Part shown: piece after piece, positions 1 through 38,629 of the stretch
How the letters are laid out: each line of letters begins with the position of its first letter
How positions within the stretch are numbered: position 1 is the stretch's first letter
Assembly: GCA_016788215.1 (NCBI GenBank)
Contig: JAEUSJ010000006.1
Span: 2,479 to 41,107 of the forward strand
From: a bacterium
GTDB lineage: Bacteria; CLD3; SB21
Direction of reading: 5' to 3'
Length of the DNA stretch: 38,629 bases
Made by a program: the position numbers and the translations under genes
The notes under the pieces: model-generated
Database searches by the model: none
What the model saw: only the letters and a program-made list of their open reading frames with translations
What the model was told of the DNA's origin: nothing

Positions 1-118
1 TTGAATTCAAAATAGGCAATCTAAATTAAAAATAAAAGGGAAGTATTCGTTCAGTCCTGCCTTATATTATTAAAGAAAGGATCACTGAATATTCGAATGA
101 CGAAATAATTAAAAAACC

Positions 119-147
119 TTGTTTTTATAGGTGTGTTGCTATATATT
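119..147 (+). promoter_or_regulatory. Predicted sigma-70-type promoter upstream of typA
   Basis: A TTGTTT hexamer at 119-124 is followed after 17 bases by TATATT at 142-147, which places the transcription start near 154, about 55 bases before typA. The same -10 form, TATATT, occurs at two other predicted promoters in this window. The rest of 1-209 is AT-rich intergenic DNA in which I see no gene. Confidence 0.5.
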
Positions 148-209
148 TGGCGCACTTTGGTAAAAACAGCTAATGTGTTGATTTTTTTACGTTATAAGAA
201 CGGAGAAGT

Positions 210-2081
210 ATGATCGAAGATGCGGACGTTATCGAAAAAAAAGAAAGTGAATCGATTGTGGAATTAAGAAAGGATATTCGAAATATTGCGATCATCGCTC
301 ACGTCGATCATGGGAAAACCACGTTGGTTGACAAGATGCTGCAGCAAACCGGAGTCTATCGGGACAATCAGAAAATTACCGACCGCGTGATGGATTCCAA
401 TGACCTCGAACGTGAGCGCGGTATTACGATTCTAGCGAAAAACACATCCATTCGTTATAAAGATACCAAAATCAACATTGTGGACACACCCGGACATGCT
501 GACTTCGGCGGGGAAGTGGAACGAATCCTGAAAATGGTTGACGGCGTATTGCTGCTTGTGGATGCGTTTGACGGTCCGATGCCGCAAACGAAATTTGTTC
601 TAAAAAAATCGCTCGAACTGAATCTGACTCCGATCGTTGTCATCAATAAAATAGACCGCCCGGGAGCCCGCCCTCATGAAGTGCTGGATGAGGTGTTCAG
701 TTTGTTTCTGGAACTCGGAGCCAACGATCACCAATTGGATTTTACGACGGTGTATTCTTCCGCAAAATTGGGTTACGCAAAATATGAACTGGATCAGGAT
801 AGTGATAATTTAGATCCGCTTTTTGATTCGATAGTTTCTACCATTCCTCTGCCGCCGGGCGATAAAGAATCACCGTTTCAAATGTTGGTGACGAATATTG
901 ACTACTCGGATTTTCTTGGACGGATTTCAATTGGCCGTATCACGCGCGGTTTGGTCAAACTGGGCCAGCAAGTGACCGTGATCAAGAAAGACGGGAGTCA
1001 ATACAACGGAAAAGTGGTTAAGTTGTATGCATTTGAAAAGCTAAAACGCGAAGAAGTGGATGAAGCGTATGCCGGCGAAATAATATCTATTGCGGGATTA
1101 GAAGAAATACAAATCGGTGAGACGATTGCCGACCCGAAAAATCCGGAGGCGCTTGAACCGATTCATATTGATGAACCGACGATTTCGATGAATTTTATTG
1201 TGAATAATTCTCCCTTTGCCGGACAGGACGGTAAGTTTGTCACGTCCCGCCATTTACGCGAAAGATTGTACAAAGAATTATTATCCAATTTAGCTTTGAA
1301 AGTTGAAGATACGGAAAGCATGGATACCTTCAAAGTGTCCGGACGAGGTGAATTACATTTATGCATCCTCATCGAAACTATGCGACGCGAGGGATATGAA
1401 TTTCAGGTTTCCCGCCCCGAAGTGATTTTAAAAAAGATAGACGGACAGATGGTGGAGCCGATGGAGTATCTGGTCATCGATGTCCCTGAACAATATATGG
1501 GCGTCGTAATCGAGAAACTCGGAAAACGCAAAGCGGAAATGAAAAACCTCATTCATCTTGAAAACGGGCAGGTGAAAATCGAGTTCGTAATTCCGGCGCG
1601 CGGGTTGATCGGATATCGCGGCGATTTTTTGACCGATACACGCGGAACGGGCGTGATCTATCATAATTTTCACGATTATCAGCCTTATAAAGGCGACATA
1701 CCGGGACGCAGCAATGGGGTTATGATCTCCATGGAAAATACGGAAACGTCCGCGTTTGCTTTATGGAATTTGCAGGAGCGCGGTATGCTGCTTGTTGGCC
1801 CTACCATAGCCGTCTATGAAGGTATGATCATTGGTGAGCATTCCCGAGACAATGATATTGTAGTGAATGTTGGGAAAGGAAAAAAATTAACGAATATGCG
1901 CGCATCGGGTACTGATGATGCCGTTCGACTCGATACGATACATCCGCTGAGTCTTGAAGATTACATCGAATTTATCAATGACGATGAATTGGTGGAGATA
2001 ACACCATTAAATTTGCGTCTGCGTAAAAAGTTACTTAAAGAAACAGACCGCCGTAGAGACGAAAGAAGAAAAAGGGACTAG
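210..2081 (+). CDS. typA: Ribosome-associated translational GTPase TypA/BipA
   Basis: TypA/BipA is an EF-G-like GTPase that binds the 70S ribosome and supports 50S assembly and growth under stress. The 623 residues match the usual family length. The G motifs are visible: P-loop AHVDHGKTT at residues 30-38, RGITI (switch I), [15 protein letters not shown] (G3), NKID (G4) and SAK (G5). The C-terminal half carries the TypA-specific end with [18 protein letters not shown]. The ATG follows a clear GGAGA ribosome site. The protein has about 20 extra acidic or charged residues before the conserved [13 protein letters not shown] start, and I see no later ATG that would remove them. It lies 12 bases upstream of ffh and is probably co-transcribed with it. 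The identification is secure. Confidence 0.97.
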
Positions 2082-2093
2082 GAAGATCAGAGT

Positions 2094-3431
2094 ATGTTCA
2101 ACGACCTTTCACTAAAAATCGAAGGCGTCTTCCGCAAATTAGGCGGGCGTAGTTCGATCAACGAGAAGAATATTTCCGATGCGCTGCGGGAAATTCGTGT
2201 TGCGCTCCTTGAAGCGGACGTTAATTTCAAAGTTGTCAAAGAATTTATCGATCAGGCGACCACGAAAGCACTAGGGCAGGACGTTCTCCACAGCGTCAGT
2301 CCCGGAGAGCAATTTGTCAAAATTATCCATGACGAATTGGTAACCATGCTGGGCGGCGAAAATGCTCAGATCCGGCATGCCGGTATGCCTCCTACGGTGA
2401 TCATGATTGTCGGGCTTCAGGGTTCTGGTAAAACGACCTTCAGTGGCAAGTTGGCTCAGTATCTGATCAAACGAGGCAAGCGGCCGCTGCTCGTTGCCGC
2501 CGATGTATATCGTCCCGCCGCCGCAGAACAGCTCAAAGTCCTGGGACAGTCCCTCGAGGTTTTAACTTTTACTCCGGAAGAAGCTAAAACAAACGATCCC
2601 GTAAAAATTTGTTTTGACTCCATCACGTATGCACGTCAGCACACAAAGGATGTGGTTATCCTCGATACGGCCGGCCGCCTTCACATTGACGATACGCTGA
2701 TGAAGGAACTTGAGCATATCAAACTCAAAAGTAAGCCGAATGAAATTCTTTTTGTTGCGGACGGCATGACCGGACAAGATGCGGTTAATACGGCGAAGGA
2801 GTTTGCAACCCGGCTTGATTTTGACGGGGTGGTGCTGACGAAACTTGACGGCGATACCCGCGGAGGCGCAGCGCTTTCTATACGCAGTATTACGGGTAAA
2901 CCGATCAAGTTCATCAGTACCGGCGAAAAGATGGATGCGATGGAGGAGTTTCACCCGGAGCGTATGGCCTCGCGCATTTTGGGAATGGGCGATATTGTAA
3001 GCCTCGTTGAAAAAGCTCAAGAAACCATTGATATCGAAAAAGCACAGCAACTGGAAGAAAAATTCCGTAAAAACGAATTTACGCTCGAAGATTTTGCCGA
3101 CCAACTTAAACAGATAAAAAAATTAGGTTCACTTGAAAGTATTCTCGGCATGATCCCTGGCATTGGCAACAAGATAAAAAATTTGAATATTGATGATAAA
3201 ACGCTTGTTCGGATGGAAGCGATCGTGTCTTCCATGACGCCGAAAGAGCGCGTACGACCGCAAATTTTGGACGGGAAGAGACGCATGCGGGTTGCAAAGG
3301 GCAGCGGTTCGTCGGTGCAGGATGTGAACCGGCTATTGAAACAATTTGTCGATATGCAGAAAATGATGAAAAAAATGGGCAAAATGAATCCATCGGATAT
3401 GATGAAAATGATGCCGTTCGGAAATAGGTAG
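2094..3431 (+). CDS. ffh: Signal recognition particle GTPase Ffh (SRP54)
   Basis: Ffh binds 4.5S RNA and signal sequences of nascent membrane proteins and delivers ribosomes to FtsY. The protein has 445 residues, normal for bacterial Ffh. It has an N-terminal four-helix N domain (about 1-90) and a G domain with P-loop GLQGSGKTT at 107-115. DTAGRL and TKLDGDTRGGAALS follow, then the Met-rich M domain. The C-terminus has MQKMMKKMGKMNPSDMMKMM, typical of the signal-binding groove region. The ATG is preceded by a modest purine-rich site. I found no SRP RNA gene nearby. The following 129 bases separate it from rpsP, which probably starts a new transcript. Confidence 0.97.
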   Translation: MFNDLSLKIEGVFRKLGGRSSINEKNISDALREIRVALLEADVNFKVVKEFIDQATTKALGQDVLHSVSPGEQFVKIIHDELVTMLGGENAQIRHAGMPPTVIMIVGLQGSGKTTFSGKLAQYLIKRGKRPLLVAADVYRPAAAEQLKVLGQSLEVLTFTPEEAKTNDPVKICFDSITYARQHTKDVVILDTAGRLHIDDTLMKELEHIKLKSKPNEILFVADGMTGQDAVNTAKEFATRLDFDGVVLTKLDGDTRGGAALSIRSITGKPIKFISTGEKMDAMEEFHPERMASRILGMGDIVSLVEKAQETIDIEKAQQLEEKFRKNEFTLEDFADQLKQIKKLGSLESILGMIPGIGNKIKNLNIDDKTLVRMEAIVSSMTPKERVRPQILDGKRRMRVAKGSGSSVQDVNRLLKQFVDMQKMMKKMGKMNPSDMMKMMPFGNR

Positions 3432-3560
3432 TAATTAAAGCGCAAAAATAAAAAAATATTGATTATGAACGTTGAATTTAATAAAATTATGACCCTTAGA
3501 GTATATCTGGAAACTTGTTAACTTTATATATTTCATTATTTCAAACGGAGGATATCGAAC

Positions 3561-3983
3561 TTGGTTAAATTAAGAATGCAAAGAGGCGGGAAGACGCACA
3601 GACCTTTTTACAAAATTGTTGCGACTCACGGCACGCGCAAACGCGACGGCGATTATATTGAACGAATCGGCAGCTATGATTCTATCGTGACGCCGCCCAA
3701 AGTTACCATCGATGAAGCAAAAGCATTGAAATGGCTGTCTCAGGGCGCGCAACCGTCCGATACGGTCAAGAGTCTTCTGCGTAAGGCCGGCATTTTGCAC
3801 AAATGGAGATTAACGGCTAAAGGAATGGCCGCGGAAGAAATTCAGGCGGAAATGGAAAAGTGGCGCGCCAAGCAGGGCGAAAAAGCTGCGGCCAAACGCA
3901 TAAAAAAAACCAAAGCGTTGAAGAAAAAAACGGAAACAAAAGCAGAGGTTAAGACCGAACCTGCTGCACCGGCGGCCGAATAA
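3561..3983 (+). CDS. rpsP: 30S ribosomal protein S16 with extended C-terminal tail
   Basis: S16 binds 16S rRNA in the body of the small subunit. The first 80 or so residues are classical S16 (VKLRMQRGGKTHRPFYKIV, then ERIGSYD). The protein has 140 residues, against roughly 80-90 in many bacteria. The extra part is a Lys/Ala/Glu-rich tail from about residue 95 that ends in Ala-Pro repeats. Such tails occur in Bacteroidota and Chlorobiota S16, which fits the suspected lineage. The start codon is TTG at 3561, chosen because it gives the conserved MVKLR start and sits behind an ACGGAGGAT ribosome site. It is the first gene of the rpsP-khpA-rimM-trmD-rplS cluster. Confidence 0.96.
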   Translation: MVKLRMQRGGKTHRPFYKIVATHGTRKRDGDYIERIGSYDSIVTPPKVTIDEAKALKWLSQGAQPSDTVKSLLRKAGILHKWRLTAKGMAAEEIQAEMEKWRAKQGEKAAAKRIKKTKALKKKTETKAEVKTEPAAPAAE

Positions 3984-4063
3984 TAAATTAGGCGTCTCCC
4001 GTTCATCGGGACTATATCGAAGTGCGACAGAACTAGAAACTCTAACTTGAAGGAGGCATCGCG

Positions 4064-4294
4064 ATGCAGAACTTTATTGAGTTCGTAGTCAAACACCTGG
4101 TTGACAAACCGGAAGAGGTAGTGGTATCGGAAATTGACGGAGAGCGAGTAACGGTTTTCGAACTAAAAGTTGGACAAGGCGACCTCGGCAAAGTGATTGG
4201 GAAACGCGGTCAAAACGCCAAAGCGCTCAGGACACTTTTGGCTGCCGCTTCCGCAAGAGCCGGGAAACGCGCTGTTTTGGAAATATTAGAGTAA
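4064..4294 (+). CDS. khpA: KH-domain RNA-binding protein KhpA (YlqC)
   Basis: This is a 76-residue single KH domain protein. The family acts as a small RNA chaperone, often paired with the Jag/KhpB protein, and affects cell envelope and division gene expression in Gram-positives. The nucleic-acid-binding GxxG loop is present as GKRGQNA near residues 47-53, followed by the helix KALRTLLAAASAR. A strong AAGGAGG site precedes the ATG. Its place between rpsP and rimM is the standard location for khpA, which supports the call. No khpB is visible here. Confidence 0.93.
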   Translation: MQNFIEFVVKHLVDKPEEVVVSEIDGERVTVFELKVGQGDLGKVIGKRGQNAKALRTLLAAASARAGKRAVLEILE

Positions 4295-4306
4295 GTAGGA
4301 TAGTTC

Positions 4307-4822
4307 GTGGATGAGTTAAATCTGTATCGTATCGCAAAGATACTGCGCGGGCATGGAATAAAAGGTGAATTGAAGTTTACACCGGTGAATGAGCGCTTTG
4401 ATAAATTAAACACCGGAATCAAATTACATCTGGCAGATCGGTTTAACAAAGTTCAGGAAGTTCAGATAGAGAAAATTAGGATTATGCAAACGGAGGGAAT
4501 TGTAAAGTTTAAAGAGATTGCGGATCGTACGGAAGCCGACAAGTTTTCCGGAGGTTATTTGCTCATTGACAAATCGGATTTGCCCAAGTTACCGAAAAAT
4601 GAATTTTATGTAGAAGATCTCATCGGCATGGATATCGTTGATGAGGCCGGCAGAAAAAGAGGCGTTTTGAATGATATCTATTCGCAGCCGGCTTATGATA
4701 TTTACGAAGTACTTCACGACGGAAAAAAGAGCCTCATTCCGGCGGTGGAGGAATTTGTCACGCATATTGACAAGAAGAAAAGAATAATAACGTTACACGT
4801 TATAGATGGTTTAATAGAGTAG
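4307..4822 (+). CDS. rimM: 16S rRNA processing/maturation factor RimM
   Basis: RimM binds S19 and helps mature the head of the 30S subunit. The 171 residues match the family. The N-terminal beta-barrel begins with YRIAKILRGHGIKGELKF, and the C-terminal PRC-barrel contains FYVEDLIGMDIVDE and LIPAVEEFVTHID. The start is GTG at 4307, 12 bases after khpA stops, with a weak AGGA site. This start is chosen because it opens directly into the conserved N-terminus. The gene lies between khpA and trmD in the conserved ribosome-maturation cluster. Confidence 0.95.
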   Translation: MDELNLYRIAKILRGHGIKGELKFTPVNERFDKLNTGIKLHLADRFNKVQEVQIEKIRIMQTEGIVKFKEIADRTEADKFSGGYLLIDKSDLPKLPKNEFYVEDLIGMDIVDEAGRKRGVLNDIYSQPAYDIYEVLHDGKKSLIPAVEEFVTHIDKKKRIITLHVIDGLIE

Positions 4823-4861
4823 TTCCATAAGGGACAAATGTTCATTTAAAATAATAAGACT

Positions 4862-5596
4862 ATGATGCTCCGGATCGACATCATTACCGCATTCCCAACA
4901 ATGATGGAAGAAGCATTTTCTTACAGCATGGTGGGACGGGCGATGAAGCGTGAATGTGCAGCGGTGGTCAATCACGATCTGCGGAAATATGCAACAGACA
5001 AACACCGTACGATCGACGATACGCCCTACGGCGGCGGCGGCGGAATGATACTCCAGGCCGAACCGATATTCCGCTGCGTGGAGGATCTGTTTCAGATACC
5101 GCCGATCACGAGCGATGGACACATCCGCCAACATCTCGACGATGCGACGGAAGTGATCATGTTATCGCCGCAGGGCGAAGTTTTCACGCAGAAAAAAGCG
5201 GTGGAACTTAGCCTGAAATCGCGGATCGTGTTTATCAGCGGACATTATAAGGGTATTGACGAACGCGTGCATGAGAAACTGGTTACGCAGAGTATCTCGA
5301 TGGGTGATTTTGTCTGCAGCGGCGGCGAATATCCGGTCATGGTCATGGTGGATGCTATCGTGAGGCTTATTCCGGGCGTGCTCAGCGATGCCGCGTCGGC
5401 GCTGTCGGATTCGTTTCAGGATGATCTTTTGGATTGTCCATATTACACAAAGCCGGAGGAATTTCGCGGCATGAAGGTTCCGAATATTCTGCTATCCGGC
5501 AACCATGCGGATATTCAGGATTGGCGTGAAAAAAAAAAGAAGGAAACAACACAAAAATTAAGACCCGATTTGTGGAATCGGAATAACCAAACTTAA
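4862..5596 (+). CDS. trmD: tRNA (guanine-N1-)-methyltransferase TrmD
   Basis: TrmD makes m1G37 in tRNAs with G36, using S-adenosylmethionine, and prevents +1 frameshifting. The 244 residues fit the family. The start [11 protein letters not shown] and the trefoil-knot segments [29 protein letters not shown] and [20 protein letters not shown] are all present. The ATG at 4862 (a second ATG follows at once) has no recognisable Shine-Dalgarno sequence. Ten consecutive A residues at 5529-5538 encode part of a Lys run about 15 codons before the stop. The gene belongs to the rpsP-rplS cluster. Confidence 0.96.
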
Positions 5597-5633
5597 AAAT
5601 AATAATTCATTTATATTATCGGAGGTAAGTTAC

Positions 5634-6023
5634 ATGAGCAAGGTTGATGCAGTCACGGCATTCCAGATACGGAATGATATCCCGGAATTCAGTCCCGGGG
5701 ATACTGTTGCCGTGCAGGTCAAAGTTATCGAAGGCGACAAGGAACGTGTTCAGACATTTGAAGGCGTGGTCATTCAAAAACGCGGCAGCGGCATTCACGC
5801 CAGTTTTACAGTTCGCAAAATTTCAAACGGCGTAGGCGTTGAACGTATTTTTTTGAAGAATTCGCCCCGCATTTCTGCGGTTAGTCTGGTTAGAAGGGGC
5901 CGAGTCCGGCGAGCCAAACTTTTCTATCTCAGAGGGCGAACAGGGAAAAGCGCGCGTGTGAATGAACAATTGGATGCGGCATCCACGCCTGAGGTTAAAA
6001 CGGCTGAAGTAGCCCCAAACTAA
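5634..6023 (+). CDS. rplS: 50S ribosomal protein L19
   Basis: L19 sits at the 30S-50S interface. The core is clear: [35 protein letters not shown], then [16 protein letters not shown] and [23 protein letters not shown]. The protein has 129 residues, slightly longer than average because of a short C-terminal tail rich in Glu and Ala. A strong GGAGG site precedes the ATG. It is the last gene of the rpsP cluster and is followed within about 20 bases by a hairpin terminator. Confidence 0.97.
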
Positions 6024-6042
6024 GTATCCATTCTGAAGAATC

Positions 6043-6075
6043 AAAAAGGGTATGCAGCGCATGCCCTTTTTTTTT
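6043..6075 (+). terminator. Rho-independent terminator after rplS
   Basis: GGGTATGC at 6048-6055 pairs with GCATGCCC at 6059-6066 (one G-U pair) around a three-base loop. The flanking A-run at 6043-6047 pairs with a T-run of nine at 6067-6075. This is a standard intrinsic terminator and ends the ribosomal cluster just before the ubiA-like gene. Confidence 0.85.
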
Positions 6076-6091
6076 AGCAGCCGATCGATAT

Positions 6092-6934
6092 ATGTGGAAG
6101 AAATTATATTCTTACATCACTATTCTTCGACCTGTCAATGTGATCATTTCCTTTTTAGCGGTATATCTCGTTCTCTTCATCTCGGGAAGCCAGCAAAATC
6201 CCGGATTGTGGCTCCTCACGCTGTATGCCGCATTGTCCGCAAGTTTGATCTGCGGCGGTTCGAATATTATCAATGATCTATTCGATATTGAGATTGACAG
6301 GATCAATAGGCCGGAACGGGCTCTGCCGCAGGGACTCATTTCTAAACGCGGCGCATGGGCGTATTGGGCGGTTGTTAATATAATTGGTCTGTATTTTAGC
6401 AGTTTGATAGGGATAGCGTGTTTTTTGATAGCGCTTTTTTCCGCTGCCTTATTATTTGTTTACAGTTGGTATCTTAAGCGAACCTCGCTCATGGGAAATA
6501 TTACGGTGAGTTTTTTTACCGGACTGGCTTTTATTTATGGGGGAGTCGCTGTTGGCCAGTGGAAACTGGCAGTAGTTCCCGCGGTATTCGCGTTCTTGTT
6601 TCATTGGGGCCGTGAGATTTTGAAAGATATAGAGGATATTGAAGGTGACCGGCGGATGTCAGCCAGAACCTTCCCGATCGAGCACGGCATTCGCAGCGCA
6701 TTAATTTTGATTACGTTTATTTTTCTGATTTTAATCGCCGTTACGCTCTGGGTTTTTCTGGTTGATATTTATAATCTGATTTATTTTTTGATCATATTGG
6801 TCGGTATGTACCCCGCCATTTTATATACGTTAATTTCGATGTGGCGTGACCATTCAAAAAATAACATAAGCCGCTTGAGTTTTTTGTTAAAAATTGAGAT
6901 GTTTATAGGATTGCTTGCGATTTATTTTGGATAA
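6092..6934 (+). CDS. UbiA-family membrane prenyltransferase (DGGGP synthase-like)
   Basis: This is an integral membrane prenyltransferase of 280 residues with about eight hydrophobic helices. Both Asp-rich, Mg-pyrophosphate-binding motifs of the UbiA superfamily are present: NDLFDIEID at residues 61-69 and DIEDIEGD at 179-186. The sequence RINRPERALPQG after motif 1, and the overall length, resemble the geranylgeranylglycerol-phosphate geranylgeranyltransferase branch more than quinone-pathway UbiA/MenA. That branch makes archaeal-type ether lipid precursors and has homologues in FCB-group bacteria. The substrate is not proven by sequence, and a chlorophyll-synthase-like or quinone role remains possible. 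The ATG lacks a Shine-Dalgarno site. No quinone pathway genes are adjacent. Confidence 0.8.
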   Translation: MWKKLYSYITILRPVNVIISFLAVYLVLFISGSQQNPGLWLLTLYAALSASLICGGSNIINDLFDIEIDRINRPERALPQGLISKRGAWAYWAVVNIIGLYFSSLIGIACFLIALFSAALLFVYSWYLKRTSLMGNITVSFFTGLAFIYGGVAVGQWKLAVVPAVFAFLFHWGREILKDIEDIEGDRRMSARTFPIEHGIRSALILITFIFLILIAVTLWVFLVDIYNLIYFLIILVGMYPAILYTLISMWRDHSKNNISRLSFLLKIEMFIGLLAIYFG

Positions 6935-6961
6935 TAGCGCAACATAAACCAACATGATACC

Positions 6962-7273
6962 ATGAGCATTATTTTTGATGACAGTGAATTACTTTCTTTT
7001 CTGGATGCAGGTGAAGAAACTCTTGTTCAAGAAAATGTGTCGTCGCAGGGTGCCGTAGACGGCAGGGGATCATCGGATAATGAAAAACTTTTATTGTCGC
7101 TGTACCGTCAGCTCTCTGCAGATCAACAACGAAAGATTTTAAGCCACATACGCCATGTTTTGGAATCCGTGCAATGCGCAAAAAAAGTCAACCTACTGAA
7201 GGCAATTGAGGACTCAAAACATTCGGCGGCCCAGGAGGCTCTTGCAGATATTATCAAAGATATCGTAAAATAG
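6962..7273 (+). CDS. Small acidic protein of unknown function
   Basis: I do not recognise this 103-residue protein. It is acidic at the N-terminus (FDDSELLSFLDAGEETL) and has a Ser/Gly-rich linker at about 30-40. The C-terminal half is predicted helical (EKLLLSLYRQLSADQQRKILSHIRHVLESV). There is no signal peptide or membrane segment. It starts 27 bases after the prenyltransferase, with no clear ribosome site, so it is probably in the same transcript. A new promoter follows it. The helical C-terminal part could mediate protein-protein contact, but this is only an impression. Confidence 0.6.
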   Translation: MSIIFDDSELLSFLDAGEETLVQENVSSQGAVDGRGSSDNEKLLLSLYRQLSADQQRKILSHIRHVLESVQCAKKVNLLKAIEDSKHSAAQEALADIIKDIVK

Positions 7274-7300
7274 ACTGATGTCAATTAACAGAAAAAAATA

Positions 7301-7329
7301 TTGAAAATACGGCTGTTTTTTATTACAAT
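7301..7329 (+). promoter_or_regulatory. Predicted promoter for the SDR gene
   Basis: TTGAAA at 7301-7306 and TACAAT at 7324-7329 are separated by exactly 17 bases, close to the sigma-70 consensus. The predicted start near 7336 gives a leader of about 30 bases before the ATG at 7366. That leader has no clear Shine-Dalgarno motif. Confidence 0.65.
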
Positions 7330-7365
7330 GCTAACCACCAGCCGGTACATTAAACACCTATCCTG

Positions 7366-8067
7366 ATGAAAACCGTTGTGTTAGTTACCGGTGCCAGCAA
7401 AGGAATAGGTGCCGCAAATGTTGATCGTTGGATCCGTGACGGCGCTTTCGTGATTGCGTTATCGCGGATAAAAAAAACCTTAGAATTATCAGTAAAAAAA
7501 TATCCCAAAGGAAAAGTCTTCCCAATTGTCTGTGATGTATCGTCTCCGGCGTCGGTTGAGGAGTCATGTCGCATTATTAAAACAAAATTTAAGCGGGTAG
7601 ACGTTATTATAAACAATGCTGGAACCGGTTATTTTGAGCCGATCGAAAAAACTTCGCTGGAACATTGGCAAACGACGATTAATACTATTTTGACCGGAAC
7701 ATTTCTGATGACCAAAGCAATGTTGCCTTTGCTCAAGAAAAGTAAGAAAGCGCATATTTTCAATATATGTTCCACCGCAAGCAAGAAGGGATTTATTAAC
7801 TGCGGCTCTTATGCTGCGGCCAAGTTTGGCCAACTCGGTTTTACCGAAGTGTTGCGGGAAGAGCTAAGGCCGATGCGCATTAAAGTAACGGCCATCATTC
7901 CCGGGGCCGTGAACACGCCGTTTTGGGAAAAGCAGGCATCCGGTTTTGATCTTTCCAAAATGCTTCATGCCGGCAATGTAGCCGACGCCATTGCTTATGC
8001 TTACACGCAATCGAATAATAATTTAGTTGAAGAAATAGTTCTTAAGCCGGCTTGCGGTGATCTATAA
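7366..8067 (+). CDS. Short-chain dehydrogenase/reductase (SDR family)
   Basis: This is a 233-residue classical SDR, a cytosolic NAD(P)-dependent oxidoreductase. The Rossmann cofactor motif TGASKGIG lies at residues 8-15 and NNAG at 83-86. The catalytic Ser (S136), Tyr149 and Lys153 (GSYAAAKFG) are all in place. PGAVNTPFW follows in the usual substrate-loop position. The residue after the second beta strand is Ser-Arg (ALSR), which suggests NADP preference, though this is tentative. The substrate cannot be told. The gene has its own promoter and is followed after 14 bases by the GGDEF gene, so they may be co-transcribed. Confidence 0.88.
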   Translation: MKTVVLVTGASKGIGAANVDRWIRDGAFVIALSRIKKTLELSVKKYPKGKVFPIVCDVSSPASVEESCRIIKTKFKRVDVIINNAGTGYFEPIEKTSLEHWQTTINTILTGTFLMTKAMLPLLKKSKKAHIFNICSTASKKGFINCGSYAAAKFGQLGFTEVLREELRPMRIKVTAIIPGAVNTPFWEKQASGFDLSKMLHAGNVADAIAYAYTQSNNNLVEEIVLKPACGDL

Positions 8068-8081
8068 CAAAAGAGGTTATA

Positions 8082-9086
8082 ATGACAGAACCCATCACTA
8101 CGACAAAAACGACGGAAGTGATAGACGACGACGCGCCGAGACGCCAGACGCGTGTATTGGTTGTGGATGACGATGACGACGGACTTTATATCCTCAAGCT
8201 TTTGTTATCGAAGATGAAATATGAGGTGCATACGGCCAAAGACGGCGAAGAGGCGCTCCAAAAGGCGGAAGCGTTGGTTCCGGATATTATTTTGCTCGAC
8301 GTGATGATGCCGAAACTAAACGGTTTTGAAGTTTGCAAACGGGTCAAAGCCACACCGGAAGGCCAGTATATTCCGATCATTCTGCTCACCGCAAAAAGCG
8401 AACTCATGAGCAAAATTGAAGGTTTGGACTGCGGTGCGGATGAATATTTAACCAAACCGTATGACATGAGCGAGCTCACGGCGCGTATTCGTTCAATGCT
8501 TCGCATTAAAAACTTGAACGATTCGTTACGCAATGCTAATAAACAACTCGAAGAATTATCCGTCACCGATGAATTAACACGCCTGTACAATCGCCGCTAT
8601 ATTAACAAGAAGCTCGAAGATGAATTCCGCCGTGCACAGCGTTATAAGCGCCCGTTGTCATGTCTCATGTTCGACGCCGACCACTTCAAGGCTGTGAATG
8701 ACACCTACGGCCATAAATTCGGCGACCTTGTGCTCAAGGAAATTTCCGCGATCATTCAGGAAACCGTACGACTCGTTGATATTTGCGGCCGTTTTGGCGG
8801 GGAAGAATTTATAGCGCTTCTTCCCGATACGGACGTAGATAACGCTTTGATTTTAGGCGAACGTATCCGCAAGAAAGTGGAAATGCACGAATTTAAAGAT
8901 GAGAATCACTCCATCCACAAAACCATCAGTATTGGTATTTCCTCTGTGCCGGACGATCTGATCAAAGATGAATTTCAGATGGTCGAATGGTCGGACAAGG
9001 CATTATACCACGCCAAAAACTCCGGCAGGAATAAAGTAATATTGTATTCCGAATTGGACGAATTTAAAGAATTCAAAGCGCGATGA
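8082..9086 (+). CDS. Response regulator with REC and GGDEF domains (diguanylate cyclase)
   Basis: The protein should make the second messenger cyclic di-GMP from two GTP when its receiver domain is phosphorylated. The REC domain covers about residues 23-140, with acidic residues in VLVVDDDDDG, phospho-acceptor Asp73 in LLDVMMP and Lys125 in LTKPYD. A short helix (about 141-160) links it to the GGDEF domain (about 161-325). The active-site motif is GGEEF at 239-243. The inhibitory I-site RxxD is RLVD at 230-233, so feedback inhibition is expected. The architecture resembles WspR. An AAGAGG site precedes the ATG. The stop overlaps the start of the acylphosphatase. No partner histidine kinase is visible here. 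Confidence 0.93.
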   Translation: MTEPITTTKTTEVIDDDAPRRQTRVLVVDDDDDGLYILKLLLSKMKYEVHTAKDGEEALQKAEALVPDIILLDVMMPKLNGFEVCKRVKATPEGQYIPIILLTAKSELMSKIEGLDCGADEYLTKPYDMSELTARIRSMLRIKNLNDSLRNANKQLEELSVTDELTRLYNRRYINKKLEDEFRRAQRYKRPLSCLMFDADHFKAVNDTYGHKFGDLVLKEISAIIQETVRLVDICGRFGGEEFIALLPDTDVDNALILGERIRKKVEMHEFKDENHSIHKTISIGISSVPDDLIKDEFQMVEWSDKALYHAKNSGRNKVILYSELDEFKEFKAR

Positions 9087-9358
9087 AAACTGCGGCCGAG
9101 ATCACGGTCTCCGGATTGGTTCAAGGCGTAGGTTTTCGGTGGTTCACTCAAAAACGTGCGACCGAGTTGAATCTAAACGGGTTCGTTAGAAATTCGGAAG
9201 ATGGAAATGTACTGGTTGAAGTGGAAGGAGATCGCCGGCAGATTGAAATTCTGATCGAAAAGCTGCACAAGGGCCCTGCTTTTTCCCGCGTCAAAGACCT
9301 CAATATAGTTTGGAAAGAATGTGAAGACCGTTTTGAAAATTTCTATGTTAAAGATTGA
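9083..9358 (+). CDS. acyP: Acylphosphatase
   Basis: This 91-residue enzyme hydrolyses acyl phosphates such as acetyl phosphate and 1,3-bisphosphoglycerate. The signature VSGLVQGVGFRWF contains the phosphate-binding Arg19, and GFVRNSEDG contains the catalytic Asn37. Its ATG overlaps the TGA of the GGDEF gene (ATGA), so translation is probably coupled. Acetyl phosphate can phosphorylate receiver domains, so an acylphosphatase next to a REC-GGDEF protein could dampen its signalling. This link is inference. The family call is secure. Confidence 0.94.
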   Translation: MKTAAEITVSGLVQGVGFRWFTQKRATELNLNGFVRNSEDGNVLVEVEGDRRQIEILIEKLHKGPAFSRVKDLNIVWKECEDRFENFYVKD

Positions 9359-9360
9359 AA

Positions 9361-9882
9361 ATGGATTACAAAAAAATTATACGCAGTGTTCCGGATTTTC
9401 CAAAGCCGGGGATCAATTTTAAAGATATCACAACGTTGGTCAGAAACGCCGATGCGCTTAAGAAATCGTGTATGGAATTAGCGGAAAAGTTTCGTGATAG
9501 AAAAATAGACGCTGTGGCCGGAATTGAATCGCGCGGTTTTATTTTCGGTTCTATGATCGCTTGCGAATTAGGCGTAGGCTTTATTCCCGTTAGAAAACCG
9601 GGAAAATTACCGGCAAAAACCATTTCTGCATCGTATGAACTCGAATACGGGCAGAATGTTCTTCACATGCATACCGATGCGATTGTAGAAGGACAGACGA
9701 TTCTCATTGTGGATGACCTGCTTGCAACGGGCGGAACGGTGCGTGCAACGTGCGATCTGGTCGAGCAATTGGGCGGCATCGTTGGCGGTATAGCCGTAGT
9801 GGTTGAACTGACATTTCTATCCGGACGCGATAAGCTGAAATCCTATGATCTCGTTTCTTTAGTTACGTACGATCAGGAATAG
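9361..9882 (+). CDS. apt: Adenine phosphoribosyltransferase
   Basis: Apt salvages adenine to AMP using PRPP. The start MDYKKIIRSVPDFPKPGINFKDIT is the family signature, and AGIESRGFIFG and ELEYGQ are present. The PRPP-binding loop VDDLLATGGT lies at about residues 117-126. The protein has 173 residues, the usual length. I prefer the ATG at 9361, two bases after the acylphosphatase stop. An in-frame TTG at 9355 would add only Met-Lys and overlap the upstream stop. The gene sits in a compact five-gene run. Confidence 0.95.
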   Translation: MDYKKIIRSVPDFPKPGINFKDITTLVRNADALKKSCMELAEKFRDRKIDAVAGIESRGFIFGSMIACELGVGFIPVRKPGKLPAKTISASYELEYGQNVLHMHTDAIVEGQTILIVDDLLATGGTVRATCDLVEQLGGIVGGIAVVVELTFLSGRDKLKSYDLVSLVTYDQE

Positions 9883-9891
9883 TATTATATA

Positions 9892-10527
9892 ATGCCCATC
9901 TACGAAGAGAGATATCCCGCAGAATTTTGGTTTAGCTGTTATTCGCATTTTGAGTTGGCCGGAACCGCTGAATTTTCTTCTGAAAGACGCACCGATAATA
10001 AACGAATGGTTTTCTACGACGTCGAGACGCAAAAACGCGCCGACGAAGTTGGCGGCTGGGATCGCGCCGACCTGATGCTCATTTCCATTGCCGTCAGCTA
10101 TACGGAAGACGACGGTTACAAGGTATGGTATGAAAAGGACACGCGCGAGATGATCCGCTATATGTCGGATTTTGATATGGTCGTTTCGTTTAATGGGAAT
10201 AATTTTGACAGCAAAGTATTATCGCATTACGGCGATGTGTCTGCCCTTCACCAGAAATCTTTTGATGTGGCGGAATATCTGAGCGGAAAACTAAAACACC
10301 GTATTCGCTTAGAGAGTATTGCCATGGCAACGCTTGGTGCCGGTAAAAGTGCCGATGGTTTGCTCGCGCTGCAGTGGTGGAAAGAAGGACGGGTGGATGA
10401 AATCATTGAATATTGTAAACAGGATGTAAAAGTTTTGCGTGACGTCGTTATGTATGGAAAAGAAAACGGCTATATCGCGTACAACGACGTGGAACAGAAT
10501 ATGGTCAAAGTTGCTGTAGATTGGTAG
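9892..10527 (+). CDS. Predicted 3'-5' exonuclease, RNase H-like fold (DEDD superfamily)
   Basis: This is a 211-residue protein with the exonuclease fold of the DEDD superfamily. Metal ligands can be read as Asp/Glu in FYDVET (about residues 43-45), Asp in FNGNNFDSKVL and the last motif EYCKQDVKVLRD. The YxxxD spacing of that last motif suggests the DEDDy type. It resembles the YprB/RNase_H_2 and PolB-exonuclease-like groups. About 38 residues precede the fold, and the ATG at 10006 (Met39) would start directly at the first motif. Neither start has a clear ribosome site, so the N-terminus is uncertain. Substrate (DNA or RNA) is unknown. Confidence 0.75.
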   Translation: MPIYEERYPAEFWFSCYSHFELAGTAEFSSERRTDNKRMVFYDVETQKRADEVGGWDRADLMLISIAVSYTEDDGYKVWYEKDTREMIRYMSDFDMVVSFNGNNFDSKVLSHYGDVSALHQKSFDVAEYLSGKLKHRIRLESIAMATLGAGKSADGLLALQWWKEGRVDEIIEYCKQDVKVLRDVVMYGKENGYIAYNDVEQNMVKVAVDW

Positions 10528-10529
10528 CC

Positions 10530-11072
10530 ATGGTAAACGAAAAAGATAAATTTCTTATAATAGTCAAGAGCGGCACTGTAAAGCCTCAACAAAAGACGAT
10601 CTCGCTGGGAGGTCAGGCATGGGAACTCGAATGGAGCACTTCATCGGATGTTCCGATGAGCATTGACTTTTTTAATTTAACCGTCGGAAAATATTTACGC
10701 ACGACAAATGACCGGCAAGAGCAGGTTAAGAAAATCGAGGAGTATTGGCGTATTACCGGTATTCCGGGACACGCGCGAAAAATACGTTACGGATTTAACG
10801 CTTCGGAATCAACATCCACTCCTGCTAAGAAAATAGAAGATGGAATCTACGTAGTCAAGATCACGGGAATGTCCACGATCACCGAAGGATTACATGCAGA
10901 GACGGGTGTCGGAATGGCTATAATAAAATTAGCTCTGGGATCGATCGAACCCGCAGCATCCTCGGCAACCGATGCTGCAGAAAAATCTTCGGCATCTGGA
11001 ACCGATTCTGATCGGCCTGTTACGATAACGAATGAGGTTTTGATGAATCTTCTGAAACTCACCGAAGAGTGA
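10530..11072 (+). CDS. Protein of unknown function downstream of the exonuclease
   Basis: I do not recognise this protein of about 180 residues. Residues 1-130 look like a folded alpha/beta unit (FLIIVKSG, WELEWSTSSD, EDGIYVVKITGM). They are followed by an Ala/Ser-rich low-complexity stretch (AASSATDAAEKSSASGTDS) and a short terminal helix. There is no signal peptide or membrane segment. I use the ATG at 10530. An in-frame TTG at 10521 would overlap the exonuclease stop. The tight spacing suggests a shared transcript and perhaps a shared function with the exonuclease, but no role can be assigned. Confidence 0.65.
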   Translation: MVNEKDKFLIIVKSGTVKPQQKTISLGGQAWELEWSTSSDVPMSIDFFNLTVGKYLRTTNDRQEQVKKIEEYWRITGIPGHARKIRYGFNASESTSTPAKKIEDGIYVVKITGMSTITEGLHAETGVGMAIIKLALGSIEPAASSATDAAEKSSASGTDSDRPVTITNEVLMNLLKLTEE

Positions 11073-11131
11073 CCGTTTTCTATGAAGGCGTAAAGCACAT
11101 TCTTTTTTATTTCAAAAATCTACATACCCGC

Positions 11132-11160
11132 TTGATACTTACATCAGATGTCCATATATT
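11132..11160 (+). promoter_or_regulatory. Predicted promoter of korAB
   Basis: TTGATA at 11132-11137 and TATATT at 11155-11160 are 17 bases apart, a good sigma-70-type pair. The start would lie near 11167, giving a leader of about 113 bases. An inverted repeat ACATC-A-GATGT (11141-11151) lies inside the spacer. The heptamer ACATCAG recurs at 11181-11187, and these could be operator half-sites. Confidence 0.6.
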
Positions 11161-11161
11161 T

Positions 11162-11179
11162 ACTCGATTTATTTCGAGT
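11162..11179 (+). promoter_or_regulatory. Perfect inverted repeat at the predicted korAB transcription start
   Basis: ACTCGA (11162-11167) and TCGAGT (11174-11179) form a perfect six-base inverted repeat around TTTATT. It covers the predicted start of transcription and the first leader bases. It could be an operator or an mRNA 5' hairpin. There is no T-run after it, so it is not a terminator. Confidence 0.35.
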
Positions 11180-11279
11180 GACATCAGTGTCGGTGTAGTG
11201 TCTTGTTTCCGGACATATCCATAACGTTGTGTTTATTTTTTTTGGTTTATATACGATCATGGGAAAGGAAGAATTTTAA

Positions 11280-13121
11280 ATGGCTTCGGATTCGGTAAAG
11301 AGTTTAGAGGAGGTCACGATTCGTTTTGCCGGCGATTCCGGAGACGGTATGCAGTTGGTCGGAACGGAGTTAACCAACACCTCTGCATTGTTTGGTAATG
11401 ACGTCGGCACGTTGCCGGACTATCCGGCGGAAATACGGGCCCCGATCGGTACGCTGGCCGGTGTTAGCGGTTTTCAATTGCACATCGGCAGTTTTGATAT
11501 CCATACGCCTGGTGATGAAGTTGACGTTTTGGTTGCAATGAATCCTGCGGCTTTGAAGGCCAATATCAAAGCCCTCAAACCCAATGGCGTCTTAATAGTC
11601 AATGCGGAAAGTTTCGATGAAAAAGGATTAAAACTCGCCGCCTTAACAAGCAATCCATTGGAAGACGGGTCGGTGGATGGATATCAAACTTTCAAAGTCC
11701 AAATGTCGTCGCACACCAAAGCGGCGCTTAAAGAGACCGGGCTTGACTTTCGTGAAATGGAGCGAAGTAAAAACTTTTTCGCGCTCGGCATGATCTATTG
11801 GCTCTTCAACCGTCCTATGGAAACCACCATCAAATTCCTGCAGGACAAGTTTGCTAAAAAACCAAAATTGGCCGAAGCAAATATTCTCGCGTTGCGTGCG
11901 GGACATTCCTATTGCGATGCGACCGAAGCGTTTGTGAATTCTTATGAAGTTAATCCTGCGAAACTGCCTGCCGGAAAATATCGTAATCTTGGCGGCAACG
12001 AAGCGACGGCGCTAGGGCTTATTGCCGCTTCTCAAAAATCAGGACTGGAATTATTCTTAGGATCGTACCCGATTACTCCCGCAAGCGATATTTTGCATAC
12101 ATTGGCTAAATACAAGAATTTCGGAGTAAAGACCTTTCAGGCTGAGGACGAAATCGCGGCAGTCGCGTCCGCCATCGGGGCGTCGTTTGCCGGCGATCTT
12201 GCGATTACCAGCACATCCGGTCCCGGGTTGTGTCTAAAAAGCGAGGCGATCAATCTCGCCGTAATGGCGGAATTGCCTTTGATCATCATTGATGTGCAAC
12301 GTGCGGGCCCCAGTACGGGATTGCCAACGAAAACGGAACAAGCCGATTTGCTTCAGGCCATGTACGGAAGAAACGGCGAGTCGCCGGTGCCGATCATTGC
12401 CGCATCGAGGCCGGGAGATTGCTTTGAAACGGCGTACGAAGCTTCACGCATCGCCGTTAAATATATGACCCCGGTCTTACTGCTGACAGACGGGTATATA
12501 GGTAACGGGGCCGAACCGTGGCGTATTCCTGATCCCGATAGTCTGCCGGAATTTACTGCAAAGTATGCAACGAATAAAGAAGGGTTTGCTCCCTATGCGC
12601 GCGATCAAAAAACTCTGGCAAGGCCGTGGGTTATTCCGGGTACGCCGGGAATGGAACATCGGATCGGCGGACTTGAGAAAAAAAATATCGAAGGTACCGT
12701 TAATTATGAACCTGACAATCACGATTACATGTGCCGCATTAGAGCGGCGAAAATTGAAAGCATAGTTAACGATATCCCGCCAACCGAAATCTTCGGGCCT
12801 GAATCAGGTGAACTGCTTATTGTCGGTTGGGGCGGAACGTACGGCGCGATTCGCACCGCGGTGGAAAGATGTCAGAAAAAAAATATGAAAGTATCCAGAT
12901 TGCATTTGCACTGGATCAATCCATTTCCAAAAGATTTTGGCGATATTCTGAAACGATTTAAATATGTATTGGTCCCGGAAGTAAATCTGGGGCAGCTAGT
13001 TAAACTCATTCGCGCGGAATATTTGGTCGATGCGCGCGGTTTAAGTAAAATAACAGGGCAGCCCTTTACCGCAGGAGAAATCGAAAGAAAGATCGCAGAC
13101 ATATTGACTTCGAAAAAATAA
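11280..13121 (+). CDS. korA: 2-oxoacid:ferredoxin oxidoreductase, fused gamma-alpha subunit (KorA type)
   Basis: This is the large subunit of an enzyme that oxidatively decarboxylates a 2-oxoacid (2-oxoglutarate is most likely) to acyl-CoA with reduction of ferredoxin, or runs in reverse. It has 613 residues. The N-terminal gamma domain (about 1-200) has FAGDSGDGMQLVG and DEVDVLVAMNP. The alpha domain follows (from about 225), with LGSYPITPASDI, FQAEDEIAAVASAIGAS, TSTSGPGLCLKSEA and QRAGPSTGLPTKTEQADL. This fused gamma-alpha layout with a separate beta subunit is the two-subunit KorAB form. A purine-rich GGAAAGGAAG site precedes the ATG. The gene has its own promoter, and korB follows after 40 bases. 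Confidence 0.9.
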   Translation: MASDSVKSLEEVTIRFAGDSGDGMQLVGTELTNTSALFGNDVGTLPDYPAEIRAPIGTLAGVSGFQLHIGSFDIHTPGDEVDVLVAMNPAALKANIKALKPNGVLIVNAESFDEKGLKLAALTSNPLEDGSVDGYQTFKVQMSSHTKAALKETGLDFREMERSKNFFALGMIYWLFNRPMETTIKFLQDKFAKKPKLAEANILALRAGHSYCDATEAFVNSYEVNPAKLPAGKYRNLGGNEATALGLIAASQKSGLELFLGSYPITPASDILHTLAKYKNFGVKTFQAEDEIAAVASAIGASFAGDLAITSTSGPGLCLKSEAINLAVMAELPLIIIDVQRAGPSTGLPTKTEQADLLQAMYGRNGESPVPIIAASRPGDCFETAYEASRIAVKYMTPVLLLTDGYIGNGAEPWRIPDPDSLPEFTAKYATNKEGFAPYARDQKTLARPWVIPGTPGMEHRIGGLEKKNIEGTVNYEPDNHDYMCRIRAAKIESIVNDIPPTEIFGPESGELLIVGWGGTYGAIRTAVERCQKKNMKVSRLHLHWINPFPKDFGDILKRFKYVLVPEVNLGQLVKLIRAEYLVDARGLSKITGQPFTAGEIERKIADILTSKK

Positions 13122-13161
13122 ACTGAGAACGTTTGAAGAATTTTTATAGATAGGAGTATGC

Positions 13162-14196
13162 ATGAGCACCGTAACTGAGACGCCGGTAATCAAACTTGCA
13201 AAAAAAGATTTTGAATCCGACCAGGATATACGATGGTGCCCTGGCTGCGGCGATTATTCGATATTAGCGACGGTTCAGCGCACGCTGCCGGAGTTTTCGC
13301 TAAATAAGGAAAAATATGTCTTTGTTTCCGGGATAGGCTGTTCCAGCCGCTTTCCCTATTATATGAATACCTATGGTTTTCATACGATTCACGGGCGGGC
13401 TCCGGCGATCGCTACCGGAATAAAAATCGCCAATCCCGACCTCAACGTATGGGTTGTGAGCGGCGACGGCGACTCGCTCAGCATTGGCGGAAATCATTTT
13501 ATTCATGTGCTGCGCCGCAATTTGGATCTGAAATATCTTTTGTTCAATAACCGTATTTACGGATTAACGAAAGGACAGTATTCACCGACGTCTGAACACG
13601 GTAAAGTGACCAAATCCTCTCCGATGGGTTCGTTGGAACATTCGTTCAATCCGATTGCCGTGGCGCTGGGAACCGGCGCAACTTTTGTTGCACGGGCGAT
13701 GGATCGCGACCCAAAAAATATGCAGGAAGTCATTCGCGCGGCGCATAATCATCGGGGGACGGCTTTTGTGGAGATCTACCAGAACTGTAATATCTTCAAT
13801 GACGGTGCGTTTGAATCGTTAACTAATAAAGAAACAAAACTCGAAAATACCTTATTGCTGGAACACGGTAAGCCGCTGGTGTTTGGCAAAGCACGCAACA
13901 AAGGCATCCATTTGAAAGGTTTTAAACCTGAAGCCGTGAATCTGGATGAAGGTAAATATTCCGTAAGCGATCTTTTAGTGCACGACATGTCGGTCAACGA
14001 TCCGACGCTGGCATTCATATACAGCCAGATGACGGAAGATCCCGGGCTGCCCACGCCGATCGGCGTGTTTCGTGCAATAACAAAGGGATGTTACGATCAG
14101 GATATGAAAACGCAGATTGCTTTTGCAAAAGACAGATTAGGTGCTGGAAATATAGCATCTCTTCTCAACAAGGGTGACACATGGGTTGTAGAATAG
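13162..14196 (+). CDS. korB: 2-oxoacid:ferredoxin oxidoreductase, beta subunit (KorB type)
   Basis: KorB binds thiamine pyrophosphate and a [4Fe-4S] cluster and completes the enzyme encoded with korA. The protein has 344 residues. Cluster-ligand Cys residues are in RWCPGCGDYSIL and in GIGCSSRFP. The TPP motif runs from GDGDSLSIGGNHF to LFNNRIYGLTKGQYSPTSEHG. An AGGAG site precedes the ATG. No delta (ferredoxin-like) subunit is encoded next to it, consistent with the two-subunit type. 2-Oxoglutarate is the favoured substrate, but pyruvate or branched-chain oxoacids cannot be excluded from sequence alone. Confidence 0.9.
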   Translation: MSTVTETPVIKLAKKDFESDQDIRWCPGCGDYSILATVQRTLPEFSLNKEKYVFVSGIGCSSRFPYYMNTYGFHTIHGRAPAIATGIKIANPDLNVWVVSGDGDSLSIGGNHFIHVLRRNLDLKYLLFNNRIYGLTKGQYSPTSEHGKVTKSSPMGSLEHSFNPIAVALGTGATFVARAMDRDPKNMQEVIRAAHNHRGTAFVEIYQNCNIFNDGAFESLTNKETKLENTLLLEHGKPLVFGKARNKGIHLKGFKPEAVNLDEGKYSVSDLLVHDMSVNDPTLAFIYSQMTEDPGLPTPIGVFRAITKGCYDQDMKTQIAFAKDRLGAGNIASLLNKGDTWVVE

Positions 14197-14294
14197 ATAA
14201 ACTCAGGACCCTTGAATTATTCACGGTTTCTTAAAATTGTCACAGAAATGGGGTTAATGCACCTAACCATGAACCCAAACCCACAGGAGGACTT

Positions 14295-15263
14295 ATGAAA
14301 AAATCACTCACTTTTACGCTTGCGATAGTTGCAAGCGTAATACTGTTGACAAGTTGTTCCGGTAAACCGGAATGGATTTATTTCAGTAATACCAAAGGTG
14401 ATAATATTTCCGCCATTTTGAATGAGAAAGACTTTGTTTGGTACGGTACGAAAAAAGGCTTGATCAAGTTTGATTATAAAAATGAGAAACGTCTCATGTA
14501 TAATGAAGCTTCCGGCCTTTCAGACGGCGACGTCAAATCGATCGTGACTGACAAGAATGGAATAAAATGGATCGGTACGGCGATCGGATTGAGCACATTT
14601 GATGGTACAGACATCTGGAATTCATACGATATTTCCAATCCCGGATTCCCATCCAACTTAATCAACGAGGTGACTATCGATGAGAAAGGTATCGTCTGGA
14701 TTGCATCCGGAGCCGGCGTAGGTCAATATGACGGAACAAACTGGAAAACGTACAATTCCACCAATGGCATTATGGATGCAATAGTAAATGCCGTCACTCA
14801 TGACGGCAAGGGAAAGATTTGGATAGGAACGGCGTCTACCGTGGAATGCTATGATGGACAAAAGTGGACGGCATACGATACTTCAAATTCCAAAACCACT
14901 TCGATGAATGTTCGCAACATACATGTTTCGAAAAAAGGTAATGTTTGGATCGGATCTTCACGCGGTTTGCTTAAATTTGACGGAACGAATTGGACCAACT
15001 ATACTTCGTCCAATTCCGGTCTGCCGGATAATATCGTTAAGGGATTTGCGATCGATGCCAATGACAATAAATGGATTGGAACTACTAAAGGTCTCGCAAA
15101 GTTTGACGGAACGAATTGGACGATTTATAATATCAACAATTCCAAGATTCCATCCGATCGTATCAATGCTGTAGCCGTCGATGACAACGGCAATATTTGG
15201 ATTGGAACTGAGGGAGACGGTTTGTGCGTGTTTAAAGAAGGCGGAGTAATCCTGGAAGAATAA
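14295..15263 (+). CDS. Seven-blade beta-propeller lipoprotein (two-component-regulator propeller repeats)
   Basis: This is a 322-residue secreted lipoprotein. The signal peptide ends in the lipobox LTSC with Cys21 as the lipidation site. The rest consists of seven repeats of about 42 residues with the pattern W..Y....SGLP...V..I..D..GN.WIGT..GL..FDG, the Reg_prop type. Seven repeats would close a complete propeller. In other bacteria these repeats form the sensor part of hybrid histidine kinases. Here the propeller stands alone with no kinase. A 20-base stretch is repeated exactly 126 bases apart (14976-14995 and 15102-15121), pointing to recent blade duplication. A strong AGGAGG site precedes the ATG. 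The ligand is unknown. Confidence 0.88.
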   Translation: MKKSLTFTLAIVASVILLTSCSGKPEWIYFSNTKGDNISAILNEKDFVWYGTKKGLIKFDYKNEKRLMYNEASGLSDGDVKSIVTDKNGIKWIGTAIGLSTFDGTDIWNSYDISNPGFPSNLINEVTIDEKGIVWIASGAGVGQYDGTNWKTYNSTNGIMDAIVNAVTHDGKGKIWIGTASTVECYDGQKWTAYDTSNSKTTSMNVRNIHVSKKGNVWIGSSRGLLKFDGTNWTNYTSSNSGLPDNIVKGFAIDANDNKWIGTTKGLAKFDGTNWTIYNINNSKIPSDRINAVAVDDNGNIWIGTEGDGLCVFKEGGVILEE

Positions 15264-15265
15264 AC

Positions 15266-15286
15266 CGATAAAACCTATCGAATTTT
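15266..15286 (+). terminator. Possible weak terminator after the propeller lipoprotein
   Basis: CGATA (15266-15270) and TATCG (15276-15280) form a five-base stem with a five-base loop, followed by AATTTT. The stem is short and the T-run is only four bases, so efficient termination is doubtful. Confidence 0.3.
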
Positions 15287-15320
15287 GACGGCAGTGTTTT
15301 GTTATTCTTGGAAAGATTTC

Positions 15321-16382
15321 ATGAGCCAGAACAAAAAAGACAGAGAAAAACTCATTCTGAAATATGTGGTGCGGTTCTTTATTGACACGGGTAACCCCAT
15401 CGGTTCCGGATTTATTTCCAAACAATTGCCTGTGGATATTAGCGCTGCGACCATCAGGAATATTATGAGTGAGTTGGAAGAACAAGGGTATCTCCGGCAT
15501 CCGCACACATCCGCCGGGCGCGTTCCGACGGATAAGGGCTATCGCGCCTATGTCAATGACATGGTTGATCTGGAGGAGTTATCGGTTCAGGAAAAAACAA
15601 TCCTGTCATCCGCTATTCGCGAGATCACGCACAAAATATCGCAGATAGCCAAAGGCGTTGACGATGTTTTATTTTTTTCATCTAAAGCGCTCGCAGATAT
15701 TTCTAATGAGTTAGGAATTATTCTTTCGCCGCGTTTTAATCTTTGTATTTTTGAAAAATTGAATCTGATTCCGATCGCGGTCGGCCGGATATTGATCGAA
15801 CTCAGTTTAAGGTCCGGCTTTGTAAAAAACGTGATTTTGGAAGTGGAATCGAATCTCGAACACGGAGAATTGCCCCAGATCGAACAGGTACTGAATGAGC
15901 GCCTGAGCGGATTGACCGTCGCGGAAATTCGTAAGACCATCGCTGATCGACTGAAGGATTTGTCATATACCGATACGCAGCGGCGTCATTTTTATCGCGT
16001 TTTTTTGAGTTCATCGGATCAGCTGTTCAATTTTGACGATAAGAATCTGCTGACGTTTGCCGGCGCGAATAATATTTTGTCGAAACCTGATTTTTCCGAG
16101 AGCAATGATCCGTTTGCTATTATACGGATGCTTGAAGAAAAGAGCAGATTTGTTGACCTGTTAAGCGAACAAATCGAAGGCGGCGGCGTGGCTGTAACGA
16201 TCGGTGGTGAAAACGACATTAAGGATATGAACGGGTGCAGCATTGTCAAAGCCAATTACCGGCTTGGAGACGTGACGGGTACGGTGGGCGTGATCGGCCC
16301 GAAACGCATGCCCTATGGAAAAATTATTCCGCTGGTGCGGCACACGGCGAACTTGCTGGATGAAGCGTTAAATAACGATTAG
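15321..16382 (+). CDS. hrcA: Heat-inducible transcription repressor HrcA
   Basis: HrcA represses chaperone operons by binding CIRCE operators, and GroEL modulates its activity. The N-terminal winged helix is clear: KYVVRFFIDTGNPIGSGFISK, then SAATIRNIMSELEEQGYL and HPHTSAGRVPTDKGYRAYV. The C-terminal GAF-like part has a conserved end (GVIGPKRMPYGKIIPLV). I use the ATG at 15321 (353 residues), which gives the typical MSQNKKDREKLILKYVV start. An upstream TTG at 15285 would add 12 residues without family support. No CIRCE element is visible in the gap upstream. grpE follows after 21 bases, but dnaK and dnaJ do not. Confidence 0.95.
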   Translation: MSQNKKDREKLILKYVVRFFIDTGNPIGSGFISKQLPVDISAATIRNIMSELEEQGYLRHPHTSAGRVPTDKGYRAYVNDMVDLEELSVQEKTILSSAIREITHKISQIAKGVDDVLFFSSKALADISNELGIILSPRFNLCIFEKLNLIPIAVGRILIELSLRSGFVKNVILEVESNLEHGELPQIEQVLNERLSGLTVAEIRKTIADRLKDLSYTDTQRRHFYRVFLSSSDQLFNFDDKNLLTFAGANNILSKPDFSESNDPFAIIRMLEEKSRFVDLLSEQIEGGGVAVTIGGENDIKDMNGCSIVKANYRLGDVTGTVGVIGPKRMPYGKIIPLVRHTANLLDEALNND

Positions 16383-16403
16383 AATAGATGAGGATATGGT
16401 ATC

Positions 16404-16967
16404 ATGACAGATGAAATGAACATCAATGAGAAGGAGAAAGAAATTACTACCGAGGAATTAGCTCTGACGGAAGAGAAGTTGGAAGGCGAAGAAAATTCAA
16501 TTTCCATTGGCCAAAAATCGGAAACGCCTTCGGAGGCGGATGCGCTTAAAGACCAGCTGCTGCGCACGTTGGCTGAATTTGACAATTATAAAAAACGATC
16601 GCAGCGCGACATGAGCCAGTTTATGCAAGCGGCCAATGAAAAATTAATATTGGAACTATTGCCGGTGATCGACGACATGGAACGCGCGATCAAAGTATCA
16701 AAAGAAATTACATCAGACGACGCGAAGGTGCAGCAATTTGTGCAGGGCGTTGAGTTTATCTATAAAAAAATTGTAAAAACGCTGGAGGCAAAAGGACTTA
16801 AAGCCATAGAGTCGATCGGTATGCCCTTGGATGTGAATCTTCACGATGCCCTGATACAGATAGACGCCCCGGACACGGAGCCCAATACAGTCGTAGACGA
16901 GCACGAAAAAGGGTATTATTTATATGATAAAGTCATCCGCCACGCCAAAGTGATTGTGAGCAAATAA
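16404..16967 (+). CDS. grpE: Nucleotide exchange factor GrpE
   Basis: GrpE releases ADP from DnaK in the Hsp70 cycle. The protein has 187 residues: an acidic, variable N-terminus (about 1-50), then the long coiled-coil helix with LLRTLAEFDNYKKRSQRDM. The C-terminal beta domain follows with GMPLDVNLHDALIQ and EHEKGYYLYDKVIRHAKVIVS. A GAGGAT site precedes the ATG. It is grouped with hrcA as in many bacteria. After grpE the order changes to a tRNA gene instead of dnaK, so dnaK must lie elsewhere in the genome. Confidence 0.95.
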   Translation: MTDEMNINEKEKEITTEELALTEEKLEGEENSISIGQKSETPSEADALKDQLLRTLAEFDNYKKRSQRDMSQFMQAANEKLILELLPVIDDMERAIKVSKEITSDDAKVQQFVQGVEFIYKKIVKTLEAKGLKAIESIGMPLDVNLHDALIQIDAPDTEPNTVVDEHEKGYYLYDKVIRHAKVIVSK

Positions 16968-16981
16968 TTTTTTATTTCTAC

Positions 16982-17010
16982 TTGCATTTTCTTACTTGAA
17001 GGCCTACATT
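16982..17010 (+). promoter_or_regulatory. Predicted promoter of tRNA-Arg
   Basis: TTGCAT at 16982-16987 and TACATT at 17005-17010 are 17 bases apart. The predicted start near 17017 lies 14 bases before the tRNA, as expected for a tRNA gene. The -35 hexamer TTGCAT is identical to that upstream of the TolQ-like gene. Confidence 0.55.
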
Positions 17011-17030
17011 TGCCAGCATTTTTTATGAAC

Positions 17031-17104
17031 GCCCTTGTAGCTCAGTTGGATAGAGCAGCAGTTTCCTAAACTGTTGGTCGTGCGTTCAAGTCGCGCCAAG
17101 GGCA
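17031..17104 (+). tRNA. tRNA-Arg (anticodon CCT)
   Basis: A full cloverleaf of 74 bases can be folded by eye. The acceptor stem is GCCCTTG with CAAGGGC (seven pairs) and the D stem is GCTC with GAGC. The anticodon stem is GCAGT with ACTGT around loop TTCCTAA. The T stem is GTGCG with CGCGC around TTCAAGT. The anticodon at positions 34-36 is CCT, which reads the Arg codon AGG. The discriminator base is A, and the 3' CCA is not encoded. The TPR gene begins 42 bases downstream with no terminator between, so read-through transcription is likely. Confidence 0.93.
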
Positions 17105-17146
17105 CAAGGTTATTGTCGACCATTTACTGAAGGAGCATGAAGAGGA

Positions 17147-17821
17147 ATGTTAACGCCCAGAAAAAAAATTTCACGTAAAGAACTTCATCAGGATCCGTTA
17201 TTGAACAAAATTGCAACGGTTTCGGACTTTACACAGGCTAACCGTCAAACCATTACGCGGATTGCTATGGCCGTTGGGGCTGTTGCCGTGATTATTTACG
17301 CGTATGTGACCTACCACAAGTCGCAAAATGAAGAATCCATTAATAAACTTGTATCAGCAGAGCAGATCTATTTTTCCGGAGATTATCGCGAAGCCATTCG
17401 CCGGCTTGAAAAATTTTGTACAGAATATGAGGGGACTACGGGAGGCAGCGCCGGAACGTATTACCTGGCCAATTCTTATTTTAATACCGATCAGTACGAT
17501 TTTGCCTTGACAAATTATGAGAAATACATAGATGATTACGGCGATAACGAGGTATTCACCGTTTCCTCGATGCTTGGTATAGCAGCCTGCTACGAAGGAT
17601 TAAATAAATATCAGGAAGCCGTTGATCAGTACGAAAAAACATTAGAAAAATATTCGGAAAATTATAATAAAGCCGAGATCATGATGAGCCTCGCGCGCGC
17701 CTATCGCGTGATGAATCAGTCGGATAATGCAAAAACGTGGTACGGACGCATTGTGAAAGAGTTTCCGGAGACCAGCCTGTCTCGTGAAGCCAAATCTGCA
17801 TTGGAAGAGTTAGGCTCATAA
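17147..17821 (+). CDS. Membrane-anchored TPR protein (YfgM/BamD-like)
   Basis: This is a 224-residue protein with a cytoplasmic N-terminus of about 36 residues, one membrane helix (about 37-55, TRIAMAVGAVAVIIYAYVTY) and then an extracytoplasmic domain. That domain holds four or so tetratricopeptide repeats (for example AEQIYFSGDYREAIRRLEKF, AACYEGLNKYQEAVDQYEKTL). The layout resembles YfgM, an inner-membrane TPR protein that works with the Sec translocon and periplasmic chaperones, but repeats of this type are not specific. The ATG has an AGGAG site 11 bases upstream and GAGG directly before it. The gene is followed by a strong terminator. Confidence 0.75.
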   Translation: MLTPRKKISRKELHQDPLLNKIATVSDFTQANRQTITRIAMAVGAVAVIIYAYVTYHKSQNEESINKLVSAEQIYFSGDYREAIRRLEKFCTEYEGTTGGSAGTYYLANSYFNTDQYDFALTNYEKYIDDYGDNEVFTVSSMLGIAACYEGLNKYQEAVDQYEKTLEKYSENYNKAEIMMSLARAYRVMNQSDNAKTWYGRIVKEFPETSLSREAKSALEELGS

Positions 17822-17845
17822 ACAAAGACAATTATTTTCATAAAT

Positions 17846-17886
17846 ATGGATTATTGAATACTTGTATTTGATAATCCATTTTTTAT
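17846..17886 (+). terminator. Strong Rho-independent terminator after the TPR gene
   Basis: ATGGATTAT (17846-17854) pairs perfectly with ATAATCCAT (17871-17879). The stem continues inward through six more pairs (two G-U) to a CTTG tetraloop, giving a 15-pair stem. A run of T residues follows at 17879-17884. It separates the tRNA-TPR unit from the GH57 gene. Confidence 0.85.
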
Positions 17887-17895
17887 TAGTAATTT
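17868..17895 (+). promoter_or_regulatory. Possible promoter of the GH57 gene overlapping the terminator
   Basis: TTGATA at 17868-17873, within the terminator stem, and TAATTT at 17890-17895 are 16 bases apart. The predicted start at about 17902-17903 coincides with the ATG of the GH57 gene, which has no Shine-Dalgarno site. This would give a leaderless mRNA. It is a pattern match only. Confidence 0.3.
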
Positions 17896-17902
17896 TTTAC
17901 CG

Positions 17903-20041
17903 ATGGACTCCAAACTCAATATCTCTTTCCTCTGGCATCAACATCAGCCGTATTACAAGATCATTCAGGCGAACGGGAAAAGTATCTATCAGATGCCGTG
18001 GGTTCGGTTGCATGCTGTAAAAGATTATTTTGATTTGCCGCGATGGATGGATGACTTCCCTAATCTAAAACAAAACTTTAATCTCGTTCCTTCCTTACTC
18101 GTGCAATTGGAGGATTACGTACACCAAAAGGCCGAGGATCGCGTAATTCAGTTAACGCGTATTAAATCGTCAGAACTTACGGAAACGGATAAAGAGAGTA
18201 TACTTAAGACTTTTTTTCTTGCCAATCATAAACGTCTGATTTTTCCGCACAAACGGTACCGCGAACTTTTAACCAAAAAAGAAAAAAAGGAAATATTTTC
18301 TTTGCAGGATTTTACCGACCTGCAGGTTTGGTACAATTTGTGTTGGGTCGGCGAATACTGGAAAAAGCAGGAACCTTTTAAGTCTCTTTTAAAAAAAGAA
18401 AGTCATTTTTCCGATAAGGATAAAAAGGATGTCATAGACGGGCACTACCGTATTATGGGAGAGGTCATACCCCTGTATCAAAGATTGGTAAAGGAAAACA
18501 AGATCGAGTTATCGGTTACGCCGTTTTATCATCCCATTCTTCCTCTATTATGTAATTCGGACGTTGCATCCCATTCTGGGAAAGAGAACCCGGATTCCTC
18601 TTTTCTCTTCAAACACCCGGAAGACGCAGAAAAACAAATACAGAAATCGGTGTCTTATTTTGATAAACTATTCGGATTTAAGCCAACCGGCATGTGGCCA
18701 TCCGAAGGCAGCGTGAGCGACGAGGCATTGCAAAAGATCGCCGCATCAGATTTTGAATGGTTAGCTACCGATCAGGAAATACTAGAAAATTCCGATGTGA
18801 ACGATCCCGAAAAAAATATTTGTTTGCCCCACGTGTGGGAACGAGATGGAAAGAAACTGTTTTTAGTTTTTCGTGATCACGGGTTATCCGACGCGATCGG
18901 GTTTGCATATTCGGAAATGAAGTCCGAAGATGCGGCTAATGATTTTATTTCACGCGTTGATAAAGTCCGCAAAAAACTCTTGGGAAAAAATATAAACCCC
19001 GGCGGTTGTTTATTAAACGTTATTTTGGACGGAGAAAATTGCTGGGAGTTCTACCGGGATAACGGAGCCGACTTTCTCAAGCATTTGTATACTAAATTAT
19101 CCGAAAGCCGCACCATTCGCTCTGTAGCGATCGGCGATTTTATAAAACGGGCGGATACGGAGAATATTCATTTCCCGCTGGTTACACGTTTACACCCGGG
19201 CTCCTGGATCAGCCACAATTTCGACATCTGGATCGGAAGCCATAAAGAAAAAAATACGGCATGGAAATATGTTAAAGCAACGCGTGATTTTTTAGTTGAA
19301 AAATCCAAAGCAAATTTTTCAAAAGAAACGATCGAGGCGGCATGGGAAGAAATATATCTCGCGGAGGGAAGCGACTGGTTTTGGTGGTTCGGCGACGATC
19401 ACCAGGCGGATAATAAGTTTGAATTTGACGCGTTGTTTCGATATCATTTGATGCGGGTGTATGACCTCCTGCATGTTTCTCCGCCGTCGTACCTTGCCAT
19501 GCCGATTATGGCGCTGCAGTCGGCGGGAGCCGTGATGACACTGCCTACTTCTTATATCAAGCCTAAAATAGACGGACGTGTCAGCCACTTTTACGAATGG
19601 ATCGATGCAGGGTTTTATGAGGCGCATTTGGACGGCGACACCATGCATGTTTCCGACCCCTGGTTCAAAAAAGTGTACTACGGATTTGATGAAAAGTCGG
19701 TTTATTTACGCGTCGATTTTTTTGACGAGGTAACCGAAAAATTCAAACGTGATGACAGGTATTCTTTACAATTTGAATTTGTATCCATTGCGACATTGAT
19801 TTTTTCAGCCGCATCTTTTGAAGCAGCGGATCAGCGCCGGATCGAATGTCGGCACAAATTCGGCAGGATATTTGAATCGGAGATTTCTATGGAGAGCCTT
19901 GGCCTGAAGCCCGGCGACTCCTTTCAGTTATCCGTTTCGGTGTATGAAAACGACCGCGAGATCGTGCGGCGCCCATCGCGTAAGCCTTTGGTCATACCCA
20001 TTCCGGATGAGTCTTCGGATAAATATTTATGGTCTGTGTAA
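17903..20041 (+). CDS. Glycoside hydrolase family 57 protein with C-terminal beta-sandwich
   Basis: GH57 enzymes act on alpha-glucans (alpha-amylase, amylopullulanase, branching or glucanotransferase activity). The 712 residues begin with the family hallmark FLWHQHQPYYK (HQP at 14-16). The candidate nucleophile is Glu268 in GMWPSEGSVS. The candidate acid/base is Asp376 in VILDGENCWEFY. A helical region with EGSDWFWWFGDDH follows. The last 150 or so residues form a probable beta-sandwich (KIDGRVSHFYEWIDAG to the end), like the glucodextranase-type C-terminal domain of related proteins. There is no signal peptide, so it is probably cytosolic and used in glycogen or maltodextrin metabolism. The exact activity is unresolved. 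Confidence 0.88.
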   Translation: MDSKLNISFLWHQHQPYYKIIQANGKSIYQMPWVRLHAVKDYFDLPRWMDDFPNLKQNFNLVPSLLVQLEDYVHQKAEDRVIQLTRIKSSELTETDKESILKTFFLANHKRLIFPHKRYRELLTKKEKKEIFSLQDFTDLQVWYNLCWVGEYWKKQEPFKSLLKKESHFSDKDKKDVIDGHYRIMGEVIPLYQRLVKENKIELSVTPFYHPILPLLCNSDVASHSGKENPDSSFLFKHPEDAEKQIQKSVSYFDKLFGFKPTGMWPSEGSVSDEALQKIAASDFEWLATDQEILENSDVNDPEKNICLPHVWERDGKKLFLVFRDHGLSDAIGFAYSEMKSEDAANDFISRVDKVRKKLLGKNINPGGCLLNVILDGENCWEFYRDNGADFLKHLYTKLSESRTIRSVAIGDFIKRADTENIHFPLVTRLHPGSWISHNFDIWIGSHKEKNTAWKYVKATRDFLVEKSKANFSKETIEAAWEEIYLAEGSDWFWWFGDDHQADNKFEFDALFRYHLMRVYDLLHVSPPSYLAMPIMALQSAGAVMTLPTSYIKPKIDGRVSHFYEWIDAGFYEAHLDGDTMHVSDPWFKKVYYGFDEKSVYLRVDFFDEVTEKFKRDDRYSLQFEFVSIATLIFSAASFEAADQRRIECRHKFGRIFESEISMESLGLKPGDSFQLSVSVYENDREIVRRPSRKPLVIPIPDESSDKYLWSV

Positions 20042-20062
20042 TACAAAAAAGGAGAATCGAAC

Positions 20063-20950
20063 GTGGAGAAAGTTCCGAACAATTTTTTGGGTATCGAAAA
20101 AAAATATTGTGAATATGCAACCTCTAATTTTGCGGTGCTTCCCGTACCGTACGAAGCTACGACCAGCTACGGCAAAGGAACGCGTAAGGGGCCTTCCGCA
20201 ATCATTGCGGCATCACAACTGGTGGAGTTTTATGATGAGGAATTGGATCAGGATTCGATTTATAATTTTGGTGTGGCAACATTGAAACCGATTTCTTTTA
20301 AATCTCTCAAGGGGTCCAAAGCGTTGCATTTGATCGAAAAGTCCGTCGGCAAAATTCTCGATGATAAAAAGATTCCGGTTTGTTTTGGCGGCGAGCATAC
20401 CGTGACCGGCCCGATAACGAGGGCGTTTCATGCTCGGTTAGGGGACAGCTTTTCAGTGCTGCAACTGGATGCCCATTCGGATCTGCGGGAAACCTATAGC
20501 GGAACGCCGTTCAGCCATGCATGCGTTATGAAACGCATCTGGGATTTTAATAGAAACATCGTGCAAATCGGAATTCGCGCGCAGTGCATGGAAGAGCGGC
20601 AACTGATCTTAAAACATAATATTGATACGTTTTATGCAAAAGATATTTATAATCAAACCCATTGGATGGAAAAAGCGATCGGCAAACTGCAAGACAAAGT
20701 ATATATCACGATCGACTGCGACGGATTTGATCCGAGCATAATCCCGGCGACGGGAACCCCTGAGCCGGGAGGTTTGGGATGGTTTGATACGCTGGAATTT
20801 CTTCGAAAGGTCAGCGAACAAAAAACGGTGATCGGTTTTGACATAGTTGAACTTGCTCCTACAAAAACGTCCCCGATTTCTGATTACAATCTGGCAAAGT
20901 TGGCTTACCGCCTTATGGGTTATATAATTAAGAAAAAACAAAGTGAATAA
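20063..20950 (+). CDS. speB: Agmatinase/arginase-family ureohydrolase
   Basis: Ureohydrolases split agmatine to putrescine and urea (or act on arginine and related guanidino compounds) with two Mn ions. The 295 residues match agmatinase. The metal ligands are visible: GGEHTV with His112, LDAHSDLRE with Asp136, His138 and Asp140, and IDCDGFDPS with two Asp. The end PTKTSPISDYNLAKLAYRLM is also family-typical. The start is GTG at 20063, behind AAAGGAG. Agmatinase is the best guess, but family members with other guanidino substrates look alike. The next gene overlaps its end by eight bases. Confidence 0.85.
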   Translation: MEKVPNNFLGIEKKYCEYATSNFAVLPVPYEATTSYGKGTRKGPSAIIAASQLVEFYDEELDQDSIYNFGVATLKPISFKSLKGSKALHLIEKSVGKILDDKKIPVCFGGEHTVTGPITRAFHARLGDSFSVLQLDAHSDLRETYSGTPFSHACVMKRIWDFNRNIVQIGIRAQCMEERQLILKHNIDTFYAKDIYNQTHWMEKAIGKLQDKVYITIDCDGFDPSIIPATGTPEPGGLGWFDTLEFLRKVSEQKTVIGFDIVELAPTKTSPISDYNLAKLAYRLMGYIIKKKQSE

Positions 20951-21524
20951 AAAGATAACGGTGTATTGTTCGTCCAGCGATGCGCTTGAAGACTCCTACT
21001 ACAGGGCTGCCCATGACATGGGGGCGTTGATGGCAAAGAACGGTTACGATCTTGTATTCGGCGGAAGTAATGTCGGTTTGATGGGAACCATCGCGCGCGC
21101 TGTTCATTCCAATGGCGGTAAAGTCACTGGGGTCATACCGGAATTTATGCACAATAGAGGCATTGCCTATGAGGCATCGAATGAACTGATCGTGACCACG
21201 GACCTCCGGGAGCGCAAAAAGATCATGGAAAACCGCGCGGATGCATTTGTTGCAATGCCGGGCGGGTTTGGAACTTTAGAAGAAATATTGGAAGTGTTAA
21301 CCCTGAAGCAGTTGCGGTCGCATACCAAACCGGTTATTTTGCTCAATGTAAACGGATTTTTTGATCCGCTCGCCGCTTTTTTTGAATTACTGTATGACGG
21401 GCGTTTTGCAAAGGAAGACCACCGAGACTTGTATTTTGTTGCGGAGTCATGTGAATCGGTATTTGAATTTCTGGGTTCTTACACCCCTGCTTTGGTGTCG
21501 AGCAAATGGACAAGGATAAATTGA
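20943..21524 (+). CDS. LOG-family nucleotide phosphoribohydrolase
   Basis: The LOG family (Rossmann fold, often misnamed lysine decarboxylase) cleaves nucleoside 5'-monophosphates such as AMP or cytokinin nucleotides to base and ribose 5-phosphate. This 193-residue protein has GGSNVGLMG (41-48 region), RERKKIM at 89-95 and the signature PGGFGTLEE at 106-114. These are the phosphate- and catalysis-associated motifs. The start is GTG at 20943, overlapping the stop of the agmatinase gene, so translation is likely coupled. It is followed by a promoter for the envelope cluster. Confidence 0.9.
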   Translation: MNKKITVYCSSSDALEDSYYRAAHDMGALMAKNGYDLVFGGSNVGLMGTIARAVHSNGGKVTGVIPEFMHNRGIAYEASNELIVTTDLRERKKIMENRADAFVAMPGGFGTLEEILEVLTLKQLRSHTKPVILLNVNGFFDPLAAFFELLYDGRFAKEDHRDLYFVAESCESVFEFLGSYTPALVSSKWTRIN

Positions 21525-21579
21525 GCTTGGTTTGGCTATTTCCTATGATAGTTAATTTTATACTAAACCTAAATTTAAC

Positions 21580-21608
21580 TTGACTTCATATTTAAAAAAA
21601 ACTAAATT
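21580..21608 (+). promoter_or_regulatory. Predicted promoter of the envelope TPR operon
   Basis: TTGACT at 21580-21585 and TAAATT at 21603-21608 are 17 bases apart, a near-consensus sigma-70 pair. The predicted start near 21615 leaves a leader of about 110 bases before the ATG at 21725. The leader contains a small hairpin (GTGTT-TTC-AACAC, 21689-21701). I see no gene in 21525-21724. Confidence 0.6.
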
Positions 21609-21724
21609 CGATTTGATTAAATAAACGACTTATCATATCTGTCTTTTTCATGCTCGGTGGGCTGCTGTCAGACTCCATGAAAGTGTCTGTGTTTTCAACA
21701 CAAAACGAATCCTTGAGGCTATCT

Positions 21725-24553
21725 ATGCAAAAAACAAAAAACCCCGTCAATTGGATTTTCGCAATGTCCATGTTGATCGGGTTGGGACATATTTTCACAG
21801 CCAATACGGTTGCACAGAAATCGGATAAAGAAATTCGCAAAGAATACCGTACAAGCGTCAGTCAGTATATTCAAAGTCTTGATGAGAGTTTTGCATACCG
21901 TTATCTCGATAATGAAGTTATTTTGCTCGACCTGATATCAAGTATTCGCGGTGAATTCAAATTCCGTAAAGATAAAAAAGCGCTGAGGGCTTCATCCGAG
22001 TCCAAAATTATGCTGCCCATGTCGAGGGATTCCATACGTGTGAGATTGAAAACGATACGGGATAATTTAGATCTGATGAAGAAAAAGAACTATCTCATGC
22101 CGGGTTATACCAATCAGTCGGGGCTTAACGAACTCCATATGGAGTACCAAAGATTGTACGGAATGGACTATGAACTTACGCGTATCGAAGCTTTGGGGGT
22201 TCGTAACCATCTTCTAAAATCCGGTGAAAACGACCAGGTCAGAACATTGTTTGAGAGGCAATTACAACAAGCGTTTAAACGATTTAAAGAAGCCAGTTAT
22301 ACTGTTGCCGCTATAGAATTTCAGGACATCCTCACTACCTATAAGACTTATTTTACGGAACTGGATGACATTACATTTTATCTGGCCGAGAGTTATTTCC
22401 GCATGAAAGATTTCGGCAATGCTGAGGAAAATTATTATAAAGTCGTGACAGATTATCCGTCTTCTCCGTTTGTGGAAAGATGCCTTTTTAATCTGGTGGT
22501 GATGAATTATATCCAGACAGACCGGAACAGGATGCAGAAATATTTTGCGGAATTTGAGTCAAAAGTTACTCCCAATAATAAGAATGATCTGCGTTATAAT
22601 CAGCCCTTTTATCTGGCCGGTCTTACGCTTTTCAAAACATCCGATTATTCGGCATCTATTGCCATTCTGAAAAAAATTCCAAATACGTCCCGTTATTACT
22701 ATCCGGCTAAGTATGTTATGGGTCATGCCTATGCCAATTTGGAAACGTATCCTGAGGCGCTGGAACAATTTGAAGCGGTCGTCAAGCTGGAGGCAAATAA
22801 CCGGGGTTTCAGTGTTGAACTGCAGAAACAACTAAAGGACATTGCGCAACTGAAAATTGCATTTATCAAGTTTGAATTAACTACGAACGGGCAAAAACTC
22901 AAGACGGTCTATCCGTATGTGAAAAATATTCCTGCTGCGTCGAATGTCCACGATGCCGCTTTGCTTGTTTTATCCTGGTCAGCCTTAAAAGATAACGATA
23001 TCGACACCGCCCGTGTTTTTGTAGACTCATTATTACGCACCTATCCTGCGTCGGATTATTATTACGAAGCAAAAACATTACTTGGCAATATTCAGGTTTT
23101 GGATCCCACCTTGTCGGATAAAGATCGCGAACTATTGGCCGTGGACGCTTTCAACTATGTTGCCGGAGCAACGGAAGCTAAATATCTTGCGGATCAGTTT
23201 GTTTCGGAACGTGACTCTTCGCTCAAAGTTCTGGGCCAGTTGGGTGAAGCGCGGACGATTGCCCGTCTTCGAAATGACAGTCTGGCTTTTGTGAATTACG
23301 ACCGCCTATATGATAAACTGGCGAAGGCGACAACGAATAACGGCTTTATGAAAGCAATTACCGCTGATACGCGTTCCGCGGGCTATTATCAAACCATGTC
23401 AAATCTAATCAGTAAGATTAGAGTAGCCGAAGGGCAACTGAAGAATGCCGAAGAAACAAAAGACCAAAAAGAAATTAACAAACTGAACAAAGAGTTGTCA
23501 GGCTATTTGAATGAATTTCAAGCGATCGGGGGCGAAAAATTCTTAGATCAGGTGTACGCATCAGGCAAGGACTCTGTTAGCAGCGTGACTACCGACACGT
23601 ATGCCGATGTGGAAACGCAAAGTTATTTCTCATTGCACAAAGTTCCTCGTTCCATCAGTGAGATCGACGCCAGAAACAGGTCGCTGAACGCGCTGAAAGA
23701 TAAAATTTCCCGTGAGAAAGAACTCATTCAAAATCAATTGATCACCGTAGATAATATGATGGTGACCGCCAAAGAGAAGAATAAAGAATCTTCACTGATC
23801 AAGCTGCAATATGAAAGAAAAAAATTAGCCGATCTCTATTACCGGTTAAGTGATTATGAAGTGTTGCTCTATACGGAGGATCCGATTGAAAATTACGTCG
23901 ATCTGGACGTATGGGGTGATTTTGCCAGTTACGGACGTAATAACATAACATACGTAATCAATACAACTAAGAATGAAACGATTAAAGATCTAGCCCGCGC
24001 CGCGTCTCAGATCGACAAGATTCTGTTAACACGAAAAAAGAATTACGAGAGCCGCATTGCGGCGATCGAAGAAGAGATTAAGCTGAAGGAACAGGAAATC
24101 AGGGATAAAGAAATGCAGGAAATGCGTGTTTCTCAAAAACAATTCTTTGAGAAAGAATATTTTCAGGCTAAGGCTTCAGAAAAACCGGAAATTGATCCGT
24201 TTGATTATAAAGACCTTGTTCCTGATGTGGTCGTAATTCCTCAAGACACTTTACCTGCGGAGCCGGTCAATATTCCACAAGAGGATGAAGAAGCGACGGA
24301 AGAGCCTGCCGCAATCGACACGGCCGTTAAGAGCGGAACAGATGAAATGAATAATGAAATGCCGAGTGAAAAAATAGAGACAGACAGTACATCAAATAGC
24401 GGCGGGGGTGGACAGAACGACGAAGGAGAATTTTCGCTATTGCCGTTGTCTACGTTTGAAAATTTGTATGCCGCAGTATATGGGATAAACGGTATGACAG
24501 ACTTTAACTCTTCTTATCTAACACGCAATCAGAGTAGCTTAATAGAATCATAA
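21725..24553 (+). CDS. Large secreted TPR and coiled-coil protein
   Basis: This is a secreted protein of about 942 residues. I start it at the ATG at 21725, which has a TTGAGG site six bases upstream and gives a clean signal peptide (hydrophobic 9-27, cleavage likely after TVA before Gln). An ATG at 21650 would add 25 residues and bury the signal. The N-terminal two thirds hold TPR-like repeats (AIEFQDILTTYKTYF, AEENYYKVVTDYPSSPF, ALEQFEAVVKLE). Charged coiled-coil segments lie at about 562-600, 655-715 and 755-815. They are followed by an acidic, low-complexity tail from about 850. It is likely periplasmic or outer-membrane-associated scaffolding, perhaps analogous to GltE/AglT of Myxococcus. 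The stop overlaps the next start (TAATG). Confidence 0.8.
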   Translation: MQKTKNPVNWIFAMSMLIGLGHIFTANTVAQKSDKEIRKEYRTSVSQYIQSLDESFAYRYLDNEVILLDLISSIRGEFKFRKDKKALRASSESKIMLPMSRDSIRVRLKTIRDNLDLMKKKNYLMPGYTNQSGLNELHMEYQRLYGMDYELTRIEALGVRNHLLKSGENDQVRTLFERQLQQAFKRFKEASYTVAAIEFQDILTTYKTYFTELDDITFYLAESYFRMKDFGNAEENYYKVVTDYPSSPFVERCLFNLVVMNYIQTDRNRMQKYFAEFESKVTPNNKNDLRYNQPFYLAGLTLFKTSDYSASIAILKKIPNTSRYYYPAKYVMGHAYANLETYPEALEQFEAVVKLEANNRGFSVELQKQLKDIAQLKIAFIKFELTTNGQKLKTVYPYVKNIPAASNVHDAALLVLSWSALKDNDIDTARVFVDSLLRTYPASDYYYEAKTLLGNIQVLDPTLSDKDRELLAVDAFNYVAGATEAKYLADQFVSERDSSLKVLGQLGEARTIARLRNDSLAFVNYDRLYDKLAKATTNNGFMKAITADTRSAGYYQTMSNLISKIRVAEGQLKNAEETKDQKEINKLNKELSGYLNEFQAIGGEKFLDQVYASGKDSVSSVTTDTYADVETQSYFSLHKVPRSISEIDARNRSLNALKDKISREKELIQNQLITVDNMMVTAKEKNKESSLIKLQYERKKLADLYYRLSDYEVLLYTEDPIENYVDLDVWGDFASYGRNNITYVINTTKNETIKDLARAASQIDKILLTRKKNYESRIAAIEEEIKLKEQEIRDKEMQEMRVSQKQFFEKEYFQAKASEKPEIDPFDYKDLVPDVVVIPQDTLPAEPVNIPQEDEEATEEPAAIDTAVKSGTDEMNNEMPSEKIETDSTSNSGGGGQNDEGEFSLLPLSTFENLYAAVYGINGMTDFNSSYLTRNQSSLIES

Positions 24554-27500
24554 TGGGATATTTTATGAAAAAAGTGTTACATACTACCGTTCTTTTTCTA
24601 AGCGTATTCACGATGGGCGTTGTGTCCGGAGGTTTTCTCTTGGCTCAGGATCATGTGACAAAGCATTATGATTCATTAGCCCTGGAAAATGTTTCCAGTG
24701 AAGATTTATTGAAGCTGAAGGAAGATATCGAGGGACAAAAATCAAAATTGGAAACAGAGAGGCTGCAGTTATTGGATAAAGGCCTTAAACAAAGTAAAGA
24801 ATATCTTGAAAAAGTTAGTGTAAGCTCTACGTCAACCGCATTGGTTCTTTTACAGCGCGCCGAGTATTTATTATATTCATTGAACGACAATTTCCAAACC
24901 ATAGTTGATTCCATTTCCATTGAGAATGCCAAACGACTTGGAGAATGGGATCGCATGAGGGAAGAAAAACGTCAACAATGGATTGCGCAAGGCAAGAAAG
25001 ATAAGGAACTTGAAGAGTTGCTCGACGGTATTGAACCGCCCAACCAGTTTCCTGAACCGGAAATGGATTACTCCGACGTTTCAAAAACGTATCAGAAGCT
25101 GATAGAAAGTTATCCTGAGAGCCAGTATGTTGTCGATGCCATGTATAATATAGCGTATATTCGTGAACAGGAAGGCAATCAGTTACGAAGCCGCGCTTTG
25201 ACATTTCCTGAACAGGAAACACGGTGGAAACAAGAGTCAGAGAAAAAACTGCGTGAAGCTTTAAAAATTTATCAGGATTTAGCCATTCGTTTTCCGGATA
25301 GCAAATATGCGCCGGAAGCGTATAATCGTATTGCTGAATTCTATTTCGTCAGAGGAGGCGATGCCGATCTTGAGAGAGCGATCAAGAATTACAGCAAAGT
25401 TATGGACTATCCGACGGCAGAGCGATTTCCGGAAGCGGTTTATAAATTGGCATGGACGCACTACCGCTTGGGAAACTATCCTCAGGCCATCAGCTATTTT
25501 ACCTATTTGATAGACGATGTAGATTCGGCCAAGTACTATAATAATGAGACACAGGAATTGGATGTCGAAGCTTTGGTATATATCGGAATTAGTTTTAACC
25601 GTTGGGCAGAACAAATCGATTTGGCGCAAGGAACCAATGAAGGCGGCTATAGGTTGATCAAGTCGTACATCGACGAAGCTAAATTAAATGAAAAACGGTA
25701 TGCGCCTGAAATTATGTGGCAACTGGGCGAGTCTTATAATCTGGAACAGAAGGATACTTTGGCTTTATATGCCTATAAGAGTCTGGTCCAGAATTATCCG
25801 CAGTTTTGGAGAGCGCCGGATGCCCAATACAAAATTGTTTCCACTTATGACCGGTTGTCGCGTGCGGTTACCGACAAGGCTATCGCTAAAACATTATTAG
25901 ACAGCGTATTGGAGAATCGATACAAATTATATAACGCGTATAAGCCCAATTCCGATTGGTCGAAAGCTCAGGAGGACAAAGAGATTGTCGCAAAAGGCAA
26001 TCGAATGGCGCGCGACGTCTTGGTTGAAAATATCTACTATTTCTATGGGGAGGCGCAAGCGTCTAATGATCTCGGTGACTGGAAAATTGCGATGGATTTC
26101 AGCCGTGAATTCATAAAATATTTCCCTGTGGATACCAATGCATATTTTTTCCATTATAATCTTGCCTTCATTCAGTACCGGTTTTTTGGTCTATTGGATT
26201 CCGCTTATGAAGATTACGTCAAAGTTGCAACTCTATATCCGCAGGATTTATATCGGTACAACGCGGCTATGACGGCGTATACTATTGCGGATTCATTGTA
26301 CCGTAAGGCGCCATACAAAAAGCCGGTGAATGCACCGGCAGACAGCATCATTCCTCTGTCATCCGGGGAGGAGAATCTGATCGATGCCATCAACAGCTAT
26401 GCCCGTATTTTTTCCGATACCGTTACTCAATATCCGGTTGATTCCCTTCAAAATCTTAAACCCGTTATGGGTGTTCCAGGAAAGAAGACACCGGATTTTC
26501 TGGCCTATGCCGGGCAGATCTATTATAATCACAATAATTTCGGCAGATCAGGACAATATTTTAATACAATTGTTACGCGGTATCCGAACAGCGATAAGGC
26601 GCAGATCTCGCAGCAGTACCTGATGCAGACGTATTATGACCGTAAGGATTACCGAAGTTCGGAAATTGTTGCAAAACGACTGTTGGAAAGCACGGTTTCG
26701 AGTAAGGAGCAAAAGGAACAAGCAACAAACGTTATTTTCTATTCGATCTATAAACGCGGTGAAGATTTCCAAACCAACAAAGAGCCCGCCAAAGCTGCGC
26801 GCGAATTCCAGCGTGCATATGAGGAGGGTACCCGCATCGGCTATTCAAAACGGGACGACCGGGCTTTATCCCTTTTTAAATCGGGTATTGAATATAATAA
26901 TTCAAAGGAACTAAAGCGCTCAATTAGCGCCTATGAAATGTATGCCGATTCATTTCCTGACCTGAAAGATGCGCCGAACGCTTTATGGAACGTACAGGCA
27001 ACCTACGCCGATTTGAAAGAGATGAAGTCTGCTGCAAAGACAGCGGAACGGTTGGCGGACACCTATCCGAATTACTCCGTAAATAAAGGAGCCGTGACGG
27101 CTGAGATTGCCTTATATAATGCGGAATATTATGTGGAACAGGCTGCCAAACGTGCGAACGCGCAAGGGGATTCGACGGAAGGAAAAGCCATGAATACCGA
27201 GGCAATCCGTATCAGTGAAAAATTTGTCAAACGTTATCCAAAATCAGAATATGCTTCTACCATGGATTTTGGCGTAGCGAACCTATACTTTTTGATTGGC
27301 GATGAAGAACGAGCCTACCAAAAATACCGTCAGTTTGCCGCCACTTTTCCCAATGACAAACGCAATGTCCAATCGCTTTACGACGTGGGTATGAACCATC
27401 TCCGTAAAAATCGTCGTACGGAAGCCACCTCAGCATTCAGAGATGCCCTAAAGAAAAGCGATGATCTGAAAAAGATCAATCTGGACTTTAATAAATATTT

Positions 27501-29787
27501 CTCTTCGGAAGCTGCGTATGAATTGGCCCGGATGCGTTATGAGGACTTTGCAAAAATTCACCTGAAGGAACCCGGCGTAGAACACAAAGAAGAAATGAAA
27601 ATCTCGATTGTTAAAGAACTCATGACGTTATATGAGGCGGTGACGAGTTATGCGCAGATTCGTACTTATGAAGCTACCTACTATCGCGGTTTGGTCCGCG
27701 AAGAAGTCGGCGACGCTTTGGCCACCAAACAATTTCAGCAGGAAAAAGATCTGGTCAAGTATATCCAGGCTCAGAAAGATGCGTATTCCGTGGCATCCGG
27801 CGCCTATCGCGGCGCGGTTGAAGAATATAAGAACGCGTACGCTTTCTTAGACAAAGCCTATGAAAAATTTGCAGCAGACGAAAAGGAACTTCGGGATTCA
27901 ATTAACGCATTGTATCCAAACAGCGCCGATTCTGCACAGATGGTTTTCAAATGGACGTGGGAAGGAAAAACGGCTAAAGAAAAAGAGTTTTCCCTACAGC
28001 GCCAACAGCAGTTGGCTGTGCAATACCGCGATCTGGCACGATCCAAAATATCAAGAATTTTGTATGCGGTGGCTAACTCGAAGAAATTAATTTTAGATAC
28101 CTATTTGAGCGCGCCGCTTCCGAAAGAAATTCTGCCCGGAACGCTGGATTACATAAGTTATCAGCAGCAGATTCTGGTTAAAGCGGTTTTCCCGGCGGTA
28201 AACGATGCTATCCTTGCATTTGAAACCGCTGTCAGAGAAATGGACTCGCTGGGAATCAGCGACAAGTACACCAGCGAATGCCGTAGAAATATCGTACGTT
28301 TTACCGGCATAGTTCCTGGCGAATTGGCTAAGCTTTCGTTTATCACTATGCAGCTTTATACTCAAAACTCAGATCATTATCGCGAGGTCGTGGCCGGCGG
28401 AGAAAACTACATTGATAAGAAAACTGGAAAAGATTTCTATACGATTTTCTATGAAATTCCATTGGATATGAATACGTTCATTTCCCAATTTGCAAAACCT
28501 ATTGCTGAACAAGCCATTAAGACCTACGCCACAGCTGTCAAACAGGCGAAAGAAAAAAATCTTTTTGACGAGGATGCTCGGCAAATCCAAAGAGAAATGT
28601 TCGAATTTGCTTATCAGTTCGCCCGACTTAACTATCAGGAAGCAGATACTGCGGATAAATACTATAAAGGGTATGAAGCGGAATATTTCAAAAATCAGTC
28701 CGATGAAGCATTCCTGTATTATAGTGAAGCCAGCGCAACGTACAGTCAGGTTCTCAGTTTCGCCAGGGAAAATGCGCGCAGCCTTCTTGAAGAGGCATTC
28801 AATTCTGCAACGACACTGGAATTGGTTAAACTGAAACAAGATCCGAACGGCCTTGAAGGCGATAATATTGCGGTCACCAATGATCAGGGCACGAAAAGAA
28901 TTTTATCGTTGTTAGGTAAATACGATCAGTATTATGCGAAATTATTACAATTGAAATCTTTAACTCGCACCTATGCCTCTAATTATGATGACTGGCTTTC
29001 GAATAATAAATTTTTCGAATCATGGCAGACCCCGGCTTACAGCGATCTTGGTTGGTACAATGCCGCACCGCCGCCCAATACAGAAATTGCAGCGCACGCA
29101 ATTCTTGATACCAATTTTGCATATCCTCTGTGGATAGGATTGGGCCAATCGGTTGTTAAGCCTCCATTGCCGAAATACGTTCCTCCGATCATAGTAGAGC
29201 CTGTCGACACATCCATAACTGAAACATTGGCGGATTCAGCCGGAATAGCGCCTGTTATCACAGACTCTGCAGCGGTTGTTGATTCCAATGAAACTCAATC
29301 CTACATCCGTGGTGCACGATTAATCGGAGGTACATGGGTTCTGCAGGACACGTCAGTCAAGCCGGTATATACACAGGATATGATCAAGAGACAACTCGAT
29401 ACGGCAAAAATTGTTTATTTCCGTAAGTCATTTAATATAGCAGGCAACCCGCAGGAAGGAAAAATGTACATTGCAGCGGACGGCGAATATGACTTTTATC
29501 TCAACGGCGTCTTAATCGGATCGCAACAACAGGAAAACCCGGATGTGAAAGGCGATTCTCTTGATCTGCATTATCTCTTGCAAGAAAACTTTGTTCAGGG
29601 CACTAATATTCTGGCTATTGTATCAAAAGATTTAGAAACCCCCAAAGAACATTACGGTATACGTTTGTTTTTGGAGGTGAACGAAGTTGAAGATATTACA
29701 GCGCAATTTGCCGATCCGCCGCTGCCGCCGAACGACCAACTCAGAGAGTTGTTAATCCGCCGCGCACGTGTGGTTCGAAGCAGATAA
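24553..29787 (+). CDS. Giant secreted TPR protein with C-terminal carbohydrate-binding-like domain
   Basis: This is a protein of 1744 residues. The signal peptide (MKKVLHTTVLFLSVF..., cleavage likely after LLA before Gln) fits best from the ATG at 24565. The ATG at 24553 overlaps the upstream stop and is kept for translational coupling. Many TPR-like repeats fill the region to about residue 1000 (SKTYQKLIESYPESQYV, ALKIYQDLAIRFPDSKYAPEAYNRIAEFY, FNTIVTRYPNSDKAQ). Long helical segments follow. A beta-sandwich resembling the sugar-binding domain of GH2/GH78 enzymes lies at about 1595-1715 (YFRKSFNI, MYIAADGEYDFYLNGVLIG, LLQENFVQGTNILAIV). A possible first strand motif (FESWQTPAYSDLGWYNA) precedes it. 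It resembles GltI/AgmK in size and repeat type only. Confidence 0.82.
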   Translation: MGYFMKKVLHTTVLFLSVFTMGVVSGGFLLAQDHVTKHYDSLALENVSSEDLLKLKEDIEGQKSKLETERLQLLDKGLKQSKEYLEKVSVSSTSTALVLLQRAEYLLYSLNDNFQTIVDSISIENAKRLGEWDRMREEKRQQWIAQGKKDKELEELLDGIEPPNQFPEPEMDYSDVSKTYQKLIESYPESQYVVDAMYNIAYIREQEGNQLRSRALTFPEQETRWKQESEKKLREALKIYQDLAIRFPDSKYAPEAYNRIAEFYFVRGGDADLERAIKNYSKVMDYPTAERFPEAVYKLAWTHYRLGNYPQAISYFTYLIDDVDSAKYYNNETQELDVEALVYIGISFNRWAEQIDLAQGTNEGGYRLIKSYIDEAKLNEKRYAPEIMWQLGESYNLEQKDTLALYAYKSLVQNYPQFWRAPDAQYKIVSTYDRLSRAVTDKAIAKTLLDSVLENRYKLYNAYKPNSDWSKAQEDKEIVAKGNRMARDVLVENIYYFYGEAQASNDLGDWKIAMDFSREFIKYFPVDTNAYFFHYNLAFIQYRFFGLLDSAYEDYVKVATLYPQDLYRYNAAMTAYTIADSLYRKAPYKKPVNAPADSIIPLSSGEENLIDAINSYARIFSDTVTQYPVDSLQNLKPVMGVPGKKTPDFLAYAGQIYYNHNNFGRSGQYFNTIVTRYPNSDKAQISQQYLMQTYYDRKDYRSSEIVAKRLLESTVSSKEQKEQATNVIFYSIYKRGEDFQTNKEPAKAAREFQRAYEEGTRIGYSKRDDRALSLFKSGIEYNNSKELKRSISAYEMYADSFPDLKDAPNALWNVQATYADLKEMKSAAKTAERLADTYPNYSVNKGAVTAEIALYNAEYYVEQAAKRANAQGDSTEGKAMNTEAIRISEKFVKRYPKSEYASTMDFGVANLYFLIGDEERAYQKYRQFAATFPNDKRNVQSLYDVGMNHLRKNRRTEATSAFRDALKKSDDLKKINLDFNKYFSSEAAYELARMRYEDFAKIHLKEPGVEHKEEMKISIVKELMTLYEAVTSYAQIRTYEATYYRGLVREEVGDALATKQFQQEKDLVKYIQAQKDAYSVASGAYRGAVEEYKNAYAFLDKAYEKFAADEKELRDSINALYPNSADSAQMVFKWTWEGKTAKEKEFSLQRQQQLAVQYRDLARSKISRILYAVANSKKLILDTYLSAPLPKEILPGTLDYISYQQQILVKAVFPAVNDAILAFETAVREMDSLGISDKYTSECRRNIVRFTGIVPGELAKLSFITMQLYTQNSDHYREVVAGGENYIDKKTGKDFYTIFYEIPLDMNTFISQFAKPIAEQAIKTYATAVKQAKEKNLFDEDARQIQREMFEFAYQFARLNYQEADTADKYYKGYEAEYFKNQSDEAFLYYSEASATYSQVLSFARENARSLLEEAFNSATTLELVKLKQDPNGLEGDNIAVTNDQGTKRILSLLGKYDQYYAKLLQLKSLTRTYASNYDDWLSNNKFFESWQTPAYSDLGWYNAAPPPNTEIAAHAILDTNFAYPLWIGLGQSVVKPPLPKYVPPIIVEPVDTSITETLADSAGIAPVITDSAAVVDSNETQSYIRGARLIGGTWVLQDTSVKPVYTQDMIKRQLDTAKIVYFRKSFNIAGNPQEGKMYIAADGEYDFYLNGVLIGSQQQENPDVKGDSLDLHYLLQENFVQGTNILAIVSKDLETPKEHYGIRLFLEVNEVEDITAQFADPPLPPNDQLRELLIRRARVVRSR

Positions 29788-29800
29788 AAGGAGTGATAGT

Positions 29801-30286
29801 ATGAAAATATTTAAACTAACATGTGCAGGATTCATTGGATTGCTTCTGACGGGATTGGTCATGTCAGCGCAATCTTTTGCGCAGGAAGTCAAACATCCGG
29901 ACATGGATGTCGTAGAAGACGAAGCCGGTGAACAGGTGGTGATCGTCATTGCAACCGGCAATCCTCCTGATCCGAAATTATATACGGTAAAAGAAGAACA
30001 AGCCGGCGACAAGACCGTCATCGTGGTTTATTATAAGCCTACCGGTGAACAGATAAGCTTTTTTACTAAGTCCACCGTTAAAGGTAAAGTGGAAGGTCCC
30101 GGCGTTTCCTTATTTAACCGCCGTGTCGGGCCGGAAATCGAAAAAGTCGTAGGCCAGAAATCGTATGATAAGGAAATAAAACGGCGGTACCTCGACATGG
30201 TATTCATTGACAAAACTGAGTTTTTGAACACAGATAACGTTGATTTGAAAGAGATCGACAAGATCATAAAAAAACGGCGCAATTAA
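29801..30286 (+). CDS. Small secreted protein of unknown function in the envelope cluster
   Basis: This is a protein of 161 residues that I do not recognise. It has a signal peptide (KIFKLTCAGFIGLLLTGLVMS) with probable cleavage after SFA before Gln. The mature part is acidic at first (HPDMDVVEDEAGEQ), then beta-rich (VVIVIATG, KTVIVVYYKPTGEQISFF), and ends in a basic helix (EIDKIIKKRRN). A strong AAAGGAG site precedes the ATG at 29801, 13 bases after the giant TPR gene. Its fixed position between TPR proteins and the TolQ-like stator suggests a periplasmic accessory of the same machine. This is inference from location. Confidence 0.75.
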   Translation: MKIFKLTCAGFIGLLLTGLVMSAQSFAQEVKHPDMDVVEDEAGEQVVIVIATGNPPDPKLYTVKEEQAGDKTVIVVYYKPTGEQISFFTKSTVKGKVEGPGVSLFNRRVGPEIEKVVGQKSYDKEIKRRYLDMVFIDKTEFLNTDNVDLKEIDKIIKKRRN

Positions 30287-30342
30287 AGTCACTTTTTCCG
30301 GATTGTTTGAATCGCATCTTGATCTGAGGCCAATAAAAAAAC

Positions 30343-30370
30343 TTGCATTTAAATAAATAGTATGTATATT
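30343..30370 (+). promoter_or_regulatory. Predicted promoter of the TolQ-ExbD-AgmX genes
   Basis: TTGCAT at 30343-30348 and TATATT at 30365-30370 are 16 bases apart. The predicted start near 30377 leaves a leader of about 130 bases. This suggests the stator genes can be transcribed apart from the TPR genes, at a different level. Confidence 0.5.
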
Positions 30371-30406
30371 AATTGCGTTAGTTTTCACTTCATTCAAGCC
30401 TGCATA

Positions 30407-30426
30407 TCGGAAGTAATTAATTCCGA
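30407..30426 (+). promoter_or_regulatory. Inverted repeat in the leader of the TolQ-like gene
   Basis: TCGGAA (30407-30412) and TTCCGA (30421-30426) are a perfect six-base inverted repeat around an AT-rich eight-base centre. It could be an operator or a leader hairpin. A second small palindrome, TTCATT-C-AATGAA at 30474-30486, lies just before the AGGAGG ribosome site and could affect translation. Confidence 0.3.
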
Positions 30427-30507
30427 CATAAACAGTTCGTAAGATTATTATAGTTAGAATAATATCAAATAGATTCATTCAATGAACTTAAACAGGAGGT
30501 TTGTTTC

Positions 30508-31302
30508 ATGAAAAAGAGTATTGAAAAAGTTATGGGTTTGGCACTGGTCGTGCTGATGAATGTAACCATGTTATTTTCGACCAACGCTTTGTTTGCACAG
30601 GAACCGGCAGCAGGTGAAGTGCAGATGTCAGGAACGGCTATATTCTTTCAGAAATTTTTCCAGAGTTTTAAATGGTCTGAAGACGCAAGTTCCTATATGT
30701 GGATCATCGCCTTTTGCGCCGTTTTCGCTGTTGCTATGATATCCGAACGACTCTATTTTATATTTGTTCGCTCCAATGTTGACGCCAACAAATTTATGGC
30801 CGAAATTCGCAAGCTGGTTGCCGGCGGTAATTTGAAAAAAGCGATTGCTCTTTGTGAAACAGCAAAAGATAAGGCGTTGCCATCGGTAGTATTAGCCGGT
30901 TTGAAAAGAGCCGTTGAAAAAGAAGGCGGGCCTCTTGATTTCCGCGCCATTCAGAATGCCGTTGACGAAGGTACGTTGGAAATTATTCCCAAGCTAACTG
31001 AACGATCAGGTTACATTGCCATGCTTAGTAACGTCTCGACGCTCTTCGGTCTGATGGGTACTGTGTATGGTCTTATTATTTCATTTGCCGCGGTCGCTAA
31101 TCCATCACTCCCTGAAGATCAAAAAGCACTGTTACTCGCAGGCGGTATCTCGGCAGCTATGCAGACGACTATTTGGGGTCTTTCCGTTGCTATTCCTTGT
31201 ATCATTGCTTACACGATCATCACTACGAAGACCACCAAAATTATTGATGAAATGGATGAGCACATGGTAAAACTGATCAACTTAATGACCGGAAACAGAT
31301 AA
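30508..31302 (+). CDS. MotA/TolQ/ExbB-family proton channel protein
   Basis: This is a 264-residue inner-membrane protein of the TolQ/ExbB/MotA family, the pentameric part of proton-driven stators. Membrane helices lie at about 64-86, 170-193 and 213-238. The conserved signature SNVSTLFGLMGTVYGLI has the Thr that lines the proton path, and GGISAAMQTTIWGLSVAIPCIIAY follows. An extra N-terminal hydrophobic stretch (8-31) looks like a cleavable signal peptide ending LFA before Gln, which is absent from E. coli TolQ. A strong AGGAGG site precedes the ATG. It is followed by two ExbD genes, as in the AglR-AglQ-AglS motor set of Myxococcus. Confidence 0.92.
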   Translation: MKKSIEKVMGLALVVLMNVTMLFSTNALFAQEPAAGEVQMSGTAIFFQKFFQSFKWSEDASSYMWIIAFCAVFAVAMISERLYFIFVRSNVDANKFMAEIRKLVAGGNLKKAIALCETAKDKALPSVVLAGLKRAVEKEGGPLDFRAIQNAVDEGTLEIIPKLTERSGYIAMLSNVSTLFGLMGTVYGLIISFAAVANPSLPEDQKALLLAGGISAAMQTTIWGLSVAIPCIIAYTIITTKTTKIIDEMDEHMVKLINLMTGNR

Positions 31303-31389
31303 TTTTCATAGTTTTTCGTAAGTGATTATTGTTTTGATTTCCACATAAGTATGAATTAAAGAAGCTGATCAAAAGATAAAGGTGAAATT

Positions 31390-31968
31390 ATGGCATTTAA
31401 ACCATCTGCTCGAAGAAGCATAAAAGTTGAAAGTACGGAGCTTGATCTTCGACCCATCATGAATATGATGTGTATTTTGATCCCCTTGCTCCTTAGCTGT
31501 TCCCAATTTGTTAAGAACAGCTGGCTTGAACTGAATCTTCCTCCTGTCGGAGGGGGATCTTCATCAAGTTCAGAAGATAAACAAGATAAACCCAAAGAAG
31601 AGCCCCGGAAAGTCGGATTGAAGCTTGTCATTACAGAGAAGGGGTTTACTATAGCCGGTAACACGGTTGTATTAAGCGGCGCTGCCGGCGGCGGGCCTAC
31701 GCTGCCGAAGCTGTCTGACGGTAAATATGATTTTGAGGGTCTGGATCAGAAACTAAAAGACGCAGTAAAAGCGATCGGCGGAAAAGGTTTTGAAGACGAA
31801 CGTGTGATCATTATTACAGCCGAAGACGTCATCGAATACCAAACCATTGTGACCACAATGGATATTATTGGCGCCTCGGCAGTTAAAGAGCTGCAAGATC
31901 CGGATACTAAAAAGATTGTCAAACAGCCGTGGTTTATTAATATCGGTGTTGGCAAGATCGTGTTATAA
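31390..31968 (+). CDS. ExbD/TolR-family protein, first copy (Asn at the proton-Asp position)
   Basis: This is a 192-residue protein with a short cytoplasmic start, one membrane helix (about 22-40) and a periplasmic domain. It belongs to the ExbD/TolR family by layout, neighbours and alignment of ELDLRPIMNMMCILIPLLLS to the E. coli ExbD segment EINVTPFIDVMLVLLIIFM. In that alignment the essential proton-carrying Asp is Asn25 here. The helix also contains Cys28, Pro32 and Cys37. A Gly/Ser-rich linker (54-62) precedes the periplasmic domain. It starts with MAFKPSA exactly like the next gene, which indicates a tandem duplication. It probably forms a heterodimer with that protein inside the TolQ-like ring. 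Confidence 0.85.
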   Translation: MAFKPSARRSIKVESTELDLRPIMNMMCILIPLLLSCSQFVKNSWLELNLPPVGGGSSSSSEDKQDKPKEEPRKVGLKLVITEKGFTIAGNTVVLSGAAGGGPTLPKLSDGKYDFEGLDQKLKDAVKAIGGKGFEDERVIIITAEDVIEYQTIVTTMDIIGASAVKELQDPDTKKIVKQPWFINIGVGKIVL

Positions 31969-31990
31969 TTTTTTAGAAAAGGAAAAAACA

Positions 31991-32503
31991 ATGGCATTCA
32001 AACCATCAGCGGCAAAGAAAAACAGAGGTAAAGAAGAGGGAACTCTTAATATGAATTCCATGATGGACATTCTTACCATCATGTTGCTCTTTTTGCTTAT
32101 GAGTTTCAGTACCGAAGGTTCGCTGGCGACCAAATCAGACGGACTTACGCCTCCGAAAGTTTTGACAAAACAGAAACCGAAGAAGGTCTTAGCAATAAAT
32201 GTATCCACAATCCATCTTTTTTTCAAGAAAGACGCCATCGTAGATGTCGACAAAATAATCGCCCAGAAAAACAGTTTCGTTATACAGGAGTTAGCTGATA
32301 AATTGGATGAAGAGGCGTCAAGGGCAATTGAGTTGGAATCTAAATTCGGCATCGAATTCAAGCGCGAGTTGGTTATAGTTGGCGATTCAAGATTGCCGTT
32401 TAACGTCTTACTCAAAGTGATTATAACGTGCGGACGTAACGGTTTTGCTAATCTACGGCTCTTGGGCAATTTGTCCAACAAAGCCGATGTGCTCGGGATT
32501 TGA
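31991..32503 (+). CDS. ExbD/TolR-family protein, second copy (conserved Asp present)
   Basis: This is a 170-residue ExbD/TolR-type stator subunit with one membrane helix (about 24-40). The segment LNMNSMMDILTIMLLFLLMSF carries Asp26 at the position of the essential proton-carrying Asp of ExbD and TolR. The periplasmic part follows from about residue 45. I start it at the ATG at 31991, behind AGAAAAGGA, 22 bases after the first ExbD gene. Upstream in-frame codons would run back into that gene. The shared MAFKPSA start and matching DNA at the 5' ends show the two copies come from one ancestor. This copy should supply proton coupling. Confidence 0.9.
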   Translation: MAFKPSAAKKNRGKEEGTLNMNSMMDILTIMLLFLLMSFSTEGSLATKSDGLTPPKVLTKQKPKKVLAINVSTIHLFFKKDAIVDVDKIIAQKNSFVIQELADKLDEEASRAIELESKFGIEFKRELVIVGDSRLPFNVLLKVIITCGRNGFANLRLLGNLSNKADVLGI

Positions 32504-32577
32504 TGTTTTTACTATCGAAACGAAGAGATGAAATAGTGTTAGATTATACGGACGTATGATCTTTTAAGGAGGTTTCA

Positions 32578-33633
32578 ATGAATCCGTTAGAGAACAACAA
32601 GAATTTACACGCCAGCGCTGCGCCTCCGGGAGGCAGAGCCTCTGCCGGCGCGCGGGAGATCAGGATTGTTTCTTTCCCGAAAGAGTTCCATAAGAATTAT
32701 TGGGCGTCTTTCGATAAGAAGATACTCGTGATCTGGTTTGCTTCTTTGGTGATTGTGTATACGCCACTGCTTTACATGGCTGCGCAACCCAAGCCTCCGG
32801 TGAGCACTGTCATTTCGGACAGGCTCTTAAAGAAAATCGGCGTTATCAATAAGATCGATCCGAAACTTCTCGAAGAAATTGATAAACCCAAAGAAGAAGA
32901 AAAAACAGAAACAAGCACCGCAACAGGGCCGGCAACTGCTATAAAAGCTCCGACGGGTAACGTAGGTAAAGCTGGACGTGCAGCGGCGGCAAAGGCAGCA
33001 GCAGCGGCTCGCGCAGGGAAAGCAGCAGGAAAAGCGGCAGGTAAAGGTGTTTTAGCCGTTGCGGGAGCATCGGGAACCGGTTCTTCGGGAAAATATGCTT
33101 CAGTTGATTTCAGCGGTTCTTCCAGCGGTTTGGATGACGTTTTAGGACAGATTGGCGGTCTAGGTGAAGCTGGCGGCGGCGGCAGTGATCGAACAGTTTT
33201 AGGTGCCGGCGGCGGCGTTGGCGGTGAGGGCGGTCTTGGCGATCTTACCGCATTATTAGGCGATCCGGGCGGCTTGTCTGTATCGGCCGGAGAATCGGGC
33301 GGCGGTCTTATCGGCGTCGGTAAAGCGTCTATTGCCGGCGGTGCTGGTGCCGGAGCTTCTGCGGGCGAGATTCAGTCCGTAATTGATGCAAATGCAGCTG
33401 CGGTGAACTCATGCTACCAAAAAGAATTGAAGAAATCTCCTGATCTTAAAGGCAAGTTAAGCGTTGCGATCAAAGTGAATCAGGCAGGACGTGTTGCAGG
33501 TGTCAATGTTACCCAAAACACCGTCGGTAATGCAGTATCATCTTGCGTTACCAATAAGATTCGCGGATGGAGTTTCCCAAAAGGCAAAAAAGGCGTGATA
33601 ACGATCAACCAGACCTTTGTGTTTACGAAGTAA
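32578..33633 (+). CDS. TonB/TolA-like transducer with AgmX/PglI-type C-terminal domain
   Basis: This is a 351-residue protein with one inner-membrane helix (about 49-67) after a cytoplasmic N-terminus of 48 residues. Then comes an acidic-Lys stretch (EEIDKPKEEEK), a Lys/Ala/Arg-rich segment likely to be helical (about 129-158, like TolA domain II), and a Gly-rich linker (about 164-262). The C-terminal domain (265-351) has CYQKELKKSPDLKGKLSVAIKV and CVTNKIRGWSFPKGKKG, the AgmX/PglI C-terminal pattern. It contains two Cys (279 and 323) that could form a disulfide. It probably transmits motion from the TolQ-ExbD stator to the outer envelope. An AGGAGG site precedes the ATG, and a strong terminator follows. 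Confidence 0.85.
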   Translation: MNPLENNKNLHASAAPPGGRASAGAREIRIVSFPKEFHKNYWASFDKKILVIWFASLVIVYTPLLYMAAQPKPPVSTVISDRLLKKIGVINKIDPKLLEEIDKPKEEEKTETSTATGPATAIKAPTGNVGKAGRAAAAKAAAAARAGKAAGKAAGKGVLAVAGASGTGSSGKYASVDFSGSSSGLDDVLGQIGGLGEAGGGGSDRTVLGAGGGVGGEGGLGDLTALLGDPGGLSVSAGESGGGLIGVGKASIAGGAGAGASAGEIQSVIDANAAAVNSCYQKELKKSPDLKGKLSVAIKVNQAGRVAGVNVTQNTVGNAVSSCVTNKIRGWSFPKGKKGVITINQTFVFTK

Positions 33634-33660
33634 TTTTTAAGAAGACATAGTACGTTCTTA

Positions 33661-33692
33661 AAACCGTACGCCTGAGGCGTACGGTTTTTTTA
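33661..33692 (+). terminator. Strong Rho-independent terminator closing the envelope cluster
   Basis: AAACCGTACGCC (33661-33672) and GGCGTACGGTTT (33676-33687) form a perfect 12-pair stem around a TGA loop. The T-run begins within the stem and continues to about 33691. It ends the TolQ-ExbD-AgmX transcript just before aspS. Confidence 0.95.
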
Positions 33693-33718
33693 TATTTTTT
33701 AGGAGTAACTTTTACAAT

Positions 33719-35506
33719 ATGAATCCAGTGGTAAAAACAACTTTACGAACGCATACCTGCGGACAACTGAATAATAATTTTGTCACACAAACCGTTTCCC
33801 TCATCGGATGGGTCCATCGACGTCGGGATATGGGTAAATTAATATTTATTGATCTCCGGGATCGCTACGGAATGACACAGATCGTATTTAATCCGGATAT
33901 TAATGTATCTATTCATGAAACTGCCAAAGAACTACGTACGGAATTTGTTGTTCGAGTCACCGGAAAAGTCATTGCGCGTGACGCAGGCAATATCAATAAA
34001 AATATTGTTACGGGCGCTATTGAGATTGCGGCAGACCAACTTGAAATACTGAGCCGCGCCAAAACCCCGCCGTTTGAACTAAACGATGAAAGATTAAAAG
34101 TTGACGAAGACGTCAGGCTGGAGTACCGCTATCTCGACCTTCGCCGAAATTTTATGCAGGAGTCTTTAATCTTTCGGCATAAACTGGCGCAAGTAGTAAG
34201 GAATTACTTCACAGAGCAAGAGTTCATTGAAGTCGAAACGCCCGTATTGATGAAAAGCACGCCTGAAGGCGCACGTGATTATTTAGTTCCGAGTCGCGTC
34301 CACGCCGGAAAATTCTATGCTCTGCCTCAGTCGCCGCAGATATATAAACAGTTGCTCATGGTGGCAGGTTTTGACCGCTATTTTCAAATCGTAAAATGTT
34401 TTAGAGACGAGGACCTCAGGTCCGACCGGCAGCCGGAATTCACGCAGGTAGACGTGGAGATGTCCTTTGTGGAGATGGACGATGTTTTAGATACGATTGA
34501 GTCTCTAATGAAAAAAATTTTTGGGGAATTGAAGAGGATTGATTTAGCATTACCATTGAAGCGTATGAGTTACCTCGAAGCAGTGTCGTCATACGGCAGT
34601 GATAAGCCTGACTTGCGATTCGGGATGAAGCTACATTATCTCGATGAATTGGTCAAAAATTCGGAATTCAAAGTTTTTACTGACGTGTTATCTCAAAAAG
34701 ACGGATCAATTGGCTGTATCAAAGTTGACGGTCAAGCCACATCCTTTTCGAGAAAGAAAATAGACGAATTGGCAGCATACATGAGAGAGTTTGATGTTAA
34801 AGGTATTGCTACGATTAAAGTGGAAGCCGGCGGTGTTTCATCTTCAATTTCTAAATTTCTGACTGCAGAAACTCTTACGGCCATTACTCAACTTGTAGAA
34901 GCAAAAGTGGGCGATATTATTCTGATTGTTGCACACCACAGAAAAATCGTTCAATCTGCGTTAGGAAGTTTGCGTGTGAAATTAGCCGAAGAACTAAAAT
35001 TGATAAACGAGAACGAATTCAATTTATTGTGGGTAATGGATTTTCCATTGTTTGATTATGACGCTGATGAGAAACGGTACATAGCCATGCACCATCCATT
35101 CACTGCCCCCATGGACCGGGATCTTGAAAAAATGGACTTGGATCCGGCAAACGTTTATGCAAAAGCGTACGATCTTGTCATAAACGGGAATGAAATCGGC
35201 GGAGGAAGTATCCGTATTCACAAAAAAGATATTCAGAATAAAATGTTTGACGCACTTAATATGTCGCAAGAAGAACGTGAACTCAAATTTGGATTTCTCT
35301 TGAAGGCATTTGAATACGGTGTCCCGCCCCATGGCGGCATTGCACTTGGGTTTGACCGGTTGACTGCTCTGCTTACGGGTCGAAAATCTATTAGAGATGT
35401 GATCGCATTTCCGAAAACGAACAGTGCAGTATCCCTTATGGATCACGCGCCTTCAGAAGTAGATCCTCATCAGCTCAAAGATCTGCACATCGGTATCATT
35501 AAGTAA
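33719..35506 (+). CDS. aspS: Aspartyl-tRNA synthetase
   Basis: AspRS charges tRNA-Asp. The 595 residues match the bacterial type: an OB-fold anticodon-binding domain (about 1-110, GWVHRRRDMGKLIFIDLRDR) and a class II core with YLDLRR, ETPVLMKSTPEGARDYLVPSR and FRDEDLRSDRQPEFTQVD. The inserted GAD-like domain lies at about 290-420. Motif 3 reads GGIALGFDRLTALL. Met38 occupies the place where non-discriminating AspRS enzymes tend to have His, so this one may be specific for tRNA-Asp. That is a tentative reading from a single residue. An AGGAG site lies 13 bases before the ATG. Confidence 0.97.
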   Translation: MNPVVKTTLRTHTCGQLNNNFVTQTVSLIGWVHRRRDMGKLIFIDLRDRYGMTQIVFNPDINVSIHETAKELRTEFVVRVTGKVIARDAGNINKNIVTGAIEIAADQLEILSRAKTPPFELNDERLKVDEDVRLEYRYLDLRRNFMQESLIFRHKLAQVVRNYFTEQEFIEVETPVLMKSTPEGARDYLVPSRVHAGKFYALPQSPQIYKQLLMVAGFDRYFQIVKCFRDEDLRSDRQPEFTQVDVEMSFVEMDDVLDTIESLMKKIFGELKRIDLALPLKRMSYLEAVSSYGSDKPDLRFGMKLHYLDELVKNSEFKVFTDVLSQKDGSIGCIKVDGQATSFSRKKIDELAAYMREFDVKGIATIKVEAGGVSSSISKFLTAETLTAITQLVEAKVGDIILIVAHHRKIVQSALGSLRVKLAEELKLINENEFNLLWVMDFPLFDYDADEKRYIAMHHPFTAPMDRDLEKMDLDPANVYAKAYDLVINGNEIGGGSIRIHKKDIQNKMFDALNMSQEERELKFGFLLKAFEYGVPPHGGIALGFDRLTALLTGRKSIRDVIAFPKTNSAVSLMDHAPSEVDPHQLKDLHIGIIK

Positions 35507-35532
35507 AGTGCCTATCGGGTTTACTCACCTAC

Positions 35533-35583
35533 GTCATGGTGAGCCCTTCGGCAGGGCTCAGGACAAGCTTGTCGAACTATGAC
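35533..35583. repeat. Compound palindromic intergenic repeat that can fold as a three-way junction
   Basis: An outer arm GTCATGGT (35533-35540) pairs with ACTATGAC (about 35576-35583), with one G-T wobble. Inside lie two further palindromes: GAGCCCT-TCGGC-AGGGCTC (35541-35559) and the perfect GACAAGCTTGTC (35562-35573). The whole can fold as a cloverleaf-like structure. Phrases like this (AGGGCTCAGGACAAGCTTGTCGAAC) recur as dispersed intergenic repeats in many environmental bacteria, from memory. I see only one copy here. Confidence 0.7.
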
Positions 35584-35602
35584 AAAGTATAGTAAATTCA
35601 GT

Positions 35603-35625
35603 CTTTGACTTCGCTCAGGTGAAAG
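35603..35625. repeat. Second short palindromic repeat, possible terminator of aspS
   Basis: CTTTGACTT (35603-35611) pairs imperfectly with AGGTGAAAG (35617-35625) around CGCTC. It contains the core GACTTCGCTCAGG, familiar as part of dispersed repeats in many bacterial genomes. GTTTTTCTT follows the hairpin, so it could also act as a weak terminator for aspS on the + strand. The rest of 35507-35786 is AT-rich, with a TATAAT at 35672-35677 but no convincing -35 partner. Confidence 0.5.
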
Positions 35626-35786
35626 TTTTTCTTATTTATGAACCAACCCGGTAAGCATGTTAAGTAAAGTATATAATCGTTATATTTGAAATTAGACCTA
35701 TTATTTTTTCAATCATACTTATTCAAATCGTAATTATTCTCAAAGTCACATAGGATAATTAAGAGATATGAAAGAAGAGGCGCGTG

Positions 35787-38629
35787 ATGATTAAAAGATT
35801 ATTGCCGAAAAAATCCGTCTCCCTTTATTTTTTTGTCTTTGCATTCTTTCTGCTGCCTTCGGTTTTCCTTTTCTACTTTAGCGGGTGCAGTTTCAGCGAC
35901 CCGTCGCACGCACAAGCTCCCGGCGCACCGTCCGAGCAGGGGTTGACTATCCTTTCGGCAACTCCGCAGGGATTGATCGAGGATGTTAATCAATTTTATT
36001 CTGTTGTTGTCGTGTTCAATCAGCCGATGGTGCCCCTGGAGGCTTTGCCCGAAGGCGATGGCTCGGGACCTCTCACGATTGCGCCTGCTTTGAAGGGTAA
36101 ATACCGATGGATGGGTACCCATACTCTGGTCTTTACTCCTGCCGACGTTCTCACGTTATCGAGCCGCTATCAAGTTACCATTCCGGCAGGAACCAAGTCG
36201 CTGTCCGGCAGTCTTTTGTCCGCTCCCTACCATTTTTCATTTGAAACGATGAGGCCAAGATTCCTTCATTCCAATATCTATGATGACGCAAAGGGCGTTA
36301 CGATCTCTCCAAAAATATATTTGTTATTCAATCAGAATATTTTGCTTTCCGACGGAAATGAAAAAATTTCGCTTTTTAATGAACAATCCGGTCGCGCAGT
36401 GGAGTGCATCGTGCGCCTTGCGGACTCGAATGAGGCCAAAGACTATGTGCAGAACTATAATTACGAATACGCTAACTCCGCCATTGCAAAATTAGCAAAA
36501 AGATTATTGATCGTCTTGCCGTTAGACCGATTATCGATGTTTACGCCGTATACTATTACTATAAAAGAAGGTCTGAAAGGCGAAGTTGGCAGCCTGGCCA
36601 GCAGGGAAACGAAAGCCATTTCATTTACCACTTACGGACCGCTGGAACTAGTACGTTTCTCTTCACCCGTATCGCCAAGCCAGCCGGTTAAAATAAAATT
36701 GACAAACCGCGTTGATTATGAAGCGCTGCGTAATCACATCGCTATTTCGCCGGAGGCTGAGATAAAATATCTGTATGACACTTATTGGGACGAAGAATAT
36801 TCCACAATCATTTATATAGATCTCAAACCCCGAACTCATTACGAGATGCGTTTTGACAAAAATATAACGGATGATTTTGGCAACAACCTTGGCGTTGACA
36901 TCGTGCACGAGTTTGAAACAGGAGATTACGAGCCGGGTATATTTTTTCAAAGCGGCGAACATATCATCGAATCTTATTTGAGTCATAGTTTCAATGTTCC
37001 GGTATTGAATCCAAAACATGTCAATGTTCGCCTTGCATTATTATCCGAGAATGACCTGATCAGTGTATTAAATCAGGGTTTGTGGAAACGAGACCTGATC
37101 TTTGATAAATGGGGAAGTTCCCGGTCCGAGAAACCTGACGTAGCATTGAATCAGCAAGGCATCTACCCGGTTGATCTTGACGAAGTGTTAGGCGCTGGAA
37201 GAAACGGAAATATTCTTATTGAATTTAAACACGGTTCGGAAGCCTATGCACAGCGAGCTATTGCGCAGGTGACGGCTATCGGAATTTCGGCTAAATTTTC
37301 CCGACTCAATAATCTCGTTTATCTGACTTATTTGGAAGACGGGAGGCCGGTCGGGAGCGCAGCCGTTGAAATCCGTGATGACGCCGGAAACATAGCGTGG
37401 ATGGGACGATCCGATGAAAAAGGGTTTGTCAAAACGCCGGGATGGGAAGCCCTGGGGTTACGATCCAGAAATGAATGGAGTGAGCCAAGGCAATGGGTTT
37501 TTGTTTCAAAGGCAGGGCAAAAAGCGTACATAAATTCTGATAAAAATGTTGAACTCTATCGATTTAACATTCCCACAAGCTGGCGTGTGAACGATGCGGA
37601 CCGTTTATCTGCGACGTTGTTTACCAATCAGGGCATGTATCGTCCCGGAGATAAAGTTCTTTTCAAAGGTATTACCAGAAAATTGCAGCAGGACACCTGG
37701 TCGGTGAGTTCCGGGCGGCGCGTGACGGTGTCGGTCGTTAACCCTTCATCTGAAGAGATCTTTACAAAAAATTGTACAACGAATACGATGGGCGCTTTTG
37801 ATTTTGAGTATGATTTGGATGTGAACGCACCATTGGGATACTATTCTGTGAAAGCGTATGACGGCAAAGAAGAAGTATCGACGGAAAGCTTTCAGGTACA
37901 AGAGTTCAGGCCGGTTGAAACGGAAGTTACCATTCGAACAAAAAAGGACGAGTACGTATGGGGTGAAAAACTGGAAGCCTCATTAGACGCCCATTATTTA
38001 TTCGGAGCTCCGATGAGCCATGCTGAAATTAAGTGGAGCGTTTCGCGCAGCAAAAGTTCGTTTGTTCTGGATGGCTATGATGAATATTATTTTGGAGCGA
38101 TTTTGGATGACTATTACAGTTACCGGGGAAGTTACGCTGCCGTATTGTCCAGTAAGACTGAGCAATTAAATGAACGGGGCTTGCTCGACGTATCATTAAG
38201 TTTGAACAACAGCGTCGGTGAATCGTCCACTCTTGTCATCGAAGGCGACGTGCGTGACAAAAACCGGCAGGAAGTGAGCGGCAGGAAAAGTGTTACCGTT
38301 CATGCAGGAAAATATTACATCGGCCTGAAGCCCACAACGACGTTTCATACCCTGGGTGACAAGCTGCATGTTGACTTAATAACGGTGGATCCAAAAGGCA
38401 GGAAACTACAGGGAAATTTAGTCCGGCTTGAACTTATTCGCCGGGAGTGGATTTCTGTAAGAGAGAAAACGGGTGAAGGGACGTTTCAATGGAATTCACA
38501 GGTCAAAGATACTCTTGAATCATCGTATGACGCGGTGTCTGCCGTGCAGCCAATTTCGCAATCTTTACGTCCGCAATCGACCGGTTATTATATCATTAAA
38601 GGAACAGGTTCAGATGATTTTGGCAATAA
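35787..38629 (+). CDS. Bacterial alpha-2-macroglobulin (YfhM-like lipoprotein), partial at the right edge
   Basis: The frame stays open from the ATG at 35787 to the end of the window, giving 947 codons of a protein that normally has about 1600-1900. A hydrophobic signal (10-31) leads to Cys34 in FSGC, a probable lipobox, so an envelope-anchored protein is expected. The MG-type domains include the hallmark YRPGD at 618-622 in GMYRPGDKVLFKGITRK, and SLDAHYLFGAPMSHAEIKWSVS. Bacterial alpha-2-macroglobulins trap foreign proteases and usually work with the peptidoglycan synthase PBP1C, whose gene often follows. The thioester region (CxEQ) would lie beyond the window, so its presence cannot be judged. 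The start is chosen by the signal sequence. An upstream GAGG lies 10 bases before. Confidence 0.85.
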   Translation, partial: MIKRLLPKKSVSLYFFVFAFFLLPSVFLFYFSGCSFSDPSHAQAPGAPSEQGLTILSATPQGLIEDVNQFYSVVVVFNQPMVPLEALPEGDGSGPLTIAPALKGKYRWMGTHTLVFTPADVLTLSSRYQVTIPAGTKSLSGSLLSAPYHFSFETMRPRFLHSNIYDDAKGVTISPKIYLLFNQNILLSDGNEKISLFNEQSGRAVECIVRLADSNEAKDYVQNYNYEYANSAIAKLAKRLLIVLPLDRLSMFTPYTITIKEGLKGEVGSLASRETKAISFTTYGPLELVRFSSPVSPSQPVKIKLTNRVDYEALRNHIAISPEAEIKYLYDTYWDEEYSTIIYIDLKPRTHYEMRFDKNITDDFGNNLGVDIVHEFETGDYEPGIFFQSGEHIIESYLSHSFNVPVLNPKHVNVRLALLSENDLISVLNQGLWKRDLIFDKWGSSRSEKPDVALNQQGIYPVDLDEVLGAGRNGNILIEFKHGSEAYAQRAIAQVTAIGISAKFSRLNNLVYLTYLEDGRPVGSAAVEIRDDAGNIAWMGRSDEKGFVKTPGWEALGLRSRNEWSEPRQWVFVSKAGQKAYINSDKNVELYRFNIPTSWRVNDADRLSATLFTNQGMYRPGDKVLFKGITRKLQQDTWSVSSGRRVTVSVVNPSSEEIFTKNCTTNTMGAFDFEYDLDVNAPLGYYSVKAYDGKEEVSTESFQVQEFRPVETEVTIRTKKDEYVWGEKLEASLDAHYLFGAPMSHAEIKWSVSRSKSSFVLDGYDEYYFGAILDDYYSYRGSYAAVLSSKTEQLNERGLLDVSLSLNNSVGESSTLVIEGDVRDKNRQEVSGRKSVTVHAGKYYIGLKPTTTFHTLGDKLHVDLITVDPKGRKLQGNLVRLELIRREWISVREKTGEGTFQWNSQVKDTLESSYDAVSAVQPISQSLRPQSTGYYIIKGTGSDDFGN

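Follow-up and report, generated by a model that had tools for sequence, protein, structure and literature searches.

Sequence analysis of a window of 38,629 nucleotides and of the genomes related to it indicates that the Q-rule, by which signal peptidase I (SPase I) sites carry Gln at position +1, very probably operates in the organism from which this stretch of DNA comes. The phylum of the window comprises nine genomes in the taxonomy used and Calditrichota genomes fall outside it; in that taxonomy it therefore belongs to neither Bacteroidota nor Calditrichota. The rule itself is known, with a mean Q-value of 71% in Bacteroidetes by SignalP, and high Q-values were described as a feature of Bacteroidetes and 'not the entire FCB group', most Chlorobi being low and other bacteria forming a continuum from 2% to 77% (PMC5837995). 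It has also been called exclusive to Bacteroidetes, with a protective role established for P. gingivalis (PMC10653852), and the published position ties it to the proteolytic lifestyle of Bacteroidetes. A search of the open-access literature revealed no report of the Q-rule for Calditrichota or their relatives, and what we describe here is thus a known rule in lineages for which we found no earlier description.

The starting point was a preliminary description that had listed four SPase I sites in one gene cluster of the window, all with Gln at +1. We re-examined them with a home-made caller that rates leaders only by n-region charge, hydrophobic core and the residues at −3 and −1, ignoring +1 (Q-blind caller; for the counts outside the window a stricter version replaced an earlier, looser one, whose false leaders and anchors weakened the signal). 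At its working cut-off, the window contains exactly four non-lipoprotein Sec leaders, and the remaining exported candidates (at 14295 and 35784) are lipobox proteins. The Gln codons are present in all four genes (Table 1), and for both TPR proteins and the small secreted protein the Q-blind caller cut before this Gln (TVA|Q, LLA|Q and SFA|Q). Its preferred site in the TolQ-like protein was TNA|LFAQ, three residues upstream of LFA|Q; we assign the site to LFA|Q because the orthologs from genomes G008, G005 and G006 favour it. The G008 ortholog reads TNTLFA|QEP, with Thr replacing the −1 Ala of the TNA alternative, those of G005 and G006 read SLFA|QDG and ALYA|QDA, and that of G004 alone departs. 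The observation of four sites with +1 Gln therefore stood, for three sites by Q-blind calling and for the fourth through its orthologs, and with Gln making up 3.4% of the proteome such a run would have a chance probability of about 1e-6.

Table 1 Features of the gene cluster in the window (positions count from the first letter of the window)
Feature	Position	Strand	Details
TPR protein 1, 942 aa	21725..24553	+	Pfam TPR_14/TPR_6; ATG at 21725
Signal peptide, TPR protein 1 (MQKTKNPVNWIFAMSMLIGLGHIFTANTVA), TVA|Q	21725..21814	+	Gln codon 21815-21817; Q-blind call
TPR protein 2, 1744 aa	24553..29787	+	Pfam TPR_6 1e-20; start at 24553 or 24565
Signal peptide, TPR protein 2, LLA|Q	24565..24645	+	Gln codon 24646-24648; Q-blind call
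Small secreted protein, 161 aa, without known family	29801..30286	+	
Signal peptide, small secreted protein, SFA|Q	29801..29881	+	Gln codon 29882-29884; Q-blind call
TolQ/ExbB-like protein	30508..31302	+	Pfam MotA_ExbB 1e-20
Signal-peptide extension, TolQ-like protein, LFA|Q	30508..30597	+	Gln codon 30598-30600; site from orthologs
TolR/ExbD-like protein 1, without cleavable leader (context)	31390..31968	+	Pfam ExbD
TolR/ExbD-like protein 2, without cleavable leader (context)	31988..32503	+	Pfam ExbD
TonB-like protein, C-terminal AgmX/PglI domain (context)	32578..33633	+	NF033768, 81 bits, above cut-off

The genes form an operon (21725-33633) for two large TPR proteins, a small secreted protein, a TolQ-like protein, two TolR-like proteins and a protein with an AgmX/PglI tail, which resembles parts of the myxobacterial Glt/Agl motor; Calditrichota carry related loci. 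The mechanical open reading frame of TPR protein 1 opens at 21650, its ATG start being taken at 21725, and the protein is 93–97% identical in same-genus genomes. The TolQ-like protein matched TIGR02796 (tolQ) at 1.9e-17, under the cut-off of the model. Its cleavable signal peptide occurs only in the family of the window, the orthologs from the sister family and from Calditrichota starting at the TolQ core.

Comparison of orthologs revealed that the Gln is widely kept. TPR protein 1 retains the site as TFA|Q in G007, AVA|Q in G008, GTA|Q in G005 and LHA|Q in G004, and TPR protein 2 has +1 Gln in G007, G008, G005, G004, G003 and G002 and in most Calditrichota orthologs. For the small secreted protein, the caller set +1 at Gln in 20 of the 24 distinct orthologs, which come from the phylum of the window and Calditrichota, and the other four could be cut before a Gln within a few residues. 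The mature N-termini of this protein no longer align, the similarity to Calditrichota beginning approximately 70–100 residues in, and a lone residue kept amid such drifting surroundings is the pattern to be expected from selection on the mature N-terminus. A like pattern, with the Gln kept, was seen in most orthologs of TPR protein 2.

Besides the window itself we sampled approximately 340 kb of other contigs of its genome (G000, a MAG of 621 contigs, 94% complete and 8.75% contaminated), 800 kb of the same-genus genome G007 (3% contamination) and 340 kb of G001 (1%), a class-level relative from another family. The genome-wide count of +1 residues, proposed as a check in the preliminary description, revealed an excess of Gln: outside the window, 19 of 35 G000 leaders called by the Q-blind caller have it at +1 (54%, compared with 5.7% at +2 to +10; p=4e-15), absolute fractions here and below being rough, because some non-leaders and misplaced sites still pass the caller, which does not affect the excess. 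The same caller gave 17 of 37 leaders in G001 and 29 of 87 in G007 (33%, or 40% after a filter that removes Rossmann-type and low-scoring leader calls), and we attribute the lower G007 fraction to Rossmann folds, anchors and wrongly placed sites that the home-made caller let through. In each of the three genomes the excess gave p < 1e-13, the reference being whichever Gln frequency was higher, that of the neighbouring positions or that of the proteome; Gln at +2 to +10 amounts to 3.9–5.9% in these genomes and to 3–11% when the Calditrichota samples are included. Filtering of the G000 set left 24 leaders, 16 of which (67%) have +1 Gln strictly and 19 if the cut may move by a few residues, and the same motif placed ten residues downstream was found in none of the 24. 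Irrespective of site placement, Gln is the residue after 46% of c-region Ala in G000, compared with 3.3% of the Ala elsewhere in these proteins. Only four proteins lay behind the first observation, which coincidence or a peculiarity of a single operon could in principle explain; with the excess recurring outside the window and in relatives, we give that reading practically no weight.

Leaders from Calditrichota behaved alike under the Q-blind caller (+1 Gln in 12 of 21 for G011 and in 21 of 34 for other loci), as did the few sampled from Zixibacteria/LCP-89 loci (5 of 9). The control genomes showed no such excess: +1 Gln was called in 1 of 20 leaders of E. coli K-12, where the sites that the caller set for TolB, ModA, OmpC and ecotin agree with the known ones, in 2 of 16 leaders of Planctomycetota and in none of 11 from two Deltaproteobacteria MAGs. 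One departure from the Gln rule is shared between genomes, in that Gly recurs at +1 of carboxypeptidase-regulatory-domain proteins (A|GVTGKLSGRV or A|GTTGKISG...; L081:18439-19707, L172:5872-8343, L189:11949-15131 and L125:10199-13147, in genomes G007, G010, G014 and G001); the two checked against Pfam are of the TonB-dependent receptor type.

A glutaminyl cyclase (QC) gene, for which the preliminary description had suggested a search, was found in G000 outside the window. Among seven M28 matches one is PgQC-like (G000:C166:675-1601, identical to L046:675-1601); a profile search of G000 gave no type I QC (PF05096), an enzyme of the same chemistry and an unrelated beta-propeller fold. We identified the PgQC-like protein by its PDB matches and active-site residues because NCBIfam gave nothing above cut-off; its best PDB matches are 3gux, TfQC 6qro, 4fuu, 3tc8 and PgQC 6qql (1e-62 to 4e-43). 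All nine phylum genomes have a single PgQC-type enzyme of this kind, with one weak second match in G001, and in the QC tree the family of the window forms one well-supported group. The contamination of G000 raises the question of whether Bacteroidota contigs in the MAG supplied the signal; given the same result in the cleaner G007 and G001, and a QC that is 94–96% identical across same-genus genomes and present throughout the phylum, we consider this very improbable.

In PgQC numbering (PMC7948796), the zinc ligands Asp149, Asp183 and His299, the catalytic Glu182 and the entrance loop Arg128, Pro129 and Asp132 are kept in all FCB-side QCs examined, as in PgQC and TfQC (6QQL, 6QRO). Asp183, a zinc ligand described as specific to bacteroidal QCs, is present in 19 of 19 FCB-side enzymes, and Glu takes its place only in Planctomycetota relatives. 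The QC of the window's family further shares with PgQC and TfQC a lipoprotein leader (lipobox LTSC|A in G000, a lipid anchor predicted from sequence only), whereas the QCs of G001, G002 and two Calditrichota have an SPase I leader ending in A|Q and no lipobox. Unlike PgQC and TfQC, the enzyme of the window's family has Tyr for PgTrp193, lacks the loop with PgPhe294 and has His for PgTrp298, so that the Phe294/Trp298 substrate-binding pair is not kept. The change to His was seen in all seven genomes of this family and in no other relative examined, Trp298 being kept in the QCs of Calditrichota, Zixibacteria/LCP-89, G001 and G002.

Taken as a whole, we consider it likely that SPase I would cut Sec-exported proteins directly before Gln, that the PgQC-like type II QC at the cytoplasmic membrane would cyclise the +1 Gln to pyroglutamate, and that pyroglutamate would shield proteins of the periplasm, of the outer membrane and of type IX secretion from aminopeptidases; cleavage at the called sites, cyclisation and the protective role are steps that we infer. 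Alternatively, +1 Gln might reflect a substrate preference of the SPase I or translocon of the lineage, the M28-like enzyme being an aminopeptidase and no pyroglutamate being formed. The His at PgTrp298, a residue reported as conserved in type II QCs (PMC7948796), would suit this alternative, as would Gln excess in genomes without a QC. Among 14 genomes of the Calditrichota clade tested, ten have a type II QC and one (G029) a type I QC, and no convincing QC of either type was found in the Calditrichota assemblies G010, G014 and G028. The idea that QC-less Calditrichota assemblies would be without +1 Gln failed, as G010 and G014, the two of them sampled for it, still have an excess (6/12 and 13/31); QC presence and the Q-rule are thus not perfectly linked in Calditrichota, unless the QC-less MAGs are incomplete. 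Against a mere substrate preference, however, stand the retention of Asp183, with Glu confined to Planctomycetota, and of Arg128, Pro129 and Asp132, as well as G029, whose type I QC takes the place of type II as would be expected if cyclisation were needed, and on this evidence we regard the alternative as improbable. The G029 enzyme (PF05096, 1e-92; L209:1405-2229) itself has a leader ending in TLLA|Q, and this genome has no type II QC.

The system resembles that of Bacteroidetes in that approximately half to two thirds of the called SPase I leaders in the window's lineage expose +1 Gln and that a cyclase of PgQC type accompanies T9SS sorting domains. The latter were found in all nine phylum genomes and in seven of seven Calditrichota tested, and were absent from the Deltaproteobacteria and Planctomycetota control genomes; Planctomycetota carry a related enzyme and lack the Q-rule. 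The suggestion that a Bacteroidota-like rule operates here was supported by the genome-wide excess together with the cyclase and the sorting domains. The system differs from that of Bacteroidetes in that the lineage is not Bacteroidota in the taxonomy used and has Calditrichota as neighbours; the rule, published as restricted to Bacteroidetes, is seen here in the nine-genome phylum and in Calditrichota loci.

The preliminary description had also taken the rule as support for an FCB affiliation, and this held in part. The sampled distribution of the rule, shared with Calditrichota, Zixibacteria and LCP-89 and absent from Planctomycetota, the Deltaproteobacteria MAGs and E. coli, fits an FCB-side placement, but the rule has been called Bacteroidetes-specific rather than FCB-wide (PMC5837995). 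Better evidence for this placement comes from the TolQ-like protein, whose closest named relatives are Calditrichota, near-identical or misnamed MAGs aside. The TolQ-like tree joins the window's lineage and Calditrichota (98/94, long branches), with the class-level relatives G001 and G002 falling outside. A MAG contig labelled 'Bacteroidetes bacterium' (L002, HKST-UBA01, that is, G006) groups in the family of the window, and its label looks wrong.

The joint occurrence of +1 Gln, QC and T9SS sorting domains near Calditrichota suggests an older, FCB-side origin of the rule. A stronger version, which we put forward tentatively and hold to be rather doubtful, is that the Q-rule predates Bacteroidota and belongs to a wider FCB clade that takes in Calditrichota, Zixibacteria-like lineages and the phylum of the window, and that in some Calditrichota it persists without a recognisable QC or with type I in place of type II. 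If so, selection for +1 Gln would be independent of any one enzyme, and an unrecognised cyclase may exist. The assemblies with a QC, without one and with a swapped one provide the material to test what the rule depends on.

Follow-up and report, generated by a model that had tools for sequence, protein, structure and literature searches.

A giant exported TPR protein with a predicted GH2/GH78-type sandwich at its end, encoded beside ExbB/ExbD/TonB-like motor genes

Described systems and the motor gene cluster

The described system closest to the locus analyzed here is the Glt/Nfs-AglRQS core of Myxococcus xanthus, which comprises GltC, GltD, GltE and GltG together with AglRQS. AglR binds GltG in Myxococcus, and the Glt core has been described as a complex of unknown function in the gammaproteobacteria that carry it (PMC3169522). 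A further source states that the Agl-Nfs machine carries the Exo glycan polymer round the spore, and calls the connection of Glt/Nfs to peptidoglycan unknown (PMC3858216). With respect to carbohydrate binding, published work describes domain D of SaRha78A, the S. avermitilis α-L-rhamnosidase, as a calcium-dependent CBM67 (PMC4690510), and an Asp-cis-Asp (DcisD) calcium sugar site in PA14 lectins (PMC8092209). The titles and abstract openings listed by targeted literature searches contained no recognised description of a Glt system with a carbohydrate-binding module, or of Glt in the phyla considered below.

The window, that is, the whole 38,629-nucleotide stretch of DNA under analysis, encodes in this order an exported TPR protein, a giant TPR protein, a small exported protein, ExbB, two ExbD and a TonB-like protein with an AgmX/PglI tail (Table 1). 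The ExbB-ExbD-ExbD trio, corresponding to the TolQ-type and two ExbD-type subunits of Glt/AglRQS, lies 3' of the giant in all 30 distinct loci, the window included. Of these 30, 28 also have the TonB-like gene; in L038 it is unmatched, and in L080 the stretch stops at the contig end. This set was obtained after merging L026, L036, L043, L077 and L078 with L015, L022, L021, L044 and L035, respectively, and after excluding the stretches that break off short of the motor genes (L018, L019/L024, L025, L032 and L037) and the Myxococcales ones (L039 and L041). The motor cluster, which the earlier note on this DNA had missed, is the main clue to the function of the giant.

Several accompanying genes were also observed. 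The 161-aa protein between the giant and ExbB is kept in the window's family, with weak relatives in L028 and L033. The aspS gene (33719-35506) follows the motor cluster and has the same placement in many distant loci, and a bacterial alpha-2-macroglobulin-like protein (35784-38627) runs past the window end. Downstream of the motor cluster of L029, after aspS, a gene at 19527-20402 encodes a LysM protein (two LysM matches), and ORFs of about 280-290 aa occupy a similar position in L027, L030, L031, L033 and L042. Elsewhere in the window's genome, a second protein with an AgmX/PglI C-terminal domain scores above the cut-off (L098, G000:C5:3200-3463).

Table 1. Coordinates of the motor gene cluster and of the parts of the giant protein in the window
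Feature	Position	Strand	Evidence or remark
Second exported TPR protein, 967 aa, adjoining the giant	21650..24553	+	weakly GltC-like (2.0e-7, far below cut-off)
Giant exported TPR protein, 1744 aa	24553..29787	+	ORF translation
Giant, TPR region, about residues 168-1000	25054..27552	+	TPR_6 9.5e-21; ybgF-type TPR 1.1e-24; limits approximate
Giant, helical body domain, residues 1010-1425	27580..28827	+	helical by sequence inspection
Giant, split beta-sandwich, first part, residues 1470-1530 (W1481, W1501, W1527)	28960..29142	+	
Giant, Pro/Ser/Thr/Asp-rich linker, disordered, residues 1531-1615, fast-evolving	29143..29397	+	pLDDT <50; substitution rates
Giant, beta-sandwich core, GH2/GH78-type, residues 1616-1712 (YFR..F, D1643, NG, G.N.L)	29398..29688	+	
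Giant, D1643-G1644 codons, aligned with D179-N180 of 3w5m	29479..29484	+	Asp-Asp in 15/29 tails; Asp-Gly in window's family
Giant, C-terminal helix, residues 1713-1744	29689..29784	+	structure model
Small exported protein, 161 aa, no family	29801..30286	+	
ExbB/TolQ/AglR-type motor subunit	30508..31302	+	PF01618 1.1e-20
ExbD/TolR-type subunit 1	31390..31968	+	PF02472 1.2e-11
ExbD/TolR-type subunit 2	31991..32503	+	start inferred at MAFKPS, as in relatives
TonB/GltG-like transducer, AgmX/PglI C-terminal domain	32578..33633	+	NF033768 3.7e-23; NF033760 3.5e-24, below equivalog cut-off

Architecture and predicted fold of the giant protein

Inspection by eye of the N-terminus of the giant indicates a Sec-type signal at residues 1-31, with no lipobox Cys. 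The helical body gave no Pfam match. When the whole ORF was scanned against Pfam and NCBIfam, the matches were of TPR type only, without any catalytic domain, in agreement with the earlier note, and the window tail alone has no Pfam match, PF02837 and PF08531 included. The motifs from which a GH2/GH78-like sugar-binding domain had been proposed, namely SWQTPAYSDLGW (around residue 1490), YFRKSFNI (1622), ADGEYDFYLNGVLIG (around 1642) and LLQENFVQGTNILAIV, are all present in the translation of 24553-29787. The tail domain itself is present where it had been placed (29010-29787), with the correction that its true start lies slightly upstream, W1481 and the first strand being located at about 28960-29010.

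The resemblance of the tail to known domains is visible only through a family profile or the predicted fold, not in single-protein Pfam/NCBIfam scans. A common series of motifs (W...F.DS.W, a variable linker, YFR..F, DD, NG and G.N.L) is found in relatives that range from members of the window's family and class to distant families. A tail profile from which the window's family was left out gives the window tail 89.3 bits, whereas the highest score among the 701 of 1000 shuffled tails listed is 8.3 bits, and the match is therefore not a product of chance. Searched against the PDB on its own, the window protein gives a weak match to the rhamnosidase 6i60 (2.5e-4). The 18-sequence family profile finds SaRha78A 3w5m as its best match (1.7e-22; stretch 150-228), together with 6kbj (6.6e-17), which we take to be the Pleurotus ostreatus lectin, the GH78 entry 6i60 (9.8e-12) and other GH78s. 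At E up to 0.1, PF08531 is detected in 7 and PF02837 in 6 of the 18 family members, with a best value of about 2e-4.

The AlphaFold model of residues 1380-1744 has a mean pLDDT of only 59, lowered by the disordered linker (model residues 150-235 fall below 50); most strands reach about 70-88. The structure that matches it best is a GH2 N-terminal domain (Z 12.6; 133 residues aligned at rmsd 3.3), and since the alignment extends over model residues 90-333, the early Trp strand and the late core would form one sandwich. This bears out the proposal that the W...SDLGW motif is the first strand and that a Pro-rich insert separates it from the rest of the fold; the insert corresponds here to a linker of about 85 residues between that strand and the core. 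For the tail of L034, a Delongbacteria homologue whose model was built with alignment rows overlapping those of the window model, the core pLDDT is mostly about 85-93 and the best match has Z 14.1 (rmsd 2.8, 135 residues). The best 50 matches listed for each model are GH2-type glycosidases by title. Foldseek gives best E values of 7.3e-5 (window) and 3.6e-7 (L034); the TM-scores are low because the comparison is with whole multidomain enzymes. Both models thus confirm the tail as a predicted jelly-roll of the GH2/GH78 sugar-binding type. A common fold by itself proves no function.

The core of the tail is under purifying selection and the linker is looser. In the comparison with G001, the core shows a dN of 0.015 and a dS of 0.50 (dN/dS about 0.03), and the linker a dN of 0.083 and a dS of 0.71 (dN/dS about 0.12).

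The CBM67-like site and the distribution of the tail

The sugar site was assessed in 29 tails aligned to residues 150-228 of 3w5m, a stretch that presumably falls in domain D; L033 and L042 were left out, and L014 and L015 are near-identical to the window. D179, N180 and W203 of 3w5m are taken here to bind calcium and rhamnose in CBM67. Asp occupies the D179 column in 28 of the 29 tails. The N180 column holds Asp in 15 tails, Gly in the 6 tails of the window family and, in the remaining 8, one of Glu, Lys, Gln, Ala or Asn, and the W203 column holds Trp in 8/29. Asp-Asp and Trp occur together in seven tails (L021, L022, L034, L045, L082, L084 and L093), among which L021 and L022 represent a sister family from the same class as the window. 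Trp accompanies Asp-Asp in 7/15 tails and is found in 1/14 tails lacking the pair (Fisher p 0.035, with tails counted as independent despite their relatedness). The window tail has D1643-G1644 and a Gly in the Trp column, and hence does not present the CBM67 site residues.

The simplest reading of these sequences is that the Asp-Asp/Trp site has been lost or altered in the window's family. Glycan gripping by the tail is plausible for the family and weaker for the window protein; it would be likelier in the Asp-Asp plus Trp homologues than in that protein, which has Asp1643-Gly1644 and no Trp. The earlier note is therefore right on the anatomy of the tail, and its functional claim is partly supported. 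A description of the tail as a plain GH2/GH78 piece was also considered and was narrowed: the CBM67-bearing SaRha78A is closer by sequence, the exact sugar site apparently being lost in the window's lineage.

The helical body served as a probe blind to the tail (A5). It detects 20 of 386 genomes, and the tail profile matches all 20, so that the domain is kept by these homologues. The tail profile matches 66 of the 386 genomes, many of its matches being other large ORFs; among 17 tail-matched stretches that were read, the module is present in 11 and absent from 6 (L086 and L088-L092). The carriers include records named KSB1, Calditrichota, Delongbacteria and Caldithrix. Among the loci found through TPR patterns, the tail is undetectable in L042 and weak in L033 (6.1e-10). 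In G006, from the same family as the window, the body and tail profiles find neither part. In L045 the sandwich core is encoded by a separate 244-aa ORF behind repeats.

Some variants deserve separate mention. The 1983-aa giant of L045 (3067-9818) carries Ig-like-looking repeats within the split sandwich region. A 1618-aa ORF in L092 (8246-13102) has several tandem tail-profile matches, and no motor cluster was seen in that stretch. The candidate giant on G053:C207 was rejected as a GH78-like enzyme ORF, the giant of G053 being encoded on C160.

Proposed role, rival explanations and comparison with known systems

It is an evenly balanced proposition that the giant is the periplasmic TPR scaffold of a pmf-driven machine related to Glt/Nfs-AglRQS, in which the tethered CBM67/GH2-type sandwich would be the gripping or docking end. 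As judged from gene families and gene order, ExbB-ExbD-ExbD would be the motor using the proton-motive force, and the TonB-like protein with the AgmX/PglI tail the transducer driven by ExbB/ExbD. The giant and its TPR neighbour may then relay the stroke across the periplasm, and the sandwich, whose fold comes from the models, lies behind a flexible tether at the giant's end, where it would hold either a glycan or a partner. The ancestral ligand would most likely be a glycan, peptidoglycan or a polymer in transit, bound through the Asp-Asp/Trp calcium-type site; where this site has changed, as in the window's lineage, the domain may use other residues or dock a protein. The balance in favor of this mechanism is drawn from fold, sequence, conservation, synteny, the likeness to Glt and the Agl-Nfs/Exo precedent. 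Counting against it are the Asp-Gly without Trp in the window family, the fact that the N-terminal domains of GH2 and GH78 enzymes are often structural, the absence of a detectable tail in L042 and its weakness in L033, the GltC and GltG scores below cut-off, the missing CglB match, and a Myxococcales giant-like ORF without body and tail.

A tentative but real possibility is that the tail acts as a protein-docking or structural cap, a co-opted GH2/GH78-type sandwich that binds no sugar and attaches to another subunit, which might be the TonB-like transducer or a partner in the outer membrane. Nearly all invariant positions (W1481, W1501, F1623, F1627, NG and G.N.L) are of the fold type and probably structural, and the canonical site is altered in most lineages, that of the window included; against this, the first Asp is almost universal, about half of the tails keep Asp-Asp, and Trp tracks the pair in the comparison given above, uncorrected for relatedness. 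That the tail is without function, the relic of a lost glycoside hydrolase joined to a TPR protein, would agree with the GH78 and GH2 identity of its nearest solved relatives, but is very hard to credit in view of the strong purifying selection on the core, the presence of the tail in every body-positive genome and its stereotyped place at the end of the giant.

An improbable alternative concerns the module as a whole, which would serve to maintain the outer membrane or resemble Tol-Pal and would not be a transporter of the Glt type, with the tail anchoring it to peptidoglycan. The TPRs do match YbgF/CpoB-type models, and the L029 cluster has a LysM protein nearby. Caldithrix abyssi, moreover, has flagellar genes and is reported to lack Bacteroidetes-type gliding machinery (PMC5317091), so that gliding is not to be assumed. 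The TolQ match, however, stands far under the equivalog cut-off for Tol-Pal (63.7 vs 221 bits), and two ExbD genes with an AgmX/PglI tail suit AglRQS-GltG better.

Returning to the proton-driven scaffold with a gripping or docking end, the present analysis suggests that such envelope machines of little-known bacterial phyla may be able to grip a glycan. The bolder form of this idea, an ancient proton-driven transporter of Calditrichota, KSB1, Delongbacteria and neighbours that carries, flexibly tethered to the tip of its TPR arm, a calcium-type sugar-binding module of its own, is considered doubtful. If it were true, the Glt/Nfs core, whose role outside motile bacteria is unexplained, would gain a specific cargo or track, for example peptidoglycan or a strand of capsule. 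Fused to the TPR arm, the sugar-binding fold would connect a motor powered by protons directly to a glycan, in molecular terms that can be tested. Of wider interest is that a carbohydrate-module fold occurs together with an envelope motor of this kind, a pairing that is conserved across phyla.

Compared with CBM67 of SaRha78A (PDB 3w5m/3w5n), the tail shares the best PDB profile match and the first Asp; the giant differs in having no enzyme and in the linker that sets its N-terminal strand apart, and the window family in lacking the second acidic residue and the Trp. The likeness to the GH2 sugar-binding N-terminal domain (PF02837) resides in the fold, as given by the best Z of both models, whereas the window protein has neither a Pfam match to it nor a catalytic domain. 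With the PA14 sugar-binding domains (MpPA14, 6x8a), the tail has in common a beta-sandwich and consecutive Asp residues (Foldseek E 4.0e-4); this entry ranks under several GH2 entries, and the Asp pair is at most a putative equivalent.

As regards the Glt system, one Myxococcales locus has, in succession, a GltC-like gene, a giant-like gene (2e-132 against the giant profile) and a GltG-like gene. The Myxococcales giant-like ORF, in the one case with a full C-terminus, shares the TPR part with the giant and lacks the body and tail; the giant can be placed in a GltD-like position by gene order only, in L041. The window's TonB-like protein passes for the AgmX/PglI tail domain (81.4 bits vs a cut-off of 40). 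The equivalog scores are 85.3 bits vs 650 for GltG and 30 bits vs 450 for GltC; for GltE, the best value of 55.5 bits vs 225 comes from another part of the genome, and matches are also obtained in 12 of 14 control genomes. For the adhesin CglB, the window's 94%-complete genome yields nothing at E values up to 1. Although the cluster is not classed as a Glt member, because the GltG, GltC and GltE scores stay below their cut-offs and CglB was not found, it would act in the manner of the Glt/Nfs-AglRQS core of Myxococcus xanthus, with which it shares ExbB, two ExbD subunits, a transducer with an AgmX/PglI tail and exported TPR proteins, all clustered together.
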